This document shows, in pieces, positions 1-64,000 of a stretch of 64,000 bases of DNA. Source of the DNA: Salinibacterium sp. UTAS2018 (lineage in GTDB: Bacteria > Actinomycetota > Actinomycetes > Actinomycetales > Microbacteriaceae); assembly GCF_004118935.1 (NCBI RefSeq), contig NZ_CP035375.1:1178001-1242000 (forward strand), read 5' to 3'. Position 1 is the first letter of the stretch, and every line of letters begins with the position of its first letter. Under the pieces are notes generated by a model. It saw only the letters and a program-made list of their open reading frames with translations. It searched no databases and was not told the origin of the DNA. The position numbers and the translations under genes are program-made.

Positions 1-48
1 TTGCTCGCACTCGAAGATCGCGTGCGCACCATCATCCGCCCCGCCTAA
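1..48 (+). CDS. C-terminal tail of a truncated upstream gene
   Basis: The first 15 codons of frame 1 are open and end in TAA at 46-48, giving a tail that ends ...TIIRPA. The MoxR gene starts 43 bp later on the same strand. In Actinobacteria the gene before this MoxR/DUF58 pair is often a DUF4350 membrane protein, so this may be its end. That is inferred from context only; 15 residues are too few to assign a family. Confidence 0.45.
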   Translation: MLALEDRVRTIIRPA

Positions 49-90
49 TCGCTTAGCCCCACCGAGCCAGAGATAGAGAAGAATCGAGAT

Positions 91-1047
91 ATGACTGACG
101 AGCAACTGCGGCACGCATTCACTCAACTACGCACAGAAGTAGGCAAGGCTGTTGTTGGCCAAGATGCGGCTGTCACCGGGCTCACCATCGCGCTGCTCAC
201 CGGGGGTCACGTGCTGCTGGAGGGCGTTCCGGGCGTCGCGAAGACGCTGTTGGTGCGCACCCTCAGCCGAGCGCTTCAGCTCGACACCAAGCGTGTGCAG
301 TTCACCCCCGACCTGATGCCTGGCGACGTCACCGGATCACTCGTTTATGACTCCAAATCTGGAGAGTTCGAGTTTCGCGAAGGCCCCGTCTTCACGAACA
401 TTTTGCTGGCGGATGAGATCAACCGCACGCCACCCAAGACCCAGTCATCGCTGCTGGAAGCCATGGAAGAGCGTCAAGTCTCTGTCGATGGCCAGTCGTT
501 GAAACTGCCCGTGCCCTTCATGGTGGCTGCGACGATGAACCCGATCGAATACGAAGGCACCTACACGCTTCCCGAAGCTCAGCTCGACCGCTTCTTACTG
601 AAGCTCGTTCTCGACCTCCCCGAGCGAGACACCGAGATTGAAGTTCTTACCCGTCACGCCGCAGGCTTCAATCCTCGCGATCTCGCCGCGGCCGGCGTTA
701 CTCCCGTGCTCGATGCGGCAATGCTCGCTGCGGCCCAGGCCGCCGTCACGAAGGTCGGCGCAAGCCCCGACGTCATCGCGTATGCCGTTGACCTTGCTCG
801 CGCCACCCGCCAGAGCCCCTCAGTGAAGCTCGGGGTAAGCCCCCGCGGTGCGATCGCGCTGATCGCGGCCGCCAAGGCGTGGGCTTGGCTCACGGGCGCC
901 GATGCAATCACGCCCGACCACATCCAGAGCATGGTGCTGCCGGTGCTTCGCCATCGGATTCAGTTGCGTCCCGAAGCCGAGCTCGAAGGGGTGTCGGCCG
1001 ACGTCATTTTGCGATCGATCGTGCAGCAAGTGCAGGTTCCGATCTAA
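91..1047 (+). CDS. MoxR-family AAA+ ATPase
   Basis: This is a 318-aa cytoplasmic AAA+ ATPase of the MoxR group, thought to act as a chaperone that matures or remodels partner proteins, often VWA/DUF58 proteins. Walker A is GVPGVAKT at residues 45-52, Walker B ends in DE at 108-109, and the EINRTPPKTQ segment after it is typical of MoxR. The C-terminal AAA lid carries VSPRGA near residue 250. Length is normal for the family. The ATG at 91 follows a purine-rich AGAGAAGA stretch. The DUF58 gene starts 2 bp after the stop, so the two are almost certainly cotranscribed and translationally coupled. The family assignment is secure; the client protein is unknown. Confidence 0.95.
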   Translation: MTDEQLRHAFTQLRTEVGKAVVGQDAAVTGLTIALLTGGHVLLEGVPGVAKTLLVRTLSRALQLDTKRVQFTPDLMPGDVTGSLVYDSKSGEFEFREGPVFTNILLADEINRTPPKTQSSLLEAMEERQVSVDGQSLKLPVPFMVAATMNPIEYEGTYTLPEAQLDRFLLKLVLDLPERDTEIEVLTRHAAGFNPRDLAAAGVTPVLDAAMLAAAQAAVTKVGASPDVIAYAVDLARATRQSPSVKLGVSPRGAIALIAAAKAWAWLTGADAITPDHIQSMVLPVLRHRIQLRPEAELEGVSADVILRSIVQQVQVPI

Positions 1048-1049
1048 CA

Positions 1050-2342
1050 ATGGCAATTTCTGGATGGTTCGTTGCTCTCGTGGCGCTCGGCATAGTGCCG
1101 ATCGTCGTCACCGGCGAACCCATCGTGCTCGTGTACTGGTTACTCTTCGTAGCGGTTCTCAGCACGCTGGACCTGATTCTGGCCGTATCGGTGCGCGGGC
1201 TACGATTCGAGCGCACCTCGCCCGACCGAGTGCGACTCGGCGAGACCACAGGCTCTGCGCTGCGAATCACGAACCCCACCCCTCGACGCCTGCGCGCGAT
1301 CGTGCGCGACGGTTGGCAGCCGTCAGCGGGAGCCCAGAGCAATCGCGCAACGCTGACCATCCCCTCGGGCGAACGAAGGGAACTCACTACGGTTCTCACT
1401 CCCCTTCGCCGGGGAACTCGAGAAGCTGCTCACGTGACGGTGCGGTCGTACGGGCCCTTGCGACTCATCGCCCGGCAAACCACCGTGAGCGTTCCGGGAA
1501 GCTTCACGGTGCTGCCGCCGTTCAACTCGCGCAAGCATCTCCCCTCTCGCCTCGCTCGCCTGCGCGAACTCGATGGCGCCACAAGCGTAATGATCCGCGG
1601 CCAAGGCACTGAGTTCGACAGCCTGCGTGATTACGTTCGCGGCGACGATGTTCGATCGATCGACTGGCGTGCCACTGCGCGCCGCTCTGAACTCGTGGTG
1701 CGCACGTGGCGACCTGAGCGCGACCGACGTGTGGTGATTGTCGTCGATAGCGGCCGCACATCCGCTGCGCGAATAGACGATGAACCGCGCATCGATACCG
1801 CTTTCGAATCTGCACTTTTGTTGGCGGCACTCGCCTCCAGTGCCGGTGACCATGTCGACTTCATGATTTACGATCGCCGAGTGCGTGCTCGTGTTCAGGG
1901 TGCGACTGGCCCCGATTTGCTCTCGAAAATGGTCAACAGCATGGCGCCAGTTCAGCCCGAACTCATCGAGATGGACTGGAACGCCGTGCCGAACCTTGTG
2001 CGGCAAGCAACAACGCAGCGCGCGCTTGTGGTGATTGCCACCACCGCCGAGTCCCCCGGAGCCTCGCACGGCCTGCTCGCGATGCTGCCCCAGCTCACCG
2101 CCAAGCACACCGTTGTAGTGGCATCCGTTACCGATCCATCGATCGTGGATGCCACGCTCGATCGATCCTCGCGCGACACTGTGTACCTCGCCGGCGCCGC
2201 CGAACGCGCACTGCTAGATCAGTCACGAGTGGCCGGTGCGATCAACCAGCTCGGGGCATCCGTAGTCTCACGACGCCCCAGCGAATTGCCGCTCGCGCTT
2301 GCCGATCACTACATCGCGTTGAAAGCCGCCGGAAAGCTCTAA
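1050..2342 (+). CDS. DUF58 membrane protein, MoxR partner
   Basis: This is a 430-aa protein. Two hydrophobic segments at residues 5-50 are followed by a soluble domain with the DUF58 signature (GTEFDSLRDYVRGDDVR and IDWRATARR, about residues 190-215) and a VWA-like fold beginning VVIVVDSGR. DUF58 proteins act with MoxR ATPases, and many sit in loci for cell-envelope maintenance. The ATG at 1050 is chosen because it lies 2 bp after the moxR stop; the open frame extends upstream only as an overlap with moxR. There is no clear Shine-Dalgarno, so translation probably depends on coupling. The precise role is unknown. Confidence 0.92.
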   Translation: MAISGWFVALVALGIVPIVVTGEPIVLVYWLLFVAVLSTLDLILAVSVRGLRFERTSPDRVRLGETTGSALRITNPTPRRLRAIVRDGWQPSAGAQSNRATLTIPSGERRELTTVLTPLRRGTREAAHVTVRSYGPLRLIARQTTVSVPGSFTVLPPFNSRKHLPSRLARLRELDGATSVMIRGQGTEFDSLRDYVRGDDVRSIDWRATARRSELVVRTWRPERDRRVVIVVDSGRTSAARIDDEPRIDTAFESALLLAALASSAGDHVDFMIYDRRVRARVQGATGPDLLSKMVNSMAPVQPELIEMDWNAVPNLVRQATTQRALVVIATTAESPGASHGLLAMLPQLTAKHTVVVASVTDPSIVDATLDRSSRDTVYLAGAAERALLDQSRVAGAINQLGASVVSRRPSELPLALADHYIALKAAGKL

Positions 2343-2349
2343 CCCGCAG

Positions 2350-3345
2350 TCAGTTCGCGACGATGTGCGTTGCTCCAGCATCAAACTCACTGAGGTCACC
2401 CGTGTTGCCAGCGCGAGCGCTGCGCCCCCCAAGGATCCATTGGTACGCCAAGAAACCTGCAAGAGCGACCGTGCCGATGCCGATCTTGATCGGCCATGGC
2501 CAATCTTGACGGGTGACATAGCCTTCGATAACGCCCGAAACCAGGAGGGCAAGCATGATGCCGATGACGATGGTGAACAGCGCGCGGCCGTTATGCGCGA
2601 GGGCCTGCGCTCGTGTGCGAGCACCAGGCGCGACCCAGGACCAGAAGATCATCATTCCGGCCGCACCGGCGACGAAAATCGCGTAAAGCTCAAGCTGGCC
2701 GTGCGGCGCGATGTAGAGAAAGAAGACGTCGAGGCGATCGAACTCGTTCATGATTGCGGCGGTGAAGCCCAACTGCTGAGCGGTATTGAAAAGAAGGTAC
2801 GGCACGTAGACACCGACAATGCCGAACGCGATTTCTTGAGCGGCGATCCACGCGTTGTTTGTCCACACGAAGCCGGTGAACGATCCGCCGGAGTATTCGG
2901 AGTAATAGCCGACAAAATCGTCTTGCGCGAGAGCTTCGCGCTCGGCGGGAGTACCGAAGTTGGCCAAAAGCTGGGGGTTGGAGATGGCCCACCACGCAAA
3001 AAGGAACCCGATGAAGAAGGTTGCTGCGGCGAGAATGAGCGACATCCATCGCACCCGATACAACGCGGCCGGAAGCTGGGCGATGAAGAACTCAGGCAAT
3101 TGGCTCAACAGATTGGCGGCGGCACCCGTGAACGAGAGCCGGGCGCGACTCAGTGTCAGAGACAGACGATCAGCCTGAACTGACTGGCCGGTGCTCGTCT
3201 TCATCGCCGACAGGTGCGTGGCACTCGCCTGGTAAAGATCGATCAACTCATCGGCTTCAGCGCCAGAATATCGACGTTGAGCGGCCAAATGGGCAAGGCG
3301 GTCCCAGTCTTCGCGGTGCGCGGCTGAGTAAGAGTCGAGATCCAT
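2350..3345 (-). CDS. Stage II sporulation protein M-like (SpoIIM family) membrane protein
   Basis: This is a 331-aa integral membrane protein of the SpoIIM/DUF95 family. The soluble N-terminus (MDLDSYSAAHREDW, with YSGAEADELIDLY) is followed by about five to six hydrophobic segments from residue 95 onwards, including one with FFIGFLFAWW. In non-sporulating Actinobacteria this family regularly accompanies RDD, MoxR and DUF58 genes; its function is undefined. I chose the ATG at 3345 because homologues start with MDLD-type sequence. An ATG at 3363 would add six residues and overlap the start codon of the divergent RDD gene. It converges on the DUF58 gene with a 7-bp gap. Confidence 0.88.
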   Translation of the reverse strand: MDLDSYSAAHREDWDRLAHLAAQRRYSGAEADELIDLYQASATHLSAMKTSTGQSVQADRLSLTLSRARLSFTGAAANLLSQLPEFFIAQLPAALYRVRWMSLILAAATFFIGFLFAWWAISNPQLLANFGTPAEREALAQDDFVGYYSEYSGGSFTGFVWTNNAWIAAQEIAFGIVGVYVPYLLFNTAQQLGFTAAIMNEFDRLDVFFLYIAPHGQLELYAIFVAGAAGMMIFWSWVAPGARTRAQALAHNGRALFTIVIGIMLALLVSGVIEGYVTRQDWPWPIKIGIGTVALAGFLAYQWILGGRSARAGNTGDLSEFDAGATHIVAN

Positions 3346-3361
3346 CTGCTTAAATGATGTC

Positions 3362-4222
3362 ATGCCGAGCCCACAAACGACCACCACCTTCGCATATGGG
3401 GACGAACCCGACGAGCTCATCACCGGAGAGGCTGTTGCTTTAGAGCTGCACTCGGCCAGTTTCGTGTTGCGGGCAGCCGGCGCCATCATCGATTTTCTGG
3501 TCTACGGTGCCGCGCTCATTGGGCTGCTGATCGGCGCCTTCGCTTTCGCGAGCGCCGCCGGGCTCGACCAAGCTATCGGCACCGCTCTCACTGTTGCATC
3601 CACTGTGCTGTGCCTCGTCGTGATCCCCGCAACGGTCGAGACACTGAGCCGGGGCAAGTCACTCGGTAAGCTCGCGATCGGAGCTCGAATCGTGCGCAAC
3701 GACGGTGGCGCGATCGGCTTTCGCCATGCGTTCATCCGCGCTCTCTTGGGGGTGTTGGAGGTCTTCATGACCGCGGGAGGTCTAGCCGCCGTTGTCGCAC
3801 TGCTCAACACGCGAGCACAACGTCTTGGTGACCTCGTCGCGGGTACGTACAGCCAGTACGAGCGGGTGTCTAAGTTCGCTAACCCGGTGGTTCAGCTGCC
3901 CGGCCAATTGGCGGAATGGGCGCTTACGGCCGATGTAGCCAAGATGCCGGATGCTCTAGCTCGGCGCATCTCACATTTTCTGGTCGCCGCCCCCGGCTAC
4001 ACCCCGCTCACCCGTCGGCAACACGCCACGTCTTTGGCGCACGAAGCGGCGGCCTATGTGTCGCCCCTGCCCCACGTTGAGCCCGAAGTTTTGTTATCGG
4101 CGGTGAGTGCCGTGCGTCGGGAACGCGAGAGTGCTGCGTTAGCGGGCGAGCAACGACGCCTAGACGCGCTCGAACCCGCTCTCACGAGTGTTCCGCGCGG
4201 GTTCCCGAGCGACCGCGGCTAA
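3362..4222 (+). CDS. RDD family membrane protein
   Basis: This is a 286-aa protein with an RDD domain at about residues 30-170. R37 and D44 flank the first membrane segment (AAGAIIDFLVYG), RGKSLGKLAIGARIVR lies in the middle, and QRLGDLVAGT comes after the third segment. The C-terminal 115 residues are hydrophilic and of unknown role. RDD proteins are small-molecule or ion transport-like membrane proteins of poorly known function. It is divergent from the SpoIIM gene with only 16 bp between the chosen start codons, so each promoter must lie inside the other gene or the mRNAs are leaderless. Confidence 0.9.
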   Translation: MPSPQTTTTFAYGDEPDELITGEAVALELHSASFVLRAAGAIIDFLVYGAALIGLLIGAFAFASAAGLDQAIGTALTVASTVLCLVVIPATVETLSRGKSLGKLAIGARIVRNDGGAIGFRHAFIRALLGVLEVFMTAGGLAAVVALLNTRAQRLGDLVAGTYSQYERVSKFANPVVQLPGQLAEWALTADVAKMPDALARRISHFLVAAPGYTPLTRRQHATSLAHEAAAYVSPLPHVEPEVLLSAVSAVRRERESAALAGEQRRLDALEPALTSVPRGFPSDRG

Positions 4223-4318
4223 GCCGCAACTGCGACAGCGACAACGTCAGCAACAACATCGGCGACGTGACGGAGACGGCTGCGAAAACGGCAGGCTTCC
4301 GCCGTACCGACTCACGCC

Positions 4319-5743
4319 CTAGGCGCGAATGATCGCGAGTGCTCGATCGCGTATGGCCTCGAGCGTCGGCTGAGAGTCAGCTTCAGCATTGAGACGCAAC
4401 AGCGGCTCGGTGTTCGAGGGCCTGACGTTAAACCACCAGAACGAGTCGCCCTCGGTCGCAGTGCCGGTAACGGTGAGGCCATCGAGCTCATCGAACTCTG
4501 CCTCTGCCGCGAAGGCCGCGCGGATGCGGGCAGTAGCGGCAGGAACATCGTCCACCACCGAGTTGATTTCGCCGCTGGCCGCATAGGGCGAATAGCGAGC
4601 GGAGAGCACCGAGAGGGGTTCGGGCTGCGAACCAAACTCCGCCAGCAAGTGCATGGCAGCGAGCATCCCGTTATCGGCGCCCCAGAAGTCGCGGAAATAG
4701 TAGTGCGCCGAGTGCTCGCCGCCGAAAATCGCTCCCGTTGCCGCCATCTGATCTTTGATGAGCGAGTGACCGACGTTGGTGCGCACGGGGATCGCCCCCG
4801 CGGCTTCGATCGTTTCGGCCACGATACGTGAGGTGATGAGGTTGTGGATGACACGGATGTCGCCCTCGGGTTGCGAAGCCCGCACGCGCTGAATTTCCCG
4901 CAGCGCCACGACCGCAGCTACCGCGCTCGGACTCATCGGGTTGCCCTGCTCATCGACGACAAAGCAGCGATCAGCATCGCCGTCAAAAGCAAGCCCGAGG
5001 TCGGCACCCTGCTCGAGCACCGCCTTTTGGAGATCAACGATGTTGGCGGGGTCGAGCGGATTCGCTTCGTGGTTGGGGAATGTTCCGTCGAGCTCGAAAT
5101 ACATCGGGATGATGTCGATGGGCAATGGCGAAAGTCCTGCGGCAGTCGAGAGCACGGCGGGCACCGTCATACCACCCATGCCGTTTCCAGCATCTACGAC
5201 GACACGGATCGGGCGGATACCGGTCAGATCAACGAGGGTGCGCAAATAGCTGGCGTAGTCGCCGAGCACGTCAACCTCTCGCTGGGAGCCCGGGGCCGCA
5301 ACGGCGGGGATTCCCTCGGCCAAATAAGCCTGAGCACGGTCTCGAATTGACTTGAGGCCTGTCGCAAAGCTGATGCCTTGGGCTCCGGCGCGGCTGAACT
5401 TGATGCCGTTGTAGGTCGCCGGGTTGTGGCTTGCCGTAAACATGGCGGCAGGGGCATCCATGGAGCCGGATGCGAAATAGGTCTCGTCGGTCGAGCAGAG
5501 TCCGATGAGAACGACATTGCCCCCGCGAGCACGAGCACCGGCCGAGAACACGGCGGCGAAACGGGGTGAGGAGTCGCGCATGTCGTGACCGACGACGACC
5601 TCGTGGCCCGCGGCATCCACTTCATCAATGAACGCGGCCCCGAGCGCTTCGACTACCTCGTCAGTGAGCTGGGTGCCCACAAGGCCACGAACGTCATAGG
5701 CCTTGATGAAGGGGGCGAGATCGATGGGGTTAGCGTTGCTCAT
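4319..5743 (-). CDS. manB: Phosphomannomutase/phosphoglucomutase
   Basis: This 474-aa alpha-D-phosphohexomutase interconverts mannose-6-phosphate and mannose-1-phosphate, feeding GDP-mannose for the gmd genes downstream in the window. The phosphoserine loop TASHNP is at residues 103-108 (Ser105), the Mg-binding DGDADR at 254-259, the sugar-binding GEHS at 342-345, and the phosphate-binding RPSNTEP near the C-terminus. All four active-site loops are intact. Its first 14 nt overlap the 3' end of the DUF3499 gene, so the two form an operon. The order manB-DUF3499-zincin-like gene matches the mycobacterial Rv3257c-Rv3259 region. Preference for mannose over glucose is inferred from context. Confidence 0.95.
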   Translation of the reverse strand: MSNANPIDLAPFIKAYDVRGLVGTQLTDEVVEALGAAFIDEVDAAGHEVVVGHDMRDSSPRFAAVFSAGARARGGNVVLIGLCSTDETYFASGSMDAPAAMFTASHNPATYNGIKFSRAGAQGISFATGLKSIRDRAQAYLAEGIPAVAAPGSQREVDVLGDYASYLRTLVDLTGIRPIRVVVDAGNGMGGMTVPAVLSTAAGLSPLPIDIIPMYFELDGTFPNHEANPLDPANIVDLQKAVLEQGADLGLAFDGDADRCFVVDEQGNPMSPSAVAAVVALREIQRVRASQPEGDIRVIHNLITSRIVAETIEAAGAIPVRTNVGHSLIKDQMAATGAIFGGEHSAHYYFRDFWGADNGMLAAMHLLAEFGSQPEPLSVLSARYSPYAASGEINSVVDDVPAATARIRAAFAAEAEFDELDGLTVTGTATEGDSFWWFNVRPSNTEPLLRLNAEADSQPTLEAIRDRALAIIRA

Positions 5744-5945
5744 GCCCCAAAACTACATGGCGAACGACCTGCCACCCCTGAGGCGCGGAGAGTCGTTCGG
5801 CATGGCGAGCACAGAGGTCGTAGGTGTGCGGTTCAGCGCTGTAGCTCAGCGGCCCCAAAACAGCCATTGAGTCGGCATAGACATAGGTCAAGGTGGCGAC
5901 TGCTTCGGAGTTGCAGGCGACCTTGCTGCACGGGCGCTGATTCAT
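5730..5945 (-). CDS. DUF3499 family small cysteine-pair protein
   Basis: This 71-aa protein begins MNQRPCSKVACNSEAV and contains a CxxxxC pair (residues 6 and 11) and a later CARH, a probable metal-binding knuckle. The ATLTYVYADSMAVLGPL core is characteristic of DUF3499, an actinobacterial family found next to manB (Rv3258c in mycobacteria). The function is unknown. Its stop overlaps the manB start by 14 nt. A TAGGCT hexamer at 5956-5961 (minus strand) lies 10 nt before the ATG, so the 5' leader would be only about 3 nt. Confidence 0.9.
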   Translation of the reverse strand: MNQRPCSKVACNSEAVATLTYVYADSMAVLGPLSYSAEPHTYDLCARHAERLSAPQGWQVVRHVVLGHEQR

Positions 5946-5996
5946 TGTGAGCCCTAGCCTACGACTGTGCGCCCACAGATGGTCAACTAGCCGCCG

Positions 5997-6002
5997 TAGA
6001 AT
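5997..6002 (+). promoter_or_regulatory. -10 box of a leaderless promoter for the zincin-like gene
   Basis: TAGAAT fits the actinobacterial TAnnnT -10 consensus and ends 6 nt before the GTG start at 6009, so transcription should begin at or next to the start codon. No convincing -35 hexamer is seen. The same arrangement recurs at five other genes in the window. Confidence 0.55.
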
Positions 6003-6008
6003 GGGCCC

Positions 6009-6452
6009 GTGGCTAGATCATCGAAGCGGGAGTCGACGCGCTCTGTGCGCGGAAACTGGCGCGACCGACACGGGCGCGGCATCCGTGCTGCCGTCACCGG
6101 CCCGCACTTGCCGTTGCTCAGCAGCCGCAACGGAAACTTCGAGATGACCGTTGCCTCCGCCGCCCAGTTTCTGAAAGAAATGTGGCCAGAAGAACTGGCG
6201 GATGCCCGCTTCGAGATCGGCCTGATGCCGGGCAGCGATCCTGAAGGTTCCGCCGTCGAGCGATGGCATGTCAATCGATCCGAGAACCGCATTGTGCTCT
6301 ATCGCTTGCCCATCGAGCGGATGGCCCGGCTGCACCGAGACGACGAACTACACAAGCGCATGCTCATCGAGAGTTGTGTCTTTCGCGCGGTCGCCGAATA
6401 CGTCGGCAAGGATCCTTGGGAACTCGCGCCCAATCGATTCCGACACTTCTAG
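6009..6452 (+). CDS. Zincin-like metallopeptidase-family protein lacking HExxH
   Basis: This 147-aa protein resembles the PF06262-type metallopeptidase family that sits beside DUF3499 and whiB2 in Actinobacteria (Rv3259 position). The conserved C-terminus reads IESCVFRAVAEYVGKDPWELAP, where the catalytic HExxH expected of the zincin family is absent. It is therefore probably not an active peptidase and may be structural or regulatory. The N-terminal 30 residues are basic and likely disordered. The GTG at 6009 is supported by the -10 box at 5997-6002, with no leader for a ribosome binding site. It converges on the DUF5719 gene with a 46-bp gap. Confidence 0.8.
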   Translation: MARSSKRESTRSVRGNWRDRHGRGIRAAVTGPHLPLLSSRNGNFEMTVASAAQFLKEMWPEELADARFEIGLMPGSDPEGSAVERWHVNRSENRIVLYRLPIERMARLHRDDELHKRMLIESCVFRAVAEYVGKDPWELAPNRFRHF

Positions 6453-6498
6453 AGTGTGCACGCTCTGAGAGCTGTCAGAACGATCGGCCTCTGCGTTA

Positions 6499-8082
6499 TT
6501 ACGGGAAGACCGTGAGCGGTGACGAGCCTGGAGTCTGAGGGTCAATCGCGTAGGAGGAAAGAAAACCGTTCTCGGCCTGAGTAACACTGGCAAATAGCCG
6601 ATCACTGTGGTTGGCCGTCAGGGTGTCGCCGTTGTCGACGGGAAGACGCAGCGTCTGTCCCGCGTCGATAACGTACTCCTCGGATTCTTCGCCCATAACC
6701 GCGAGCTCGAGCGTCACGCCTGCCTCAGAGGGGTTCGCGATGTTCAGCACCGCGTCCAGGCCGGTCGCAATCGTGAGCTGGGTATCGCCGGTCAAAGGCG
6801 GGCTAGCGGTGAACCACGCAAAGTCAGTGGCCGTGACTTCTCCGGAAGAGTTGAGTTTGCCCGAGGTTGTGCGGGCTGCGGCGACAATCGGGTCTTCAGA
6901 TTCAATAGCCACCGTGTACTCGCCCGTCGCGAGCTCTTCGATCGGGATATCTGTGACAACTCCCGCGCTGAGGTCGAGCGTGAAAGTGATGGGGTCACGG
7001 TCGGTGTCTGCCGGAGTGAGAGTTGCCGTCATCGTGGTCGGCTCATCTCCCGGAACAAAGACTCGGATGGCGGCAATAACGTCATCCGTTTGCTCCGCAG
7101 AACCCCGCAATGCTTGAACAGCTTCGAGGTTCGTGACGACCATGCTGGGAATCACGAGAGTGCGAGACGGCGCTTGCGTTTGCCCCACGATCTCGACACC
7201 ACCAGCGTCGAGCCCGCGAACGATCGTCTGCTGCAGCTCAGCGGTGATCTGGCCACCCGTGCTCGTCACGTGCACGACCGGAGAGGACGCTCCCGGCACA
7301 AAACCGGCGAGGGAAAGCACGCGCTGCCCGTTAGGCGGGACAACAATTCCTGCGGTGCCGGCAGCCGAAACCGTGCCACGCTCGTCGTAAATATCGAGGG
7401 TGACGGTAGAGGCAACTTCAGTGGGGTTAATCAACGAAATCAACGTCGATCGCCCGGTCGTGGTTGCGCCACCGACCAGCCAGCTATCGCCGCCGACAGC
7501 GCGGCAGCCCGCCGAGGCAAAACCATCGTAGTCTCCGACCGAAACCGACTGCGATTGCGCACCACTCAGCCGCATCTCTGACTCGGGAGACTGGGCATCC
7601 GGAGCAGCGCTGAGAACAAGAGGTTCTGCGACTGATTCCCCTTGTTGAGCATCGGATGCGGTGATGCGTGCCTGCTCGACGGTGCCGGCGCTCGACGCGA
7701 ATCGTGTGACGGCTTGCCCCAGAGTGAACACGCTGGATGCCTCAGCGCCCGAGTCGTCGGAGAGCCTCAAGAGCGGTCCGGGGCACGTCAACTGCTGGGC
7801 CGTCGGCACCGGCACGACGAGTTCGCTCGGCGCTGACGCGCTAAAAGACGGAATTTCGAGAAAGCTCGACCCCAGAATTGTCGCCGCGGCCACGCCGATG
7901 CCGACAGCCCCCAGGGCGACTCGAGCGCCGACAGCGGCGATCGCTTTCGCTGAGACTGGGCGCCGCGTACTCGACTCAGGTTCCGGCGCACCGGTCAATT
8001 CTTGATCGTCGTCGAATTCGGCGCCGGTCGGCTCGTTCGGCAAAGCCGAAGCTTCATCCGGGGTGATCTCGTTGTCGATCAT
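6499..8082 (-). CDS. DUF5719 family membrane-anchored extracytoplasmic protein
   Basis: This 527-aa protein has an acidic cytoplasmic N-terminus (1-40), one membrane anchor at about 48-75 (VGARVALGAVGIGVAAATIL) and a large extracytoplasmic part rich in beta-strand-like segments. That part matches DUF5719, an actinobacterial family found just downstream of a membrane GT2. Two extracellular cysteines (CPGP near 100 and GCRAVGG near 212) could form a disulphide. The start overlaps the GT stop by ATGA, so the pair is coupled and likely works together in envelope glycosylation. The molecular role is unknown. Low serine/threonine spacing regularity argues against a simple stalk. Confidence 0.85.
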   Translation of the reverse strand: MIDNEITPDEASALPNEPTGAEFDDDQELTGAPEPESSTRRPVSAKAIAAVGARVALGAVGIGVAAATILGSSFLEIPSFSASAPSELVVPVPTAQQLTCPGPLLRLSDDSGAEASSVFTLGQAVTRFASSAGTVEQARITASDAQQGESVAEPLVLSAAPDAQSPESEMRLSGAQSQSVSVGDYDGFASAGCRAVGGDSWLVGGATTTGRSTLISLINPTEVASTVTLDIYDERGTVSAAGTAGIVVPPNGQRVLSLAGFVPGASSPVVHVTSTGGQITAELQQTIVRGLDAGGVEIVGQTQAPSRTLVIPSMVVTNLEAVQALRGSAEQTDDVIAAIRVFVPGDEPTTMTATLTPADTDRDPITFTLDLSAGVVTDIPIEELATGEYTVAIESEDPIVAAARTTSGKLNSSGEVTATDFAWFTASPPLTGDTQLTIATGLDAVLNIANPSEAGVTLELAVMGEESEEYVIDAGQTLRLPVDNGDTLTANHSDRLFASVTQAENGFLSSYAIDPQTPGSSPLTVFP

Positions 8083-10889
8083 TCGTTCGCCTCAATCACG
8101 GTGACGGCGCTTTCGGCTTTCGCCGCTTTCACTCGCCGACGGCGTGTAGTCGGAATAGCCAGCAACAGAGTGAGCCCAAAGACGAGTCCTTGGCCAGCCA
8201 GCACGATCTGCCCCCAGCGAGATTCAGTGTTACTTGCGCCCACGGGGATCTCTTTTTCTTGCAGATCGGGGTAGTGCCAGAGGTGTCCCTGTGCCGTATC
8301 GCCAATGGGGTTGAGAAGGCTATTGCCGTCGAGCGCTTCGATGATGCGCTGACGTGTTTCTGCGATGTCCGCGTTGCTGCCCGGCGTCAAGACAACGAAC
8401 GCTACTTGGAGGTCGTTGAGCTCGCGGGCGATTTCATAGCCGCTACGTGATGCGATGTTGCCGGCGAGGATCGCGTTGCGCACTTCAGCCTCAGAGAGTT
8501 CGGTGCTGGTAGCGGCCAGAGTGGATTGTTCGTCGAGTCCCGATCCTCGACCACGGTGCAGGTCGACCGTCATGGTCGAATCCGACGTCACCGTGAGTTG
8601 CAGCGTGCCGAGACCATCGCGCTGGGTGGATTCCGCCGAAACGAACGCGGGCAAGAGCCGCCCGTTGCTCGTGATGACCGGGCTCATCCCCGAAGCGAGC
8701 AACCAGAGTGGTGCCGCAGCGAGCCCCAGAATGCCGACTAAGGCCACGAGCGCCGGAAGGGTGGCATGGCGATCGAGATTGTCTATCGCGACCGTCAGTG
8801 CGCCGCAGAGCCCAAGCCAGTACAGGCTGAGGCCCGGAGCTGCCCACAGTCCAACTTCAGACTGACCCGACGCGCTCACCGACACGTGCGTTGCCGCGAC
8901 AGCCGTCACGAATCCTAAGAGCGCCAAGGCGAGCGAAGGCACCGCGCGGCGTGTACCGGGCACGAAAAGACTCATCAGCGCGAGGGCTGCAAACGGTGCG
9001 AGCATGAGCGCGACGAGCAATGGCCCGTAGCGGTCGTTGAGACCGAGAGCGGCCAGCAAGGAACTCCACCCGTTGGAGCCGGGAACAACGCTACTAATCG
9101 CGAGCTGCCAGCCCGTGGAGGCTTCGCGCGCAACGGGCACACCCGGATCAGCGAAGATTGCCCAGAAGTTGCCGCGGCCCCACTGCTGAATCACGAGCGG
9201 AGCAAAAAGCGCTGCGGCAGGAATCACAATCCACAGCAGACGGTGAGTGGCCTTGGGACGAATAATGATCCACGCGACGAGAGCGATCAGCAGCGCGGGA
9301 AGCAAGCTGGGAGCAGAGGCAGTGACCGCCGCAAATAGCAGTGCGGCCAGCGCAGACATCGCCCAGTTGTGAGCGGCGCGGAGCACCGCGAGCACGAGCC
9401 ACGGCAACAGAATGTGGGCAAGAACCGCGCCGAGCTGGCCTTCTCCGAGCGAGATCAAGAAGCTCGGCATCACAGTCCACGCGGCGGCGGCGATCGTGGG
9501 CGCCCAGGTACGTTCCGAAATGGCGGCCGCGCACAACCACGCAGCGAGCGCTGCCAAAGGAAGCGCTAGGAGGTAAAGCAGCACGATACTGAACGAAGGG
9601 TTCCAGAAGGTGAGAGAGCCGAGTACTGCTAGCACCACCGCAAACGGATCAGCGGCGACCACCTGTTGAGCTAGGTCGTTCCAGCCGTAACCGACGTGCG
9701 CCCAAAGTTCAGAGACAGTGGTCGACAGCGGCAGCAGGCCGCCACCAGTCAGCGCCTGCGCATCTACAAATCGTGAGAAGACCAGCATGCCGAGGATGCC
9801 GGCCAAAAGCACAGTCCAGGCTCCGCCGTTGCTGAAGAACTTCGGCCTCGCAATGTCGAACGCAGCGTCGGGAGCGTTGCCGTGACGCTCGTGGGCACGC
9901 CGCTCGCGAAGCTCAGCCCACGACATCCGCAGCGGATTAACTGCCGCGAAACCGACGCGTTTATTGCGGCGAAGATTGCGACGAGCAGCAACCACTCCCC
10001 CGTCGAAAATGGCAGCGAAAGCAGCCGCAAATTCTCCGGCGACAGCCGAAGGCTGCTTCGCCACAAGGTGGCCAAGGGAACGAAGAATTGCGAGTGGCAA
10101 CAGCGTGAGCCAGTGCAACGGAACAGCAAGACTGGGCGCGTACACCAGGCGACGATGCAACTGAGCGAACCGCTGGAGCCGGTTGTGCGCGGCAGCCGAA
10201 ACGGAACGCTTGCCGAACAGCTCGGGGCCGCCAGCGCTGGCCACACGAGCATCTGCGACGGCGATCACGCGATGGCCTGCTAACCGAGCGCGCACGCAGA
10301 AATCGAGAGCGGCGTCCACCGACGTGAGCTTGGGATCAAATCCGCCCAGTGCATTCCACACCTGACGACGAACGAGCATGCCCGCGCCGGCCACGCCGAG
10401 GGTGTCGGTCTGCACGTCGTGCTGAGCTTGGTCGAGTTCGTCAGTGACAAGGCCAACGGCCCGGCCGAGCGGCGTCAGAGTTTCGCCGAAGTTTGAGATC
10501 ACGGATGGGTTATCCCAGCGCACGAGTTTGGGGCCGGCAACCGCCACAGACGGGGCGATCTCCACGGCACCGAGTAAGGCAGCTAAAGCGTGAGGATCCG
10601 GTGCGCTGTCATGAGTTAGCAGCCACAGCCACTCGTTTTCAGCCGATTGCGGCACCGCGCTGTGCAATGCGGAAGCAACTGCGCTGCCGAATGTTCGTTG
10701 ATCATGAGCATCCGCGATCTGGGCCGAAGCTGAATTCGCCATGATCGAGAGGGAGTCGTCGCTCGAATCGGCGTCGACGGCGATCACCGAATCGGGTCGC
10801 CGAGTTTGAGCCGCGATCGCGGCAAGGGTGCGTGGCAAATACTTCGCACCGTTGCGGGCGACTAGTACTGCGGTGACTCTCGGCTGCAT
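8079..10889 (-). CDS. Large polytopic GT2 glycosyltransferase
   Basis: This 936-aa protein carries a GT-A (GT2) domain at about residues 1-240, seen as VTAVLVARNGAKYLPRTLAAI, a DADSSDDS acidic motif near 39-46 and WLLTHDSAPDP near 90. About 12 membrane segments from residue 360 follow, plus an extracytoplasmic loop before a last C-terminal segment and a basic tail. It probably transfers a sugar to a lipid carrier or wall polymer at the membrane. In Microbacteriaceae this gene typically lies between whiB2 and a DUF5719 gene, as here. Substrate and acceptor cannot be read from the sequence. The ATG at 10889 is supported by a TAnnnT box ending 7 nt upstream. Confidence 0.88.
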   Translation of the reverse strand: MQPRVTAVLVARNGAKYLPRTLAAIAAQTRRPDSVIAVDADSSDDSLSIMANSASAQIADAHDQRTFGSAVASALHSAVPQSAENEWLWLLTHDSAPDPHALAALLGAVEIAPSVAVAGPKLVRWDNPSVISNFGETLTPLGRAVGLVTDELDQAQHDVQTDTLGVAGAGMLVRRQVWNALGGFDPKLTSVDAALDFCVRARLAGHRVIAVADARVASAGGPELFGKRSVSAAAHNRLQRFAQLHRRLVYAPSLAVPLHWLTLLPLAILRSLGHLVAKQPSAVAGEFAAAFAAIFDGGVVAARRNLRRNKRVGFAAVNPLRMSWAELRERRAHERHGNAPDAAFDIARPKFFSNGGAWTVLLAGILGMLVFSRFVDAQALTGGGLLPLSTTVSELWAHVGYGWNDLAQQVVAADPFAVVLAVLGSLTFWNPSFSIVLLYLLALPLAALAAWLCAAAISERTWAPTIAAAAWTVMPSFLISLGEGQLGAVLAHILLPWLVLAVLRAAHNWAMSALAALLFAAVTASAPSLLPALLIALVAWIIIRPKATHRLLWIVIPAAALFAPLVIQQWGRGNFWAIFADPGVPVAREASTGWQLAISSVVPGSNGWSSLLAALGLNDRYGPLLVALMLAPFAALALMSLFVPGTRRAVPSLALALLGFVTAVAATHVSVSASGQSEVGLWAAPGLSLYWLGLCGALTVAIDNLDRHATLPALVALVGILGLAAAPLWLLASGMSPVITSNGRLLPAFVSAESTQRDGLGTLQLTVTSDSTMTVDLHRGRGSGLDEQSTLAATSTELSEAEVRNAILAGNIASRSGYEIARELNDLQVAFVVLTPGSNADIAETRQRIIEALDGNSLLNPIGDTAQGHLWHYPDLQEKEIPVGASNTESRWGQIVLAGQGLVFGLTLLLAIPTTRRRRVKAAKAESAVTVIEANE

Positions 10890-10896
10890 TTGTTTG

Positions 10897-10902
10897 AGAC
10901 TA
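10897..10902 (-). promoter_or_regulatory. -10 box of a leaderless promoter for the GT2 gene
   Basis: On the minus strand TAGTCT is followed by 7 nt (caaacaa) and then the ATG at 10889. This spacing predicts transcription starting at the start codon. Confidence 0.5.
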
Positions 10903-11026
10903 GGCGTCGTGAGTCTTCTTCTGCATCCGACTCGCTGCAGACCGGCGAGTCTGAGAGCATCCCCAATACGGGGTCATCGAAGCACAGCGCTCACGAACAG
11001 AGCGCACGCGTGAAGAGGAAATCGAA

Positions 11027-11353
11027 TTAGCCAGCGCGCTTGCGCAGCTTGCGGCGTTCGCGCTCTGAGAGCCCGCCCCAGATTCCGAACCGTTCGTCAT
11101 TTTCGAGAGCGTATTCGAGGCACTGGCTGCGCACTTCACACGACGAGCAAATCTTCTTAGCGTCACGAGTGGAGCCGCCCTTTTCGGGGAAGAAAGCTTC
11201 GGGATCGGTCTGAGCACACAGTGAGTCTGTCTGCCACGAGAGGGCATTGCCGTCTTCGTCAGCGAGAGGCTGACGAACTCCGGGAACTCCTAGCCGAACC
11301 GGGTCGACAAACCAGTCGTCGGGAACTCCCGCGCGGTAACCGCTGTCGCCCAT
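11027..11353 (-). CDS. whiB2: WhiB-family iron-sulfur transcription factor (WhiB2/WhmD type)
   Basis: This 108-aa regulator binds a [4Fe-4S] cluster through four cysteines: one in SLCAQ, then the CSSCEVRSQC cluster (CxxCxxxxxC). GIWGG and the basic RERRKLRKRAG tail form the sigma/DNA-binding end. Mycobacterial WhiB2 (Rv3260c) controls septation and lies in the same manB/DUF3499 neighbourhood, which supports the WhiB2 call. The ATG at 11353 is chosen because GGAG lies 9 nt upstream; in-frame ATGs at 11389 and 11392 lack this. It has its own AT-rich upstream region, so it is likely expressed separately from the gmd genes. Confidence 0.93.
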   Translation of the reverse strand: MGDSGYRAGVPDDWFVDPVRLGVPGVRQPLADEDGNALSWQTDSLCAQTDPEAFFPEKGGSTRDAKKICSSCEVRSQCLEYALENDERFGIWGGLSERERRKLRKRAG

Positions 11354-11403
11354 GTGATCTATCTCCCCTCCGCTTTCAATGCTTCGCATCAAATCGCGTT
11401 ACA

Positions 11404-11434
11404 TAATTACATCGGTGTAGTTCCCAAGAGTCAA
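11404..11434 (-). promoter_or_regulatory. Possible whiB2 promoter
   Basis: On the minus strand TTGACT (11434-11429) is followed after 19 bp by TAATTA (11409-11404), in the AT-rich gap between whiB2 and the gmd paralogue. Spacing is slightly long and the -10 lacks the final T, so this is tentative. A leader of about 45 nt with the GGAG site would result. Confidence 0.35.
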
Positions 11435-11493
11435 GTCGCAGATCATAATTGCCTCGACCGTGACTTAAGGGTTATGGCGCGCCGTGAGTTAAG

Positions 11494-12441
11494 TTAAGTC
11501 GACAAATCGAGATCATGATCGACCATCGCCGCCACGATCTCGTCGAACTGAACCGTCGGTGTCCAACCTAGGATTCGTTGGGCCTTGCTCGCATCCCCCC
11601 GTTGTAGGGCAGCATCACCTGTCCGCAGCAGCGAATCCGCCACCGTCACTCGATCAGCCCAATCATCGACACCCGCGCGCTCGAACGCCGCCGCCACAAA
11701 CTCGCGAACAGAATGCGAGATTCCCGTCGCAATCACAAAATCGTCGGCATCCGGATGCTGCGCTGCTCGAACGAGCGCGTCAGCGTAATCCGGAGCCCAG
11801 CCCCAATCGCGGCGAGCATCCAGATTTCCGAGCTCGAGCGTGTCTTGACGCCCTTGAGAGATTCGCACTGCCGCCGCTGTGATCTTTCGCGTGACGAATG
11901 TTTCGGGCCGACGCGGCGACTCATGGTTATACAAAATGAGCGATGAGGCTGCAACGCCCGCTGAGCGGTATGCGCCGACGAGACCGTGAGCGTAGGCCTT
12001 CGCGGCCCCGTAGGGGCTTGTAGGGCGCACTGGGGTGCTCTCGTCCTGCGGTGAGACAGCAGGAGTGCCAAAGATTTCCGCGCTCGAGGCTTGAACGAAG
12101 CGGATGTCGACATCACCCTGATCATGAATGGCCTTGACCGCCGCCAACATTTCAGCCACCACCGCGCCGTTGAGCCTCGCTGTCAGCCCAGGATTCTGCC
12201 ACGACTGGTACACCGAACTCAGCGCTGCCAAGTTGTAAATCTCCCGAGGCTGCAGGTCGGTGATGAGGTCACCAATCGCGCTGTCGGTGCTCAAATCGAG
12301 TTCGTGGGCAAGCACTCCCGGCGTCACGACTTCAGCGGCGTCGCGAGTCACCCCGTGCACTTCATAGCCCTGCGCGAGCAAAAGTTCTGCGAGGTATGAA
12401 CCGTCTTGACCGGTGACTCCGGTGATCAGTGCGCGAGTCAT
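11494..12441 (-). CDS. Diverged GDP-mannose 4,6-dehydratase paralogue (NAD-dependent epimerase/dehydratase)
   Basis: This is a 315-aa extended SDR. It has the NADP-binding motif [16 protein letters not shown] at the N-terminus, the SSAEIFG segment with catalytic Ser/Glu, YGAAK with catalytic Tyr/Lys, and the GMD-typical NHESPRR and TRKIT. It is shorter than the adjacent Gmd and lacks part of the region around residues 30-60. It could be a second dehydratase or have drifted to reduce the 4-keto-6-deoxymannose product (Rmd-like) to GDP-rhamnose. Sequence alone does not decide. The start overlaps the gmd stop by ATGA, so both come from one message. Confidence 0.85.
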
Positions 12442-13427
12442 TCCAGCCCTGCGAGCGCTTTCTGCTCGCTCAGGTCTGCATCGACCATCATCGACACGAG
12501 CTCGGGAAACTTGACGCGAGGCTCCCAGCCGAGCTTTTCTTTGGCCTTCGAGGCATCGCCCACGAGCAAATCCACCTCGGCAGGGCGCATGAACTGTTCG
12601 TCGAAGTCGACGTAGGGGGTCCAGTCGTCAATTCCCACGGCCGCAAATGCGTAATCAAGGAGCACGCGGATGCTCTGGGTCTCGCCCGTGGAGATGACGT
12701 AGTCATCGGGCTCGTCCTGTTGCAGCATGAGCCACATCGCTTCCACATAGTCTCCGGCGAAACCCCAGTCACGTTGAGCGTCGATGTTACCCAAGGTCAG
12801 TTTCTCTTGCAGCCCCAGCGAGATGCGGGCGACGGCACGCGTGACTTTACGCGTCACGAACTCTGGGCCTCGACGAGGTGATTCGTGGTTGAAGAGCACT
12901 CCCGACGAGGCGTGCATGCCGTACGACTCGCGGTAGTTGATCGTCATGTAGTGGCCGTACACCTTCGCCACGCCGTAGGGCGAGCGTGGCCACAGCAGTG
13001 TGTCTTCGTTCTGCGGAACAGTCTGAACTTTGCCGAACATTTCGGAGCTGGACGCTTGGTAGAACCGCACTTGCTGACCGGTGGCCGCGGTGTGTAAGCG
13101 CACAGCTTCGAGCGCGTTGAGTACGCCCATACCCGTGACCTCGCTCGTGAGGTGAGCGTTCTCCCACGAGTAGGCGACGAACGAGATCGCGCCGAGGTTG
13201 TAGAACTCGTCGGGCTTGGCGACGCTCATGGCGCGCATGAGGCTCGAGAGATCGGTCAGATCGCCGGTCAAGATTTCGACATCCGGGATCACGCGCTCAA
13301 GCAACTCACGCTTGGGATTGTTTTGACCACGCATGAGGCCGAATACTTTGTAGCCTTTCGAGAGCAAGAGCTCGGCGAGGTAAAGACCGTCTTGACCGGT
13401 GATTCCTGTAATGAATGCGCGCTTCAT
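12438..13427 (-). CDS. gmd: GDP-mannose 4,6-dehydratase
   Basis: This 329-aa enzyme converts GDP-D-mannose to GDP-4-keto-6-deoxy-D-mannose, the precursor of GDP-fucose, GDP-rhamnose and related deoxyhexoses. [14 protein letters not shown] is the nucleotide-binding glycine motif, ASSSEMFG and YGVAK supply the catalytic residues, and [16 protein letters not shown] and [20 protein letters not shown] are all classic GMD signatures. Length is near normal (320-375). The ATG follows a GAGAG stretch about 4 nt upstream. With manA and manB in the window it outlines mannose-6-P to GDP-deoxyhexose; the GDP-mannose pyrophosphorylase is not in the window. Confidence 0.94.
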
Positions 13428-13451
13428 AGTTCTCTCTCTTGCTTGCGGCTA

Positions 13452-13470
13452 GGTGCGTCTGGGTGCGTCT
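13452..13470. repeat. Direct repeat upstream of gmd
   Basis: GGTGCGTCT occurs at 13452-13460 and again at 13462-13470 (period 10 bp), 25-43 bp upstream of the gmd start codon in a 123-bp gap. One helical turn of spacing would suit a regulator site. No further copy was noticed. Confidence 0.4.
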
Positions 13471-13550
13471 TGGTTCCGAACCTACACGTCGGCCGAAGCA
13501 ACGCTACTGGAACTTTCGCACCCCGCTGAGCCCACCACGGGCGCCGCACG

Positions 13551-14735
13551 CTACTGCGTTGACGCCACAAACAACTGACCGGTACCGCGGATGCTCACTG
13601 CACCCTCATCGGCTGTGATGAAGATCGACTCGCCCCGCGTCAACGTCACCGCGTGCTCGCCGCTGTCGACCATGAACTCTCCCACCGCGCACAGCACGAT
13701 CGCAGCGCTGGGAAGCTGGACCTTCGCCGCCTCGTTCACCTCGATGAGCTGGAAGTCGCGCACCGGCGGCCGGAATGCCTGTGCCCCCTCGCCGAGTGGC
13801 TCCGCGCGGAGATAGGGAACGGGGCTCGCCGAGAAGTCGAGCACACTCACCAGCTCGGGCACATCGACGTGCTTCGGGGTGAGCCCCCCACGCATCACGT
13901 TGTCGGAGGATGCCATGAGCTCGATGCCGAGCCCGCGCAGGTAGGCATGAATGTTGCCCGCCGGCAGAAACAGCGCCTCTCCCTTTGCGAGCGTGACGTG
14001 GTTCAACATGAGAGAGATCAGCACCCCGGGATCACCGGGGTAGAAGCCCGCGAGCTTACGCACGAGCGCAAACTCCTCGCTTGCGCTGTCTGCTTCGGCG
14101 AGCGCCGTGACTCGCTCCACCAGCTTCGGCACCGGCGGCGCGGCGGAAATGAGCCACTCGAACATCGCTCGCAGATCGGAGTCAGCGCGAGCGAATGCCA
14201 GCCACTCGGCCAACAGGGCCGGCGTGGGGGCGCCGCTCGCGGCATCCAGTTCGACTAGTCGTTCAATGGATGCCCGGGTCTCGGCCATCGCCCGAAAACC
14301 GCACAGCGCCTCAAAGGTGTCACTGACCGCGAGAATGAGTTCTGGCTTCGCGGAACCATCTTTGTAGTTGCGGTTACTGGCCGTGAGCGGGATTCCCGCA
14401 GCATTCTCGCGGGCAAACCCAGCGGCAGCCTGCTCGGGAGTGGGATGGGCTTGCAGCGAAAGCGGTGCTCCGGCGGCTAACACCTTGAGGAGGAAGGGAA
14501 GTCGTTCGACTCCCGCGCCAAGAACCTGCTCGCCGTCGCGCTGGATCCACTCATGCAGATCGCCAGCGTCGCCCGTCGTTGCCGGGTCGAGAATGACACT
14601 CGGGCTGCCAGGATGGGCCCCCAACCACAGCTCAGCTTCGGGCTTGCCGGTGGGCGACGTGCCCAGCAACGCTGAGATCTCGCCAGCGGAGCCCCACGCG
14701 TAATCCCGCGGGGTATTAGTGATGCCTACAAACAT
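13551..14735 (-). CDS. manA: Mannose-6-phosphate isomerase, class I
   Basis: This 394-aa zinc enzyme interconverts fructose-6-phosphate and mannose-6-phosphate. SLQAHP (about residues 93-98) and KPE supply metal ligands, and the NIHAYLRGLGIELMASSDNV segment with the LTPKHVD motif is diagnostic of type I PMI. The C-terminal cupin is complete. The ATG at 14735 follows GAAGAG about 8 nt upstream. It opens the mannose branch feeding gmd and lies 123 bp upstream of gmd on the same strand. It is divergent from the acyl-CoA dehydrogenase with a 108-bp gap. Confidence 0.95.
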   Translation of the reverse strand: MFVGITNTPRDYAWGSAGEISALLGTSPTGKPEAELWLGAHPGSPSVILDPATTGDAGDLHEWIQRDGEQVLGAGVERLPFLLKVLAAGAPLSLQAHPTPEQAAAGFARENAAGIPLTASNRNYKDGSAKPELILAVSDTFEALCGFRAMAETRASIERLVELDAASGAPTPALLAEWLAFARADSDLRAMFEWLISAAPPVPKLVERVTALAEADSASEEFALVRKLAGFYPGDPGVLISLMLNHVTLAKGEALFLPAGNIHAYLRGLGIELMASSDNVMRGGLTPKHVDVPELVSVLDFSASPVPYLRAEPLGEGAQAFRPPVRDFQLIEVNEAAKVQLPSAAIVLCAVGEFMVDSGEHAVTLTRGESIFITADEGAVSIRGTGQLFVASTQ

Positions 14736-14843
14736 TCAGTCAACTCTTCTCTCAGCGTTAGACCAAAGTACCAACCGTCTAGAAGCGACGCGTACTCACG
14801 CTTTAGGCTCGCACTGATTTCGATTAGCAATGGAGCGAAAACT

Positions 14844-16028
14844 ATGTCATTTGAGACCCTCAGCAGCGACTTCTACGGCTACGAGAACGCCCTCACCGAT
14901 CAGGAAAAAGAAACGATCGTGAAGTTGCGTGCGTTCCTCGACAAAGAGGTTCGCCCGATCGCCAACGACCTGTGGGCCAAGGCAGAATTCTTCAACCGCG
15001 ACGTCGTAGTAAAGGGTCTGGCAGACCTCGGACTGTTCGGACTCCCCTGGGCCGAGACCCAGCACTTCTCGAACTCGGCCGTGTTCCGCGGTTGGGTTGC
15101 TCTCGAACTCGCCCGCGTGGATGCCAGTGCCGCCACGCTCGTCGGCATGCAAAACGGACTCGTCATGGGGTCCATCGGTGTCGCCGGCTCTCAAGAGCAG
15201 CGTGACGAGTGGCTGCCCAAGTTTGCCTCCGGCGAGCTGCTGGGTGCTTTCGGTCTCACCGAACCTCTCTCCGGCTCCGACACCGCTCAAGGCCTCCAGA
15301 CTGTCGCCAAGCGCGATGGCGACAACTGGATCATCAACGGCGCGAAGCGTTGGATCGGTAACGGTTCCATCAGCGACGTGACCATCATTTGGGCGCGCGA
15401 TGAGGAGGACAACCAAGTCAAGGGCTTCATCGTGCCGACCAGCACGCCCGGGTACTCCGCCACTCGCATCGAAAACAAGATGGCGCTGCGCATCGTGCAG
15501 AACGCCGACATCGTTCTCGAAAACGTTGTTGTTCCCGAAACCAACCGCCTGCAGAAGTCGCAGTCGTTCCGCGAGACCGCTGCTGTGCTGCGCCTCACCC
15601 GCGCCGAAGTCGCGTGGGCCGCGGTGGGAAACTCCATCGGCGCCTACGAAGCTGCGGTGCAGTACGCCAACGACCGCATCCAGTTCGGCAAGCCGATCGG
15701 TAGCCACCAACTCGTTCAAGAGCACCTCGCGAAGAGCCTCGGAAACATCACCGCCTCCATCGGAATGGTGACCCGCGTCTCTGAGATGCTCGACGAAGGT
15801 GTTCAGAAGGATGAGCACGCTGCTCTCGCCAAGGAATACACGACGAGCCGCATGCGCGAGACCGTCGCGTGGTGCCGTGAACTCATGGGTGGCAACGGCA
15901 TCGTTCTTGACTACGGCGTCATGCGTCACTTCGCGGATGCCGAAGCGATCTACTCCTACGAGGGCACTCGCGAAATGAACACCCTCATCGTTGGACGCGC
16001 GATCACAGGTAAGGCTGCATTCGTCTAA
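14844..16028 (+). CDS. Acyl-CoA dehydrogenase, glutaryl-CoA dehydrogenase-like
   Basis: This 394-aa FAD flavoprotein has the three-part acyl-CoA dehydrogenase fold. FGLTEPLSGSD is the N-terminal FAD/substrate signature, the KRWIGNGSISD region follows, and the C-terminus holds the catalytic glutamate in YSYEGTREMNTLIVGRAITG, placed as in glutaryl-CoA and isovaleryl-type enzymes. It probably oxidises a short or branched acyl-CoA. GGAG lies 8 nt before the ATG. The ligase-like gene starts 9 bp after its stop, which looks like read-through rather than a shared pathway. It has no evident link to glycan synthesis. The exact substrate is unresolved. Confidence 0.92.
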   Translation: MSFETLSSDFYGYENALTDQEKETIVKLRAFLDKEVRPIANDLWAKAEFFNRDVVVKGLADLGLFGLPWAETQHFSNSAVFRGWVALELARVDASAATLVGMQNGLVMGSIGVAGSQEQRDEWLPKFASGELLGAFGLTEPLSGSDTAQGLQTVAKRDGDNWIINGAKRWIGNGSISDVTIIWARDEEDNQVKGFIVPTSTPGYSATRIENKMALRIVQNADIVLENVVVPETNRLQKSQSFRETAAVLRLTRAEVAWAAVGNSIGAYEAAVQYANDRIQFGKPIGSHQLVQEHLAKSLGNITASIGMVTRVSEMLDEGVQKDEHAALAKEYTTSRMRETVAWCRELMGGNGIVLDYGVMRHFADAEAIYSYEGTREMNTLIVGRAITGKAAFV

Positions 16029-16037
16029 TCTTGCGAC

Positions 16038-17366
16038 ATGCGACTTTTAGCGAGCCCCCGGGCGCGGGCGTGGTTTCTCAGCACGTCGCTACTAGTCATA
16101 CTCGGCGGCGACGCCTGGCGTTACTCGATTGGGTGGGTAGCTTTCGCCGTGCTTGCGGTGGCGCTCGCAGCGGTTTCGGTTTACGTTCTCATCGCGAATC
16201 GAGATCGCTGGAGCATCGGCGGCCTGCCCTACCCGCTCATCGTTTTCATGGTGCTGGCGACGCTCTCATTGGCGTGGTCGTTCTATCCGACCGCTACCGC
16301 CCTAGGGCTACTCAATACCTGGCTTACGGTGCTCGGCGCGCTCGCCGTCGCCACCAGCTTCTCGTGGCAAGAGATTCTCGACGCCACGGCACGCGCGCTT
16401 CGCATTCTGTTGGTGGTCTCCATTGCTTTCGAGCTGTTCGTCGCCACGGTCATCCGCCAACCTGTCGTTCCGCTTGCACCCCAACCTGAACTTGCTCTAG
16501 TGCCGGGCGGACCGGTTCCGCTGATGCTCCAGTGGTCCCGTAACGTTCTGTTTGACGCTCTCGACGGTGGGCGCATTCAGGGGATCGTCGGTAACGCAAA
16601 CCACTTGGGCTTTCTCGCGTTACTCGCCCTCATAGTGTTCGCGATTCAGTGGGCTCGTGGCACCCTCACGCGGGGATCGTCACTTGTGTGGCTCGCGCTG
16701 GCTGCGCTCACTCTGTTCTTGGCACGCTCCGCTACCGTCACCGTGGCACTGGTAGCCGTGATCGTGACCGCGGTGGCGATCTTGTTCATCCGTTCTCGAC
16801 ACTCGGATCGCGCACGCGCCACGAGCCAGATCGTATTCTTCGCGGCGATCGTGACTGCGACCACGGTTCTCTTCACTTTTCGTGATGTGTTCTTCGGGCT
16901 ACTCAGCAAGAGTGAAGACCTCACCGGTCGTGCTGAAATTTGGCAGAGCGTCACCGCGCTCGCCCAGCAGCGCCCGGTCTTCGGCTGGGGTTGGGTCAGC
17001 GTCTGGATGCCGTGGGCTGAGCCGTTCAGCGGACTGGCGCAGCGCAACGGCGTCGTTCAGGTGCAGGCCCACGACGCCTGGCTCGATGTCTGGCTACAGC
17101 TCGGAGTCGTGGGCGTTGCCGCTTTCGCAGCGATCGCGATCACTACCGTTGTGCGCACTTGGTCACTCGCTGTCGACCGCCCCCAACGACTTCCCGGACA
17201 ACCGCTCGCGTTCACCGCCGGATCCCTAGCGCCGATGCTCGTGATGGTTGCTCTCTTGGTGCAGTCGATCCCCGAAAGCAGGCTCTTAGGCGAGTACGGG
17301 CTCTACATTCTCGTCATCATCGCCGTTAAGGCGAAACGCCCCGATTGGTCAGGAACACTTCAGTGA
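16038..17366 (+). CDS. O-antigen ligase/polymerase-like membrane protein (first of two)
   Basis: This 442-aa protein has about 11 membrane segments and a long periplasm-side loop. The C-terminal half carries the Wzy_C/O-antigen-ligase pattern: GRIQGIVGNANHLG, then DLTGRAEIWQ, FGWGWVSVW and HDAWLDVWLQLGVVG. Such proteins polymerise or ligate lipid-linked glycans outside the membrane. In a Gram-positive, a repeat-unit polymerase role is more likely than ligation to lipid A. It overlaps the next paralogue by GTGA. Which polymer it uses is not visible. Confidence 0.88.
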   Translation: MRLLASPRARAWFLSTSLLVILGGDAWRYSIGWVAFAVLAVALAAVSVYVLIANRDRWSIGGLPYPLIVFMVLATLSLAWSFYPTATALGLLNTWLTVLGALAVATSFSWQEILDATARALRILLVVSIAFELFVATVIRQPVVPLAPQPELALVPGGPVPLMLQWSRNVLFDALDGGRIQGIVGNANHLGFLALLALIVFAIQWARGTLTRGSSLVWLALAALTLFLARSATVTVALVAVIVTAVAILFIRSRHSDRARATSQIVFFAAIVTATTVLFTFRDVFFGLLSKSEDLTGRAEIWQSVTALAQQRPVFGWGWVSVWMPWAEPFSGLAQRNGVVQVQAHDAWLDVWLQLGVVGVAAFAAIAITTVVRTWSLAVDRPQRLPGQPLAFTAGSLAPMLVMVALLVQSIPESRLLGEYGLYILVIIAVKAKRPDWSGTLQ

Positions 17367-18661
17367 TCTCGCGCACTTCACTCAGCAGAGCGGTCGAGAT
17401 CAGCGCGGCGTTGCTCTCGTCACCCCGTTCGTCTGCCGCTCTCACCACCGCGACCATCGGTACCGCAGTGTTCGCGTTTTTCCTCAGAACCGTGCTCGGT
17501 GTTCCCGGACTGCTGGCCGTTCTCGTGACGCTTCTCGTTCTCGTTTCGCTCTCGGCTTGGGCACAGTGGAAGAACATTGGCTGGCGAGCTCTCGTCCCGC
17601 TTTCCCTCATCGTCTTTACCGTGTGGGTTTGGCTTTCTATCGCATGGTCTCAATACCGCCTCGAGACCGCCGCGAGCGCCCTGTACCTCCTGTTGCTCAC
17701 GCTGTTGGGCATGTATATCGCGTTGGTGAGAGACACCATTCAGATCGTGCGTGCCTTCGGCGACGTCTTCCGCGCCGCACTCGTGGTCTCGCTGGTCTTT
17801 GAACTGCTCACCGGGCTTATCTTCGATACGTCGCTCGACGCCCTTTCGATCCAAGGAAACTTGGGCACCGGAGAACCCATTCAAGGCGTCTTCGGAACCC
17901 GTAACCATCTGGGCATGATCGCGCTGATCGCCCTCATCACCTTTGCCATTGAGTACGCGACGAGATCTGTTGAACGCAACCTTGCCGTTGGCTCAATCGT
18001 CGCGGCCGTTCTCGTTCTGCTGCTCTCCCAATCGCCGCTCGCCTTGGGCGCCGGACTGGTCATCGCTGCCGCTACCGCCGCGCTCGTCGCACTGCGTCGG
18101 GTGCCGTCGGGGCGACGACGCTACTGGCAGATCTTTCTCATGAGCGTGACAACGGCCATCCTGATCATTAGTTGGGTCTCTCGGACTGCCATCGTCGCCT
18201 GGTTCGATGCAAGCGACGAACTCGCGTACCGCCTCGGGGTGTGGCGCCAACTCTGGACTCTTGGCGACACTCATCGCCTCGAAGGGTGGGGCTGGATCGG
18301 CCCGTGGGATGCCGGGGTCGTTCCCTATCTCGGATTCGGAGACTTCAGTGTTCGCGTTCCCGACTCTGCCCACAACGCCTATTTAGATGTGTGGTTTCAA
18401 CTCGGCGTCGTCGGATTCCTGATCTTTGTCGGCCTGCTCGGCCTCGCGTTCACGCGCTCGTGGCTATTAGCTTCTCGACGCCGCAGCATCGTATTCGCTT
18501 GGCCCGCCCTAGTGCTACTCGCCCTCGCTCTTGGGGCGCTTGCGGAGAGTTCGATCCTGACGGACTTCGGCTGGCTCGCGTTCGTGGTGTGCTGCGTGAA
18601 AGCGTCCCGAGAACTCAGCTGGCGACGGGCGCTCGACTCCAGCCCATCATCCGGAATCTAG
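17363..18661 (+). CDS. O-antigen ligase/polymerase-like membrane protein (second of two)
   Basis: This 432-aa polytopic protein is a clear paralogue of the preceding one. It shares the QGVFGTRNHLGMIAL motif, the YRLGVWRQLW segment, GWGWIGPWD and the closing HNAYLDVWFQLGVVGF. The GTG start at 17363 overlaps the previous stop (GTGA), with AGGA 9 nt upstream; a TTG at 17345 is possible but less attractive. The N-terminal 30 residues differ from the first copy. Two copies suggest two polymer substrates, or a polymerase plus a transfer enzyme. It converges on galE with a 3-bp gap. Confidence 0.88.
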   Translation: MISRTSLSRAVEISAALLSSPRSSAALTTATIGTAVFAFFLRTVLGVPGLLAVLVTLLVLVSLSAWAQWKNIGWRALVPLSLIVFTVWVWLSIAWSQYRLETAASALYLLLLTLLGMYIALVRDTIQIVRAFGDVFRAALVVSLVFELLTGLIFDTSLDALSIQGNLGTGEPIQGVFGTRNHLGMIALIALITFAIEYATRSVERNLAVGSIVAAVLVLLLSQSPLALGAGLVIAAATAALVALRRVPSGRRRYWQIFLMSVTTAILIISWVSRTAIVAWFDASDELAYRLGVWRQLWTLGDTHRLEGWGWIGPWDAGVVPYLGFGDFSVRVPDSAHNAYLDVWFQLGVVGFLIFVGLLGLAFTRSWLLASRRRSIVFAWPALVLLALALGALAESSILTDFGWLAFVVCCVKASRELSWRRALDSSPSSGI

Positions 18662-18664
18662 AAG

Positions 18665-19633
18665 TTAACTCTGAGCCTCAGCGGGCTGCCGGGCCTGCCA
18701 AGCAGAGTTCACGATGTCGTCGACGCTGAAACGCGCCGACCAGCCCGCAAACTCTTTGATCGCAGTGACGTCGCCCACGATGGCAGCGGGGTCACCCGCA
18801 CGGCGAAGCTGCACGTCGGCCGCTAGCGCCGAGCCCGAAACGGCAAGCAACGCGTCGACCATTTGGCGGACGCTCGTGCCCACACCGGTGCCCACATTGA
18901 GGATGACGTTGCCCGGCTCTTCCGGCAAGGCGTCGAGGACTGCTAAATGAGCTTCCGCGACGTCGACGACGTGAACATAGTCCCGAACGCACGTTCCATC
19001 AGGGGTGTCGTAGTCATCGCCGAAAATCACCGGGGCGGTGTCGGCCGCGATGTGATCGAGACAAATAGGAATCAGGTTGAGCGCCACTGAGTCGGCAAGC
19101 TTCGCGTCTCCCGCTCCACCCACATTGAAATAGCGAAGGCTCGCAGCTCTAAGCGCCCAGGCTTGCGCCGCTGCGCTGAGAATCTGTTCGCCAATAAGTT
19201 TGGTTGCCCCGTAAGGGCTGATGGGCTCTGCGGGGGCCGCTTCCGTGATTGCACCGGAGGCGTTACCGTAGACCGCTGCCGACGACGAGAACACGAGCTT
19301 GTGAACGCCAGCATTCTCCATTGCCATGACGAGCTTGGCGATCGAGCCCACGTTGTCGGCGTAGTACATCGCTGGCTTTGCCACGGATTCGCCCACTTGC
19401 TTGTGCGCTGCGAAGTGGATTACCGCATCGATGGCGTGCTCGCGCAGCGCCGCTTCGACTTCTTCAACCGTGGCTGTCGAAAGATTAAGGTTCACCAACG
19501 GCGTGGAGCCAATGCGCTCGATCTTTCCCGAGCCCAGATTATCGAGCACGACCACCTCGTCGCCTCGCGCTGCCAACAGTTGAACAGTGTGGGCACCGAT
19601 ATAGCCGGCGCCGCCGGTGACAAGAACTCGCAT
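18665..19633 (-). CDS. galE: UDP-glucose 4-epimerase
   Basis: This 322-aa SDR interconverts UDP-glucose and UDP-galactose using tightly bound NAD. VTGGAGYIGAHT is the GalE glycine motif, SSSAAVYG carries the catalytic Ser, YGATK the Tyr/Lys, and the LRYFNVGGA and GDDYDTPDGTCVRDYVHV segments are typical of GalE. The UDP-Gal made here is the substrate of the galactopyranose mutase at 51444-52601, so this gene feeds galactofuran synthesis. A -10 box ending 6 nt before the ATG lies across the 3' end of the cell-wall-binding gene, giving it its own promoter. Confidence 0.95.
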   Translation of the reverse strand: MRVLVTGGAGYIGAHTVQLLAARGDEVVVLDNLGSGKIERIGSTPLVNLNLSTATVEEVEAALREHAIDAVIHFAAHKQVGESVAKPAMYYADNVGSIAKLVMAMENAGVHKLVFSSSAAVYGNASGAITEAAPAEPISPYGATKLIGEQILSAAAQAWALRAASLRYFNVGGAGDAKLADSVALNLIPICLDHIAADTAPVIFGDDYDTPDGTCVRDYVHVVDVAEAHLAVLDALPEEPGNVILNVGTGVGTSVRQMVDALLAVSGSALAADVQLRRAGDPAAIVGDVTAIKEFAGWSARFSVDDIVNSAWQARQPAEAQS

Positions 19634-19639
19634 ACGCCT

Positions 19640-19645
19640 AGTCTA
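19640..19645 (-). promoter_or_regulatory. -10 box of a leaderless galE promoter
   Basis: TAGACT on the minus strand, then 6 nt (aggcgt), then the galE ATG. It overlaps the last codons of the upstream gene. Confidence 0.5.
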
Positions 19646-21376
19646 AGAGGCGCAGTTCGTGAGCTTCTCTACCTTGCTGGAAAGCGCACTCGTGCCGCCC
19701 AACAGCACCACGTCGCGGGCACCGAGATCCTTGATCTGCTGCAGCACTGCCTTAGGAACGCACGTGGTCTGCACGATGTATAGCGGCACCGATTGGGCAC
19801 CCGCCACCGCCGCACCCGAGAGTGCATCAGGGAAGTTGAAGCCGGATGCGATGTAGACCGTCTCTGCGCTATCGAATGCCGCGTCGTTGATTGCCGCCGA
19901 CACGATGAAACGGTCTTGACCGCCGATTCGCGTCACGTTCGATGAGCCCAACAACGACTTGAGGTTCGATTCGATACCGCTACTGACGGCACCGGACCCG
20001 CCCGCGATCGTGACCGATGTGATCCCGAGTCGCTTGAGAAGAGCTTTGGTTTCGGCGTCGAGCTTCGACGACTTGCCCGAAACTAAAATCACGGGGCTGC
20101 CGGCGGCGGCCGCGGCGGAGCTCGCCGACAGGGCGTCTGCGAAGGTCGTACCGGTTGCGATGTAGGCCGAGGTTGTCGTTCCCGCGGGGAATGCCGACTC
20201 AGCGATCAATCGAGACGATTCATAACGGTCGCCGCCCGAGATCCGTGAGATCTTCGACGCGTAATTCGAGAGGCTGTTGTAGACAGTCTTCGAGATCGCG
20301 CCGGTTCCGCCGACGACAACGATTTCTTTGGGCTTCAGGCGCTTGAGCTCGGTGGCAGTGCTCGACGGGATTGCCGACGATGTGACGAGCAGAAGCGGGC
20401 CATCGTAGGCAGCGGCAGCAGCCGCGGCGCTGAGAGCGTCGGGAAAGTCCATTCCGGTTGCGACATAAACGCGGTCGATTCCTGCGGTGGAGTATGCCTT
20501 CTTCGAGAGTGCCGACGACACGATGAAGCGGTCTTGACCGCTGACGCGCGACACCGACACGGAAGGGGTGATGTTGGTGGGGTTGCCGAACCAGGAGTAG
20601 TAGTAGTCCCAGAAGTTGCGGTTGCCGTACGAAGAGCAGCCATCGCCGGTAGACCCGAGATTGGCCAGCGCCGCCGAGTTCGGAAGGTACGGGGTGTAGT
20701 TGTAGAGCGCCGCGGTGGCGTAGTTCGAGATCTTTACTGACTTAGTACCGCACTTGCTGTTGTACGGGTGGTAGGCGATCGCGTGGGTGCCTGGCTGCTT
20801 CGCGAAGTTCGCTGCCTTATACGCTTTGAACTGCCGGGTGCCGGTGAAGACCTGATAGCCGAATCCCTCGTAGTCGGCGGAGCATCCACCGTCATCGGGG
20901 CATCCGTAGCCGAGTGCGTTGTTAATGTTCCAGGAGCTCGGCTTCGAGTCCGTAATCAGACCCTGTTCCTTCTGAAGGGTGACCAGAATCACTTTTGCGC
21001 TGATGCCACAGGCAACCTGAGCGCGATAGATGATCGTGGAGGCCAGCAGATTTTTGCCGCCCTTGATCTCGTTGCAAATCAGGTTTTTGGTTGTCGACGA
21101 CACTTCTTTGGGCCGGGTGTCGACATCTTGCCGAAGAGTCTTCAAAACTCCGGTCTTGCCGTTCAGGAACGCCTGAATTTGGCTCTCCGTCATCGCGGAA
21201 CCGTTGTAAAATTCGTCATCACTGATGATGTTGCCGGGATCGAATTCGCTGCCGCTGTAGGCAGAGGCAGCGTCGGCAGGCCCCGGCACGACGATGCTGG
21301 CAGCCAGAACGGCTACCGCCCCGATCACCGCTGCGGCCCTGAAAACTCCGCTTCGAACAGATGAAAAAGTGTGCAT
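19643..21376 (-). CDS. Secreted protein with three cell-wall-binding repeats (PF04122)
   Basis: This 577-aa protein starts with a signal peptide (basic, then AAAVIGAVAVLAASIVV, then cleavage near ADAAS). The N-terminal domain (about 35-255) contains the sequence ILVTLQKEQGLI, which resembles a lysozyme-like helix with a possible catalytic Glu, and several cysteines. Three tandem repeats follow, starting RVSGQDRF, RISGGDRY and RIGGQDRF, each with an ATG..FPDALS/FADALS core. These are cell-wall-binding repeat 2 units. A wall-bound glycan hydrolase or adhesin is plausible; catalysis is not shown. The ATG at 21376 has GGGGG about 8 nt upstream; a TTG 15 nt earlier is less likely. Confidence 0.88.
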   Translation of the reverse strand: MHTFSSVRSGVFRAAAVIGAVAVLAASIVVPGPADAASAYSGSEFDPGNIISDDEFYNGSAMTESQIQAFLNGKTGVLKTLRQDVDTRPKEVSSTTKNLICNEIKGGKNLLASTIIYRAQVACGISAKVILVTLQKEQGLITDSKPSSWNINNALGYGCPDDGGCSADYEGFGYQVFTGTRQFKAYKAANFAKQPGTHAIAYHPYNSKCGTKSVKISNYATAALYNYTPYLPNSAALANLGSTGDGCSSYGNRNFWDYYYSWFGNPTNITPSVSVSRVSGQDRFIVSSALSKKAYSTAGIDRVYVATGMDFPDALSAAAAAAAYDGPLLLVTSSAIPSSTATELKRLKPKEIVVVGGTGAISKTVYNSLSNYASKISRISGGDRYESSRLIAESAFPAGTTTSAYIATGTTFADALSASSAAAAAGSPVILVSGKSSKLDAETKALLKRLGITSVTIAGGSGAVSSGIESNLKSLLGSSNVTRIGGQDRFIVSAAINDAAFDSAETVYIASGFNFPDALSGAAVAGAQSVPLYIVQTTCVPKAVLQQIKDLGARDVVLLGGTSALSSKVEKLTNCAS

Positions 21377-21409
21377 TCTGCAATCCCCCAAGCAAACACG
21401 CGTTGTTAC

Positions 21410-21437
21410 AGGATATGTCTAATGTGAAGAATGTGAA
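21410..21437 (-). promoter_or_regulatory. Promoter of the cell-wall-binding protein gene
   Basis: On the minus strand TTCACA (21437-21432), a 16-bp spacer and TATCCT (21415-21410) give a fair sigma-70-type promoter about 34 nt before the ATG. The -35 lies within the second unit of a 9-bp direct repeat. Confidence 0.45.
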
Positions 21438-21438
21438 G
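21421..21438. repeat. Tandem 9-bp direct repeat over the -35 region
   Basis: AATGTGAAG occurs twice without a gap (21421-21429, 21430-21438), covering the -35 and spacer of the predicted promoter. It could bind a regulator. Its 9-bp period differs from the 11-bp PHO-box-like repeats elsewhere. Confidence 0.5.
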
Positions 21439-21490
21439 ACCCTGTTTGAGTGTCATAGAGCGAGTCGCGCGGCGATTGGCCAAAATTGGA

Positions 21491-22654
21491 CTAGTGCAGA
21501 AAGGCTTCGAGCAGGGCCGCCGATCGACGACCGTCGTGTACTTCGCGAACGAAATCAGGCCCCACCGCGGCGTGTTCAACAAACCGAACCGGGTCGGAGC
21601 ACACCTCACGCAGCGTGGCTTCCAGCGTCTCAACCGTAGCTTCAATGACGGGCAATTCACGACTGACCGCATTCTCGACGTGGGCGCGCACATCATCGAA
21701 CAGATGCGCCACCACAATTCGCCCTGCCGCGAGCGCTTCGACAGCGGTGACGGAGTAGGTACCGATACGGAACTGCTCCAGAACGATGTCTGCTCCGTGA
21801 TAAACCGCGGGCATCTCATCCGCCGGAATATCGACCAGTTGCTGGTACTCGATGATCCCCTCTTCGTGGAGACGGAGCAGCATCGGTTCGATGAGCTCTG
21901 AGCCTTTGATCCACGGATTTGTCGGCGCGTGCACCACGCGAGGTCGCGCCGCCTGCAGCACGGGCTTATCGGTGTGCCAGAGCTCGGGGTCAATCACGAC
22001 CGGAATCCACTCTGCGGCGGGCCAATCCATGAGCAGATCGGGCGTCGTCACGAATACGGGAGCGGCCGCTCTGGCCAAAACCGAACGGTTGCGCGTCGTC
22101 ACCGCGCGCAAACGAGCGATCTCGGGATGCCCTTGGTCGTTGAAGGGAGACGCCGGATCTCGTGAGGCGTGCAGGTCAGGGCCGCGCAGGTCTGTTCCGT
22201 GGGAGAGCAGGGCAACCGAGACACCGCGGGCACGAAGCGCCGCAATCTCAGCGACGACGTCGCCGCCGAAGAACCCACCAAAGAGGGGAAGCTCGGCTTC
22301 GAGGATGACGTGAGTGAAGTTGCGCGAGATGTGCTCGAAGTGCTTGCGCTGCCAGCGCAGCGAGTGCTTGTACACGCGTTGCGGAACCTGCAGGTCAGCA
22401 GGAAAGTTGTACCCGCGCTGGAGAATTCGCTGCATGTTGACCGCGCCAACACCGTCGATGCGCTCCGCCGCTCGCGCTAGGCGAAACCCTTGGGCCGCGA
22501 AATTGGCGGGCCCGACGAATAGCCGGATCGGGGTTTCTGGCACAGAACACATTGAGGGAACATCGCGTGAACTGTAGCGAAATTGCGGCGCGTGAAGTCG
22601 CGAACTCACCCACTCGGGCAAGTACGATCGCACACTGGTGAGAAGGGGCCGCAC
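21491..22654 (-). CDS. Glycosyltransferase, GT-B fold (GT4-like)
   Basis: This is a 387-aa predicted cytoplasmic or membrane-associated transferase. The N-terminal half contains LFGGFFGGDVVAEIAALRARG and SHGTDLRGPDLH. The C-terminal half has the donor-site pattern with IVLEQFRIGTYSVTAVEALAAGRIVVAHL, where the E-x7-E-type acidic positions fit GT4. The first 40 residues are poorly conserved, and the GTG at 22654 is uncertain; a GTG 21 nt downstream is also possible. It lies 114 bp upstream of the cell-wall-binding gene on the same strand. Donor and acceptor are unknown. Confidence 0.8.
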   Translation of the reverse strand: MRPLLTSVRSYLPEWVSSRLHAPQFRYSSRDVPSMCSVPETPIRLFVGPANFAAQGFRLARAAERIDGVGAVNMQRILQRGYNFPADLQVPQRVYKHSLRWQRKHFEHISRNFTHVILEAELPLFGGFFGGDVVAEIAALRARGVSVALLSHGTDLRGPDLHASRDPASPFNDQGHPEIARLRAVTTRNRSVLARAAAPVFVTTPDLLMDWPAAEWIPVVIDPELWHTDKPVLQAARPRVVHAPTNPWIKGSELIEPMLLRLHEEGIIEYQQLVDIPADEMPAVYHGADIVLEQFRIGTYSVTAVEALAAGRIVVAHLFDDVRAHVENAVSRELPVIEATVETLEATLREVCSDPVRFVEHAAVGPDFVREVHDGRRSAALLEAFLH

Positions 22655-22739
22655 CCCTCAATATTGGCACGAGCACCCTCCTCATCTAAACGCCCGAGAG
22701 CAAAGACGCAGTACGTGCTGCGAACGGAGACCGAGCGAA

Positions 22740-22745
22740 TAGGAT
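22740..22745 (+). promoter_or_regulatory. -10 box for the wbpD-wbpE-wbpB operon
   Basis: TAGGAT at 22740-22745 would start transcription near 22752, giving a leader of about 30 nt before the ATG at 22782, with GGAG close to that start. No convincing -35 is seen. Confidence 0.4.
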
Positions 22746-22781
22746 TGGCATGTCCCCAGCGCCTCATTCTTTGGAGTGTGA

Positions 22782-23393
22782 ATGCACGACGTAAACCCCT
22801 TGCAGCACAGCACCGCTGACGTTGCAGCGACCGCTTCGATAGCCGCAACCGCACGCATCTGGCACTACGCTCAGGTCCGCGAGAACGCCGTCATCGGAGA
22901 GAACTGTGTCATCGGTCGCGGCGCCTACGTCGGCACCGGGGTCGACGTTGGCGACAACTGCAAAATTCAGAACTACGCACTGGTCTACGAACCCGCCACG
23001 TTGGGCCGCGGAGTCTTCATCGGGCCCGCCGTCGTTCTCACCAATGACCACTTTCCTCGCGCCATCAATGCTGATGGCTCGGTCAAGTCTGCTGACGACT
23101 GGATGCCCGTGGGCGTCGACATCCGCGAGGGTGCGTCGATCGGCGCCAACAGCACCTGCATCGCACCGCTCGTGATTGGCCGCTGGGCTCTTGTCGGCGC
23201 CGGCTCTGTTGTCGTAAAAGATGTCCCAGACTTCGCGCTTGTTGTCGGCAGCCCCGCTCGCCGTATCGGCTGGGTAGGCACCGCCGGGCATCCGCTCACT
23301 CAAACATCGCCAGGCCACTGGGAATGCCCGGTCACTGGCGCCCGCTATCAAGAAACCGCTACCGACCTTTTGATTGAGGTGCAAGATTCGTGA
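22782..23393 (+). CDS. wbpD: Left-handed beta-helix N-acetyltransferase, WbpD/WlbB type
   Basis: This 203-aa protein is built of hexapeptide repeats (IWHYAQVRENAVIGENCVIGRGAYV and so on), with the ALVYEPATLGRGVFIGPAVVLTNDHFPRA segment typical of UDP-2-acetamido-3-amino-2,3-dideoxy-glucuronate N-acetyltransferases. It would acetylate the 3-amino group using acetyl-CoA. The C-terminal 35 residues after the helix (GHPLTQTSPGHWECPVTGARY) form a small tail with one cysteine. It overlaps the aminotransferase by GTGA and is first in a tight three-gene operon, so substrate hand-over fits WbpB-WbpE-WbpD. GGAG precedes the ATG. Confidence 0.88.
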   Translation: MHDVNPLQHSTADVAATASIAATARIWHYAQVRENAVIGENCVIGRGAYVGTGVDVGDNCKIQNYALVYEPATLGRGVFIGPAVVLTNDHFPRAINADGSVKSADDWMPVGVDIREGASIGANSTCIAPLVIGRWALVGAGSVVVKDVPDFALVVGSPARRIGWVGTAGHPLTQTSPGHWECPVTGARYQETATDLLIEVQDS

Positions 23394-24466
23394 TTCCCGC
23401 AGCTAGGCCCCAAATCGGCCAAGACGAACGTGACGCAGTCGATCGCGTGATGCGTTCAGGCATGCTCGCTCAAGGCCCCGAGGTCGCCGCATTCGAAGCA
23501 GAGTTCTCTCAGATCGTCGGCGGAGCACAGAGCATCGCCGTCAACTCGGGCACCTCGGCCCTGCACATGGCGTTCGTTGCCGCCGGAGTGGGCGCTGGCG
23601 ACGAAGTGATCGTTCCCTCGTTTAGCTTTGCTGCCACCGCCAACGCGGTCGCCCTCGCGGGTGCAACTCCCGTGTTCGTCGACATCGAGCGCGACTACTT
23701 CTCTATTGACCCTTCAGCGGTCGAAGCGGCAATCACGCCGCGTACCAAAGCGATCATGCCGGTGCACCTCTACGGCCACCCCGCACTCATGGTCGAACTC
23801 AGCGCCATCGCCGCCAAGCATGACCTTCTGGTGTTCGAAGATGCCGCTCAGGCACATGCGGCATCGATAGCGGGCGTACCCGTCGGCAACTGGGGAATCG
23901 CAGGCTCGTTCTCCTTCTACCCGACCAAAAACATGACTTCGGGCGAAGGCGGGATGATCACGACGTCCTCCGACGAGCTCGCACGCGTTGCTCGCCTACT
24001 GCGCAACCAAGGAATGGAACGCCGCTACGAGAACGAGGTCGTGGGCTTCAATACCCGCATGACCGACATCCATGCCGCTATCGGTCGAGTGCAGCTCGGC
24101 AAGCTCGCCGGCTGGACAGCGCAGCGTCAAGCCAATGCGGCCTTCTTCGATGAGCACCTCAGCGGAGTTGTGACTCCCCCGGTTGCCCCCGATGCCGTAC
24201 ACGTTTATCACCAGTACACGATTCGAGTAGTCGATCAGGATCGCGACGCTTTCGCTGCGGCTCTTGCCGAACGCGGCGTAGGCACCGGGGTGTACTACCC
24301 CACCCCCATTCACCGCCTGCCCTCGTTTGAACTTGACCTCGATTTGCCGGTGACGGCTGAGGTTGCCACTCAGGCGCTGTCACTCCCGGTCTACCCTTCC
24401 CTTACCGACGCGGAGCGCGAGACCATCGTGAATGCCGTCAATGACGTAGCAAAGGCAGGCAGCTAA
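23390..24466 (+). CDS. wbpE: DegT/DnrJ/EryC1/StrS sugar aminotransferase, WbpE/WlbC type
   Basis: This 358-aa PLP enzyme would aminate the 3-keto sugar nucleotide made by the next gene. The pyridoxal lysine is K180 in SFYPTKNMTSGEGGMI, NSGTSALHMA is at 52-61, and the ED(A)AQAHA motif at 150-156 holds the PLP-contacting Asp. GTG start inside the wbpD stop (GTGA). The stop TAA shares one base with the next ATG. Length is standard. The sugar specificity is inferred from the operon, not from residues. Confidence 0.9.
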   Translation: MIPAARPQIGQDERDAVDRVMRSGMLAQGPEVAAFEAEFSQIVGGAQSIAVNSGTSALHMAFVAAGVGAGDEVIVPSFSFAATANAVALAGATPVFVDIERDYFSIDPSAVEAAITPRTKAIMPVHLYGHPALMVELSAIAAKHDLLVFEDAAQAHAASIAGVPVGNWGIAGSFSFYPTKNMTSGEGGMITTSSDELARVARLLRNQGMERRYENEVVGFNTRMTDIHAAIGRVQLGKLAGWTAQRQANAAFFDEHLSGVVTPPVAPDAVHVYHQYTIRVVDQDRDAFAAALAERGVGTGVYYPTPIHRLPSFELDLDLPVTAEVATQALSLPVYPSLTDAERETIVNAVNDVAKAGS

Positions 24467-25452
24467 TGACGCTTCGCGCAGGTGTACTCGGACTCGGCGT
24501 CATGGGGCGCCACCACAGCCGTGTTCTCAATGAGCTTGAGGGCGTCGAATTCAAGGGCGTCTATGACCCCTCGGATGCCGTGCCGTCGCACATCGAAGGC
24601 AAGCCCGTGGTTCGCGATCTCGACACTTTTCTCGACATGGGCTTCGACTACTGCGTCGTTGCCGCCCCCACCATCTACCACCTCGAGATCGGCACGATGC
24701 TCGCCAGTCGCGGCATCCACGCGTTGATCGAAAAGCCCGTCGCCTCGACCTCTGAAGCCGCTAATGAGCTGCGAGATCTCTTTACCGCGGCCGGGCTGGT
24801 CGGCGGCGTCGGCCACATTGAGCGGTACAACCCTGCCCTTCAATCGGCACGCCAACGCATCCAGGATGGCCTGCTCGGTGACATCTATCAGGTCACCACG
24901 CGTCGCCAAGGTCCGTTCCCCGGGCGCATCGCCGACGTCGGTGTCATCAAGGATCTCGCGACCCACGACATCGACCTGACCGCCTGGGTCACGCAGCAGG
25001 AGTACGTCTCGATCAATGCCCGCACCACGTTCCGCAGCGGACGCGAGCACGAAGACATGGTCCTAGCAATCGGCACACTCAGCAAGGGCACCATCGTCAG
25101 CCACACGGTGAACTGGCTCACTCCTTTCAAGGAGCGCACCACGATCATCACCGGCGAGCACGGTTCTCTCGTCGCCGATACCCTGACCGCCGATCTGACC
25201 TACTTCGAGAATGGCGTTCGCCATCACCAATGGGATGACATTTCTCAGTTCCGTGGTGTCAGCGAAGGAGACGTCACTCGTTTCGCACTCGACAAGAAAG
25301 AGCCGCTTCGGGCTGAACACGAAGCGTTCCGCGATGCGGTGCTGTCGGGCGACACGAGCGCAATTGTGACGCTGGCCCAAGGTGCCGCGGTTGTCGCAAC
25401 AGCGGAGAAGTTCGTTGCTGACGGTCTCGAGCACCGTCTCACAACGCCGTAG
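24466..25452 (+). CDS. wbpB: Gfo/Idh/MocA dehydrogenase, WbpB/WlbA type (UDP-GlcNAcA 3-dehydrogenase)
   Basis: This 328-aa NAD-dependent oxidoreductase has GLGVMG at 9-14 and the catalytic EKP at 89-91. GGVGHIERYNPAL and the DLATHDIDL segment match sugar-nucleotide members of the family. In Pseudomonas and Bordetella the homologue oxidises C3 of UDP-N-acetylglucuronic acid before amination by WbpE. It is the third gene of the operon and overlaps wbpE by one base. It converges on the DUF2304 gene with a 13-bp gap. Confidence 0.86.
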   Translation: MTLRAGVLGLGVMGRHHSRVLNELEGVEFKGVYDPSDAVPSHIEGKPVVRDLDTFLDMGFDYCVVAAPTIYHLEIGTMLASRGIHALIEKPVASTSEAANELRDLFTAAGLVGGVGHIERYNPALQSARQRIQDGLLGDIYQVTTRRQGPFPGRIADVGVIKDLATHDIDLTAWVTQQEYVSINARTTFRSGREHEDMVLAIGTLSKGTIVSHTVNWLTPFKERTTIITGEHGSLVADTLTADLTYFENGVRHHQWDDISQFRGVSEGDVTRFALDKKEPLRAEHEAFRDAVLSGDTSAIVTLAQGAAVVATAEKFVADGLEHRLTTP

Positions 25453-25465
25453 GGGCTGTTTGTTC

Positions 25466-25816
25466 CTAACCCTCTGACGAGTCCTGCTCGTTGTCGGCGC
25501 GCGCTAACGCGACCTGTCGCGCCATCGCGGTGAGGTCGTTTTCGAGACGGCGAAAACGGCGATACGTCGTCGCTGCGACGCCCAAGAACGCCAGAACGGT
25601 GATGTAGAGCAGCAGGTCAGTGCCTCGTCCGACGCCGAGCAGACGCGCGGCGAAGGTCCACACTTGCGGGACGAAGATCGATGATCCTGCCGCCACTATG
25701 AAGAGCAGCATGAAGATGCGTTGAATCGCTTGATTGCGCGCTCCGCCGCCCCGCAACATCACGATCGCGACGACGATAACGGCGATGATCGCCAGGATCT
25801 GGAAAATGATGGTCAC
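25466..25816 (-). CDS. DUF2304 small membrane protein
   Basis: This 116-aa protein has three hydrophobic segments (5-22, 31-50, 68-84), a basic turn (TYRRFRRLE) and a charged, possibly coiled C-terminal tail. DUF2304 proteins are found next to GT2 enzymes that use polyprenyl-phosphate, and such a gene lies 6 bp upstream here. It may anchor or help the transferase. The function is not established. Confidence 0.85.
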   Translation of the reverse strand: MTIIFQILAIIAVIVVAIVMLRGGGARNQAIQRIFMLLFIVAAGSSIFVPQVWTFAARLLGVGRGTDLLLYITVLAFLGVAATTYRRFRRLENDLTAMARQVALARADNEQDSSEG

Positions 25817-25822
25817 GATGCC

Positions 25823-26488
25823 CTACTTGAAGATAATTTCGACGAGGATGTTGATGGCGTTGAGCACCGACTGCCCCTTGCTTTTGGAGTATTCTGTGTA
25901 AACGATGTGCGTGGGATGCTCAGCCCAGGTCGCCTTGTGCAGGCTGATCTGATCAACAAGCTCCGACGCATGGGCCATGCGGTTTTGCCGCAATTGCAGC
26001 TTGAACAGCATGTCGCGAGAGATGACTCTGAGGCCGTTGTGCGCGTCGGTGAGCGCCATCCCCGTTGTCAGTCGGGTGTAGCCCGTGGCTAAGCGAAGAA
26101 CGAATCTTTTGAGGCCACTCATGGCGGTGCGATCGTCGAGAAACCGAGACCCGATGACAATGTCGAGTTTCTCGTCGCGCAAGCGCTGAACCATGTCGAG
26201 CGCATCCTGAACTTGATGCTGGCCATCGGCGTCGAAGGTGACGACTTCTGTCATCTCGGGAATCGCGCGCACGTACTCAAAACCCGTTTGCAGGCTTGCC
26301 CCCTGACCAAGATTGATCGGATGCTGCACCACTATAGCGCCAGCCGATCGAGCTTGTGCTGCGGAGTCGTCAGTGGAGCAGTCGTCAACACAGACCACAT
26401 GAGGAAGGGATTTGCGGAGTTCCTCGATCACGGACGCAATGACGCTTGCTTCGTTATACATCGGAACAACAACCCACGTTTGCGCCAT
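25823..26488 (-). CDS. GT2 glycosyltransferase, polyprenyl-phosphate sugar synthase-like
   Basis: This 221-aa GT-A enzyme has VVVPMYNEASVIASVIEEL, VDDCSTDDS, HPINLGQGASLQTGFEY and FDADGQHQ (the DxD metal site). It lacks the extended membrane domain of DPM1/GtrB relatives; the DUF2304 partner may supply one. It would transfer a sugar from a nucleotide donor to a polyprenyl phosphate. The ATG at 26488 is chosen because homology starts at MAQTWVVVP; the open frame continues upstream without family similarity and crosses the divergent promoter. Confidence 0.86.
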   Translation of the reverse strand: MAQTWVVVPMYNEASVIASVIEELRKSLPHVVCVDDCSTDDSAAQARSAGAIVVQHPINLGQGASLQTGFEYVRAIPEMTEVVTFDADGQHQVQDALDMVQRLRDEKLDIVIGSRFLDDRTAMSGLKRFVLRLATGYTRLTTGMALTDAHNGLRVISRDMLFKLQLRQNRMAHASELVDQISLHKATWAEHPTHIVYTEYSKSKGQSVLNAINILVEIIFK

Positions 26489-26548
26489 GAAGCTAGTTTC
26501 GCACAGTCTGTGTCGCGCCAACTCGACGCGCGGCCGCATAACCACCGG

Positions 26549-26554
26549 TAGGAT
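26549..26554 (+). promoter_or_regulatory. -10 box for the GT4 gene at 26564
   Basis: TAGGAT followed by 9 nt and ATG. Transcription would begin only 2-3 nt before the start codon, so the mRNA is close to leaderless. Confidence 0.45.
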
Positions 26555-26563
26555 TGGGGCACT

Positions 26564-27742
26564 ATGGCGCACAGTACTCAGCGGGCTCTTGTGATCGTAA
26601 TGTCGCCTATCACGCGAGACCCTAGGGTTCTCCGCCAGGTGGACTGGTTGCGAGGCGAACACTGGGAAGTCGACACCGTTGGCCCCGCCGGCCATCACGT
26701 GCCCGGCGTTGACACGCACTACGGCCTGTCAGACCCACCGCGATGGACGCGAACCACAATTGGCTCGATGTTCATCTACACGTTGCTTCCCCACGCGCTC
26801 AAGTTTTCGGTGCTGCTGGAGCGGCTCATTCCGCAGGAGGTTTCCGAGCGGATTGCGGCCGGTGAGTACGATCTCATTCTCTTCAATGATCACCACTTTT
26901 TGCCGTGGGTGCGCAACCGAAAAGTCTTCACTCCGGCGGTAGTCGAGCAAGGAATCCATCTCGACATTCACGAATATGTACGCCCTCGCGTTCCTCGGGA
27001 CAGCCTGTGGCGCGTCTTCGCCGCACCGTATTACGACTGGATTCGCACCCACATTGGCGACCGGCGCTTCAGCACCCGCTCGACGGTTGCTTCGGGGATC
27101 TCCGATTTGTACGTTGACGAATTCGGCATCGAGCCACTCACCATCGTCCGCAACGCACCGCCCTACGTCGAACTCACCGCAAGCCCGGTAAATCCGCAGC
27201 GCATTGAACTGCTCTATCACGGTGCAGCGAGCCAGGTTCGAGGCATCCCCGAGCTGCTCGAGGCAATGAAAGTGCTGCCCGAGCGCTTTCACCTCACGCT
27301 GATTCTGGTCGGCGAGCAAGCGAACATCGACTCTTACGTTCGTACTGTCGAGCAGCATCAATTGCGAGTGCAGTTCGTCGATCCCGCCCCCGTCGCCGAG
27401 ATTGCTCAGCACATCAACCCCTATGACATCGAAGTGATGTTTTATCGGCCGCTGAATCGCAATCTCGAATTTGCGTTACCGAACAAGCTCTTCGAAGCGT
27501 TTCAAGCCCGACTGGCCATTCTTATCGGTCCGAGCGCCATGATGACGGGTGTCATTGCCGAGTACGGCAACGGCGCCGTCGCCGCCGGGTGGGAGGTCGC
27601 TGACCTCGTCGCGGCGATCGAACAGCTCGATGCTGAGTCGCTCGCGCAGATGAAGCAGAACTCCGATCGTGCCGCTCGCGAAATTTCTGCAGAAACAGAG
27701 CGCGAAGCCTTCTTCCGCTCCTTCGGCGGCACTACGTCGTAG
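26564..27742 (+). CDS. Glycosyltransferase, GT-B fold (GT4-like)
   Basis: This 392-aa protein has the N-terminal pattern VIVMSPITRDPRVLRQVDWLR, common in GT4 relatives of capsule loci, and a C-terminal nucleotide-sugar half with LLYHGAASQVRGIPELLEAM and NRNLEFALPNKLFEAFQARLAIL. A cytoplasmic role on lipid-linked intermediates is likely. It is divergent from the GT2 gene (75-bp gap) and converges on another GT4 (44-bp gap), so it is a single-gene unit. The specificity is unknown. Confidence 0.82.
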   Translation: MAHSTQRALVIVMSPITRDPRVLRQVDWLRGEHWEVDTVGPAGHHVPGVDTHYGLSDPPRWTRTTIGSMFIYTLLPHALKFSVLLERLIPQEVSERIAAGEYDLILFNDHHFLPWVRNRKVFTPAVVEQGIHLDIHEYVRPRVPRDSLWRVFAAPYYDWIRTHIGDRRFSTRSTVASGISDLYVDEFGIEPLTIVRNAPPYVELTASPVNPQRIELLYHGAASQVRGIPELLEAMKVLPERFHLTLILVGEQANIDSYVRTVEQHQLRVQFVDPAPVAEIAQHINPYDIEVMFYRPLNRNLEFALPNKLFEAFQARLAILIGPSAMMTGVIAEYGNGAVAAGWEVADLVAAIEQLDAESLAQMKQNSDRAAREISAETEREAFFRSFGGTTS

Positions 27743-27753
27743 TGACGCTTGAA

Positions 27754-27772
27754 AGCGCTCAGACGCAGCGCT
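27754..27772. terminator. Weak hairpin between convergent glycosyltransferase genes
   Basis: AGCGCT, a 7-nt loop, AGCGCT. A 6-bp stem with no T-tract lies in the 44-bp convergent gap. It could act as a bidirectional terminator but is short. Confidence 0.3.
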
Positions 27773-27786
27773 GGAGTACGTGGCGT

Positions 27787-28893
27787 TTATCGACGCGTAT
27801 CGAGTGTCTTGTCGTACACAGCGCGATACGCCTCGGCGCGAGCATCCTCAGCGAACAGCGATTCGGCGGCGGCGCGAATCTGCGCCGCTGACCATCGTTC
27901 TGGGTCATCCCGCAGCTCAAGCACTGCGTCGGCAATTGCTCGCCCGTCGCGAGGCACGAGTCGCGATGCCCGAGCGGGCAGAAACTGCAAATGCCCACCC
28001 GTGCCGCTGGTGATGACCGGAAGCCCCTGACTGAGTGCTTCAGCGATAGCCACCCCGAAGGTCTCCCCGGCAGTGGGCAACACAAAGATATGCCCATTCG
28101 CTAATACGTCACCCAGCGCGCTCGGCGCGACGTGACCGAGGAGCGTCACCCTGTCGGCGATCCGTAGCTCGACTGCACGTGCACGGATGTCAGCTTCACG
28201 ACTCCCCGAACCGGCCCACTGCAGCGTGGTTGGTATTCCTCGGCGCGTAAGCTCGGCCACGGCGTCAAGAGCTTCGAGCGGTCCCTTGTGGGCAACCAGG
28301 CCGCCGACGCCCACGAGCCGAATCGGTTCTGCCCCGTGCAGAGGAATCGCGCTCGGAAGACGGCCGCCGTTGGAGAGCAATACCCGATTACCAATAACGG
28401 TCGTCGGCCGCTCGCGGTGGCGATCCATCTCGTCGGCAAGACCTCGACCCACGGCTACGACTTCGTCGGGGAGTGCGAGATCTTTGCGCAAATATCTCAT
28501 CGCGAGACCCGCGTGCCAGCTTGGCGGAGCCGTGACGAGCCCCGACCAGTGTTCCGTGTGCACCCAGGGCACGTCGAGGTGGGCTCGCGCCGCGGGAAAA
28601 AGTGCCGGGAATGCCATCGTGTGCACAATATCCGCAGACTTCGCAGCATCGCGAAGCTGGCGCACCGCGCCACGATAGCTGTCGGGGCGTGAAAAGTGAA
28701 AGTGGGCGCGTTCGACCGGAAAGCCGACAGAGTCACCCGGCACTGGGCCCGTCAACGCTGCGCCAGGGGAAACGAGATGCAGTACAGAGACGTCGTGTTC
28801 GCGGCCCAGAAGTTCAACATCCCGCAAGTTGAACACTCCCGCGCCCGGCGACGCCTCGCTGGGATACCAGGGGGTCACAACCAGCACGCGCAT
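27787..28893 (-). CDS. Glycosyltransferase family 4
   Basis: This 368-aa GT-B enzyme starts MRVLVVTPWYPSEASPGAGVFNLRDVELL. The C-terminal half shows VGGLVAHKGPLEALDAVAEL, GRGLADEM and the EX7E region PTAGETFGVAIAEALSQGLPVI, all typical of GT4. The ATG at 28893 is preferred because similarity begins there; the frame stays open far upstream only as antisense to the wbpI gene. It is divergent from wbpI with a 96-bp gap. It may add mannose or another hexose; no residue settles it. Confidence 0.87.
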   Translation of the reverse strand: MRVLVVTPWYPSEASPGAGVFNLRDVELLGREHDVSVLHLVSPGAALTGPVPGDSVGFPVERAHFHFSRPDSYRGAVRQLRDAAKSADIVHTMAFPALFPAARAHLDVPWVHTEHWSGLVTAPPSWHAGLAMRYLRKDLALPDEVVAVGRGLADEMDRHRERPTTVIGNRVLLSNGGRLPSAIPLHGAEPIRLVGVGGLVAHKGPLEALDAVAELTRRGIPTTLQWAGSGSREADIRARAVELRIADRVTLLGHVAPSALGDVLANGHIFVLPTAGETFGVAIAEALSQGLPVITSGTGGHLQFLPARASRLVPRDGRAIADAVLELRDDPERWSAAQIRAAAESLFAEDARAEAYRAVYDKTLDTRR

Positions 28894-28976
28894 GCAGCCA
28901 ATCGTACTGTGCGATTTCGACGGACAGTACGTACCTGCCAGGGCGCTGGGCGTGGGCGAAATCGGGCCGCGGACCG

Positions 28977-28982
28977 TAGAAT
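28977..28982 (+). promoter_or_regulatory. -10 box of a leaderless wbpI promoter
   Basis: TAGAAT, then 7 nt (gattcgc), then the GTG at 28990. This spacing supports GTG 28990 over the ATG at 28981, which lies inside the box. Confidence 0.5.
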
Positions 28983-28989
28983 GATTCGC

Positions 28990-30069
28990 GTGAAGATCAT
29001 GAGCGTAGTGGGCGCACGCCCGCAATTCGTCAAACTTGCCCCCATCGCTCACGCGATCACCGCAGCCGGCCACGAGCACGTCATCGTGCACACGGGCCAG
29101 CACTACGATCCGATGCTCTCCGACGTGTTCTTTCGCGATCTGAGAATTCCTACTCCGGATGCGCATCTTGGAGTCGGCTCGGGATCGCACGGAGTACAAA
29201 CCGGTGCGATTCTCGCGCAAATGGACGAAGTTCTTGAACGCTTCCAGCCCGATTGCGTTCTCGTCTACGGAGACACCAACTCGACGTTGGCTGCCGCCGT
29301 GAGCGCGGTGAAACTTCATTTTCCCGTGGCTCACCTCGAAGCCGGTCTGCGCTCGTTCAACCGGTCGATGCCCGAAGAACACAACCGTGTGCTCACCGAC
29401 CATGCCGCAGATCTCTGCCTCGCCCCGACCGAAGTTGCGATGAAGCACCTCGCGACCGAGGGTCTCACGAGCACCGCTGTGCTCGTCGGAGATGTCATGA
29501 CCGATGTGCTTTTTCAAGTGCGCGACAGCGTGCTTGCCGGCGGCACGCAGAACCCGCTGGCCGATATTGACGCGCCGAACGGCTACTACGTCGCGACGAT
29601 CCATCGCGCTGAGAATACGAACGACCCTGAGCGTCTTCGCGAGGTAGTGGCAGCACTCGGCGCGGCAGACAAGCCCGTCGTGCTGCTCGCGCACCCGCGC
29701 GTTCGAGCGAAGGCCGAAGAGCACGGCATTTCGCTGGATGAAGGCGCGCTTATCTCTCGCGACCCACTTTCTTACCCCGAACTTATCGCCGCGGTGCTCG
29801 ACAGCGCCGGAGTTGTAACCGACTCAGGCGGGCTTCAAAAAGAAGCGTTCCTCCTTCGCGTACCGTGCACCACGGTTCGTCACGAAACCGAATGGGTCGA
29901 AACGATCGAGCTCGGCTGGAACGTGCTCGCCAATTCCACTGATGAGATCACCGCGGCACTTACGCGGCCTGCTCCCGACGCTACGGAAGCCGCCCCTTAT
30001 GGCGACGGCGACGCCGCGACGCGCGCCGTCCAAGCCATCATCGACGGAATCGCACCGCGGGCGTCTTAG
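28990..30069 (+). CDS. wbpI: Non-hydrolysing UDP-GlcNAc-type 2-epimerase, WbpI-like
   Basis: This 359-aa enzyme has the two-domain UDP-GlcNAc 2-epimerase fold: GDTNST (94-99), HLEAGLRS (115-122), PEEHNR (128-133) and, near the C-terminus, TDSGGLQKEAFLLRVPCTTVR. The N-terminal GARPQFVK is closer to WbpI, which epimerises UDP-GlcNAc3NAcA, than to WecB (GTRPEAIK). Together with wbpB, wbpE, wbpD and the 6-dehydrogenase at 34532 it completes a route to UDP-ManNAc3NAcA. If it acts as WecB instead, the product is UDP-ManNAc. Confidence 0.88.
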   Translation: MKIMSVVGARPQFVKLAPIAHAITAAGHEHVIVHTGQHYDPMLSDVFFRDLRIPTPDAHLGVGSGSHGVQTGAILAQMDEVLERFQPDCVLVYGDTNSTLAAAVSAVKLHFPVAHLEAGLRSFNRSMPEEHNRVLTDHAADLCLAPTEVAMKHLATEGLTSTAVLVGDVMTDVLFQVRDSVLAGGTQNPLADIDAPNGYYVATIHRAENTNDPERLREVVAALGAADKPVVLLAHPRVRAKAEEHGISLDEGALISRDPLSYPELIAAVLDSAGVVTDSGGLQKEAFLLRVPCTTVRHETEWVETIELGWNVLANSTDEITAALTRPAPDATEAAPYGDGDAATRAVQAIIDGIAPRAS

Positions 30070-30099
30070 TTCGGTGCGCTGGATGTCGCCGAGCGGCAA

Positions 30100-31194
30100 C
30101 TACCTCTCGGTGAGGTCCGTTGCTACTTGACGCGCCCGCGCTTCCCACGTGTGCTGCTGGCGCACTTCACGCGCGCGCTGCTGAGCTGCCGCCAGCTCTT
30201 CGGGGTGCGCCTGAAGCCGCGACAACAGCTCTGCTAGAGGTTCGGCTCCGTAGGAGATGGCCCATCCGATACCGTTTTCTTCGACGAAGTCACCGGCGAG
30301 GCTGCCCTGAGTCGCAACGATCGGTTTGCCGTGGCCGAGGTACTCGTAGAGCTTCATGGGCGCGGCGAATTCGCGGTACTCCAGCGGTTCCATCAGGAGA
30401 ACGCCAATGTGAGCATCCGCATAGAGTCCTTCGAGCTCTGAACCCGATTTGTATACGACTGTCGTCGAATCATTGAGAACGTCAGCGTAGAGCGGCGCGG
30501 ATTCGGCCCATTCCCCCTCTCGGGTGCAAATGGTGAGCCGAGCACCGGGGCTCATGCCGACGCCGCGAACGGTCTCTTGCATTCGGTAGTAGCCACCGGT
30601 TCCGCCTACGTAGAAGAGGGAGATCCCGGTGCTCGGCGACGGAGAGTCGAAGCGTTCGGCGCCCGGAGGGAGAGCCAGTGCCTGTGGTTGATTCTCAATC
30701 GGCAGATATGCGGCCATGCGCATCGAAGGGAGGTAAATCTTGTCGACACCCTGGCGGTAGCCACGCAGATCAGCGCGATAGCGCCATCGCAGTATCGCCG
30801 TGTACGGCTGCCCCACGCGTTCGGCGTACTCCTCGAACTGCCAGTAAATATCGCGATAGAACAAGCCAACGGGCACACCGGCTTTTCTGCAGAACCGCAA
30901 GAACGCGACGTCTCTCGTGAGGCTCGTCGCCGGGGTGATCTTTTCGCCGAGGCCCGTCGGAGTCGTCGAGGCCTCCGAATAGACGAACTCAACCTTCAGC
31001 CCCGAAGAGATCCGCTTACGAAGTGCGCGCATCTGCTCACGCCGCTCGGGATGACGCCCCGAGACCTCGAAAACCTCATAACCATTCGCTTCGAAGGCCC
31101 GTCGCATTCTGACGGGGCGAATACCACTCGCACTCGTCGCCGCCGGATTCAGCGGGAACGGCACGTGATAGATCATCACTGGTCGCTGGCTCAT
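30100..31194 (-). CDS. Glycosyltransferase, GT-B fold
   Basis: This 364-aa protein starts MSQRPVMIYHVPFPLNPAATSASGIRP. Its C-terminal half contains LFYVGGTGGYYRM, GVLLMEPLEYREFAAPMKLYEYLGHGKPIVATQGS, a donor-binding pattern shared with GT4/GT1-like enzymes. The ATG lies within the stop of the ABC flippase gene (4-nt overlap), so the two are cotranscribed. It probably builds the oligosaccharide that the flippase moves. It converges on wbpI with a 30-bp gap. The sugar is unknown. Confidence 0.82.
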   Translation of the reverse strand: MSQRPVMIYHVPFPLNPAATSASGIRPVRMRRAFEANGYEVFEVSGRHPERREQMRALRKRISSGLKVEFVYSEASTTPTGLGEKITPATSLTRDVAFLRFCRKAGVPVGLFYRDIYWQFEEYAERVGQPYTAILRWRYRADLRGYRQGVDKIYLPSMRMAAYLPIENQPQALALPPGAERFDSPSPSTGISLFYVGGTGGYYRMQETVRGVGMSPGARLTICTREGEWAESAPLYADVLNDSTTVVYKSGSELEGLYADAHIGVLLMEPLEYREFAAPMKLYEYLGHGKPIVATQGSLAGDFVEENGIGWAISYGAEPLAELLSRLQAHPEELAAAQQRAREVRQQHTWEARARQVATDLTER

Positions 31195-32984
31195 CGCAGC
31201 GGCTCACCATCGTGCAACCCCGCGAGCTGGGCTTGATGCGCGAAGTCGGGCACGGCGGCCGCAAGTTCGTCAAAGCTCCCCTGGCCTAACACCCGGCCGC
31301 GGTCGAGGTAACACAGGCTGTCGTAGTTGCGCACCGTCGATAAGCGGTGCGCAATCGTCACGAACGTGACGCTGCCCGATAGCTCGTTCATCGCCTTCGT
31401 AATGAGGCTTTCGGTGCGATTGTCCAGGGCGCTCGTCGCTTCGTCGAACACCAACACCAGCGGGTCGGAGTACAGGGCTCGTGCGATGCCGAGGCGTTGC
31501 TGCTGGCCTCCTGAAATCGAAGCGCCGCGCTCTCCAATCGGTTCGAAGATTCCACGCTCTTCGACAAGTTCACTGAGCTGGGCACGTCTCAGCGCCTCGA
31601 TGACTCGTTCCTCGTCAAAATCGCCGGTCCACGTGAGCGCGACGTTTTGCGCGATCGAACCGTTGAAGAGAGACACCCGTTGGGGCACATAACCGACGCG
31701 GCTGCGCCACTGTTTCACTACTTCGTCGACAGGGGTTTCGCCGACGGAGATTGATCCGGAGGTCGGAGTGCTCAGCCCGAGGATCAGGTCGATGAGGGTC
31801 GATTTGCCGGCTCCCGAAGGACCGACAACTCCCAGGCTCTTACCGAACGGAACGGTGACCGAAATTCCCTTGAGCACGTCTTCTTCGGATCCCGGGTAGC
31901 GGTACACCACATCCCGCAGCTCAAGCGCTGTCGCCGACTCGGGGAACGGCTTCTCGATCCGCTCCGACACTGCGATGTGAGTGTCGTTCTGGGCTCGAGT
32001 GAGCTCGCGGATGACATCTCGGGCGTACACGATGTTTGCCGAAGCATTCGTGAAGCTGGCCTGCACATTGTTCAACGCGGGAATCATGCGGAACCCGGTA
32101 GCAGCGAAGAGCGATACCGAGACTGTGGCCGCACCGATTCCTCCGATGAGGTACCCGGCACCACCGATCAGCAGGAAGCCACCGATGAGAGCGGCCTCAA
32201 GCGAGTACCGGGGAACTATGCCGAGGAACGACATATTTGCTCGAGCCTTGGTCGCCACCTTGCGGTAACTCGACACGACCTCTCCCGCCTCATCGAGCTT
32301 GTTGCGTAGCGTCACCTCTTTGATCGCGTCAACCATCTCCGTCATCACGCTGGCTGCTTTATATGCATACTGACGGTTCACGCGACCGGCCTGCCGCGCC
32401 TTGGTCGTCACCACGAGAATCATTACGAGCGCGACAAGGCCGAGATAGAGCAGCGCGATGAGAGCGGTCAGTGGCTGTACGACGACCAGAACCACCAGCA
32501 TCGAAACGAAGGTGAAGGCGTTATTGGGCAGTTGGGACAGAGGCAGGATGAAACCAAGGTTTGTGTTGGCCATCGAGCTGTCGACGATGCGCGTGATTTC
32601 GGCGGTCGACAACGTCGACCGTGCTTCCCAACTTGACTGTGTGTAGGACTTGAAGAGTCGGTTGCCGACTTCGAGTTCGTACGTGGCGAATCGGCGAGTA
32701 GCGCGCCAATGGAGCAGCAGAGCGAGACCGCTCTTAGTAATGAAGAGCGCACACACAACAACGATGAGCCAGAGAACCTGTTCGTCGCCGATCGTCCCGA
32801 TAACGGGCAATTGTGCCGGGGTGCCGGTTGCCAGCGGAGTGATGATCGCGGTGATCAATCCGAGCGCGAGAACGTCGAGTATCGACAGCAAACTCGTGAT
32901 TACCGAGTAACGAATATAAAAACGCTTCGCCCCACCCGGCAGCACGGTAAAGAGCCGGCCCAGCGTTGTCCAAATGTCTTTCAC
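31191..32984 (-). CDS. ABC exporter/flippase, PglK/MsbA-like half transporter
   Basis: This 597-aa protein has an N-terminal type-IV ABC membrane domain (six segments, about 25-310) and a C-terminal nucleotide-binding domain. Walker A GPSGAGKST is at 388-396, Q-loop VPQRVSLF near 433, signature SGGQQQ at 491-496, Walker B ending DE at 514-515, and H-loop IAHRLSTV. All catalytic motifs are intact, so it should work as a homodimer. Within a glycan locus it most resembles PglK-type flippases for lipid-linked oligosaccharides. It sits between two glycosyltransferase genes in one operon. Drug or lipid export is the alternative. Confidence 0.87.
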   Translation of the reverse strand: MKDIWTTLGRLFTVLPGGAKRFYIRYSVITSLLSILDVLALGLITAIITPLATGTPAQLPVIGTIGDEQVLWLIVVVCALFITKSGLALLLHWRATRRFATYELEVGNRLFKSYTQSSWEARSTLSTAEITRIVDSSMANTNLGFILPLSQLPNNAFTFVSMLVVLVVVQPLTALIALLYLGLVALVMILVVTTKARQAGRVNRQYAYKAASVMTEMVDAIKEVTLRNKLDEAGEVVSSYRKVATKARANMSFLGIVPRYSLEAALIGGFLLIGGAGYLIGGIGAATVSVSLFAATGFRMIPALNNVQASFTNASANIVYARDVIRELTRAQNDTHIAVSERIEKPFPESATALELRDVVYRYPGSEEDVLKGISVTVPFGKSLGVVGPSGAGKSTLIDLILGLSTPTSGSISVGETPVDEVVKQWRSRVGYVPQRVSLFNGSIAQNVALTWTGDFDEERVIEALRRAQLSELVEERGIFEPIGERGASISGGQQQRLGIARALYSDPLVLVFDEATSALDNRTESLITKAMNELSGSVTFVTIAHRLSTVRNYDSLCYLDRGRVLGQGSFDELAAAVPDFAHQAQLAGLHDGEPLR

Positions 32985-33072
32985 GAGTTGCTCCCTAGCC
33001 GCGCTTCACGAAGTTCGCCGCTCTGTTCTTGAGAGTGCCAGCGTTGCACAGGTTCTGCCTTCTGTTGAGCAT

Positions 33073-34254
33073 TCACGATCCATGCTCCCCTCGTCGATTC
33101 GTCTTTGTCAGCGCCTGCACTGCACGCTCCGCCACAGCGGCGAGGCTCACATTCTGCGCAGCCCACTCGGCAGTGAGCTGACGAGCTTCGGCGCTCGGCT
33201 CCACCCCAAAAGCGTCACGCAGTGCGGATTCGATGGGCTCTACCGCATAGTCGCATCCGACACCGAGTGCTGCTTCACCCGCTCGCCGGGTGATGAATTG
33301 CCGCACGGGCCCGGGGCCGGCGAAAATGACGGGAGTTCCGGTAGCCCACGAAGCGAAAACCTTGGTGGGAAAGGCAAAGCTATAGCCGGCATCCGGTCTG
33401 ATCGATGCGAGGCTCACGACGGCGCCGCGGAGCCAGGCTGCCGCCTCGGCCGGCGGTACTGTGGCAACAAAGGTGACGACGCCATCCGGTAGCAGTGCGG
33501 CTCGGGCACGCAAGGTATCCCAGTCACTGCCTTGGCCGAGGAAGACCAGCTTGGCCTCGGGATGGTCAGGCAGTACGCGTGCGAGCGCATCGATGAACAC
33601 CGCAGCCCCCTGCCACTCCGACGCTGTGCCGGGATAGATGGCGTACTTTCCGCCGTCGTGTACGGGCCCGTCCGCCGAGAAGATTGACGTGTTAATGCCG
33701 TTGCCCACGGTATGGATGACGGCGCGAGGAGCAATTTCACGAATACGCGCGCTCACTCCCTCGTTGACGGAGAGCACCCCGCACGCCCCGTGCATGGCCG
33801 AACGTTCCATGGCACGCACGACCCTCACGACAAGGCCAGGGGCACCAGTCGACTCACTCGCGTCTGACCAGATATCAGCGGCGTAATACGCGTACGGAGT
33901 GCGCCGCAGAGCAGCAGCGATTCGCACGAAGAACCCGGTCGTCGGCGGTGGTTCGACGACGATGAGGTCTCTCTTGGCACCGAACAAGATTCGAAAGAAG
34001 AGCGGGATATCGAAACTCATGTACTGCAGATAACCACGCACGTATCCCGTCGCATCGCGAAGTACGCGGTTGCGCTTGACGCGGTACGGCCGAGAGTGAT
34101 CGTTCTCGGTGCCGCGCAGTGCGGGCGGCGGCACGACGGTGAGCACCGTCACCTCGTGTTCGGCATCCGCAAAAGCCTCGGCAAGAACGGAGAGGCGAAA
34201 CGACGCCGCGCTGGGCTCCGGCTCGAAGATTCGGCTCGCAATCGCTATGCGCAT
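33073..34254 (-). CDS. Glycosyltransferase family 4
   Basis: This 393-aa GT-B protein begins MRIAIASRIFEPEPSAASFRLSVLAEAF, with an RDLIVVEPPPTTGFFVRIAAAL acceptor-half segment. The C-terminal half has YPGTASEWQGAAVFIDAL and FAFPTKVFASWATGTPVIFAGPGP. AAGG lies about 6 nt upstream of the ATG at 34254; a GTG 15 nt earlier is possible. It heads the GT-flippase-GT operon. The region upstream carries a PHO-box-like repeat oriented toward this gene. Confidence 0.84.
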   Translation of the reverse strand: MRIAIASRIFEPEPSAASFRLSVLAEAFADAEHEVTVLTVVPPPALRGTENDHSRPYRVKRNRVLRDATGYVRGYLQYMSFDIPLFFRILFGAKRDLIVVEPPPTTGFFVRIAAALRRTPYAYYAADIWSDASESTGAPGLVVRVVRAMERSAMHGACGVLSVNEGVSARIREIAPRAVIHTVGNGINTSIFSADGPVHDGGKYAIYPGTASEWQGAAVFIDALARVLPDHPEAKLVFLGQGSDWDTLRARAALLPDGVVTFVATVPPAEAAAWLRGAVVSLASIRPDAGYSFAFPTKVFASWATGTPVIFAGPGPVRQFITRRAGEAALGVGCDYAVEPIESALRDAFGVEPSAEARQLTAEWAAQNVSLAAVAERAVQALTKTNRRGEHGS

Positions 34255-34407
34255 AACGCCCTTACGCACCCTCGACGACAGAGGTTTCCTGCTGCTGCAC
34301 GAGCATCATGGGAGACCTTTCATGGAGGGTGCGCGCCGAATTGCGCTCCCCCGAGAATACCGTCTCATCGCTGCTGAACTGCCGCGCCGACGGGCACAGG
34401 GTAAGAC

Positions 34408-34429
34408 ACTGCGTGAACGCTGAGTGAAC
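34408..34429 (-). promoter_or_regulatory. PHO-box-like 11-bp direct repeat (box 1)
   Basis: On the minus strand GTTCACTCAGC (34429-34419) is followed directly by GTTCACGCAGT (34418-34408). Both units carry a perfect GTTCAC with an 11-bp period, as in Streptomyces PhoP sites. It lies in the 277-bp divergent gap, 154 bp before the GT4 start and about 50 bp before a possible -10 of the wbpA-type gene, so either could be the target. Confidence 0.6.
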
Positions 34430-34478
34430 GCGAATATGGACGGCGGGATAACCACCAGCATCTAGCACCATTGCGCTT

Positions 34479-34484
34479 TAGACT
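34479..34484 (+). promoter_or_regulatory. Possible -10 box for the UDP-sugar dehydrogenase gene
   Basis: TAGACT in the divergent gap gives a leader of about 40 nt with AAGGA about 10 nt before the GTG at 34532. No good -35 is present, which would fit a promoter needing an activator at the PHO-box-like repeat. Confidence 0.35.
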
Positions 34485-34531
34485 TGACCGCGCGTAAGCG
34501 TTGCGTCACACAACTCTAAGGACTCGGTTTC

Positions 34532-35821
34532 GTGAAAATTGCGGTAGTTGCCCTCGGTAAAATTGGCCTCCCTTTGGCCGTTCAATTCGCCTCGAAGGGC
34601 CACGAAGTCGTTGGCGTCGATATCAATGCCAGCTTCGTTGATCTCATCAATAAGGGCATCGAGCCGTTTCCGGGGGAAGCTCACCTGCAGGAACACCTGA
34701 GCGAACTTGTGCCGGCCGGCAAGCTGCGCGCAACCACCGACTACGCCGACGCTATCCCCGGCGCCGATGCCGTGGTACTCGTTGTGCCCCTCTTCGTTGA
34801 TAACGATGCCAACCCCGACTTCGGGTGGATGGATGTCGCGACCCGCTCGCTCGGCGAACACCTCACCCCCGGCACGCTGGTCTCCTACGAGACCACCCTG
34901 CCGGTGGGCACCACCCGTACACGCTGGAAGCCGCTGCTTGAAGAGGTCTCTGGCCTGACCGAGGGCAAAGACTTCCATCTGGTGTTCTCGCCCGAACGCG
35001 TGCTGACGGGTCGAGTTTTTGAGGACCTTCGCAAGTACCCGAAGCTCATCGGTGGGCTCTCCGCCGAAGGCGCCGCTCGCGCCACCGACTTCTACAACGC
35101 TGTTCTCGACTTTGACGACCGCCCCGACCTCGTGCGCCCCAACGGCGTCTGGGATCTCGGATCGGCTGAAGCCTCCGAGCTCGCCAAACTGGCCGAGACC
35201 ACCTACCGCGACGTCAACATCGGTCTCGCTAACCAGTTCGCTCGCTTTGCAGACAAAACCGGCATCGACATTTACCAGGTAATCGAGGCGACGAACTCGC
35301 AGCCGTTCAGCCATATCCACCAGCCGGGTATCGCGGTGGGTGGGCACTGCATTCCCGTCTACCCGCGCCTGTACCTGTGGAACGACCCCGACGCTACCGT
35401 CGTCCGTGCCGCTCGCGAGGCGAACGCAGGCATGCCCGAATATGCGGTCGGGATGCTCGAGGGCGCCCATGGAGACCTCACTGGCCAGAGCGTCGCGGTA
35501 CTGGGTGCCGCCTACCGCGGCGGTGTGAAAGAGACGGCGTTCTCGGGCGTATTCCCGACTGTCGCCGCTCTCGAAGCCCGTGGAGCCGTCGTAAGCGTGC
35601 AAGACCCGCTCTACACCGACGACGAACTTGGTGCACTCGGCTTTGCGCCGTTCCATTGGGGCGAGTCTGTCGATGCCGTCGTAGTGCAGGCCGACCACGC
35701 CGAGTACCGCACTCTGACCGAGGAACAGCTGCCCGGCATCCGCACCTTTATCGATGGTCGCCGCGTGAGTTCTGCCGCGCAGTGGCCGAATGCCACGTAT
35801 CGGGTCATCGGTACGGCCTAA
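34532..35821 (+). CDS. wbpA: UDP-N-acetyl-hexosamine 6-dehydrogenase (WbpA/WecC type)
   Basis: This 429-aa enzyme oxidises C6 of a UDP-N-acetylhexosamine in two NAD-dependent steps. The dinucleotide motif is VALGKIGLPLA near 6-16. The catalytic cysteine is C273 in GGHCIPVYP, the form seen in UDP-GlcNAc/ManNAc dehydrogenases rather than UDP-Glc enzymes. LAKLAETTYRDVNIGLANQ follows the family. With wbpB/E/D and wbpI it would start the UDP-ManNAc3NAcA route from UDP-GlcNAc; if paired with a WecB activity it would make UDP-ManNAcA. It is a single gene ended by a strong hairpin. Confidence 0.88.
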   Translation: MKIAVVALGKIGLPLAVQFASKGHEVVGVDINASFVDLINKGIEPFPGEAHLQEHLSELVPAGKLRATTDYADAIPGADAVVLVVPLFVDNDANPDFGWMDVATRSLGEHLTPGTLVSYETTLPVGTTRTRWKPLLEEVSGLTEGKDFHLVFSPERVLTGRVFEDLRKYPKLIGGLSAEGAARATDFYNAVLDFDDRPDLVRPNGVWDLGSAEASELAKLAETTYRDVNIGLANQFARFADKTGIDIYQVIEATNSQPFSHIHQPGIAVGGHCIPVYPRLYLWNDPDATVVRAAREANAGMPEYAVGMLEGAHGDLTGQSVAVLGAAYRGGVKETAFSGVFPTVAALEARGAVVSVQDPLYTDDELGALGFAPFHWGESVDAVVVQADHAEYRTLTEEQLPGIRTFIDGRRVSSAAQWPNATYRVIGTA

Positions 35822-35830
35822 GACGACACC

Positions 35831-35858
35831 AGCGCCGCCTGCTTTCGCGGGCGGCGCT
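35831..35858. terminator. Strong bidirectional hairpin terminator
   Basis: AGCGCCGCC, a 10-nt loop and GGCGGCGCT form a perfect 9-bp G+C-rich stem just after the dehydrogenase stop and 50 bp beyond the wzt stop on the other strand. There is no T-tract, which is common for actinobacterial terminators. It ends both convergent units. Confidence 0.75.
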
Positions 35859-35908
35859 GTGTACATGCTGCAACGAACAGCAGCGTGCTGCCGCGCTCAG
35901 CAGAAAAT

Positions 35909-36664
35909 CTAGCGAGTGGATGCCTTGAGCACGTCGACCGCTTCATTAACAGGGCCGTCGAAAATCTTCTTGCCCTTCTTCACTACGATGCCGCGGTCAC
36001 AGAGCTCGCGAACCGTCTTGGTGTCGTGGCTAACGACGACCATTGTCTTGCCTTCGTCAACGAGTTCGCGAATCTTCTTGCGGCACTTTTCGCGGAACGG
36101 AGCGTCACCGACGCCCAGAATCTCGTCGACAAGCAATACGTCGAGTTGCACGTGAATCGCAACCGAGAACGCAAGCCGCAAGAACATTCCTGAGGAGTAG
36201 TGCTTCACTTCGCTATCGATGAACTCTTCGATCTCAGAGAACGCAACGATGTTGTCGAACTGAGCGTCGATCTCTTTCTTGCTCATACCGAGAATGGCAG
36301 CGTTGAGGTACACGTTTTCTCGACCCGAAAGATCGGGATGGAATCCCGCCCCAACTTCGATAAGCCCGGCGACTCGACCCAGCGTGCGTACGCGGCCAGC
36401 GTCAGGCTCCAGCACTCCAGAGATGAGTTTAAGAAGCGTGGACTTTCCCGAGCCGTTGTAGCCGAGAATAGCGACGGACTCGCCAGGCTGCACGGTGAAG
36501 CTGATGTCTTTGAGCGCATCGAACGACGATGAGATCTTCTTTTTTTGCGTCCACGCGATGAACGCTTCTTTGAACGAGTGCGTGTGACGAAGCAGGAAAG
36601 TCTTCTTGACGCCGTCAACGATGATGCTGGGGCGATTGTCGGTCGTGGTGAGTGGCTGTGTCAT
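35909..36664 (-). CDS. wzt: Polysaccharide ABC exporter ATPase (Wzt/TagH/RfbE type)
   Basis: This 251-aa nucleotide-binding subunit has Walker A GYNGSGKST at 68-76, the RVAGLIEVGAGFHPDLSGRENV segment diagnostic of polysaccharide and teichoic acid exporters, the SSGM signature and VDEILGVGDAPFREKC around Walker B. It lacks the C-terminal carbohydrate-binding domain of long Wzt proteins, so recognition of a chain-end modification is unlikely. It overlaps wzm by one base. In mycobacteria the homologue Rv3781 exports the galactan, and the GlfT2 gene two positions upstream makes the same role likely here. Confidence 0.93.
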   Translation of the reverse strand: MTQPLTTTDNRPSIIVDGVKKTFLLRHTHSFKEAFIAWTQKKKISSSFDALKDISFTVQPGESVAILGYNGSGKSTLLKLISGVLEPDAGRVRTLGRVAGLIEVGAGFHPDLSGRENVYLNAAILGMSKKEIDAQFDNIVAFSEIEEFIDSEVKHYSSGMFLRLAFSVAIHVQLDVLLVDEILGVGDAPFREKCRKKIRELVDEGKTMVVVSHDTKTVRELCDRGIVVKKGKKIFDGPVNEAVDVLKASTR

Positions 36665-37587
36665 TAGAGATCCTGCGCAAATCGTCGTTCGAACTTGCGG
36701 AACACCATCTGACCGATCACGGTTACGATCACTGCCAGAAGCAGAGCGAGGAGTGAGTTGCGCACAAGGTCAGGCGGCGTCGGGAGCGCTCCACCGGTGG
36801 AGGAGAACCAGAATCCGTAGTGGAACAGTTCTACCGCAGACGTCAGCGGGTTGAGCATATAGATTTCGTAAAGCCAGCCCGGCAGTACAGCAGCGATGCT
36901 GTCGTAACCGTAAAGAACGGGCGACGCCCAGGTAGCAAAGATTCGGATGATCTCGACGAGGTTTTGAGCGTCACGGTACGACACGTTGACCGCGCCAAAA
37001 ATGAGGCCAAGACCGGTGGAGAACGTGATGACGATCAGAGCGCCCAGTAGCACTGCCGCGATCTCAAGGATGCCGGGTTGCCAACCCGTGAGAATGGTCG
37101 CGATCAAAAGAACGACGACCTGCGGCAAGAAGTGGATGAACGCGACGATCACGGCCGCGACGGGAAAGAGCTCCCGCGGCAAATAGATCTTCTTGACGAG
37201 CGCTTTATTGTCGACCACTGACGTCGTGGCATTAGTGAACGCCTCGTTGAAGAGGTTGATAACGATGATCCCGGCGAGCAAATACACCGCGAAGTTATCG
37301 ATGCCACGAGAGCGACCAAGCACAATGCCCATGACAAAGAAATAGATCATGTACTGGCTCAGCGGCTTAACGTACGACCAGCCCCAGCCGAACGCTGAGT
37401 TGCGGTACCGCGTCGAAACGCCCTTACGCACCAACAGGCGCAGCAGGTAGCTGCGCCGGAACACGTCGAGGAGCCCTCTGCCACGACCTGGAGTGGTGTA
37501 CCCCGTCAGGTCGATATCTCCGGTAGCGGACAAGCTGTTGCTCTCTTTCGCGGGTTTCCCTGGCACACGAGCGGGGGCTCGCGCCAT
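36664..37587 (-). CDS. wzm: Polysaccharide ABC exporter permease (Wzm/TagG/RfbD type)
   Basis: This is a 307-aa ABC-2 membrane subunit with a 50-residue cytoplasmic N-terminus, then about six membrane segments. The amphipathic VRKGVSTRYRNSAFGWGWSYVKPL interface helix region and LVKKIYLPRELFP are both typical of Wzm/TagG. It forms the channel with the ATPase encoded next. The gene lies 39 bp downstream of glfT2 and may also have a weak promoter of its own (TAGGAT at 37600-37605). It exports a complete lipid-linked polymer. Confidence 0.93.
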   Translation of the reverse strand: MARAPARVPGKPAKESNSLSATGDIDLTGYTTPGRGRGLLDVFRRSYLLRLLVRKGVSTRYRNSAFGWGWSYVKPLSQYMIYFFVMGIVLGRSRGIDNFAVYLLAGIIVINLFNEAFTNATTSVVDNKALVKKIYLPRELFPVAAVIVAFIHFLPQVVVLLIATILTGWQPGILEIAAVLLGALIVITFSTGLGLIFGAVNVSYRDAQNLVEIIRIFATWASPVLYGYDSIAAVLPGWLYEIYMLNPLTSAVELFHYGFWFSSTGGALPTPPDLVRNSLLALLLAVIVTVIGQMVFRKFERRFAQDL

Positions 37588-37599
37588 TACAACGTCACA

Positions 37600-37605
37600 A
37601 TCCTA
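37600..37605 (-). promoter_or_regulatory. Possible internal -10 box before wzm
   Basis: TAGGAT on the minus strand, 12 nt before the wzm ATG, in the 39-bp gap after glfT2. It would add a second start for the exporter genes. Confidence 0.3.
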
Positions 37606-37626
37606 GTGCGGCTTACGCTGCGGCAC

Positions 37627-39489
37627 TCAACGCTTCACTGTTTCCGTCCACGCCTCTACTGATGTGAGGGCTGCGGCGTGATCGCGGTACTGCTTTTGCA
37701 GAGTCTTCCACTCCCGCCCTAGTTGCCGATTGAGCGAGATGCTCTCTTTGAACAAACGGCGGAAGGTGGAGCGGTCGCGCCGGTACCACGAGGCTGCTTT
37801 GCCATCGGCGGTATCGATCAGCACGCTGTCGAGCAGCGGAACCCTCCACCAGGTTGCCTCACGCTTGGCGAGTTCAGCCTGCGGTTGGCGCCGAAGGTCG
37901 GCGGGAACGTCGGTAAACCAGTGGCGCAGTAGCGCTCGCGCAGTGAAGAGCCCTAATGCAGCAGCGCCCAAGGGCGGCGGCGCATCTTCGCCATAAGTCT
38001 GTCGACCGTCGCGGCTAGAAGGAATCGTTGCCGCGGGGTAATGCTGCATCTCGGCGAAATCGCTCGCCTGTGCTCGAAGCTGCTGCAACTTTGTCGGCAT
38101 GAGCTCGTGCAGCGCTTCTGGCCCGTTGAGCACGTCGCGGAACGCTTGATTTCTCAGAGTTGCGGGGTAGTACTGGAAGGAGATCAGGTGCTTGATGTCG
38201 ATCTTTCTGAACTCGCCCAGCAACCGCGAAGGCGATTGCGCCGTGGAGTGCAGCAACGCAACAACGAGTCGGTTTCGCGCATGAAAATAGGATTGCCAGT
38301 CGACGGTGTCATCTTTGTCGCCCCAGGAAATGTGCCAGAGCGCCGCACCGGGTAGTGACACGGTGGGAAAACCGGCTTCTTGCGCCCGCAATCCATACTC
38401 CGCGTCGTCCCACTTGATGAACACCGGCAGTGACAGCCCAATCTCGCGAACAACCGAGGTGGGGATGAGGCACATCCACCATCCGTTGTAGTCGCCATCC
38501 TGTCTGCTGTGCAGCCAGGGAGTTGCTCGCAGCGACTGGGCAGCGAAGTCGTGGCGTTCGTGGGCGCGATCAGCCGGCCCCCACATGAAGGTGTCTCGGT
38601 CGACGACTTCGGCGAAGGCGTGCAGCACCGACCGTTTGCCGAGATCGAGCATGTGGCCGCCCACGATAGTGGGGCTCACGCAGAATCGAGCGAACCACGC
38701 TGCGCGGAAGATGCTCTCAGGCTCGAGTTCGACGTCGTCATCGAGCAACATCACGAAAGAGGAATCGGGACTGTCGAGGGTTTCCATCATGCCGCGCGAG
38801 AATCCGCCCGATCCGCCCAAGTTCGGTTGGCGGATGATCTGCAGCTGGTCTGCCAAGGCCGCCGCCACTTCGGTGTATCCCTCTTGCCTCGCGACGTTCT
38901 TATTGCCCTGATCGATGACAAAGATCTTGTCGATTTCCGGAAGAATCTCCGGGCTACCCGCGAGCACTTCGAGAGTCGCGACGCAGTAGTCGGGCTTGTT
39001 GAATGTCGTGATGCCGAGCGACACCTTGCCCGTCGTGACAGGCGCTTCATCGACCGTCCAGTTCAGGCTCAGCAGCTGCAGTTCGCTGTCTGCTGCGAGG
39101 TCGATCCAATACCAGCCGCCCTCGACGAACGACGCCAGCGGCAGCCGAAAGTCAAGAGTCTCGCTGCCATCGACCGCGCTCTGATCGACCGTGTGGATTG
39201 CCCCGGTGTGATCCGAACGCATGACGGAGACGGTGCCCCGTCCACTTAGGGCCAGTCTGGCCGTGACATGCTGCACGGTTGTCCAGCGCTGCCAGTAGCT
39301 GGCAGGGAACGCATTGAAGTAGGTAGCGAGCGAGACGGCACTGCCGGCGCTGACCGTTACAGAGTGCCGACCGGTGATCGACACCGTGTCGCGATCTGCG
39401 GCATCCACATAGAGCGCGACTAATTCGTCAACGTGCTTCTCGGGAAAGACCGCATGTTGAATTGTTGTAGGCAGAGAACTCGAAGTCAT
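37627..39489 (-). CDS. glfT2: Galactofuranosyltransferase GlfT2-like (galactan polymerase)
   Basis: This 620-aa enzyme closely follows the layout of mycobacterial GlfT2 (about 637 aa). An N-terminal beta domain (1-150) is followed by a GT-A core with TTFNKPDYCVATL, the metal-binding DDD at 250-252, YNGWWMCLIP near 334-343, FIKWDDAEYG at 357-366 with the catalytic-base Asp, and WHISWGDKDDTVDWQSYFHARNRLV, then a C-terminal helical region. It would add alternating galactofuranose units from UDP-Galf. It leads the glfT2-wzm-wzt operon, coupling synthesis to export. A PHO-box-like repeat lies about 55-75 bp upstream. Confidence 0.92.
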   Translation of the reverse strand: MTSSSLPTTIQHAVFPEKHVDELVALYVDAADRDTVSITGRHSVTVSAGSAVSLATYFNAFPASYWQRWTTVQHVTARLALSGRGTVSVMRSDHTGAIHTVDQSAVDGSETLDFRLPLASFVEGGWYWIDLAADSELQLLSLNWTVDEAPVTTGKVSLGITTFNKPDYCVATLEVLAGSPEILPEIDKIFVIDQGNKNVARQEGYTEVAAALADQLQIIRQPNLGGSGGFSRGMMETLDSPDSSFVMLLDDDVELEPESIFRAAWFARFCVSPTIVGGHMLDLGKRSVLHAFAEVVDRDTFMWGPADRAHERHDFAAQSLRATPWLHSRQDGDYNGWWMCLIPTSVVREIGLSLPVFIKWDDAEYGLRAQEAGFPTVSLPGAALWHISWGDKDDTVDWQSYFHARNRLVVALLHSTAQSPSRLLGEFRKIDIKHLISFQYYPATLRNQAFRDVLNGPEALHELMPTKLQQLRAQASDFAEMQHYPAATIPSSRDGRQTYGEDAPPPLGAAALGLFTARALLRHWFTDVPADLRRQPQAELAKREATWWRVPLLDSVLIDTADGKAASWYRRDRSTFRRLFKESISLNRQLGREWKTLQKQYRDHAAALTSVEAWTETVKR

Positions 39490-39542
39490 TGTGCTTCTAG
39501 TGTGCCCTGCCCCGCCCTCATCAGCCCCATTTTCACGTCAGA

Positions 39543-39564
39543 AGAACACGAACTTTACGTGAAC
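39543..39564 (-). promoter_or_regulatory. PHO-box-like 11-bp direct repeat (box 2)
   Basis: Minus strand GTTCACGTAAA (39564-39554) then GTTCGTGTTCT (39553-39543). The first unit is perfect in GTTCAC and the second keeps GTTC. It is oriented toward glfT2-wzm-wzt, about 55 bp before the ATG. Confidence 0.5.
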
Positions 39565-39611
39565 TCTCGGCGCGAGACTCCCCCGTATCGCCAATGAACA
39601 CTACAGATGGA

Positions 39612-42600
39612 CTACGTGATCGAACCAGACCCCGCGACTCGTGGATCTCGGTCAAGACCTGCAACAGCGGGTGAGTCCTTCGCAAAATCCATGGGAACAA
39701 GCCTTTTTGAAGTTTTAGCGATAGCTGCGAAGAACTTGACCAATGATCGCGCCACTCTTATCAAGAGGTGTCTAAGGCTCTTTGGAACAAACTTGCGCGC
39801 GCCGTCACGAGCGGTTTTTAGGACGGGAGAAGTGCGGGCCAACGAGAGTTCTTTTGATCTCGTCATATCCTCGATCGCTTTCCCCTTGAGAATAGGGACG
39901 ACAGATTTTAAGGTGAAAGCGGGCGCAAATTCTATTTCCTCGCTGCCCAAACCTACAGCGTCTTTCAACGGCGCCAGATATTTTACGAACATCGGGTCTG
40001 TAGGACGCGTGCGGTAGTAGAAGAAACCGAATCGGAACAGATCTTGGTTTGCTAAGGGACGATCGAAGAAATCCTGACTGCCATATTTGCGTGCAAACTC
40101 GACGAGTTGCACATCAAGCGCGTCGTGCAAACGAACATCATTGTCCCGCGCTTTTGCGATTGGCACGATTCGATCCCCATCCTCGGCGTAGCCTTCAACG
40201 GTGCCAAAGGGAAGGTTGGCAAAAATCGCCTCGATCGCTAGAAAATTGAAATTGGCGGCCGTGAAGTTGTATCGAGTAGACAGCCCTGCGCTGGGGTTGA
40301 TGCTTCTCGCGTAGTACATTTTCGTCTCGATTTCTCGACCAAATGTGGCTGTGAGCAAGCGCGCAAGGCAGTCTTGCGTATAGCCTCGCCCCCAGTACTC
40401 GACGAAAGCGAAATTCTCGGTGGGGTCAATCTCTTGAGCAAGATAGCGAGTTGCCAACTCGCGATCCTCCGCACCGCGTGCAAGAAGATGGCGTCGAAAA
40501 CTCTCGGAAAGTTCCAGCGTGTTGCGGATCTCTGCCATGACTTCGGCGGTCAGCATCGACTCTTCGAGCATCTCGCTGAACTCAGGAAAGAAACTCAAGA
40601 ACGTTTCGCGATCCATGCGCGCAACATCGAACAATGCCTGCGGCGTAGTGACCCCGCTGAAGCTACCATGCACCCGGAATGTGTCATCATCCAACTCGTC
40701 AATTTGCGAAGCAAGACGCCAAGCAGTGCGTGAACCGTAGATATACCGAGTCTTTAGGCTCAGCCCTCGCGTTTCAATTAGGACGTCACAAATACGCTTC
40801 AGGTGATGCCCGTCGCGCGAGATGAAGTAAAGGCACTCGATCCCCCTCTCTAAGGCGTCCGAAACTAGCCAGTCGACGTAAGGCACCAGATAGGGAGCAA
40901 CATAGGAATACGCGAACCGCTCCACATCAGCGATGTTGGGGTCGGTCGCGACCTCGTGCATCATAGACGCGACCAAGTACATGTCGTAACTCTCGCCGAA
41001 TCGAGCGGCGGCGGCTTCGTACCCTGAAAGGCGCGGCGTTTCGCGAGCCCGCGTAGTGATACCGAGACGCTCGGCTACCTTGATATCGGCGTGCGGGTTG
41101 TCTCCGGTGTGAATCCACTCTTTGTAGTCATACTTCAGATCTTCGTACACTCGCAAGTAGAGGTTGCCAGTCGACTTCTGCACCTTCTGGTCGCTCGACA
41201 AATACAACGGGAGGCTTGCCAGCATCGGGTCTGCCTTCGCCAGCATTTCTGTTATTACGCCCTTGGGGAGATACATATCGCTAATCAAGACGACCTCCTG
41301 CCCATCGGCTAACAGCTGCCGTATCTCTTCGACCGTGGCTACGTCGGGAATACAGCTCTCGATTTCTGCTTCAACTTCCCAACCGCTCAGCACTTCTACG
41401 AGGTCAGGGCTCAGCCCATACAACCCTGCGATTCGCTCGTAAACGTCGGAAAGCTGAATTTCGAGTTCACCGGTTACGTGTCTCGCTTCCTGACGGCGAT
41501 AGTGGATTCGGGCTGACGTTTCAGCCTCCATACGAATCACAGGAAATCTGTTGGTGAGAGCTTGCGGGAATGGCAAGTCCGAGCTGCGCATTTTCTGGCG
41601 CAGGAGATGGAAAACGCTATTCGGCTGAACTCCACGACGGTGAATTACGGTGTCGAAGATATCGAACGAATAGAGGGTCGGAAGCTCAACGTTCCGCGGC
41701 ACAAAGCTTAGTGCAGCATCCACTATCCGCTCCAGAGAATCCGGGGTCGAATAGTCCCAGAACAGGCTGATGAGCTTTTGACGCTCATCCGCATCGACCA
41801 CAGGGTCTGTCTGAAGCGCTGCCAACAGATCTTCGAACGATGTAGCTTTCACCCCACACGACAGCTCGTCATAGGAGAAATCCGGTCGGATACTTTCTTC
41901 GAATCGCTCTGCATCGAAAACGTAGCGGATGACCCGCGTGACGCCAGCGGCGAGCATGTCGTAGAGGATCGATGAGTAGTCAACGATGGCTAAATCGATG
42001 TCCCCAAACATCTCATAGATGTCGTCTGCGTTATCCCAAAACAGCAAATTTTTGCACGAAGCGTAGTGAGATTTCATCCGAACGAAGTCAGGGTCCTCGG
42101 ACAAGCGGGGGTGCATTTTAACGATGAGAAGAGTGTTCTCTTTTTCCAGAACCTCGATCAATGCTCCCACGTCGGGAAAAGCTTCCCGCAGGAAGCCGAC
42201 GCTCTGCCCTGGCCGCCAAGTGGGGCTGTAAACCGCGATTCGAGCGTCCGGCGTTAAACCTTTGCGGTAGCGGACATTGTGGTCGTAGCTCGAAAAAGCC
42301 CCATGAGCGGTCCTGTAGACATTCTGAGGGTAGCCAGCGCGGATAACGTCGCTCTCTGGGAGACTTACGTGCTCCCGAAAATGCTCTTCCATAAGCGGCG
42401 AAGAGACGAGAAAGAGCTGCTGGTTACGAAAGTGCTGGTTGTTGCGAATGTACTTCATGGCGATGCGCCAGTTCGCGTACCCGACACCTTTCGCGCGCTC
42501 GATGGCCTTCACGCCTACACCGTGCCAAAGGTTCAGAAGCAACGCGTCCTCGAGGAGGGCTGGAATCCGCTCCTTCACCTGATCGACGACGAAGACCGAT

Positions 42601-42815
42601 GCCCGGTGTTGAGCGCGCTGGCCCGCGGCTGACTCGAAAGTCGACGCGCTGAACCCTAACTTACGTATTTTTCGGACTGTAGCCATCGAGTCACAAAGCC
42701 AATGCGCATCGATGTCTTGCCGGAACTTCGCGACATGAAGGAATAACCACTTCGGGTTCCCAGCGAACGTGTTCGCGGAGTTAAATACCCAAAGTGGGCG
42801 CGAATTTTCAGACAA
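39612..42815 (-). CDS. Glycerophosphotransferase-HAD fusion protein (PF04464 plus COG5610-like)
   Basis: This 1067-aa protein has three parts. Residues 1-375 match CDP-glycerol:polyol glycerophosphotransferases, with WHG (H98), SPTWR at 198-201, KMHPR at 233-237 and DYSSILYD at 279-286. Residues 380-590 are a HAD phosphatase-like domain with motif I DIFDT (D385, D388), motif II ISD at 511-513, a lysine pair near 544-547 and GDNPHAD at 571-577. Residues 600-1067 contain YFISRDGHHL (663-672) and FVEYWGRGYTQDCLARLL, a region seen after HAD domains in capsule loci. TTG start. It probably transfers an alditol phosphate; the HAD role is unknown. G+C is lower than in neighbours. Confidence 0.88.
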   Translation of the reverse strand: MSENSRPLWVFNSANTFAGNPKWLFLHVAKFRQDIDAHWLCDSMATVRKIRKLGFSASTFESAAGQRAQHRASVFVVDQVKERIPALLEDALLLNLWHGVGVKAIERAKGVGYANWRIAMKYIRNNQHFRNQQLFLVSSPLMEEHFREHVSLPESDVIRAGYPQNVYRTAHGAFSSYDHNVRYRKGLTPDARIAVYSPTWRPGQSVGFLREAFPDVGALIEVLEKENTLLIVKMHPRLSEDPDFVRMKSHYASCKNLLFWDNADDIYEMFGDIDLAIVDYSSILYDMLAAGVTRVIRYVFDAERFEESIRPDFSYDELSCGVKATSFEDLLAALQTDPVVDADERQKLISLFWDYSTPDSLERIVDAALSFVPRNVELPTLYSFDIFDTVIHRRGVQPNSVFHLLRQKMRSSDLPFPQALTNRFPVIRMEAETSARIHYRRQEARHVTGELEIQLSDVYERIAGLYGLSPDLVEVLSGWEVEAEIESCIPDVATVEEIRQLLADGQEVVLISDMYLPKGVITEMLAKADPMLASLPLYLSSDQKVQKSTGNLYLRVYEDLKYDYKEWIHTGDNPHADIKVAERLGITTRARETPRLSGYEAAAARFGESYDMYLVASMMHEVATDPNIADVERFAYSYVAPYLVPYVDWLVSDALERGIECLYFISRDGHHLKRICDVLIETRGLSLKTRYIYGSRTAWRLASQIDELDDDTFRVHGSFSGVTTPQALFDVARMDRETFLSFFPEFSEMLEESMLTAEVMAEIRNTLELSESFRRHLLARGAEDRELATRYLAQEIDPTENFAFVEYWGRGYTQDCLARLLTATFGREIETKMYYARSINPSAGLSTRYNFTAANFNFLAIEAIFANLPFGTVEGYAEDGDRIVPIAKARDNDVRLHDALDVQLVEFARKYGSQDFFDRPLANQDLFRFGFFYYRTRPTDPMFVKYLAPLKDAVGLGSEEIEFAPAFTLKSVVPILKGKAIEDMTRSKELSLARTSPVLKTARDGARKFVPKSLRHLLIRVARSLVKFFAAIAKTSKRLVPMDFAKDSPAVAGLDRDPRVAGSGSIT

Positions 42816-42834
42816 AAGATCTCGCTCGCAATCG

Positions 42835-42866
42835 GCTCGATCTGGGCGGTTACGGCCAGATCGAGC
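42835..42866. other. Perfect 11-bp inverted repeat upstream of the fusion gene
   Basis: GCTCGATCTGG (42835-42845), a 10-nt loop and CCAGATCGAGC (42856-42866), starting 20 bp before the TTG start of the fusion gene. It sits in a 278-bp divergent gap, so it is not an ordinary terminator. It may be an operator or a 5'-UTR structure. The rest of the gap holds only an imperfect G+C-rich inverted repeat near 42967-43005 and a TTGACT at about 43030. Confidence 0.6.
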
Positions 42867-43093
42867 GGTTGATTAGGTGACTGGTTTTCTGCTTATTGCA
42901 GTGCGACGCTCCCCGATTGGGCCGACCACTCTTGCAACTAAAACTCAGTTCCCTCATGATAACACCGACAACCCCGCCTCCAAATGAAAGGAGCCCGGCG
43001 GGTCGTGAGCGGTCGATGCACCTCCCCTATTGACTTACAAATCTCCGGTATTGTCGTGAGGATTCATACGTCGCGAAAGTTCGGGGAAATCTA

Positions 43094-44572
43094 GTGCGCA
43101 AAATTCTTATTCGAAGCGGAAAAAGCCCGAACGTCGCTTTGGGCCCGGAAGCGTCACTCGCCTCATCGCGCTTTGCGGTTTTCGGCACAAACGTCGGAAA
43201 TCTGGTTTTTAGTAACGCAGTTACGCGTGCGATCTCGGTACCCGGCGTGGAAGCCGTCTCAGACTCGCTTCTGTCAGAGCGGACGAATCCCACGGACGAG
43301 TACGTCGACCGAATCAATAATGAGTTCGAATCGTTTGTCGTTCCCCTCGCGAATGCCTTCCGCCCTGAGTTCGTTGGACCGTTGCGGCGACTCACCCGCC
43401 TCATCGAGCGGTTGGATATTCCCGTGACCGTAGTTGGCGCAGGGTCGCAACTCGATGTGACAGGCAACCCTTTCGGGGAGATCGAAACTGTCAACGACGC
43501 GAGTCGTGATTTCGTCAAGGCCGTGCTCGACAAGTCCGCGTCGATTGGCGTGCGCGGTGACATGACGAAAAAATACCTTACCGGGATCGGCCTGCCTGCC
43601 GATTCCATCGACGTCATTGGCTGCCCGTCTCTCTATGACGCTGGGCCAAACTTGCATATAAGCAAGAAGGTAGAGCGGATCTCTGCCGAATCGCTGCTCG
43701 CATTCAACACCCCGATGGCAATTGCGGGAGCTGACGAATTCGTTCGCCGGCATGCGGAACTGTACCCGAACCTTGTATTCGTTCCTCAGAGCAACAAAGA
43801 ACTTGAACAAATGGTTTGGGGTGCTGCTGACAACGTTCGCGGCGCGATCCCGACCCATCCCGATCACCCTCTTTACCGAGAAGACAGAGTTCGGTTCTTT
43901 TTAGACCCGTCTACTTGGGCGGCCTACCTCGGCGAAAGAGATTTCACCTTCGGATCTCGTATCCACGGAAACGTGGTCTCACTTTTGGGCGGCACTCCAG
44001 CTGTAGTCTTCGCCTGGGACTCGAGGACACTCGAACTCGCGCAGCATCACAAAATTCCACACCTCACGATGCCGGAATTACCTCAAGATCTTGACATCCG
44101 GCGCGTATACGACGATGTTGATTTTGCAGATTTCAATGCCGCCGTACCTGAGAATTTTCGAAATTACGTGGATTTTTTGAACCGAAACGGGATCGAAAAC
44201 ATTCACCAAGACGGTAAGAGCAATCCCGAGTACGATGCAAAAATCTCGAAGGTGAGTTTTCCGGCGCCGGTAGGAACTGCCTACGGCGAGGATGGCGTCA
44301 CTGATCTTCTCTCCCGCCTGCGGTGGTTGCGCCAAGGGCCCGGTAGCGAGGCGGGCCGGCGTTTTGGAGGTTATGTGCCTCCGATTGACCCCACGAAAAT
44401 GCTTCCGGCGAAGGAACCTACCGACCTTCCTGCACAAGTCAAGGGTGTGCAACTTGCGATAGCACGCGTGGAGGACCGGATGGCTTATCTTGCTGAGCCG
44501 TTCGAGCGCCGCCTGTTAGCGGGAATTAAGACACGTTTCCGCTCTCTCCTACGTCGAGTCCGTCGGCGCTAG
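43094..44572 (+). CDS. Polysaccharide pyruvyltransferase family protein
   Basis: This 492-aa protein contains the PF04230 pattern: FGTNVGNLVFSNAV near the N-terminus, SIGVRGDMTKKYLTGIG, VIGCPSLY, and DFTFGSRIHGNVVSLLGGTPAVVFAWDSRTLELAQHHKIP in the C-terminal half. These enzymes add a pyruvate ketal to a sugar or, in some relatives, transfer other groups. The last 110 residues, including a basic LRRVRRR tail, are unlike the family core. GTG start. Mixed G+C, around 40% in the 3' part, suggests recent acquisition with the neighbouring fusion gene. Pyruvylation would add negative charge to the wall polymer. Confidence 0.88.
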   Translation: MRKILIRSGKSPNVALGPEASLASSRFAVFGTNVGNLVFSNAVTRAISVPGVEAVSDSLLSERTNPTDEYVDRINNEFESFVVPLANAFRPEFVGPLRRLTRLIERLDIPVTVVGAGSQLDVTGNPFGEIETVNDASRDFVKAVLDKSASIGVRGDMTKKYLTGIGLPADSIDVIGCPSLYDAGPNLHISKKVERISAESLLAFNTPMAIAGADEFVRRHAELYPNLVFVPQSNKELEQMVWGAADNVRGAIPTHPDHPLYREDRVRFFLDPSTWAAYLGERDFTFGSRIHGNVVSLLGGTPAVVFAWDSRTLELAQHHKIPHLTMPELPQDLDIRRVYDDVDFADFNAAVPENFRNYVDFLNRNGIENIHQDGKSNPEYDAKISKVSFPAPVGTAYGEDGVTDLLSRLRWLRQGPGSEAGRRFGGYVPPIDPTKMLPAKEPTDLPAQVKGVQLAIARVEDRMAYLAEPFERRLLAGIKTRFRSLLRRVRRR

Positions 44573-44576
44573 ATAT

Positions 44577-44623
44577 CGATAGTTCCTAGCGTCCAACACC
44601 ATGTGTGACGCTAGGAACTATCG
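44577..44623. terminator. Very strong bidirectional hairpin, 17-bp perfect stem
   Basis: CGATAGTTCCTAGCGTC (44577-44593) pairs perfectly with 44607-44623; the 13-nt loop contains a further ACAC/GTGT pairing. It begins 4 bp after the pyruvyltransferase stop and ends 36 bp before the stop of the opposite gene, so it can end both transcripts. Confidence 0.85.
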
Positions 44624-44658
44624 AGAGCAACGCGAAATGGCGACAAGCCGTTAATCCG

Positions 44659-46056
44659 CTATACGCTCCCGTGACGCCGCACGTTGATTACTTGGCCAGT
44701 GAGGTCGCCCAGAAGCACATCGATTGAAGCGTTTGCGACCTGCATGGGCTCGAGCAGCGAACCCTCTGGTTCTTCGCCGAACGCATCAAGGCGCATTTGT
44801 GTTTTCGTTCGTTCCGGGTTGATGCAGTTGACCCGTACTCCGTAGTCGGTCCACTCCTCTGACAGCGACTGAGTCAAGTTGACTGTCGCTGCCTTTGTCG
44901 CGGAATACATGCCGTAATTGGCACGACCTCGGGTGTAAGAGCTCGAAGTGAAGAACAGGAGCTGTCCGCTGGTCTCACGTAGGTATTTCAGGGACTCCTG
45001 CGCGATGATCACCGGGCCAAGCAGGTTGACGTCAAGGATATTGCGAACCTGTTCCGGAGAGAATTGCTCGAGGCTGCCCAACTCGAGAACACCAGCGGTG
45101 TTCACCACGTAGTCGATGCGGCCGGATTCAGCCTGCGCTGCCGCGAGAGCTGCGGCTACCGATTCGCGATCTTCTACTGCCGTGCCGGTCGTGGAGCGAC
45201 TCAAGGACACAACATTGACGCCGAAGCTCTCCGCCGCCTCGACGATTCCACGCCCAATACCGGCGCTACCGCCAAACACGACCATGGTCTTGCCTGACAA
45301 CTGCTCTTCGCGCTCAGCAGCATCCAAAGAACTGTGATCAGCGGAACGCAGCTGAAACAACTTATCGGCAATGAAGATATCGATGCCGGCCGTGACCTTC
45401 ATGTTCTCTTCTTCACCGAGCACGACCGCGATGGGCACCTTTGGCGAATACTTCAACACCACAGAGCAGTCATCGCTGGCAGCAAACTCCGGATCGAGAA
45501 CCGCACGGTCATAGGCCTCGCGGATCGTCGACAGCAGAAAGCCCTGAGGAGTCTGGCCTCGGCGAAGGCGGTCGCGCGGCGGAATCTTACGAATCTTACG
45601 ACCGCTCCCGGCAACCTTAATGATCGTGTCTGCAGACGGAATAGCTACGTCGACTGCTTTATAGGTGTCAAGCGCCTCCACACAATCCTTCAAGATGCGG
45701 TGACTCACGAACGGGCGCACCGCATCGTGGAAGAGCACCTTCACCTCGTCGTCGCCGAGGGCCTCGATCGCTTTCCGCGACGTGTCGTTGCGAGTAGCGC
45801 CGCCGGCCAGAACACGAGTCAGCTTAGGAAACTGGCCCGACTCACGGATAGTTTCGACCGCTTCGAGGTGATCGGGTTCCATCATGATGATGATCTCGTC
45901 GATCTCGGGCGAGCTGTGCACGGCCTCGAGAGTGTGTTGAAGGATTGTCTTTCCCGCGATGCGAGCCAGTTGTTTAGGCATTCCCAAACCTGCCCGCACA
46001 CCGATGCCACCGGCCAAAATAACCATGACCGTACGCAATTCTGATTCAGTCTTCAC
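44659..46056 (-). CDS. Bifunctional cytidylyltransferase/SDR (Acs1/Bcs1-like, CDP-ribitol synthesis)
   Basis: This 465-aa fusion has an IspD/TarI-type cytidylyltransferase at 1-235 (LAGGIGVRAG at 14-23, PKQ at 27-29, VTAGIDIFIADKL near 221-233) joined to a short-chain dehydrogenase at 250-465 (GGSAGIG at 262-268, NTAG at 319-322, YSATK at 384-388). The same order occurs in Haemophilus Acs1/Bcs1, which reduces ribulose-5-phosphate and makes CDP-ribitol. The GTG at 46056 has GGAGG 7 nt upstream. It is third in the operon after the split cytidylyltransferase and SDR, separated by a 69-bp gap with a hairpin. The product could be another CDP-alditol. Confidence 0.9.
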   Translation of the reverse strand: MKTESELRTVMVILAGGIGVRAGLGMPKQLARIAGKTILQHTLEAVHSSPEIDEIIIMMEPDHLEAVETIRESGQFPKLTRVLAGGATRNDTSRKAIEALGDDEVKVLFHDAVRPFVSHRILKDCVEALDTYKAVDVAIPSADTIIKVAGSGRKIRKIPPRDRLRRGQTPQGFLLSTIREAYDRAVLDPEFAASDDCSVVLKYSPKVPIAVVLGEEENMKVTAGIDIFIADKLFQLRSADHSSLDAAEREEQLSGKTMVVFGGSAGIGRGIVEAAESFGVNVVSLSRSTTGTAVEDRESVAAALAAAQAESGRIDYVVNTAGVLELGSLEQFSPEQVRNILDVNLLGPVIIAQESLKYLRETSGQLLFFTSSSYTRGRANYGMYSATKAATVNLTQSLSEEWTDYGVRVNCINPERTKTQMRLDAFGEEPEGSLLEPMQVANASIDVLLGDLTGQVINVRRHGSV

Positions 46057-46081
46057 AACACACCCTCCACCCGTGCACGCC

Positions 46082-46109
46082 ACAAACCCTGACGGCAGTC
46101 AGGGTTTGT
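46082..46109. other. 12-bp perfect hairpin inside the CDP-alditol operon
   Basis: ACAAACCCTGAC (46082-46093), loop GGCA, GTCAGGGTTTGT (46098-46109), in the 69-bp gap between the SDR stop and the fusion gene start. It may act as a partial terminator or an RNA-stability element that sets different levels of the two modules. Confidence 0.65.
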
Positions 46110-46125
46110 ACAACATCTCAAACCT

Positions 46126-46833
46126 TTACTGGCGGACTACCAAGTTCGCGCTGTCGAGGTATTGCCCGACACCCGAAACCATCGTTCGAACAATCGAAGC
46201 CACGTGTTCGGGCTGCATGATCGTCGATGGATCTTCATCCGGAGCGAGCGTCTTGCGCAAATCTGTGGCACAACGACCAGGAGACAACGACACAACGCGG
46301 GTTCCATAGATGGCAAGCTCCTCGCGCAGCACGTCACTCATGTTGATGACCGCCGCCTTGGACGCCGAATAGGTTAGCCACCCGGCACGGCCAGTGATGC
46401 CCGCCGTCGACGCGATGTTTACAATCGCATCGAACTTGTTGCCGTGATGAAGGAGTTCTTGAATAACCGTGAATGGTGCGTAGACGTTCACCATGATCGT
46501 CTTCTCGAAGTCTTCGAACTCGACCTGCTGGAACGCAACCGGGTTGGTATAGCCCGCGTTATTGACGAGAATGTCGACCTTCGGGTGCGCCGCGTTGATC
46601 TCTGCCATCGCTGCGATAATCTGCTGGCGATCCCCCAAGTCCACGTTGTACGTGTGGATTCTTACGCCACGGTCGTTTAACGTCTCGAGCCACTTTACGT
46701 TTTCAACAAAGTGATCGCTCTCGCGAGCCAACATAATGATGTCTGAGACCGTGGGCTCGTTCGTCAAGAACTCGCGCGCCGTTGCAAGGCCAATGCCCTT
46801 AGACGCTCCCGTGATCAGAACCGTCTTATTCAT
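46126..46833 (-). CDS. SDR oxidoreductase paired with the cytidylyltransferase
   Basis: This 235-aa classical SDR has GASKGIG at 9-15, NNAG at 91-94, catalytic Ser in IASTAG near 142, and YSASK at 155-159. By position it is the reductase partner of the preceding cytidylyltransferase, making the alditol phosphate before or after activation, as TarJ or Abp/Mnp-type enzymes do, although it belongs to the SDR rather than the TarJ family. The ATG at 46833 overlaps the cytidylyltransferase 3' end by 8 nt. The substrate is not determined. Confidence 0.88.
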   Translation of the reverse strand: MNKTVLITGASKGIGLATAREFLTNEPTVSDIIMLARESDHFVENVKWLETLNDRGVRIHTYNVDLGDRQQIIAAMAEINAAHPKVDILVNNAGYTNPVAFQQVEFEDFEKTIMVNVYAPFTVIQELLHHGNKFDAIVNIASTAGITGRAGWLTYSASKAAVINMSDVLREELAIYGTRVVSLSPGRCATDLRKTLAPDEDPSTIMQPEHVASIVRTMVSGVGQYLDSANLVVRQ

Positions 46834-47512
46834 CAGCATCCTGCCTACTCCGCAACAACACATTCGCAATCTGGACATCGACGGGCCCTGTGACCTTGAG
46901 ATTGCTCTCATCGCCATCGATGAAGTAAACGTCATGACCGGCCGCCGCAACGAGCGTTGCGTCTTCCGTGTATTCAGCCGCACGCTCTACAGCGAAGTCG
47001 TGGCTGGCCTTCAAGTCTGCGCGCAAGAACTTTTGCGGCAACTGCACGTTGCGCAGGCCGTCGCGCTCGAGGTAACCCGTGACTCGCTTGGTCACCGGGT
47101 CAACCGGCGCCACCGTGAATGAGATCGGCGACATAAAGCTGCAGTTGTCGTACGGCGCTGCGATGAGCTCGGCGAAATCAGCGACTGTCACCATGGGGCG
47201 AGCGGACTCGTGAACGAGAACACGATCGTTGGTGCAGGCATCAACCATGCGGGCGACCGAGTTATGGCGAGAGGAACCAGCTTCTACATAGGTCACCGTC
47301 GTGGTGATCGCGTAGTCGCGCACGATGGCTTTGACCTCGTCGAGCCAGCCACTGGGGTAGTTGAGAACGACCTGGTCGATCTCTGGCACCTCGTTGGCCG
47401 CAACCAACGAATAGACCAAGACAGGCATACCGTGAACCTTAAGGAACTGCTTGGGCGAATCGGCCCCAAGCCGCGCTCCAACACCTCCATTAAGGAGAAT
47501 GAGACTGTACAT
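46826..47512 (-). CDS. IspD/TarI-type cytidylyltransferase
   Basis: This 228-aa protein has the CTP-binding LNGGVGARLGADSPKQF (8-23) and the closing NLKVTGPVDVQIAN. LLNGG replaces the usual LAAGG. It would link CMP to an alditol phosphate (ribitol-, arabinitol- or mannitol-phosphate) rather than serve the MEP isoprenoid pathway, because it overlaps an SDR gene and sits in a teichoic-type cluster. GAGGAG lies 9 nt before the ATG. It leads the three-gene operon and has a PHO-box-like repeat 59-80 bp upstream. An isoprenoid IspD role cannot be fully excluded. Confidence 0.88.
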   Translation of the reverse strand: MYSLILLNGGVGARLGADSPKQFLKVHGMPVLVYSLVAANEVPEIDQVVLNYPSGWLDEVKAIVRDYAITTTVTYVEAGSSRHNSVARMVDACTNDRVLVHESARPMVTVADFAELIAAPYDNCSFMSPISFTVAPVDPVTKRVTGYLERDGLRNVQLPQKFLRADLKASHDFAVERAAEYTEDATLVAAAGHDVYFIDGDESNLKVTGPVDVQIANVLLRSRQDADE

Positions 47513-47570
47513 ACGGAATAACTCCTCTAACCCCACGACAGCACCCGCGACGGCGAGCCTGCGGATGAGT

Positions 47571-47592
47571 CTAACGTGAACGGACGGTGAAC
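47571..47592 (-). promoter_or_regulatory. PHO-box-like 11-bp direct repeat (box 3)
   Basis: Minus strand GTTCACCGTCC (47592-47582) directly followed by GTTCACGTTAG (47581-47571). Both units have perfect GTTCAC; the first keeps the seventh base C as in GTTCACC. A TAGACT -10 candidate (47573-47568) overlaps its end, so the box would cover the -35 and spacer, an activator position. The target is the CDP-alditol operon. Confidence 0.65.
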
Positions 47593-47624
47593 AGACGGAA
47601 AAAGCGAAGCAAACGCGAGCATCT

Positions 47625-49331
47625 TTACACGTATTTGCCGGCCTCGTTAAGGAACACGTCGACGTAGCCCTCGGGCGCAAAATCGCCTAAGTAGTACTTC
47701 TTCCAATTGCGACGTTCGTCGAGCAACGAGTCATTTACAAGCAACTCATCGAGCACTTGTTCGATGTTGGAGCCATCGCGCGCAAGCAAGTAGGAAGCCT
47801 TAGCTAAAGGGAACTCCTCGACGAAGTCCTCTGAGGCAGCGATGGCCGCGATAGCGAATGGCTTCTCGGAGTAAAGGAAGTCAGGCACGATACTCGAGAC
47901 ATCTGAGATCAGAGCGTCGGAGATATTGAAACATTCCGTCGTCGATAGGTCTTTTTCGGCAGCGGGGCCCCATAAATGTTCGCGTCCTGACGCGGCTCGA
48001 TCGGCAGCAAGCAGTTCCACGATGCGTTCTGCTTCCGCCGCGTGCGACGCGTTGACCGCTGTGTACGGGTGGGAGCGGAACACCACGCGAGCTCCGCGTT
48101 GAAGAAGAGCTTGAACTACCGCGACACCGATCGGCAACGACGAATAGTTCGAGTCGGCAAAATAGCCAGCCCAAGTGGGGGCGTACATCACGGTCTTGTG
48201 CCCGCTGCGATCGGTGGCCTCACCCGCAACGGCGATGTTCTCAACCTGCGGCCGCCCCACGATCGAGAACCACCCCGGAGCCGTCTCGATACCGGCACGG
48301 GCAAAGCGATCGATAGCCGCTTGGCCCGCCACAAAGTTCTTATCGAACATGCGGAGGACCGGGTTGAAGCTTGGAGCTTTATCGCTCTCACCGTGAAGGA
48401 GCTGAATGTGAGTGAGGTGGGTGTAGCGCGCCATGTGCACGTTACGTGCATTTGAATTGACATAGAACACAGCTTTGAGAGTGGATGCGATCACGCCATC
48501 CATATCCGCGACGACGCTTCGTAGCAGCACTGGCGCCGTCGTGAGCTTGGAAGCCGCGATGAACGACGCTCGATTGCGGACCACGACGATGAATGGCTTA
48601 TTCAACCGCTCAAGGTAGGGCAGCCACATCGCGAGTTGGTAGTCGGTCTTCGCCGGCGCGTCCCAGTGCACCGCGAACGTCGGGGCGACTGCTGCGAGAG
48701 CAGAAGGCAATTGGCGTTCCGCGATTCGGCGGCTTCGCACGCGAAGAATGCCATCCAAGAGAGAAATGCTCGTCGGCACGGCAGCGACGAGGGTGACCGC
48801 AATTCCGATCCACGGGTTCACTCCGGACCATGCCAATGCCGCGAGAATGAACATCGCGATGACGTTCACCAGAAAGATGAAGTTCACTCTAAAGAGCGGG
48901 TAGTTGCGTACAGAGACGCCAGGAAGATTTACACCATAGGGGATGGCGCCGGCGGCTACTTTGGCGCAATTGACCTCGGTACCGATCAAGAAACTCAAGA
49001 TGCCTACGGATACCCACACGAGTAATTCATCACTCGTGCGCACATAGGCGTAGCCGATAGCAATCAGGATCAACACACGAGACAGCACGAAGCGCCCTAC
49101 GTATTGGCGCCATCCTTTGCCTTTGCGCAGCGCGGGCAATCCGAAACCTACGATAACTGCAAAGGCGATGCCGGCGGCCGCGAGCGCCAACCACAGCTCG
49201 ATACCCAGCAGCAGCGACACAACGCTGAAGGAAGCGAGCGCATTCGCGACGAGTTCGAGACCATTCGCCTGCTCAAATCGCTTCGCAAATGATCCTCGAT
49301 CATTCGAAGACGAGCGGGAGAATAGTTTCAT
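47625..49331 (-). CDS. Membrane CDP-glycerol/ribitol phosphotransferase (PF04464) with N-terminal membrane domain
   Basis: This 568-aa protein has five to six hydrophobic segments in residues 28-200 and a C-terminal GT-B glycerophosphotransferase domain (about 215-560) with LLHGESDKAPSFNPVLRMFDKNFVAGQAAIDRF, MYAPTWAGY, RSHPYTA and DVSSIVPDFLYSEKPFAI. The HG and DVSS motifs are the catalytic and donor-site hallmarks of TagF/TarL-type enzymes. It likely transfers glycerol- or ribitol-phosphate from the CDP donor to a growing chain at the membrane. The added membrane domain is unlike TagF, which is peripheral. It lies 112 bp upstream of the CDP-alditol operon on the same strand. Confidence 0.9.
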   Translation of the reverse strand: MKLFSRSSSNDRGSFAKRFEQANGLELVANALASFSVVSLLLGIELWLALAAAGIAFAVIVGFGLPALRKGKGWRQYVGRFVLSRVLILIAIGYAYVRTSDELLVWVSVGILSFLIGTEVNCAKVAAGAIPYGVNLPGVSVRNYPLFRVNFIFLVNVIAMFILAALAWSGVNPWIGIAVTLVAAVPTSISLLDGILRVRSRRIAERQLPSALAAVAPTFAVHWDAPAKTDYQLAMWLPYLERLNKPFIVVVRNRASFIAASKLTTAPVLLRSVVADMDGVIASTLKAVFYVNSNARNVHMARYTHLTHIQLLHGESDKAPSFNPVLRMFDKNFVAGQAAIDRFARAGIETAPGWFSIVGRPQVENIAVAGEATDRSGHKTVMYAPTWAGYFADSNYSSLPIGVAVVQALLQRGARVVFRSHPYTAVNASHAAEAERIVELLAADRAASGREHLWGPAAEKDLSTTECFNISDALISDVSSIVPDFLYSEKPFAIAAIAASEDFVEEFPLAKASYLLARDGSNIEQVLDELLVNDSLLDERRNWKKYYLGDFAPEGYVDVFLNEAGKYV

Positions 49332-49504
49332 TTCTTAGATTTTCTTAGTGATGTGGTGTGAACCAGAGAGACTGCTGCACAAAGAATGCAGGCGAATAGC
49401 ACCTTAACATGTTGCGCTCTGAGTGGCCCTGAATGGCTCACATCCGCTCCCCGCCCGCTATTGCTGCTGAGTGGTGGGCATCCGATACGCTAAAGGTACC
49501 GAAC

Positions 49505-49526
49505 GTTCACTCAACGTTCCCCTTTT
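49505..49526 (+). promoter_or_regulatory. PHO-box-like 11-bp direct repeat (box 4)
   Basis: Plus strand GTTCACTCAAC (49505-49515) then GTTCCCCTTTT (49516-49526). The first unit is perfect; the second keeps GTTC. It lies 30-51 bp before the LicD-type gene and faces it, in the 224-bp divergent gap. Confidence 0.5.
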
Positions 49527-49535
49527 AAGCCTCGC

Positions 49536-49551
49536 GGCGAGCGCGCTCGCC
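49536..49551. repeat. 16-bp perfect palindrome just before the LicD gene
   Basis: GGCGAGCGCGCTCGCC ends 4 bp before the ATG at 49556, where a ribosome binding site would be expected. It could fold in the mRNA and hide the start, or bind a dimeric repressor. Confidence 0.5.
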
Positions 49552-49555
49552 ACCA

Positions 49556-51166
49556 ATGATTCGGAAGTCTGTGACCACTCCACTCACCGCATCGCGCAGA
49601 AAGTTGCGGTTCGAGGCTCAGGGCAGCGGGCAGGCCGTAGACATTCGTTTTGATGGTCACCGCGTCTGGTCGACCGAGCTTGTCGCAACCGCCGACATCC
49701 ATAAGATTGCCCTGGATTGGCCCCCCGCATTGCGGCCCTACCTCAGCGGTACCACCAAGCTCGAGGTGGCGGACTCTGGCAGCGGCGAGATTCTCGCGAG
49801 CGGTGCCGTGCGGTTCGGTCTCAGTTCGAAACCCGTCTCCGTGCGCGACGCCGAAGGCCGTCTGCTCAGCATTAACAAGTGGGGACGTCTGGGCGTCAGC
49901 GTCGCTGGCGTCGATACCTCGTTTCGTGAACGCCTCATCGCGCACACCCACGAAATTCTCGACCACCTCGCAGAGCTTGGCTACACGGCCTACATCACCG
50001 GCGGCACGCTTTTGGGCGCAGTGCGTGACGGCGACATCCTTCCCCACGACGACGACACCGACCTCGGCGTACTGCTCGATCACAGCGACCCTGCCGACAT
50101 CTCGCTCGCCAGCTATCGGATGCAACGAGAGCTAGAAGAGCTGGGCTACGACGTCGTGCGCCACTCAACCGCGCACCTTCAACTCACCTACTTCACCGAG
50201 AACGGCAGCATCGACCACTACGTCGATATCTTCACCGCGTTCTATCGCAGCGCCGACGAGTTCTGCCAGCCGATCCATGTGCGCGGAAATCTGCCCATTG
50301 AGTCACTTCTTCCTCTGGTGCCGATCGAGTTCGCGGGCATCAGCATGCCGGGGCCCGCCAACCCCGAAGCCTGGCTTGAGATTTGTTACGGACCAGCGTG
50401 GAGCATCCCGAACCCCTCATTCGCGTTTGTCACGCCCATGAACACTCGCCGACGGTTCGAGAACTGGTTCGGCTCGCAGAACACCAATCGCGTGTTTTGG
50501 GAATCGCGCCATACCGCTGGTTCCACTTCAGCTGCCGCGGATGCTCGCTCCCACCGCCGCGAACTCGACACCGTGTTGGCCACCCTTCCTCCCGGCTCTG
50601 CCGTGGTCGACGTGGGCACAGGCGATGGTGCAGACGCCATCACGATCTCCAACGCTGGGCACCACGTCATCGGCTTTGACTACAGCTATAAAGCGTTGTC
50701 GCGCGCGCACGCACGTGCCGAAACAGAGACGAAGGATTCCCACGCGGTCGACTTCCGCTATCTCAATATTTACGACCGCCGAGACCTACTGACGTTCGGC
50801 GCCGAGCTTGTGACCCAAGGTACGAGCTGGCATTTCAACGCCACCAATGTGCTCGCCGGGCTTACCAAGGAGGGACGAGCGAACTACTTCTTGTTCCTCA
50901 AACTTGTGATGAACCCCGACAGCCTCGCGATCGCCACCTTCGACACCAACTACTCGGTAACCCACTTTCGTGGAGACAATCCGCTCACGTGGCACTACCC
51001 GCTCGACTGGTTGCACTCTGAAATCGCGCCGCACGGGCTCACCGCAGAACTTCTTCACACCGCAACACGGCGCACCGCTCACGGTCGCCGGCGAACTGCA
51101 ACTGTCGTCATCCGACGATCGCATCCCAGCCACACTGAACCGGAGGCAGCATCATGGAACGCCTAA
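49556..51166 (+). CDS. LicD-family phosphotransferase fused to a methyltransferase
   Basis: This 536-aa protein has three parts. Residues 1-110 form an unassigned beta-rich domain. Residues 120-300 are LicD/fukutin-like, with GGTLLGAVRDGDILPHDDDTDL at 149-170 as the nucleotidyltransferase-fold metal site. Residues 310-525 are a class I methyltransferase with VVDVGTGDG at 350-358. LicD relatives transfer phosphocholine, and fukutin relatives transfer ribitol-phosphate from CDP donors, which fits the nearby CDP-alditol genes. The methyltransferase could cap the chain or modify the same residue. There is no clear ribosome binding site; a palindrome occupies that position. A GTG 15 nt downstream is an alternative start. 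Confidence 0.86.
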   Translation: MIRKSVTTPLTASRRKLRFEAQGSGQAVDIRFDGHRVWSTELVATADIHKIALDWPPALRPYLSGTTKLEVADSGSGEILASGAVRFGLSSKPVSVRDAEGRLLSINKWGRLGVSVAGVDTSFRERLIAHTHEILDHLAELGYTAYITGGTLLGAVRDGDILPHDDDTDLGVLLDHSDPADISLASYRMQRELEELGYDVVRHSTAHLQLTYFTENGSIDHYVDIFTAFYRSADEFCQPIHVRGNLPIESLLPLVPIEFAGISMPGPANPEAWLEICYGPAWSIPNPSFAFVTPMNTRRRFENWFGSQNTNRVFWESRHTAGSTSAAADARSHRRELDTVLATLPPGSAVVDVGTGDGADAITISNAGHHVIGFDYSYKALSRAHARAETETKDSHAVDFRYLNIYDRRDLLTFGAELVTQGTSWHFNATNVLAGLTKEGRANYFLFLKLVMNPDSLAIATFDTNYSVTHFRGDNPLTWHYPLDWLHSEIAPHGLTAELLHTATRRTAHGRRRTATVVIRRSHPSHTEPEAASWNA

Positions 51167-51381
51167 TTGGACGCATCCTCAACAAGCTCGCGCCGCGCAC
51201 CGCGAACACCATCAAGGTGCTCGTGCACTCCAGTGAAGACGCGGGCCTCGCCAGCCGGATCGTCAACTACGAAAAGGAAATCGCCGAGCTTCGTCAAGAA
51301 ATCGACGAGCTTCGCAGCGACAGTGTGCGGGTAGCCGAGCTCTACGACCTCGTATTTGAACGCCTGCGCGAAAAGATCTAA
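51154..51381 (+). CDS. Small coiled-coil protein (DUF6752-like)
   Basis: This 75-aa protein overlaps the end of the LicD fusion gene by 13 nt and has GGAGG 7 nt before its ATG, so translation is well supported. The C-terminal half (YEKEIAELRQEIDELRSDSVRVAELYDLVFERLREKI) is a heptad-rich coiled coil. The RSDSxRVAELxDLVxxRL ending resembles the small actinobacterial DUF6752 proteins that sit beside glycosyltransferase and LicD genes. It may be an adaptor holding the LicD or transferase complex together. The function is unknown. Confidence 0.8.
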   Translation: MERLIGRILNKLAPRTANTIKVLVHSSEDAGLASRIVNYEKEIAELRQEIDELRSDSVRVAELYDLVFERLREKI

Positions 51382-51443
51382 CGGCCAGCGGCCGGCACTC
51401 CCCCGCCGCCGCCCAGCCCAGCAGCGCAGTCGCCACCCTGCCG

Positions 51444-53451
<2,008 letters not shown>

Positions 53452-53453
53452 GC

Positions 53454-54404
53454 CTACTCCCGTGCTGCTTCAACGCGGGCAACGGCATTAGCCACTGCGG
53501 GCAGGTCGGCGAAGTAGTCAGTGTTCGACACCGGGCGCGTGCGCCCACCCTCAGCGAGGCCGCGACGCAACCCTGCCCAGAGCACCGGGCGTTGCTGCGA
53601 GCGCCGAATCGTGCGGATCCAGCGACGGATGCTCGAAGCACCGTACATCGCTTTCTCCCATGCCTTGAGGCCTCGCGAATAACGCATCAGCCACACCTTG
53701 TTGCGCACTTCAAAGAAGAATCGCTCACCGGGGTCGAGGTCGGTGGAGCCGAGGAGCTTTGTCTTGTGCACGACAACACTGGCGGGCACGAAAATGCCGC
53801 GGCTGCTGCGCAAGAGTCGAGTAGAAAACTCGAAGTCGTCGTTCCAGATGAAATAGTCGGCTACCGGAAGCCCCCATTGGCGCACCGCTGCAGCAGAAAC
53901 AAACATCGACACGAACGATGAGCTACGCACGGCGAGCGTTGAGGCCGCCTGCGCTGCCGACTTTTCGGCCGCGCTCACGAATGGCTTCTCGCGCGGAGTG
54001 TTCATGGGGTGATCTTGGCCATCAGTCCAGATCACGCGAGAGCCAGCAATCGTGACTTCAGGCTGAGCCTCGACAGCGGCAACCAATTCGGCCGCGGCAG
54101 ACGGGGTCGGAATCGTGTCGTCATCCATGAGCCAGAGCCACGTGGGGTCATGTGCTTCAAGAGCGTGCGCCATTCCGGCGGCGAAACCGCCCGCTCCCCC
54201 GGTATTGCGTTCGAGAGTGACCAGATCAACGGCAGGGAAGGATGCTCTGACAGCATCACCAGATCCGTCATCTGACGCGTTGTCGACGACAACAATGGCA
54301 TCCAAGGTGCGTGATTGTGCGGCTAGGGCGGCCAACGCCTCCATGAGCAGTTCGCGCCGGTTGTACGCCACCACCACCGCGACTACACGGGAAACTTGCG
54401 GCAT
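53454..54404 (-). CDS. GT2 glycosyltransferase, GlfT1/rhamnosyltransferase-like
   Basis: This 316-aa protein has VVAVVVAYNRRELLMEALAAL, VVDNASDDGS, RNTGGAGGFAAGM (the GGAGGF loop seen in GlfT1), MDDDT as metal site and FIWNDDFEFSTRLL with the catalytic Asp, then VRNKVWLMRYSRG. The pattern matches mycobacterial GlfT1 (Rv3782), which adds the first galactofuranose residues. Operon membership with glf supports this. A WbbL-type rhamnosyltransferase is the alternative. It heads the operon; the gene at 54554 is divergent. Confidence 0.86.
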   Translation of the reverse strand: MPQVSRVVAVVVAYNRRELLMEALAALAAQSRTLDAIVVVDNASDDGSGDAVRASFPAVDLVTLERNTGGAGGFAAGMAHALEAHDPTWLWLMDDDTIPTPSAAAELVAAVEAQPEVTIAGSRVIWTDGQDHPMNTPREKPFVSAAEKSAAQAASTLAVRSSSFVSMFVSAAAVRQWGLPVADYFIWNDDFEFSTRLLRSSRGIFVPASVVVHKTKLLGSTDLDPGERFFFEVRNKVWLMRYSRGLKAWEKAMYGASSIRRWIRTIRRSQQRPVLWAGLRRGLAEGGRTRPVSNTDYFADLPAVANAVARVEAARE

Positions 54405-54506
54405 TTTCGGTATCTCGATCTCACTGTCGCGAAGGGAAGGGCAACACTCACCCTAGACGAGCGAAGCGCTCTGCACACGTTACAGGTCGGCGCTACCTCC
54501 TATAGA

Positions 54507-54512
54507 TAGGAT
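54507..54512 (+). promoter_or_regulatory. -10 box for the DUF6541 gene
   Basis: TAGGAT, leading to a leader of about 35 nt that carries GGAGGG before the GTG at 54554. No clear -35 hexamer is present. Confidence 0.45.
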
Positions 54513-54553
54513 TACCGGGTGCAGCGCTTCAATTCATCTCCCGGAGGGCGTCA

Positions 54554-56524
54554 GTGACCTGGTGGGAGACCATCCCGGCTTTCGCGGTCGTACTGACGGT
54601 TGGCATAGCGCCGGGGCTGTTGCTTTCGGCAATGCTCGGTCTGCGCGGAATAGCGCTGCTCGGCTCTGCCCCAGCGTTCTCCGTCACTACCGTGACTCTG
54701 GCGTCGATTGCCGCACCATTTTTCGGCGCCGCCTGGGGGCTCGCTCCCATCGCCGGCACCACAGTGGTGCTGCTCATCGTGATCGCGGTCTTCCGATTGC
54801 TCTGGCACCGGCTGCGCCCGCAACCCGCGTTCGCTCATCCCCCCGTTCGGCTTCTGACCTGGGCGGCTCTCGGCATCGGAGTGGCTGCCATCGCGATCAC
54901 CGTGCGCTTCATCGTTGCGTTCGGCGAGCCCGAGAACATCTCGCAGACCTACGACAACATCTTTCACCTCAATGCCCTGAGGTACGTACTCGATAGCGGA
55001 AACGCGTCGTCGCTCACTCTCGGCGGATTCAACATCGAGAACCCAGCTGCGGGCACGTTCTATCCGGCAGGCTGGCATGCACTCACCGCGGCGAGCGCGA
55101 GCATCACCGGCGTCAGCATCCCCGTGGCGATCAACCTCACCTCCATTCTCATCGGTGCCGTGTACTGGCCTCTCGGCTGTGTCTTTCTCGTGCGCACGAT
55201 TCTCGGACCGCGCGCGATCGCCATCGTCGGGGCGGGCGTTCTCTCGGCAGCATTCGGTGCATTCCCCTACGGCCTCGTTGACTTCGGCGTGCTGTATCCC
55301 TATTTACTCGGCGTCAGCCTGCTGCCCGCAGCGCTCGCCTACGCGGTGATCGCAACTCGCTTGAGCGACCAGCCAGAAATGCGCACATCGCGCGCCTGGT
55401 TCGCTCTGTTCGGTGTAGTTCCCGGAATCACACTCGCGCACCCCAGCGCCACCATGGCTTTTGTCGCCCTCAGCAGCATCCTTGTTGTCGTGGGAGCTCA
55501 CCGCATGTACAAGCGACTCGTCGCTGCGCACGCGTCAACGCGTAAGATCCGCCTGCTGCTGGTTGGCACTGCCCTCGTGCTCGCCGCCTATCTCGGCGCC
55601 TGGCTCGTCGTTCGCGTCAGCGTCGTGTGGGAACCGATCAGAACGGTCGCTCAAGCCCTCGGTGAAGTTCTCACCAATGCAACCAACGGATTGCCGATAG
55701 CGATCGTGGCGACGGCGCTCGTGATCGTTGGCATTCTTCAGCTTCGGCAGCAGCCATTGCTGCGCTGGTTGATTCTCAACTTCAGCATCGTGGGCATTTT
55801 GTACATCGCTGCAGCAGCGATGCCGCACTCCCTGCTGCAGTCGCTGCTTGTCGGCACCTGGTACGGGGATAGCCACCGCTTGGGTTCGCTTTTACCCATC
55901 GTGGCTCTTCCGCTCGCCACGCTCGGCCTCGTGCGCGTATACGACGCGATTCGCACGCGCGAACCCACGAAGGTCAGTGCGAAGGTCGATGCACGTTCCC
56001 GGCAGCGCTCACTCGCTATCACGGCCGTAGCGCTGCTGCTGGCGACTCAGGGTTATTCGCTGCACGTGGCAACTCTCGAAGCTCGCAGCAACTACGTCAT
56101 CACCGACGACCCCGACGACGAGGATTACGAGGCGCCGCTGCTGACCGCCGACGAACTAGACGTTCTCGAGCACGTGGCTGACTACGTTCCGAAGGATGCC
56201 GTCGTGGCCGGCAGCCCGTGGACCGGCGCCGGGCTCGTCTACGCCATCGCCGACCGCGAGGCCATGCTTCCCCACGTCGGTGGCTTCGACAGCGCCGAGT
56301 CTCGGCTCATTGGCGAGCGACTTCGCGACGCGGCTAGTTACACTAGCGTTTGCGATGCTCTCGCGACCCTCGAAGTGGGGTACGCATTAGATTTTGGCAC
56401 TCGCGAGGTGCACGGCGAAGAACACAACTTCGACGGGCTCACCCGGCTGGCAACTTCACAGGCAGTAGAACCCCTGTATACGAGCGGCGACGTCGGACTG
56501 TATAAAATCACCGCGTGCGACTAA
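54554..56524 (+). CDS. DUF6541 family polytopic membrane protein
   Basis: This 656-aa protein has about 13 hydrophobic segments up to residue 520 and an extracytoplasmic C-terminal domain of about 130 residues (ADELDVLEHVADYVPKDAVVAGSPWTG...). The first loop holds QTYDNIFHLNALRYVLDSG and the second PAAGTFYPAGWHAL, a layout like GT-C glycosyltransferases that use polyprenyl-phosphate sugars. DUF6541 is common in actinobacterial wall-glycan loci; activity is unproven. GTG start with GGAGGG upstream. It is followed 16 bp later by a GT4 gene in the same operon. Confidence 0.85.
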   Translation: MTWWETIPAFAVVLTVGIAPGLLLSAMLGLRGIALLGSAPAFSVTTVTLASIAAPFFGAAWGLAPIAGTTVVLLIVIAVFRLLWHRLRPQPAFAHPPVRLLTWAALGIGVAAIAITVRFIVAFGEPENISQTYDNIFHLNALRYVLDSGNASSLTLGGFNIENPAAGTFYPAGWHALTAASASITGVSIPVAINLTSILIGAVYWPLGCVFLVRTILGPRAIAIVGAGVLSAAFGAFPYGLVDFGVLYPYLLGVSLLPAALAYAVIATRLSDQPEMRTSRAWFALFGVVPGITLAHPSATMAFVALSSILVVVGAHRMYKRLVAAHASTRKIRLLLVGTALVLAAYLGAWLVVRVSVVWEPIRTVAQALGEVLTNATNGLPIAIVATALVIVGILQLRQQPLLRWLILNFSIVGILYIAAAAMPHSLLQSLLVGTWYGDSHRLGSLLPIVALPLATLGLVRVYDAIRTREPTKVSAKVDARSRQRSLAITAVALLLATQGYSLHVATLEARSNYVITDDPDDEDYEAPLLTADELDVLEHVADYVPKDAVVAGSPWTGAGLVYAIADREAMLPHVGGFDSAESRLIGERLRDAASYTSVCDALATLEVGYALDFGTREVHGEEHNFDGLTRLATSQAVEPLYTSGDVGLYKITACD

Positions 56525-56540
56525 CGGACAAAGGAAACCT

Positions 56541-57698
56541 ATGGCGATGACCACCCTGCGAGTCGTCCTCGACGACATTGCTGCGCCCGCATCGCGCAAT
56601 CTACGCCGCTATTCCGAAGAACTGGTCAAGCAGCTCATCGTTGGTGCACCACCCCACTGCGAAGTCACAGGAATTGTTTCCCACAACAGCAGCAGCGCGG
56701 AATACATTGAGCAGACATTCCCCGGTCTGGCAGAACTCAGCACCCTGCGCCTCGGCCACGACGCTCTCGTTCGCGCGTGGCAACACGGCGTCACCAGCAT
56801 CCCCGCAACGCGGATGTCGGGAAAAGGACTCGTACACTCCCCCAGCTTGTTTGCCCCACTCGCCCGCCATGACCGGGTTAACGACGTCGGCACCCAGACC
56901 GTCGTGACGATCCATGACCTGCTCGCGTGGACCAGCCCCGAGTCGCTCAGTAGTCGCCAGGTCGCGTGGAACAAAGCGATGGCCAAACGCGCTTATAAAT
57001 ATGCGGATGCCGTAGTCGTGACGTGCCACTCGGTGGCGAGCGAACTGAACGAGATCATGAATTTCGGCGATCGAGTGCGCGTCATTTCCGGCGCCGCCAC
57101 CGGCCATCTCTCTCAGCCCTTCAACGCTGAAGCCCGCGCTCTCGCCCTCGAACTGCCCGAACGCTACATTCTGGCCACCGGCACTCTCGCACCTCACACC
57201 GGCCTTGAGGCGCTGATTCAGGCGATGGCTCACCCCGATGCTCCCGACATCCCCCTCCTGATCTCCGGGCCTCCGGCCTGGGGCGAGCGCGATATTGCCC
57301 GCACCATCGCCGAAGCCGGGCTCAGCCCTGAGCGCGTGCGGCACCTGGGAGTGCTCGGCGATGAAGATCTTGCCGTTGCCCTCAACAACGCCACGATCTT
57401 CGCGTACCCCAGCATCGCGGAGGGCTTCAGCTTGCCCGTTCTCGAAGCGTTTTCACTCGGCACCCCGGTTGTGCACTCCGACACCCCCGCCGTTGTCGAA
57501 CTGAGCGGAGATGCCGCCATTGCGGTCCCCCGCAACTCACCCGAGACCTACCCCGAACGGCTCGCGCAGACTCTCGCCGACGTTGCCGACGATGCCGAAC
57601 TTGAACGTCAACTCAGCGTCAGGGGCCTCGACCGCTCCCGCATTTTCACCTGGCAGGCCGCGGCCGACAAAGTGTGGCAGCTACACGCTGACCTGTAG
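56541..57698 (+). CDS. Glycosyltransferase family 4
   Basis: This 385-aa GT-B enzyme has TVVTIHDLLAWTSPESLS in the acceptor half, then ILATGTLAPHTGLEALIQAM and FAYPSIAEGFSLPVLEAFSLGTPVVHSD with the GT4 E-x7-E motif. The resemblance is to mannosyltransferases of wall and capsule loci. AAGGA lies about 7 nt before the ATG. It forms an operon with the DUF6541 protein; together they might make a lipid-linked sugar and transfer it outside. The specificity is unknown. Confidence 0.88.
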   Translation: MAMTTLRVVLDDIAAPASRNLRRYSEELVKQLIVGAPPHCEVTGIVSHNSSSAEYIEQTFPGLAELSTLRLGHDALVRAWQHGVTSIPATRMSGKGLVHSPSLFAPLARHDRVNDVGTQTVVTIHDLLAWTSPESLSSRQVAWNKAMAKRAYKYADAVVVTCHSVASELNEIMNFGDRVRVISGAATGHLSQPFNAEARALALELPERYILATGTLAPHTGLEALIQAMAHPDAPDIPLLISGPPAWGERDIARTIAEAGLSPERVRHLGVLGDEDLAVALNNATIFAYPSIAEGFSLPVLEAFSLGTPVVHSDTPAVVELSGDAAIAVPRNSPETYPERLAQTLADVADDAELERQLSVRGLDRSRIFTWQAAADKVWQLHADL

Positions 57699-57701
57699 AT
57701 T

Positions 57702-57717
57702 TTGCGGCTGACCGCAA
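57702..57717. terminator. Small hairpin between convergent genes
   Basis: TTGCGG, loop CTGA, CCGCAA, 4 bp after the GT4 stop. A 6-bp stem without a T-tract. It may end the GT4 transcript, possibly with the heptamer repeat that follows. Confidence 0.4.
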
Positions 57718-57728
57718 CCTCAGCGTAA

Positions 57729-57756
57729 GGCGCAGGGCGCAGGGAGCAGGGCGCAG
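57729..57756. repeat. Four tandem 7-bp repeats (GGCGCAG)
   Basis: Four uninterrupted heptamers, GGCGCAG x2, GGAGCAG, GGCGCAG, fill the convergent gap and end 1 bp before the LCP stop codon. Copy number could vary by slippage. No function is known. Confidence 0.6.
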
Positions 57757-57757
57757 A

Positions 57758-59104
57758 CTATTCCTCGGCGGGAGTTGAACTCACGAGCGCTTCGGTCACC
57801 AGTTGCCTGATGTAGTCGTAGTCGGGGTTTCCCACATCAATCGTGGGAGGCGATAGCTCGAGCGTTGCGATCGGGAAGTCCCGCGCGCTACTGGCGAGGC
57901 CGGTAAAGAGGCCGAGCATCACCGACGGAATGTCGGTCGTCACGACTTGCTTGCCGGCATCCGCCACGCTGCGGAACTTCGTCAGAATGTTGGTGGGTTC
58001 GAATTGGCGCAAGATAGCTTCTTGCACCTCTCGCTGCCGAAGCATGCGGTCGTAGTCGTTCGATCCGTGACGGGCCCGCGCGTACCAGAGCGCTTCCCAG
58101 CCGCCGAGACGCTGTTCGCCTACCTCGACCCAGCCATCCACGTTTATCGGCTGCCCGAACTCGTCTTCGTCGCCGCCGATCGGCTGCCGCTCAGTGACGT
58201 TGATGACTACTCCGCCGAGGGCATCGATCAGATCGTCGAAGCCCTTCATGTCGATGAGGACGTAGTACTGAAGGTCAAGCCCCGTGACCCCGGCAACAGC
58301 ATCGCGCATCGCTTCGACGCCGGCGGAACTCGCGTTGGCCTCAGCATCGGGATAGAGGTCGGGGTTCTCCTCGCCGTACGTGTAGAGGTAGCTGATCAAG
58401 CACTCATCGCCACAGTCGTATCCCGTGGGGAAGTCATTGTAGAGAGGCGAGCCCTCAACGAAGGGAATCGATTCAAGGTTGCGCGGGATGCCGATGAGCG
58501 TTGTCTCACCGGTTTCAGCATCCACGCTCGCAACGGAAATACTGTCGGGTCGCAAGCCGACCCGGTCAGGTCCGGCGTCTCCACCCAGCAACAAGATGTT
58601 GTAGCGACCGTCGCTCGGTTCTTCGTAATCCGCGCTGCTGAATACCTCTGAAATGGTCGAGCGCGCAGAGTCCACGATGTTGACGGCCGCAACCGCAACG
58701 CCGGAATATGCCACTAAAGCGATCAGAGCAAATGCGACGACAAACGGTCGAGAGCCAGCGCTCGCGCGCTTGACGTGGGCCAACCGCAGCGAGTCGATCG
58801 CGAGCACAATCCACAGCAGGACATACGCAACCAGCACGACTTCGACGACAGCGAGCACCACAGCGTTGGTGAAGGCCGACAGGAAAAGTTCACGAGCCCC
58901 GAAAAATAAGCCAATGGCGATCGCGACCAGCAGCCAGAAGAGAGCCGTCACCACCACGGCGAAACGGCCAAGTCGGCGGCTGCCCGCCAAAATTTGGGCG
59001 GACCCCGGTACAAAGATGTTGAGCACGACCAACCACCACGCCCGGCGGGTCATGACGGGCGTCGACGAGACGTCGGGAGCCCGCAACGAGCTGGAAGTAC
59101 TCAC
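57758..59104 (-). CDS. LytR-CpsA-Psr (LCP) family glycopolymer-peptidoglycan ligase
   Basis: This 448-aa protein has four membrane segments in residues 22-145 and an extracytoplasmic LCP domain at about 165-400: [54 protein letters not shown] and [22 protein letters not shown], which supply the conserved Asp/Arg set. LCP enzymes transfer lipid-linked teichoic acid, capsule or galactan onto peptidoglycan. Four rather than one membrane segment is a variant seen in Microbacteriaceae. It starts inside the purE stop (GTGA). The insertion with two cysteines (DCGDEC) may form a disulphide. Confidence 0.93.
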
Positions 59105-59595
59105 AGCAGTCGCTGCAACGCGGTATTTTTCTCAGCAACCATTGCTTCGAGCCCGCTGGCGTAGGCCTGCAGTTTGTCGGCAACGGCGGAATCCGTCGAG
59201 CCAATGATGCGAAGCGCCAGTAGCCCTGCGTTCGTGGCTCCGCCGATGGAGACCGTGGCAACCGGAATACCGGCAGGCATTTGAACGATCGACAAGAGCG
59301 AGTCAAGACCGTCAAGCTTCGCGAGAGGGACCGGAACGCCCACAACGGGAAGAGTGGTGACGGATGCGACCATGCCCGGAAGGTGCGCGGCACCACCGGC
59401 TCCCGCAATGATCACGTTGACGCCGCGGGATGCTGCTTGCCGGCCGAACTCGATCATGCGATCGGGCGTGCGATGAGCCGAAACGACCTCGACCTCACAG
59501 GCCACATCGAACTCAGCGAGGATCGCCGCTGCGCCCTTCATTACGGACCAATCGGAATCAGATCCCATGACAATCGAGACGAGCGGTGAAGACAT
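59101..59595 (-). CDS. purE: N5-carboxyaminoimidazole ribonucleotide mutase
   Basis: This 164-aa class I PurE catalyses N5-CAIR to CAIR in purine synthesis. MGSDSDW at 10-16, SAHRTPDRM near 40-48 and [11 protein letters not shown] near 65-75 are the substrate-binding loops, and the catalytic His in AHR is present. It is coupled to the LCP gene by GTGA and follows purK after 69 bp. The -10 box 6 nt before the ATG indicates its own leaderless promoter, so purine genes and the wall ligase may share this transcript. Confidence 0.96.
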
Positions 59596-59601
59596 AAGAG
59601 G

Positions 59602-59607
59602 ATCCTA
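59602..59607 (-). promoter_or_regulatory. -10 box of a leaderless purE promoter
   Basis: TAGGAT on the minus strand, 6 nt (cctctt), then the purE ATG. Confidence 0.5.
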
Positions 59608-59664
59608 TCTGCCGGTTTTGGATGCACTGTTCTCAACACACGGCGGGCAACCGCCGCCGTGCGA

Positions 59665-60777
59665 CTAGTCGAACTGCGCTGCGGCCGCGCGGGCGTTGGC
59701 GCGAACGTCGTCGAGAGTGGATCCAGACGCCGTCACGTGCCCCACTTTGCGGCCGGGCCGTGATTGCTTCGAATAGTCGTGAATCTTGGTTCCCGGCGAC
59801 GCGAGCGTAGCGGCACCGATACGCTCGTGGAGTTCTTGGCCGACTGGTCCGCCCAAAATATTCACCATGACCGACCACGGCTCGCGCGAATCAGTCGCGC
59901 CGAGGGGTAAGTCAAGAACCGCACGAAGGTGCTGCTCGAACTGGCTGGTTTGGCATCCGTCGATACTCCAGTGACCGGTGTTGTGCGGACGCATCGCCAG
60001 CTCGTTGATCACGATTCGGCCGTCCGTTGTCTCAAAAAGCTCGACCGCGAGCACGCCCGTAACGTCGAGCCCTTCGGCGATCGTGCGAGCGATCGCGGCT
60101 GCCTCGTCAGCGAGTTCAGAGCTCACGCCGGGAGCCGGCGCCGTTACTTCAGCACAGACACTATCGCGCTGAATGCTCTCCACCACCGGCCACAACGCAA
60201 CGTCTCCTGAAGGATTGCGCGCAACGGACTGTGCTAATTCTCGGCTGAAATCGACCAGCTCTTCGATCAAGAGTTCACCAGCCGCAAGCCAGTCTGCGGC
60301 GTCCGCTGCGGCACGAACGATCTTGACGCCTTTACCGTCGTAACCCCCGCGCGGCGTCTTGAGAACGCCAACCCCATCGTGGGCGTCAAGGAAGCTCGCG
60401 ACGTCGGCGACAGTCGTGACCTTGGCCCACGCCGGCATCGGCAACCCGAGCTGCTCGAGTCGTTGGCGCATCTGCAGCTTGTCTTGCGCAAAAAGCAGCG
60501 CGTGCGGGCCGGGATGCACCGCGATTCCCTCCGCGACCATCGCCTTCAAGACCTCTTGCGGTACGTGCTCGTGATCGAAAGTAACGACGTCTACCTCGCG
60601 AGCAAATGCCAGCACTTCATCGACTGAGTGATAGTCGCCAACCGCCGTTGCGGCGAGAGCGGCCGGAGAGCCCTCGGCCTCTGCCAGCACGCGGATGTCG
60701 ATCCCCAAGTTGATAGCGGGCGGGATCATCATGCGGGCGAGCTGGCCACCACCGATTACTCCGACTTTTACTGACAT
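59665..60777 (-). CDS. purK: N5-carboxyaminoimidazole ribonucleotide synthase
   Basis: This 370-aa ATP-grasp enzyme makes N5-CAIR from AIR, bicarbonate and ATP. VIGGGQLARMM at the N-terminus, the KTPRGGYDGKGV ATP-grasp glycine loop near 137-149, the ELAMRPHNTGHWSIDGCQTSQFEQHLRA substrate segment and the C-terminal HDYSKQSRPGRKVGHV are all present. GGAG lies 5 nt before the ATG. The start codon overlaps in CATG with an ATG on the other strand that I do not take as the gtrA start. Confidence 0.96.
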   Translation of the reverse strand: MSVKVGVIGGGQLARMMIPPAINLGIDIRVLAEAEGSPAALAATAVGDYHSVDEVLAFAREVDVVTFDHEHVPQEVLKAMVAEGIAVHPGPHALLFAQDKLQMRQRLEQLGLPMPAWAKVTTVADVASFLDAHDGVGVLKTPRGGYDGKGVKIVRAAADAADWLAAGELLIEELVDFSRELAQSVARNPSGDVALWPVVESIQRDSVCAEVTAPAPGVSSELADEAAAIARTIAEGLDVTGVLAVELFETTDGRIVINELAMRPHNTGHWSIDGCQTSQFEQHLRAVLDLPLGATDSREPWSVMVNILGGPVGQELHERIGAATLASPGTKIHDYSKQSRPGRKVGHVTASGSTLDDVRANARAAAAQFD

Positions 60778-60832
60778 GAACTCTCCAGAGGTAGCCCTGA
60801 CTGATTATCAGGATCGTGCAAGACTTCGCAGC

Positions 60833-60838
60833 TACAAT
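60833..60838 (+). promoter_or_regulatory. -10 box supporting the shorter gtrA start
   Basis: TACAAT lies 43 bp upstream of the GTG at 60881 and inside the longer open frame that starts at 60776. A promoter here means the longer N-terminus would not be translated from this transcript. No clear -35. Confidence 0.4.
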
Positions 60839-60880
60839 TTCACCGCTCCCTCTATCTTTGCTTATCTATCGGGCGGATTC

Positions 60881-61456
60881 GTGCGTTCACTCATCACTCA
60901 GCTCAGCCGCTTCGGACTCGTCGGTGCCGTGGGAGTAGTCATTGACGTCACGATCTTCAACATCTTGCGCACGACCGTGCTCGCTCCCGAGCTGCTGCAT
61001 GAAGGGCCAATCCTCGCGAAGATCGCCTCCACGGCGGTCGCGATCGTGGCCAACTGGCTCGGCAACCGCTACTGGACATTTCGTCGAACGACCCTTCAGC
61101 ATCCGGTTCAGGAAGGGTTCAAGTTCGCCCTCGTGAGCCTTGGGGGCATCGCCATCGGGCTCAGCTGCCTCGTGGTCTCCCACTACGTTTTGGGCTACAC
61201 CTCATTGCTGGCAGACAACATCTCCAGCAACGTCATCGGCCTTGCGCTCGGCACAATTTTTCGCTTTTGGGGCTATCGCACGTGGGTGTTCGCCGAACGC
61301 TCCGAGACTCCTCAGAACGTCGAAAACGAAGACTCTTTCGAGAGCGCGGATGCGTTAGGGGCGCCCCAACGCCCGGTAGCCCCAGCCGGCTTCGCGCCAC
61401 TTCACCGGGTCCAGGCAGTTTCGACCGTCGAGGATCGCGCGCACCGCGACGACTGA
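60881..61456 (+). CDS. GtrA-like flippase-family membrane protein
   Basis: This 191-aa protein has a GtrA domain at 5-135 with four membrane segments: RFGLVGAVGVVIDVTIFNIL, the NWLGNRYWTFRR loop, and IGLALGTIFRFWGYRTWVF. GtrA proteins help move polyprenyl-phosphate sugars across the membrane. I chose GTG 60881 because family similarity starts at MRSLITQLSRFG; the 35 extra codons back to ATG 60776 have low third-position G+C and contain a TACAAT box. The C-terminal 50 residues run antisense into the ugd gene for 102 bp, so the tail is probably not conserved. Confidence 0.85.
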   Translation: MRSLITQLSRFGLVGAVGVVIDVTIFNILRTTVLAPELLHEGPILAKIASTAVAIVANWLGNRYWTFRRTTLQHPVQEGFKFALVSLGGIAIGLSCLVVSHYVLGYTSLLADNISSNVIGLALGTIFRFWGYRTWVFAERSETPQNVENEDSFESADALGAPQRPVAPAGFAPLHRVQAVSTVEDRAHRDD

Positions 61457-62656
61457 CGCAAGCGCCGCGGGGTCGATCTGGCGATACTCACGCCACTCTG
61501 TGAGCACCAAGACGACATCCGCGTCCTGAGCAGCCTCGAGCGCGGTTTCAACATAATCAAGACCGGGCCGGATGCGGCGCGATGTTTCAATCGCTTGAGG
61601 ATCCGTTGCCCGCACTCGGCCACCGAGCTCGGCCAGCCGTGCCGCAACGTCGAGGGCCGGCGAGTCACGAACGTCGTCAGAATCAGGTTTGAACGCTAGG
61701 CCAAGAACGGCGATGCGCGCCCCCTCGATCGTGCCGCCCAGTACTTCGCGACACAGATCGACCATGCGCTCGCGACGGCGAAGGTTGATCGCGTCTACCT
61801 CTCCCAAGAAGTTGAGCGCGTCACCGGCACCCAGTTCGGAGGCGCGTGCCATGAATCCGCGGATGTCTTTCGGGAGGCATCCGCCACCGAAACCGAGACC
61901 GGCATTCAAGAAACGGCGACCGATGCGTTGGTCGTAACCGATGGCATCCGCCAGCTGGGTGACGTCGGCACCGGTGACTTCAGCAACCTCGGCCATCGCA
62001 TTGATGAACGAAATCTTGGTCGCCAAGAACGCGTTAGCCGCAACCTTGACGAGTTCTGCGGTCGCGAAGTCGGTGACGAGACGCGGGATGTCTTGGGCCA
62101 GCACCGAGGCATAAACCTCGTCGAGCATGGCCACCGCGTGGTCATCGCCCGCGCGTACGCCGTACACGAGACGATCAGGGCTGATGGTGTCTTTTACGGC
62201 GTAACCTTCCCGCAAAAATTCGGGATTCCAGGCCAGATGGGCTCCCACGGCTTCGATCTGAGCGGCTAAGCGCTCAGCCGTGCCGACGGGAACAGTTGAC
62301 TTTCCGACCACGACGTCGCCGGGGGCCAGATGGGGAATTATCGCGTCGAAGGCAGCATCGACGAAACGCAGATCGGCCGCGTTCGAGCCCTCTTGTTGCG
62401 GTGTGCCGACAGCGATGAAATGCACGGTGGCGTCGTGGGCGCTGGTGAGATCAGTAGTGAACTCGAGCGTTCCGGCAGCCAAGGTTTCCTCGAGCAGTTC
62501 TGGCAATCCCGGCTCGTAGAACGGAGCGTGAGCTGAGGCTAATAAGTCGACTTTCGCCTGATCGACGTCGATGCCCACCACGTCATGCCCAAGCTTCGCC
62601 AGTGACGATGCGTGGACGGCACCCAAGTATCCGCAACCAATAACTGAAATCTTCAC
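61355..62656 (-). CDS. ugd: UDP-glucose 6-dehydrogenase
   Basis: This 433-aa enzyme makes UDP-glucuronate from UDP-glucose. VIGCGYLGAVHA is the NAD motif, STVPVGTAERLA and NPEFLREGYAVKD follow, the catalytic cysteine is C260 in GFGGGCLPKD, and the C-terminus DGRNCLDPVKWREAGWGYRALGRP is typical of the actinobacterial enzyme. GTG at 62656 is chosen because a TATGGT box ends 7 nt upstream; ATG 62668 would overlap that box. The product could feed a uronic-acid polymer. Its 3' end overlaps gtrA in antisense. Confidence 0.92.
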   Translation of the reverse strand: MKISVIGCGYLGAVHASSLAKLGHDVVGIDVDQAKVDLLASAHAPFYEPGLPELLEETLAAGTLEFTTDLTSAHDATVHFIAVGTPQQEGSNAADLRFVDAAFDAIIPHLAPGDVVVGKSTVPVGTAERLAAQIEAVGAHLAWNPEFLREGYAVKDTISPDRLVYGVRAGDDHAVAMLDEVYASVLAQDIPRLVTDFATAELVKVAANAFLATKISFINAMAEVAEVTGADVTQLADAIGYDQRIGRRFLNAGLGFGGGCLPKDIRGFMARASELGAGDALNFLGEVDAINLRRRERMVDLCREVLGGTIEGARIAVLGLAFKPDSDDVRDSPALDVAARLAELGGRVRATDPQAIETSRRIRPGLDYVETALEAAQDADVVLVLTEWREYRQIDPAALASVVAVRAILDGRNCLDPVKWREAGWGYRALGRP

Positions 62657-62663
62657 GCTGCGC

Positions 62664-62669
62664 ACCATA
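62664..62669 (-). promoter_or_regulatory. -10 box of a leaderless ugd promoter
   Basis: TATGGT on the minus strand, 7 nt (gcgcagc), then GTG 62656. Confidence 0.45.
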
Positions 62670-62740
62670 CCTGATGGGGGTTGCCAACAGGCATCTATCC
62701 CCAAGCGCGGCGATCCCGCCTTAGAAAGCGGCGTGCGCCT

Positions 62741-63280
62741 TTAGCGCGTTCCCCAGACCGTGGTCTCGTCTGACGGATGCTCTTCTTCGCGTTGACGACG
62801 CATCGACACCACGTTCTGGTTGTTCTCCATGAGGTCATGCAGAGCAGCCTGCGTAAGTGCAACAGAAGGTATATCGCGCAGCACGACCGGGTACTCGTGA
62901 CCGGCGTTGATCAACAGGTCACCGCTGCCGAACATCCGCTGAATCCATGTTTGGCGAACCGTGACGTCGTAACCTCGGCTGTGAAGAAGCTCTTGACGCA
63001 CCCGCACGAAGACGCCGCTGGAGAGCACAACGCGGCGGGTAGTGATCGTGTAGTTTCTTGCCAGCCAGCTGAAGAATGGCAAAAACCAGGCGACGACGAT
63101 CAGCAGCAGCCCCACCGCGAGTAGGGCTAGATTCTGCCAGTTTTCGGGAAAGCTGCCGAAGAAGTAACCAAGCGCAGCCGCAGTCACGATGAGAACAATG
63201 CCGGGAAGGATTAGCACCCGGGCATGGGAGCGCACGCGAGCAACGATGGCTTCGCGTTGAACGCTCATCTCATGGGGCAT
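62741..63280 (-). CDS. Bacterial PH-domain membrane protein (PF03703)
   Basis: This 179-aa protein has two membrane segments (about 22-42, 50-70) followed by a bacterial PH-like domain: NYTITTRRVVLSSGVFVRVRQELLHSRGYDVTVRQTWIQRMFGSGDLLIN. This family is unassigned in function. The gene lies 3 bp after the biotin ligase stop, an order conserved in many Actinobacteria near purK/purE. A start 12 nt downstream (MSVQRE) is also possible. It lies 84 bp upstream of the ugd start on the same strand. Confidence 0.9.
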   Translation of the reverse strand: MPHEMSVQREAIVARVRSHARVLILPGIVLIVTAAALGYFFGSFPENWQNLALLAVGLLLIVVAWFLPFFSWLARNYTITTRRVVLSSGVFVRVRQELLHSRGYDVTVRQTWIQRMFGSGDLLINAGHEYPVVLRDIPSVALTQAALHDLMENNQNVVSMRRQREEEHPSDETTVWGTR

Positions 63281-63283
63281 AGA

Positions 63284-64000
63284 TCATTCATACCGTAGGT
63301 GAGTGACGTCGCCCGCCGCGACGTGCTGCAACGAGCCGTTCGCATCATCCCGGACGACGAGCTGGCCCTGGTCGTCGACGGTTTCGGCCGTGCCGAAAAT
63401 ACGCTTACCTCCCGGCAATTCGACCCGAACGCGCCGACCAATGGTGCCGCACTCGGCCCGCACAGCATCCGCGATACCGCTGCGCACAGCATCGAGACCG
63501 CCAGCGACAAATTGGTCTACGAGAGCGACGAGTTCGGTCAGATAACGGCTGAGCGCATCGTCGAACTCGGGCTGCACTCCCTCGAGCAGCAGCGATGTTG
63601 ACACGGATGTCGGCAGTTCGTCACGTTCAATTGTGAGGTTCAATCCCGCCCCGACGATCACTCCGGTGCCGCCCGCCACAAGTTCCGAGAGCAGCCCCGA
63701 CACCTTGAGGCCCTCGATCTGAACGTCGTTGGGCCATTTGAGAGTGACCGCGCGATCGCTCACCAGAGCGCGCACGGCACGGGCCATCGCTAGACCGCCG
63801 ATCAGCGGCATCCACGACAGTGCCTCGACGGACGCGTGGGGCGGAGCTACCAGCACAGACACCGCAAAGGTTTTACCCGCGGGCGCTACCCATTCCCGCC
63901 CGAGACGGCCGCGCCCCGCCGTTTGATTGGCGGTGACGAGCGCAGCCAAGTGGCGAGTCTCGCCCCGGGCCGCACGCGCAAGCAGCTCCTGGTTCGTCGA
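63284..64000 (-). CDS. birA: Biotin-[acetyl-CoA-carboxylase] ligase, N-terminus beyond the window
   Basis: The 238 visible residues run off the window's right edge in frame (reading STNQELLARAARGE before TANQTAGRGRLGREW). The biotin/ATP loop GRGRLGR, KWPNDVQIEGLKVSGLL and VGAGLNLT are the catalytic domain hallmarks, and the C-terminal SH3-like domain (IGRRVRVELPGGKRIFGTAETVDDQGQLVV) is complete. Only about 20-30 N-terminal residues should be missing, so this is a class I enzyme without a DNA-binding domain. It attaches biotin to the carboxylase carrier protein. The open frame continues to the edge, so the start is outside. Confidence 0.95.
   Translation of the reverse strand, partial: STNQELLARAARGETRHLAALVTANQTAGRGRLGREWVAPAGKTFAVSVLVAPPHASVEALSWMPLIGGLAMARAVRALVSDRAVTLKWPNDVQIEGLKVSGLLSELVAGGTGVIVGAGLNLTIERDELPTSVSTSLLLEGVQPEFDDALSRYLTELVALVDQFVAGGLDAVRSGIADAVRAECGTIGRRVRVELPGGKRIFGTAETVDDQGQLVVRDDANGSLQHVAAGDVTHLRYE

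Follow-up and report, generated by a model that had tools for sequence, protein, structure and literature searches.

Two of four tandem repeats in the window (the whole stretch analysed, 64,000 nt of Salinibacterium sp. UTAS2018, NZ_CP035375.1), boxes 1 and 3, and possibly a third, box 4, are probably PHO boxes of the RegX3/PhoP type, through which the regulator that serves pstS would also control wall-polymer genes. Phosphate control of these genes is likely.

The repeats and their chance expectation

The sequence-only reading had described four PHO-box-like repeats, all intergenic and with an exact 11-bp period, two of them perfect and two with a weaker second unit. On recheck the coordinates, period and intergenic placement were correct for all four (Table 1); the perfect boxes are 1 and 3, and the weaker ones 2 and 4. 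Their likeness to PHO boxes held to a different degree: two units of GTTCACC type at an 11-nt period are present in boxes 1 and 3 and nearly so in box 4, which keeps the claim weakly, and are missing in box 2. The latter scores at background level (p about 2e-3 per position, from an over-weighted matrix with an effective number of sequences of 1.9, whose p-values serve ranking only) and was rejected as a PHO box. Before the GlfT2 orthologues of the relatives G011-G013 a good counterpart of box 2 was found in 0/3, the best sites having three mismatches.

Table 1. Boxes and neighbouring genes, in positions of the window
Feature	Position	Strand	Remark
Second glycosyltransferase	30100-31194	-	likely box-1 target
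MsbA/PglK-like ABC exporter	31191-32984	-	likely box-1 target
GT4-type glycosyltransferase	33073-34269	-	first gene of likely box-1 target 30100..34269
Box 1	34412..34429	-	GTTCACT-cagc-GTTCACG; both GTTCAC units perfect, 11-bp period
UDP-sugar dehydrogenase	34532..35821	+	divergent neighbour of box 1; relatives keep gene with or without box
ABC ATPase	35909-36664	-	downstream of box 2
ABC-2 permease	36664-37587	-	downstream of box 2
GlfT2-like galactofuranosyltransferase	37627-39489	-	downstream of box 2
Box 2	39547..39564	-	GTTCACG-taaa-GTTCGTG; second unit GTTCGT
1067-aa protein with Glyphos_transf (TagF/TarF-type) domain	39612..42815	-	
IspD-SDR fusion	44659-46083	-	after SDR reductase gene
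SDR reductase	46126-46830	-	after cytidylyltransferase gene
IspD/TarI-like cytidylyltransferase	46826..47513	-	likely box-3 target
Box 3	47575..47592	-	GTTCACC-gtcc-GTTCACG; both GTTCAC units perfect
TarF-like Glyphos_transf protein	47625..49331	-	upstream of box 3
Box 4	49505..49522	+	GTTCACT-caac-GTTCCCC; one mismatch (GTTCAC+GTTCCC)
LicD-family protein, C-terminal methyltransferase-like stretch	49556..51166	+	likely box-4 target if box real

Exact GTTYAC-N5-GTTYAC pairs occur twice in the window, a count reached in none of 200 dinucleotide shuffles (mean 0.02). Pairs with at most one mismatch number four, one of them intragenic (reached in 0.5% of shuffles), and those with at most two number 17 against a shuffle mean of 9.9 (reached in 4%). 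The GTGAAC form with at most two mismatches was not significantly enriched in the window (8 versus a mean of 5.8; 26 of 100 shuffles reach the count), and the period-11 counts of two- and three-mismatch pairs (13 and 96) lie within the range given by other periods between 6 and 22.

The scan of the whole genome (2,995,446 bases) retrieved only six exact GTTYAC pairs, boxes 1 and 3 being two of them. Three others precede pstS2, the gene of a secreted LTD/phytase-like protein and the gene of an ABC transporter that distantly resembles phosphonate importers, and the sixth overlaps the stop codon of an ArsR-type gene. With at most one mismatch there are 29 sites versus 14 in the control, so that about half or more of the single-mismatch sites, such as box 4, would be background. 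Three exact sites of the GTGAAC form were found (none in the reversed control), rising to 21 versus 7 when one mismatch is allowed. Clustering of the two exact sites was dropped as evidence, since the probability that some pair among six sites lies no more than 13.2 kb apart is estimated at ~0.13.

The pst genes and the regulator beside phoU

Excerpts of PMC4415409, PMC7866108 and PMC6988585 describe the PHO boxes of Streptomyces coelicolor PhoP as 11-nt direct repeat units, GTTCACC, that precede pstS and ppk among other genes. The genome scan for pst and pho promoters that the sequence-only reading had proposed was answered in part: pstS2 carries GTTTACC-tccc-GTTTACC, placed 95 bp upstream of the start codon, but the first pstS copy is without a good box, and the stretch that separates phoU from the kinase gene showed no strong one (top score 8.7). 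The response regulator encoded beside phoU, with the kinase, is closest to RegX3 (350 bits versus 199 for MtrA) and by sequence is its orthologue, a likeness to the mycobacterial SenX3-RegX3 system (PDB 2oqr).

In each of 27 genomes from the genus a box precedes the best match to pstS; together these genomes hold 61 exact sites versus five for the reversed pattern. Upstream of pstS genes lie 21 of the 61; ten are at ArsR-type stop codons, four at an arginase-family gene and 13 further ones inside open frames. Given these last three kinds of match, an exact hit does not by itself establish a PHO box. Of the 26 genomes besides the own one, G005 alone has an exact site adjoining genes like those of the window. 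That genome has the exact form of an additional, weaker box-like site outside the reported four, at a conserved phosphopolymer-export locus elsewhere; the site is aligned in all four genomes examined, is degenerate in the remaining three (own genome, G004 and G009) and, by the orientation of its units, faces the neighbouring ABC transporter.

Candidate targets of the boxes

The likely start codon of a minus-strand glycosyltransferase gene (ATG, 34254) lies 158 bp downstream of box 1. This gene is the first of a putative operon, delimited by spacing and strand, whose glycosyltransferase and flippase genes contain no phosphotransferase domain. The sole relative that keeps this operon, G013, also keeps the box (GTTCACC-cagc-GTTAACC, likewise 103 bp from the dehydrogenase gene), and loci without the glycosyltransferase in this position are without the box too; it is missing in G011 and G012 and was not found at 16 more distant homologous loci. 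A role as promoter element of the divergent UDP-sugar dehydrogenase gene is disfavoured, as G011 and G012 have dehydrogenases 98% and 96% alike with the near-upstream sequence also kept, yet the box is gone.

Boxes 3 and 4 sit in an exchangeable cassette. Box 3 is 63 bp from the ATG of the IspD-like gene and is preceded by two more weak units in the same 11-bp register, reaching 47614; the genes behind it (44659-47513) are likely to provide the CDP-alditol supply. Box 4, 34 bp from the ATG of the LicD-family gene, is a possible PHO box.

Under phosphate limitation the kinase/PhoU system would phosphorylate RegX3, and phosphorylated RegX3 would bind tandem 11-bp units of GTTCACC type. The regulator serving pstS would thus also control the glycosyltransferase/flippase operon via box 1 and, at box 3, the CDP-alditol supply of the exchangeable phosphopolymer cassette, with LicD perhaps under its control through box 4. 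RegX3 binding at the boxes is an inference, as are a response to phosphate and the sign of that response. As regards sign, a TA-containing motif occurs at offset 31 after the box in 26 pstS promoters (G024 was excluded from this comparison) and in the promoter of the phosphonate-like transporter; it is missing at boxes 1-4, at the three LTD-gene promoters tested and at two second pstS copies. Box-to-minus-10 spacing is an unsafe guide to activation, since the LTD-gene and second pstS promoters are also without the motif, and boxes 1, 3 and 4 do not have the pstS-type spacing, so that activation and repression cannot be told apart by reading it. At box 3 repression may be guessed at, with little weight, because the box directly adjoins a minus-10-like hexamer, TAGACT, and does not show the spacing typical of pstS.

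Alternative readings and significance

A reciprocal switch of Bacillus type, in which RegX3 at low phosphate would repress a phosphate-rich polymer through boxes 3 and 4 and activate a phosphate-poor glycan through box 1, is rather unlikely. The division of labour between box 3, at CDP-alditol genes, and box 1, whose genes have no phosphotransferase domain, speaks for it, as does a passage in PMC6988585 by which Streptomyces PhoP is said to activate teichuronic and lower teichoic genes; however, pstS-type promoter spacing is missing at box 1, and the export-locus site, facing a neighbouring ABC transporter, misfits so simple a scheme. The likeness to B. subtilis PhoP, whose teichoic/teichuronic switch is outlined in an excerpt of PMC4415409, is that candidate phosphate-regulator boxes lie near phosphate-containing wall-polymer genes; unlike there, no phosphate-free counterpart to serve as replacement polymer was identified here. 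Genes for CDP-alditol, Glyphos_transf and LicD proteins are present.

Similarly doubtful is the reading of box 1 as the sole conserved operator, with boxes 3 and 4, along with box 2, as random matches. The background among single-mismatch sites agrees with this, and no box 3 or 4 was found by the corresponding orthologues in Homoserinimonas sp. OAct 916 and in two Cryobacterium spp. (0/3), although the pattern sought may not be the PHO box of these three relatives. Against chance stand the 0.02 exact pairs expected per window and the setting of box 3, intergenic and close before a start codon, with its extra weak units in register. Other OmpR-type regulators use similar repeats, and the four exact sites that precede an arginase-family gene (Pfam on 1/4) have a distinct extended sequence, hence some matches are not PHO boxes; even so, ownership of the window's sites by such another regulator seems improbable, as in all genus genomes the box they most resemble is that of the pstS promoter.

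The preferred reading, RegX3/PhoP-type control, resembles the S. coelicolor PhoP regulon, so far as the excerpts describe it, in unit sequence, 11-nt period, the box before pstS and wall-polymer genes as targets. It differs in that pstS boxes here also start with GTTTACC or GTTAACC, and in that the targets lie in an exchangeable cassette and are known here from sequence alone. More tentatively, RegX3 may have captured this glycopolymer cassette, swapped-in genes gaining PHO boxes locally (3 and 4) while the core phosphopolymer-export locus and the glycosyltransferase/flippase operon retain theirs; if so, the type of surface polymer would be tuned to phosphate strain by strain.

A limited literature search found no paper pairing 'PHO box' with Microbacteriaceae, and the analysis gives a testable PHO-box definition for one genus of that family. 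Two of the four repeats look like regulator sites; this would extend a known kind of control to another bacterial family, and suggests that regulation of wall phosphopolymers by phosphate, as established for Streptomyces and Bacillus, may reach the strain-variable polymer loci of other actinobacteria.

The tandem repeat in the genus

In the window, all four of the repeats with exact 11-bp spacing proposed by the sequence-only reading were found at intergenic places (see the table). A whole-genome pattern search of the single contig (2,995,446 bases, the window being bases 1178001-1242000) retrieved six exact GTTYAC-N5-GTTYAC pairs, boxes 1 and 3 among them, and shuffled window sequence held 0.02 pairs on average. 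Box 4 has one mismatch and the matrix score of box 2 lies at background level; as PHO-box-like repeats, two of the four are strong, box 4 is possible and box 2 is background.

Among 27 same-genus genomes, this one included, the exact pattern occurs 61 times against 5 for the reversed control. The 61 sites were sorted by neighbouring gene: pstS lies downstream of 21, lamin-tail genes of five (L041 scoring under the Pfam cut-off and L209 being assigned by its N-terminus) and ppk of one; two are window boxes, one belongs to an ABC transporter of this genome (2782161), ten coincide with ArsR-type stop codons and four lie at an arginase-family gene (Pfam having been run on 2/10 and 1/4 of the last two classes), and 17 remain, 13 of them within open frames. 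The proposed check of pst promoters revealed boxes there: the pstS2 box of this genome is exact, and all 27 genomes have a pstS match. The best match in each is preceded, at a distance of 110-147 bp, by a GTTHAC-N5-GTTYAC box, which a third weak unit often accompanies. Judged by its sequence and neighbours, the exact 11-bp-period box is the PHO box of the genus.

Within the tandem pstS pair of this genome a clear box precedes the second copy only, the search upstream of the first copy giving no good one. The phoU gene adjoins kinase and response regulator genes, and RegX3 is the closest solved relative of the latter product.

Repeats, related sites and genes (window or genome positions; L, extracted loci; G000, this genome; G004, G005 and G009, other genomes of the genus)
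Feature	Position	Setting or sequence
Box 1	34412-34429 (window)	between glycosyltransferase and UDP-sugar dehydrogenase genes
Box 2	39547-39564 (window)	precedes GlfT2-like gene
Box 3	47575-47592 (window)	precedes IspD/TarI-like gene
Box 4	49505-49522 (window)	precedes LicD-family gene
Exact pair	473435	75 bp before secreted-protein gene with lamin-tail domains and phytase-like stretch
Exact pair	1364086	95 bp before pstS2
Exact pair	2772737-2772753 (G000:C1; L003:1501-1517)	overlaps stop codon of ArsR-phosphatase fusion gene
Exact pair	2782161	99 bp before binding-protein gene of ABC transporter
Tandem pstS genes	L024:4959-7295	after ppk and NUDIX/histidine-phosphatase gene
Weaker box-like site	L024:1701-1718	ahead of ppk
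phoU	1355256-1355876	
Export-locus site	L221:5667-5683 (G000:C1:2941113-2941129)	ATTTACC-tact-GTTAACC, aligned with G005 exact box
Same, G004		ATTCGCC-ttct-GTTAACC, aligned, degenerate
Same, G009		GTTCGCT-tgca-GTTCACC, aligned, degenerate
Same, G005	C1:17485	exact

Sites outside the window

The protein after the 473435 box (L068:3527-6562) is large, with four lamin-tail domains, and is a candidate phosphate-scavenging enzyme. The transporter at 2782161 best fits NCBIfam models for 2-aminoethylphosphonate with its binding protein and ATPase and for sulfate with its permease, all below the curated cut-off, so that its substrate is uncertain. The match at the ArsR-type stop codon may reflect a conserved C-terminus and not an operator; a second LMW-phosphatase/arsenate-reductase gene adjoins the ArsR-phosphatase gene there. 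GTTTACTGTGAGTTCACGTTTACTG-like sites precede the arginase-family gene in four genomes (L208:2499-2515, L200, L201, L205), and are probably read by a different regulator.

The exact G005 site has a nucleotidyltransferase/ABC-exporter set on one side and a divergent ABC transporter on the other, with genes for Glyphos_transf, CDP-alcohol phosphotransferase and GT2 proteins nearby; the same locus in this genome shows 80-97% identity across the 11 genes found. In the four genomes compared, chosen by coordinates at hand and not as a sample, the second unit is kept in all and the first is imperfect in three, the adjacent stretch GACACACC being more strongly conserved than the first unit. The conserved locus, with its Glyphos_transf, ABC-exporter and nucleotidyltransferase genes, is one of phosphopolymer export, and L221:5667-5683 is its PHO-box-like site in this genome, in degenerate form. 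The target of the site is uncertain, since the units point at the ABC transporter and not at the exporter operon.

Box 1, the cassette and the direction of the proposed control

Among the genomes of the genus, only G013 encodes a glycosyltransferase closely orthologous (83%) to that of box 1. It has a counterpart of the box (GTTCACC-cagc-GTTAACC) in the corresponding position, again 103 bp away from the dehydrogenase; left of this counterpart, identity to our sequence is only 75/143. G011 and G012 have neither box nor glycosyltransferase there, yet retain the dehydrogenase and its near-upstream sequence. Box 1 is thus assigned, from this comparison, to the minus-strand operon that encodes the MsbA/PglK-like exporter and, on either side of it, a glycosyltransferase. 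A point against the link is that 16 more distant homologous loci (41-49%) showed no box at up to one mismatch within 350 bp.

Boxes 3 and 4 lie within ~35.9-51.2 kb, an exchangeable cassette, since its genes are largely replaced in G011-G013 and the two flanking genes encode proteins 96-98% identical there. G+C is ~0.54-0.59 inside against 0.59-0.63 outside, and a GlfT2-like gene (about 60%) is retained in all three. At the junctions lie short pieces of the C-termini of the flanking dehydrogenase and the ABC ATPase, which suggest that recombination occurred at these points. Two more weak units continue box 3 in the 11-bp register. Relatives of LicD, TarF-like and IspD-SDR (47-69% identical) occur in Homoserinimonas sp. 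OAct 916, Cryobacterium psychrotolerans and C. tepidiphilum; their ten upstream regions held no box of the pattern used here, the best sites having at least 3 mismatches. This absence counts against an old, conserved control, and local gain of boxes 3 and 4 is possible.

A minus-10-like motif stands at offset 31 after the box at the 26 pstS promoters examined and at the transporter at 2782161; none was found at that offset after boxes 1, 3 and 4. TTAGACT directly follows box 3 and TTACCCT comes shortly after box 1, an arrangement that fits boxes overlapping the core promoter, which would imply repression. PhoB-like activators have a close box-to-promoter geometry, and by analogy activation of this kind would also fit at boxes 1 and 3. 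As to regulator and box, the proposed phosphate control is supported (pstS boxes, RegX3-like regulator beside phoU); its effect may be either repression or activation.

Relation to known phosphate control

In the papers cited, PHO boxes consist of 11-nt GTTCACC units (PMC4415409), Streptomyces pstS and ppk are preceded by them and its teichoic cluster is phosphate-regulated (PMC7866108), PhoP activates teichuronic and lowers teichoic genes (PMC6988585; PMC7244524), and a similar inference was drawn for Planobispora (PMC8269224). Passages of the genome paper on Pontimonas, a member of the Microbacteriaceae, note a Pst/PhoR-PhoB/PhoU system and teichoic acid as seemingly usual in the family, and contain no PHO-box analysis (PMC6106888); a search joining 'PHO box' and 'Microbacteriaceae' found no paper. 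Phosphate-box control of wall polymers is already known in kind; relative to the literature found, the lineage and the cassette setting are new.
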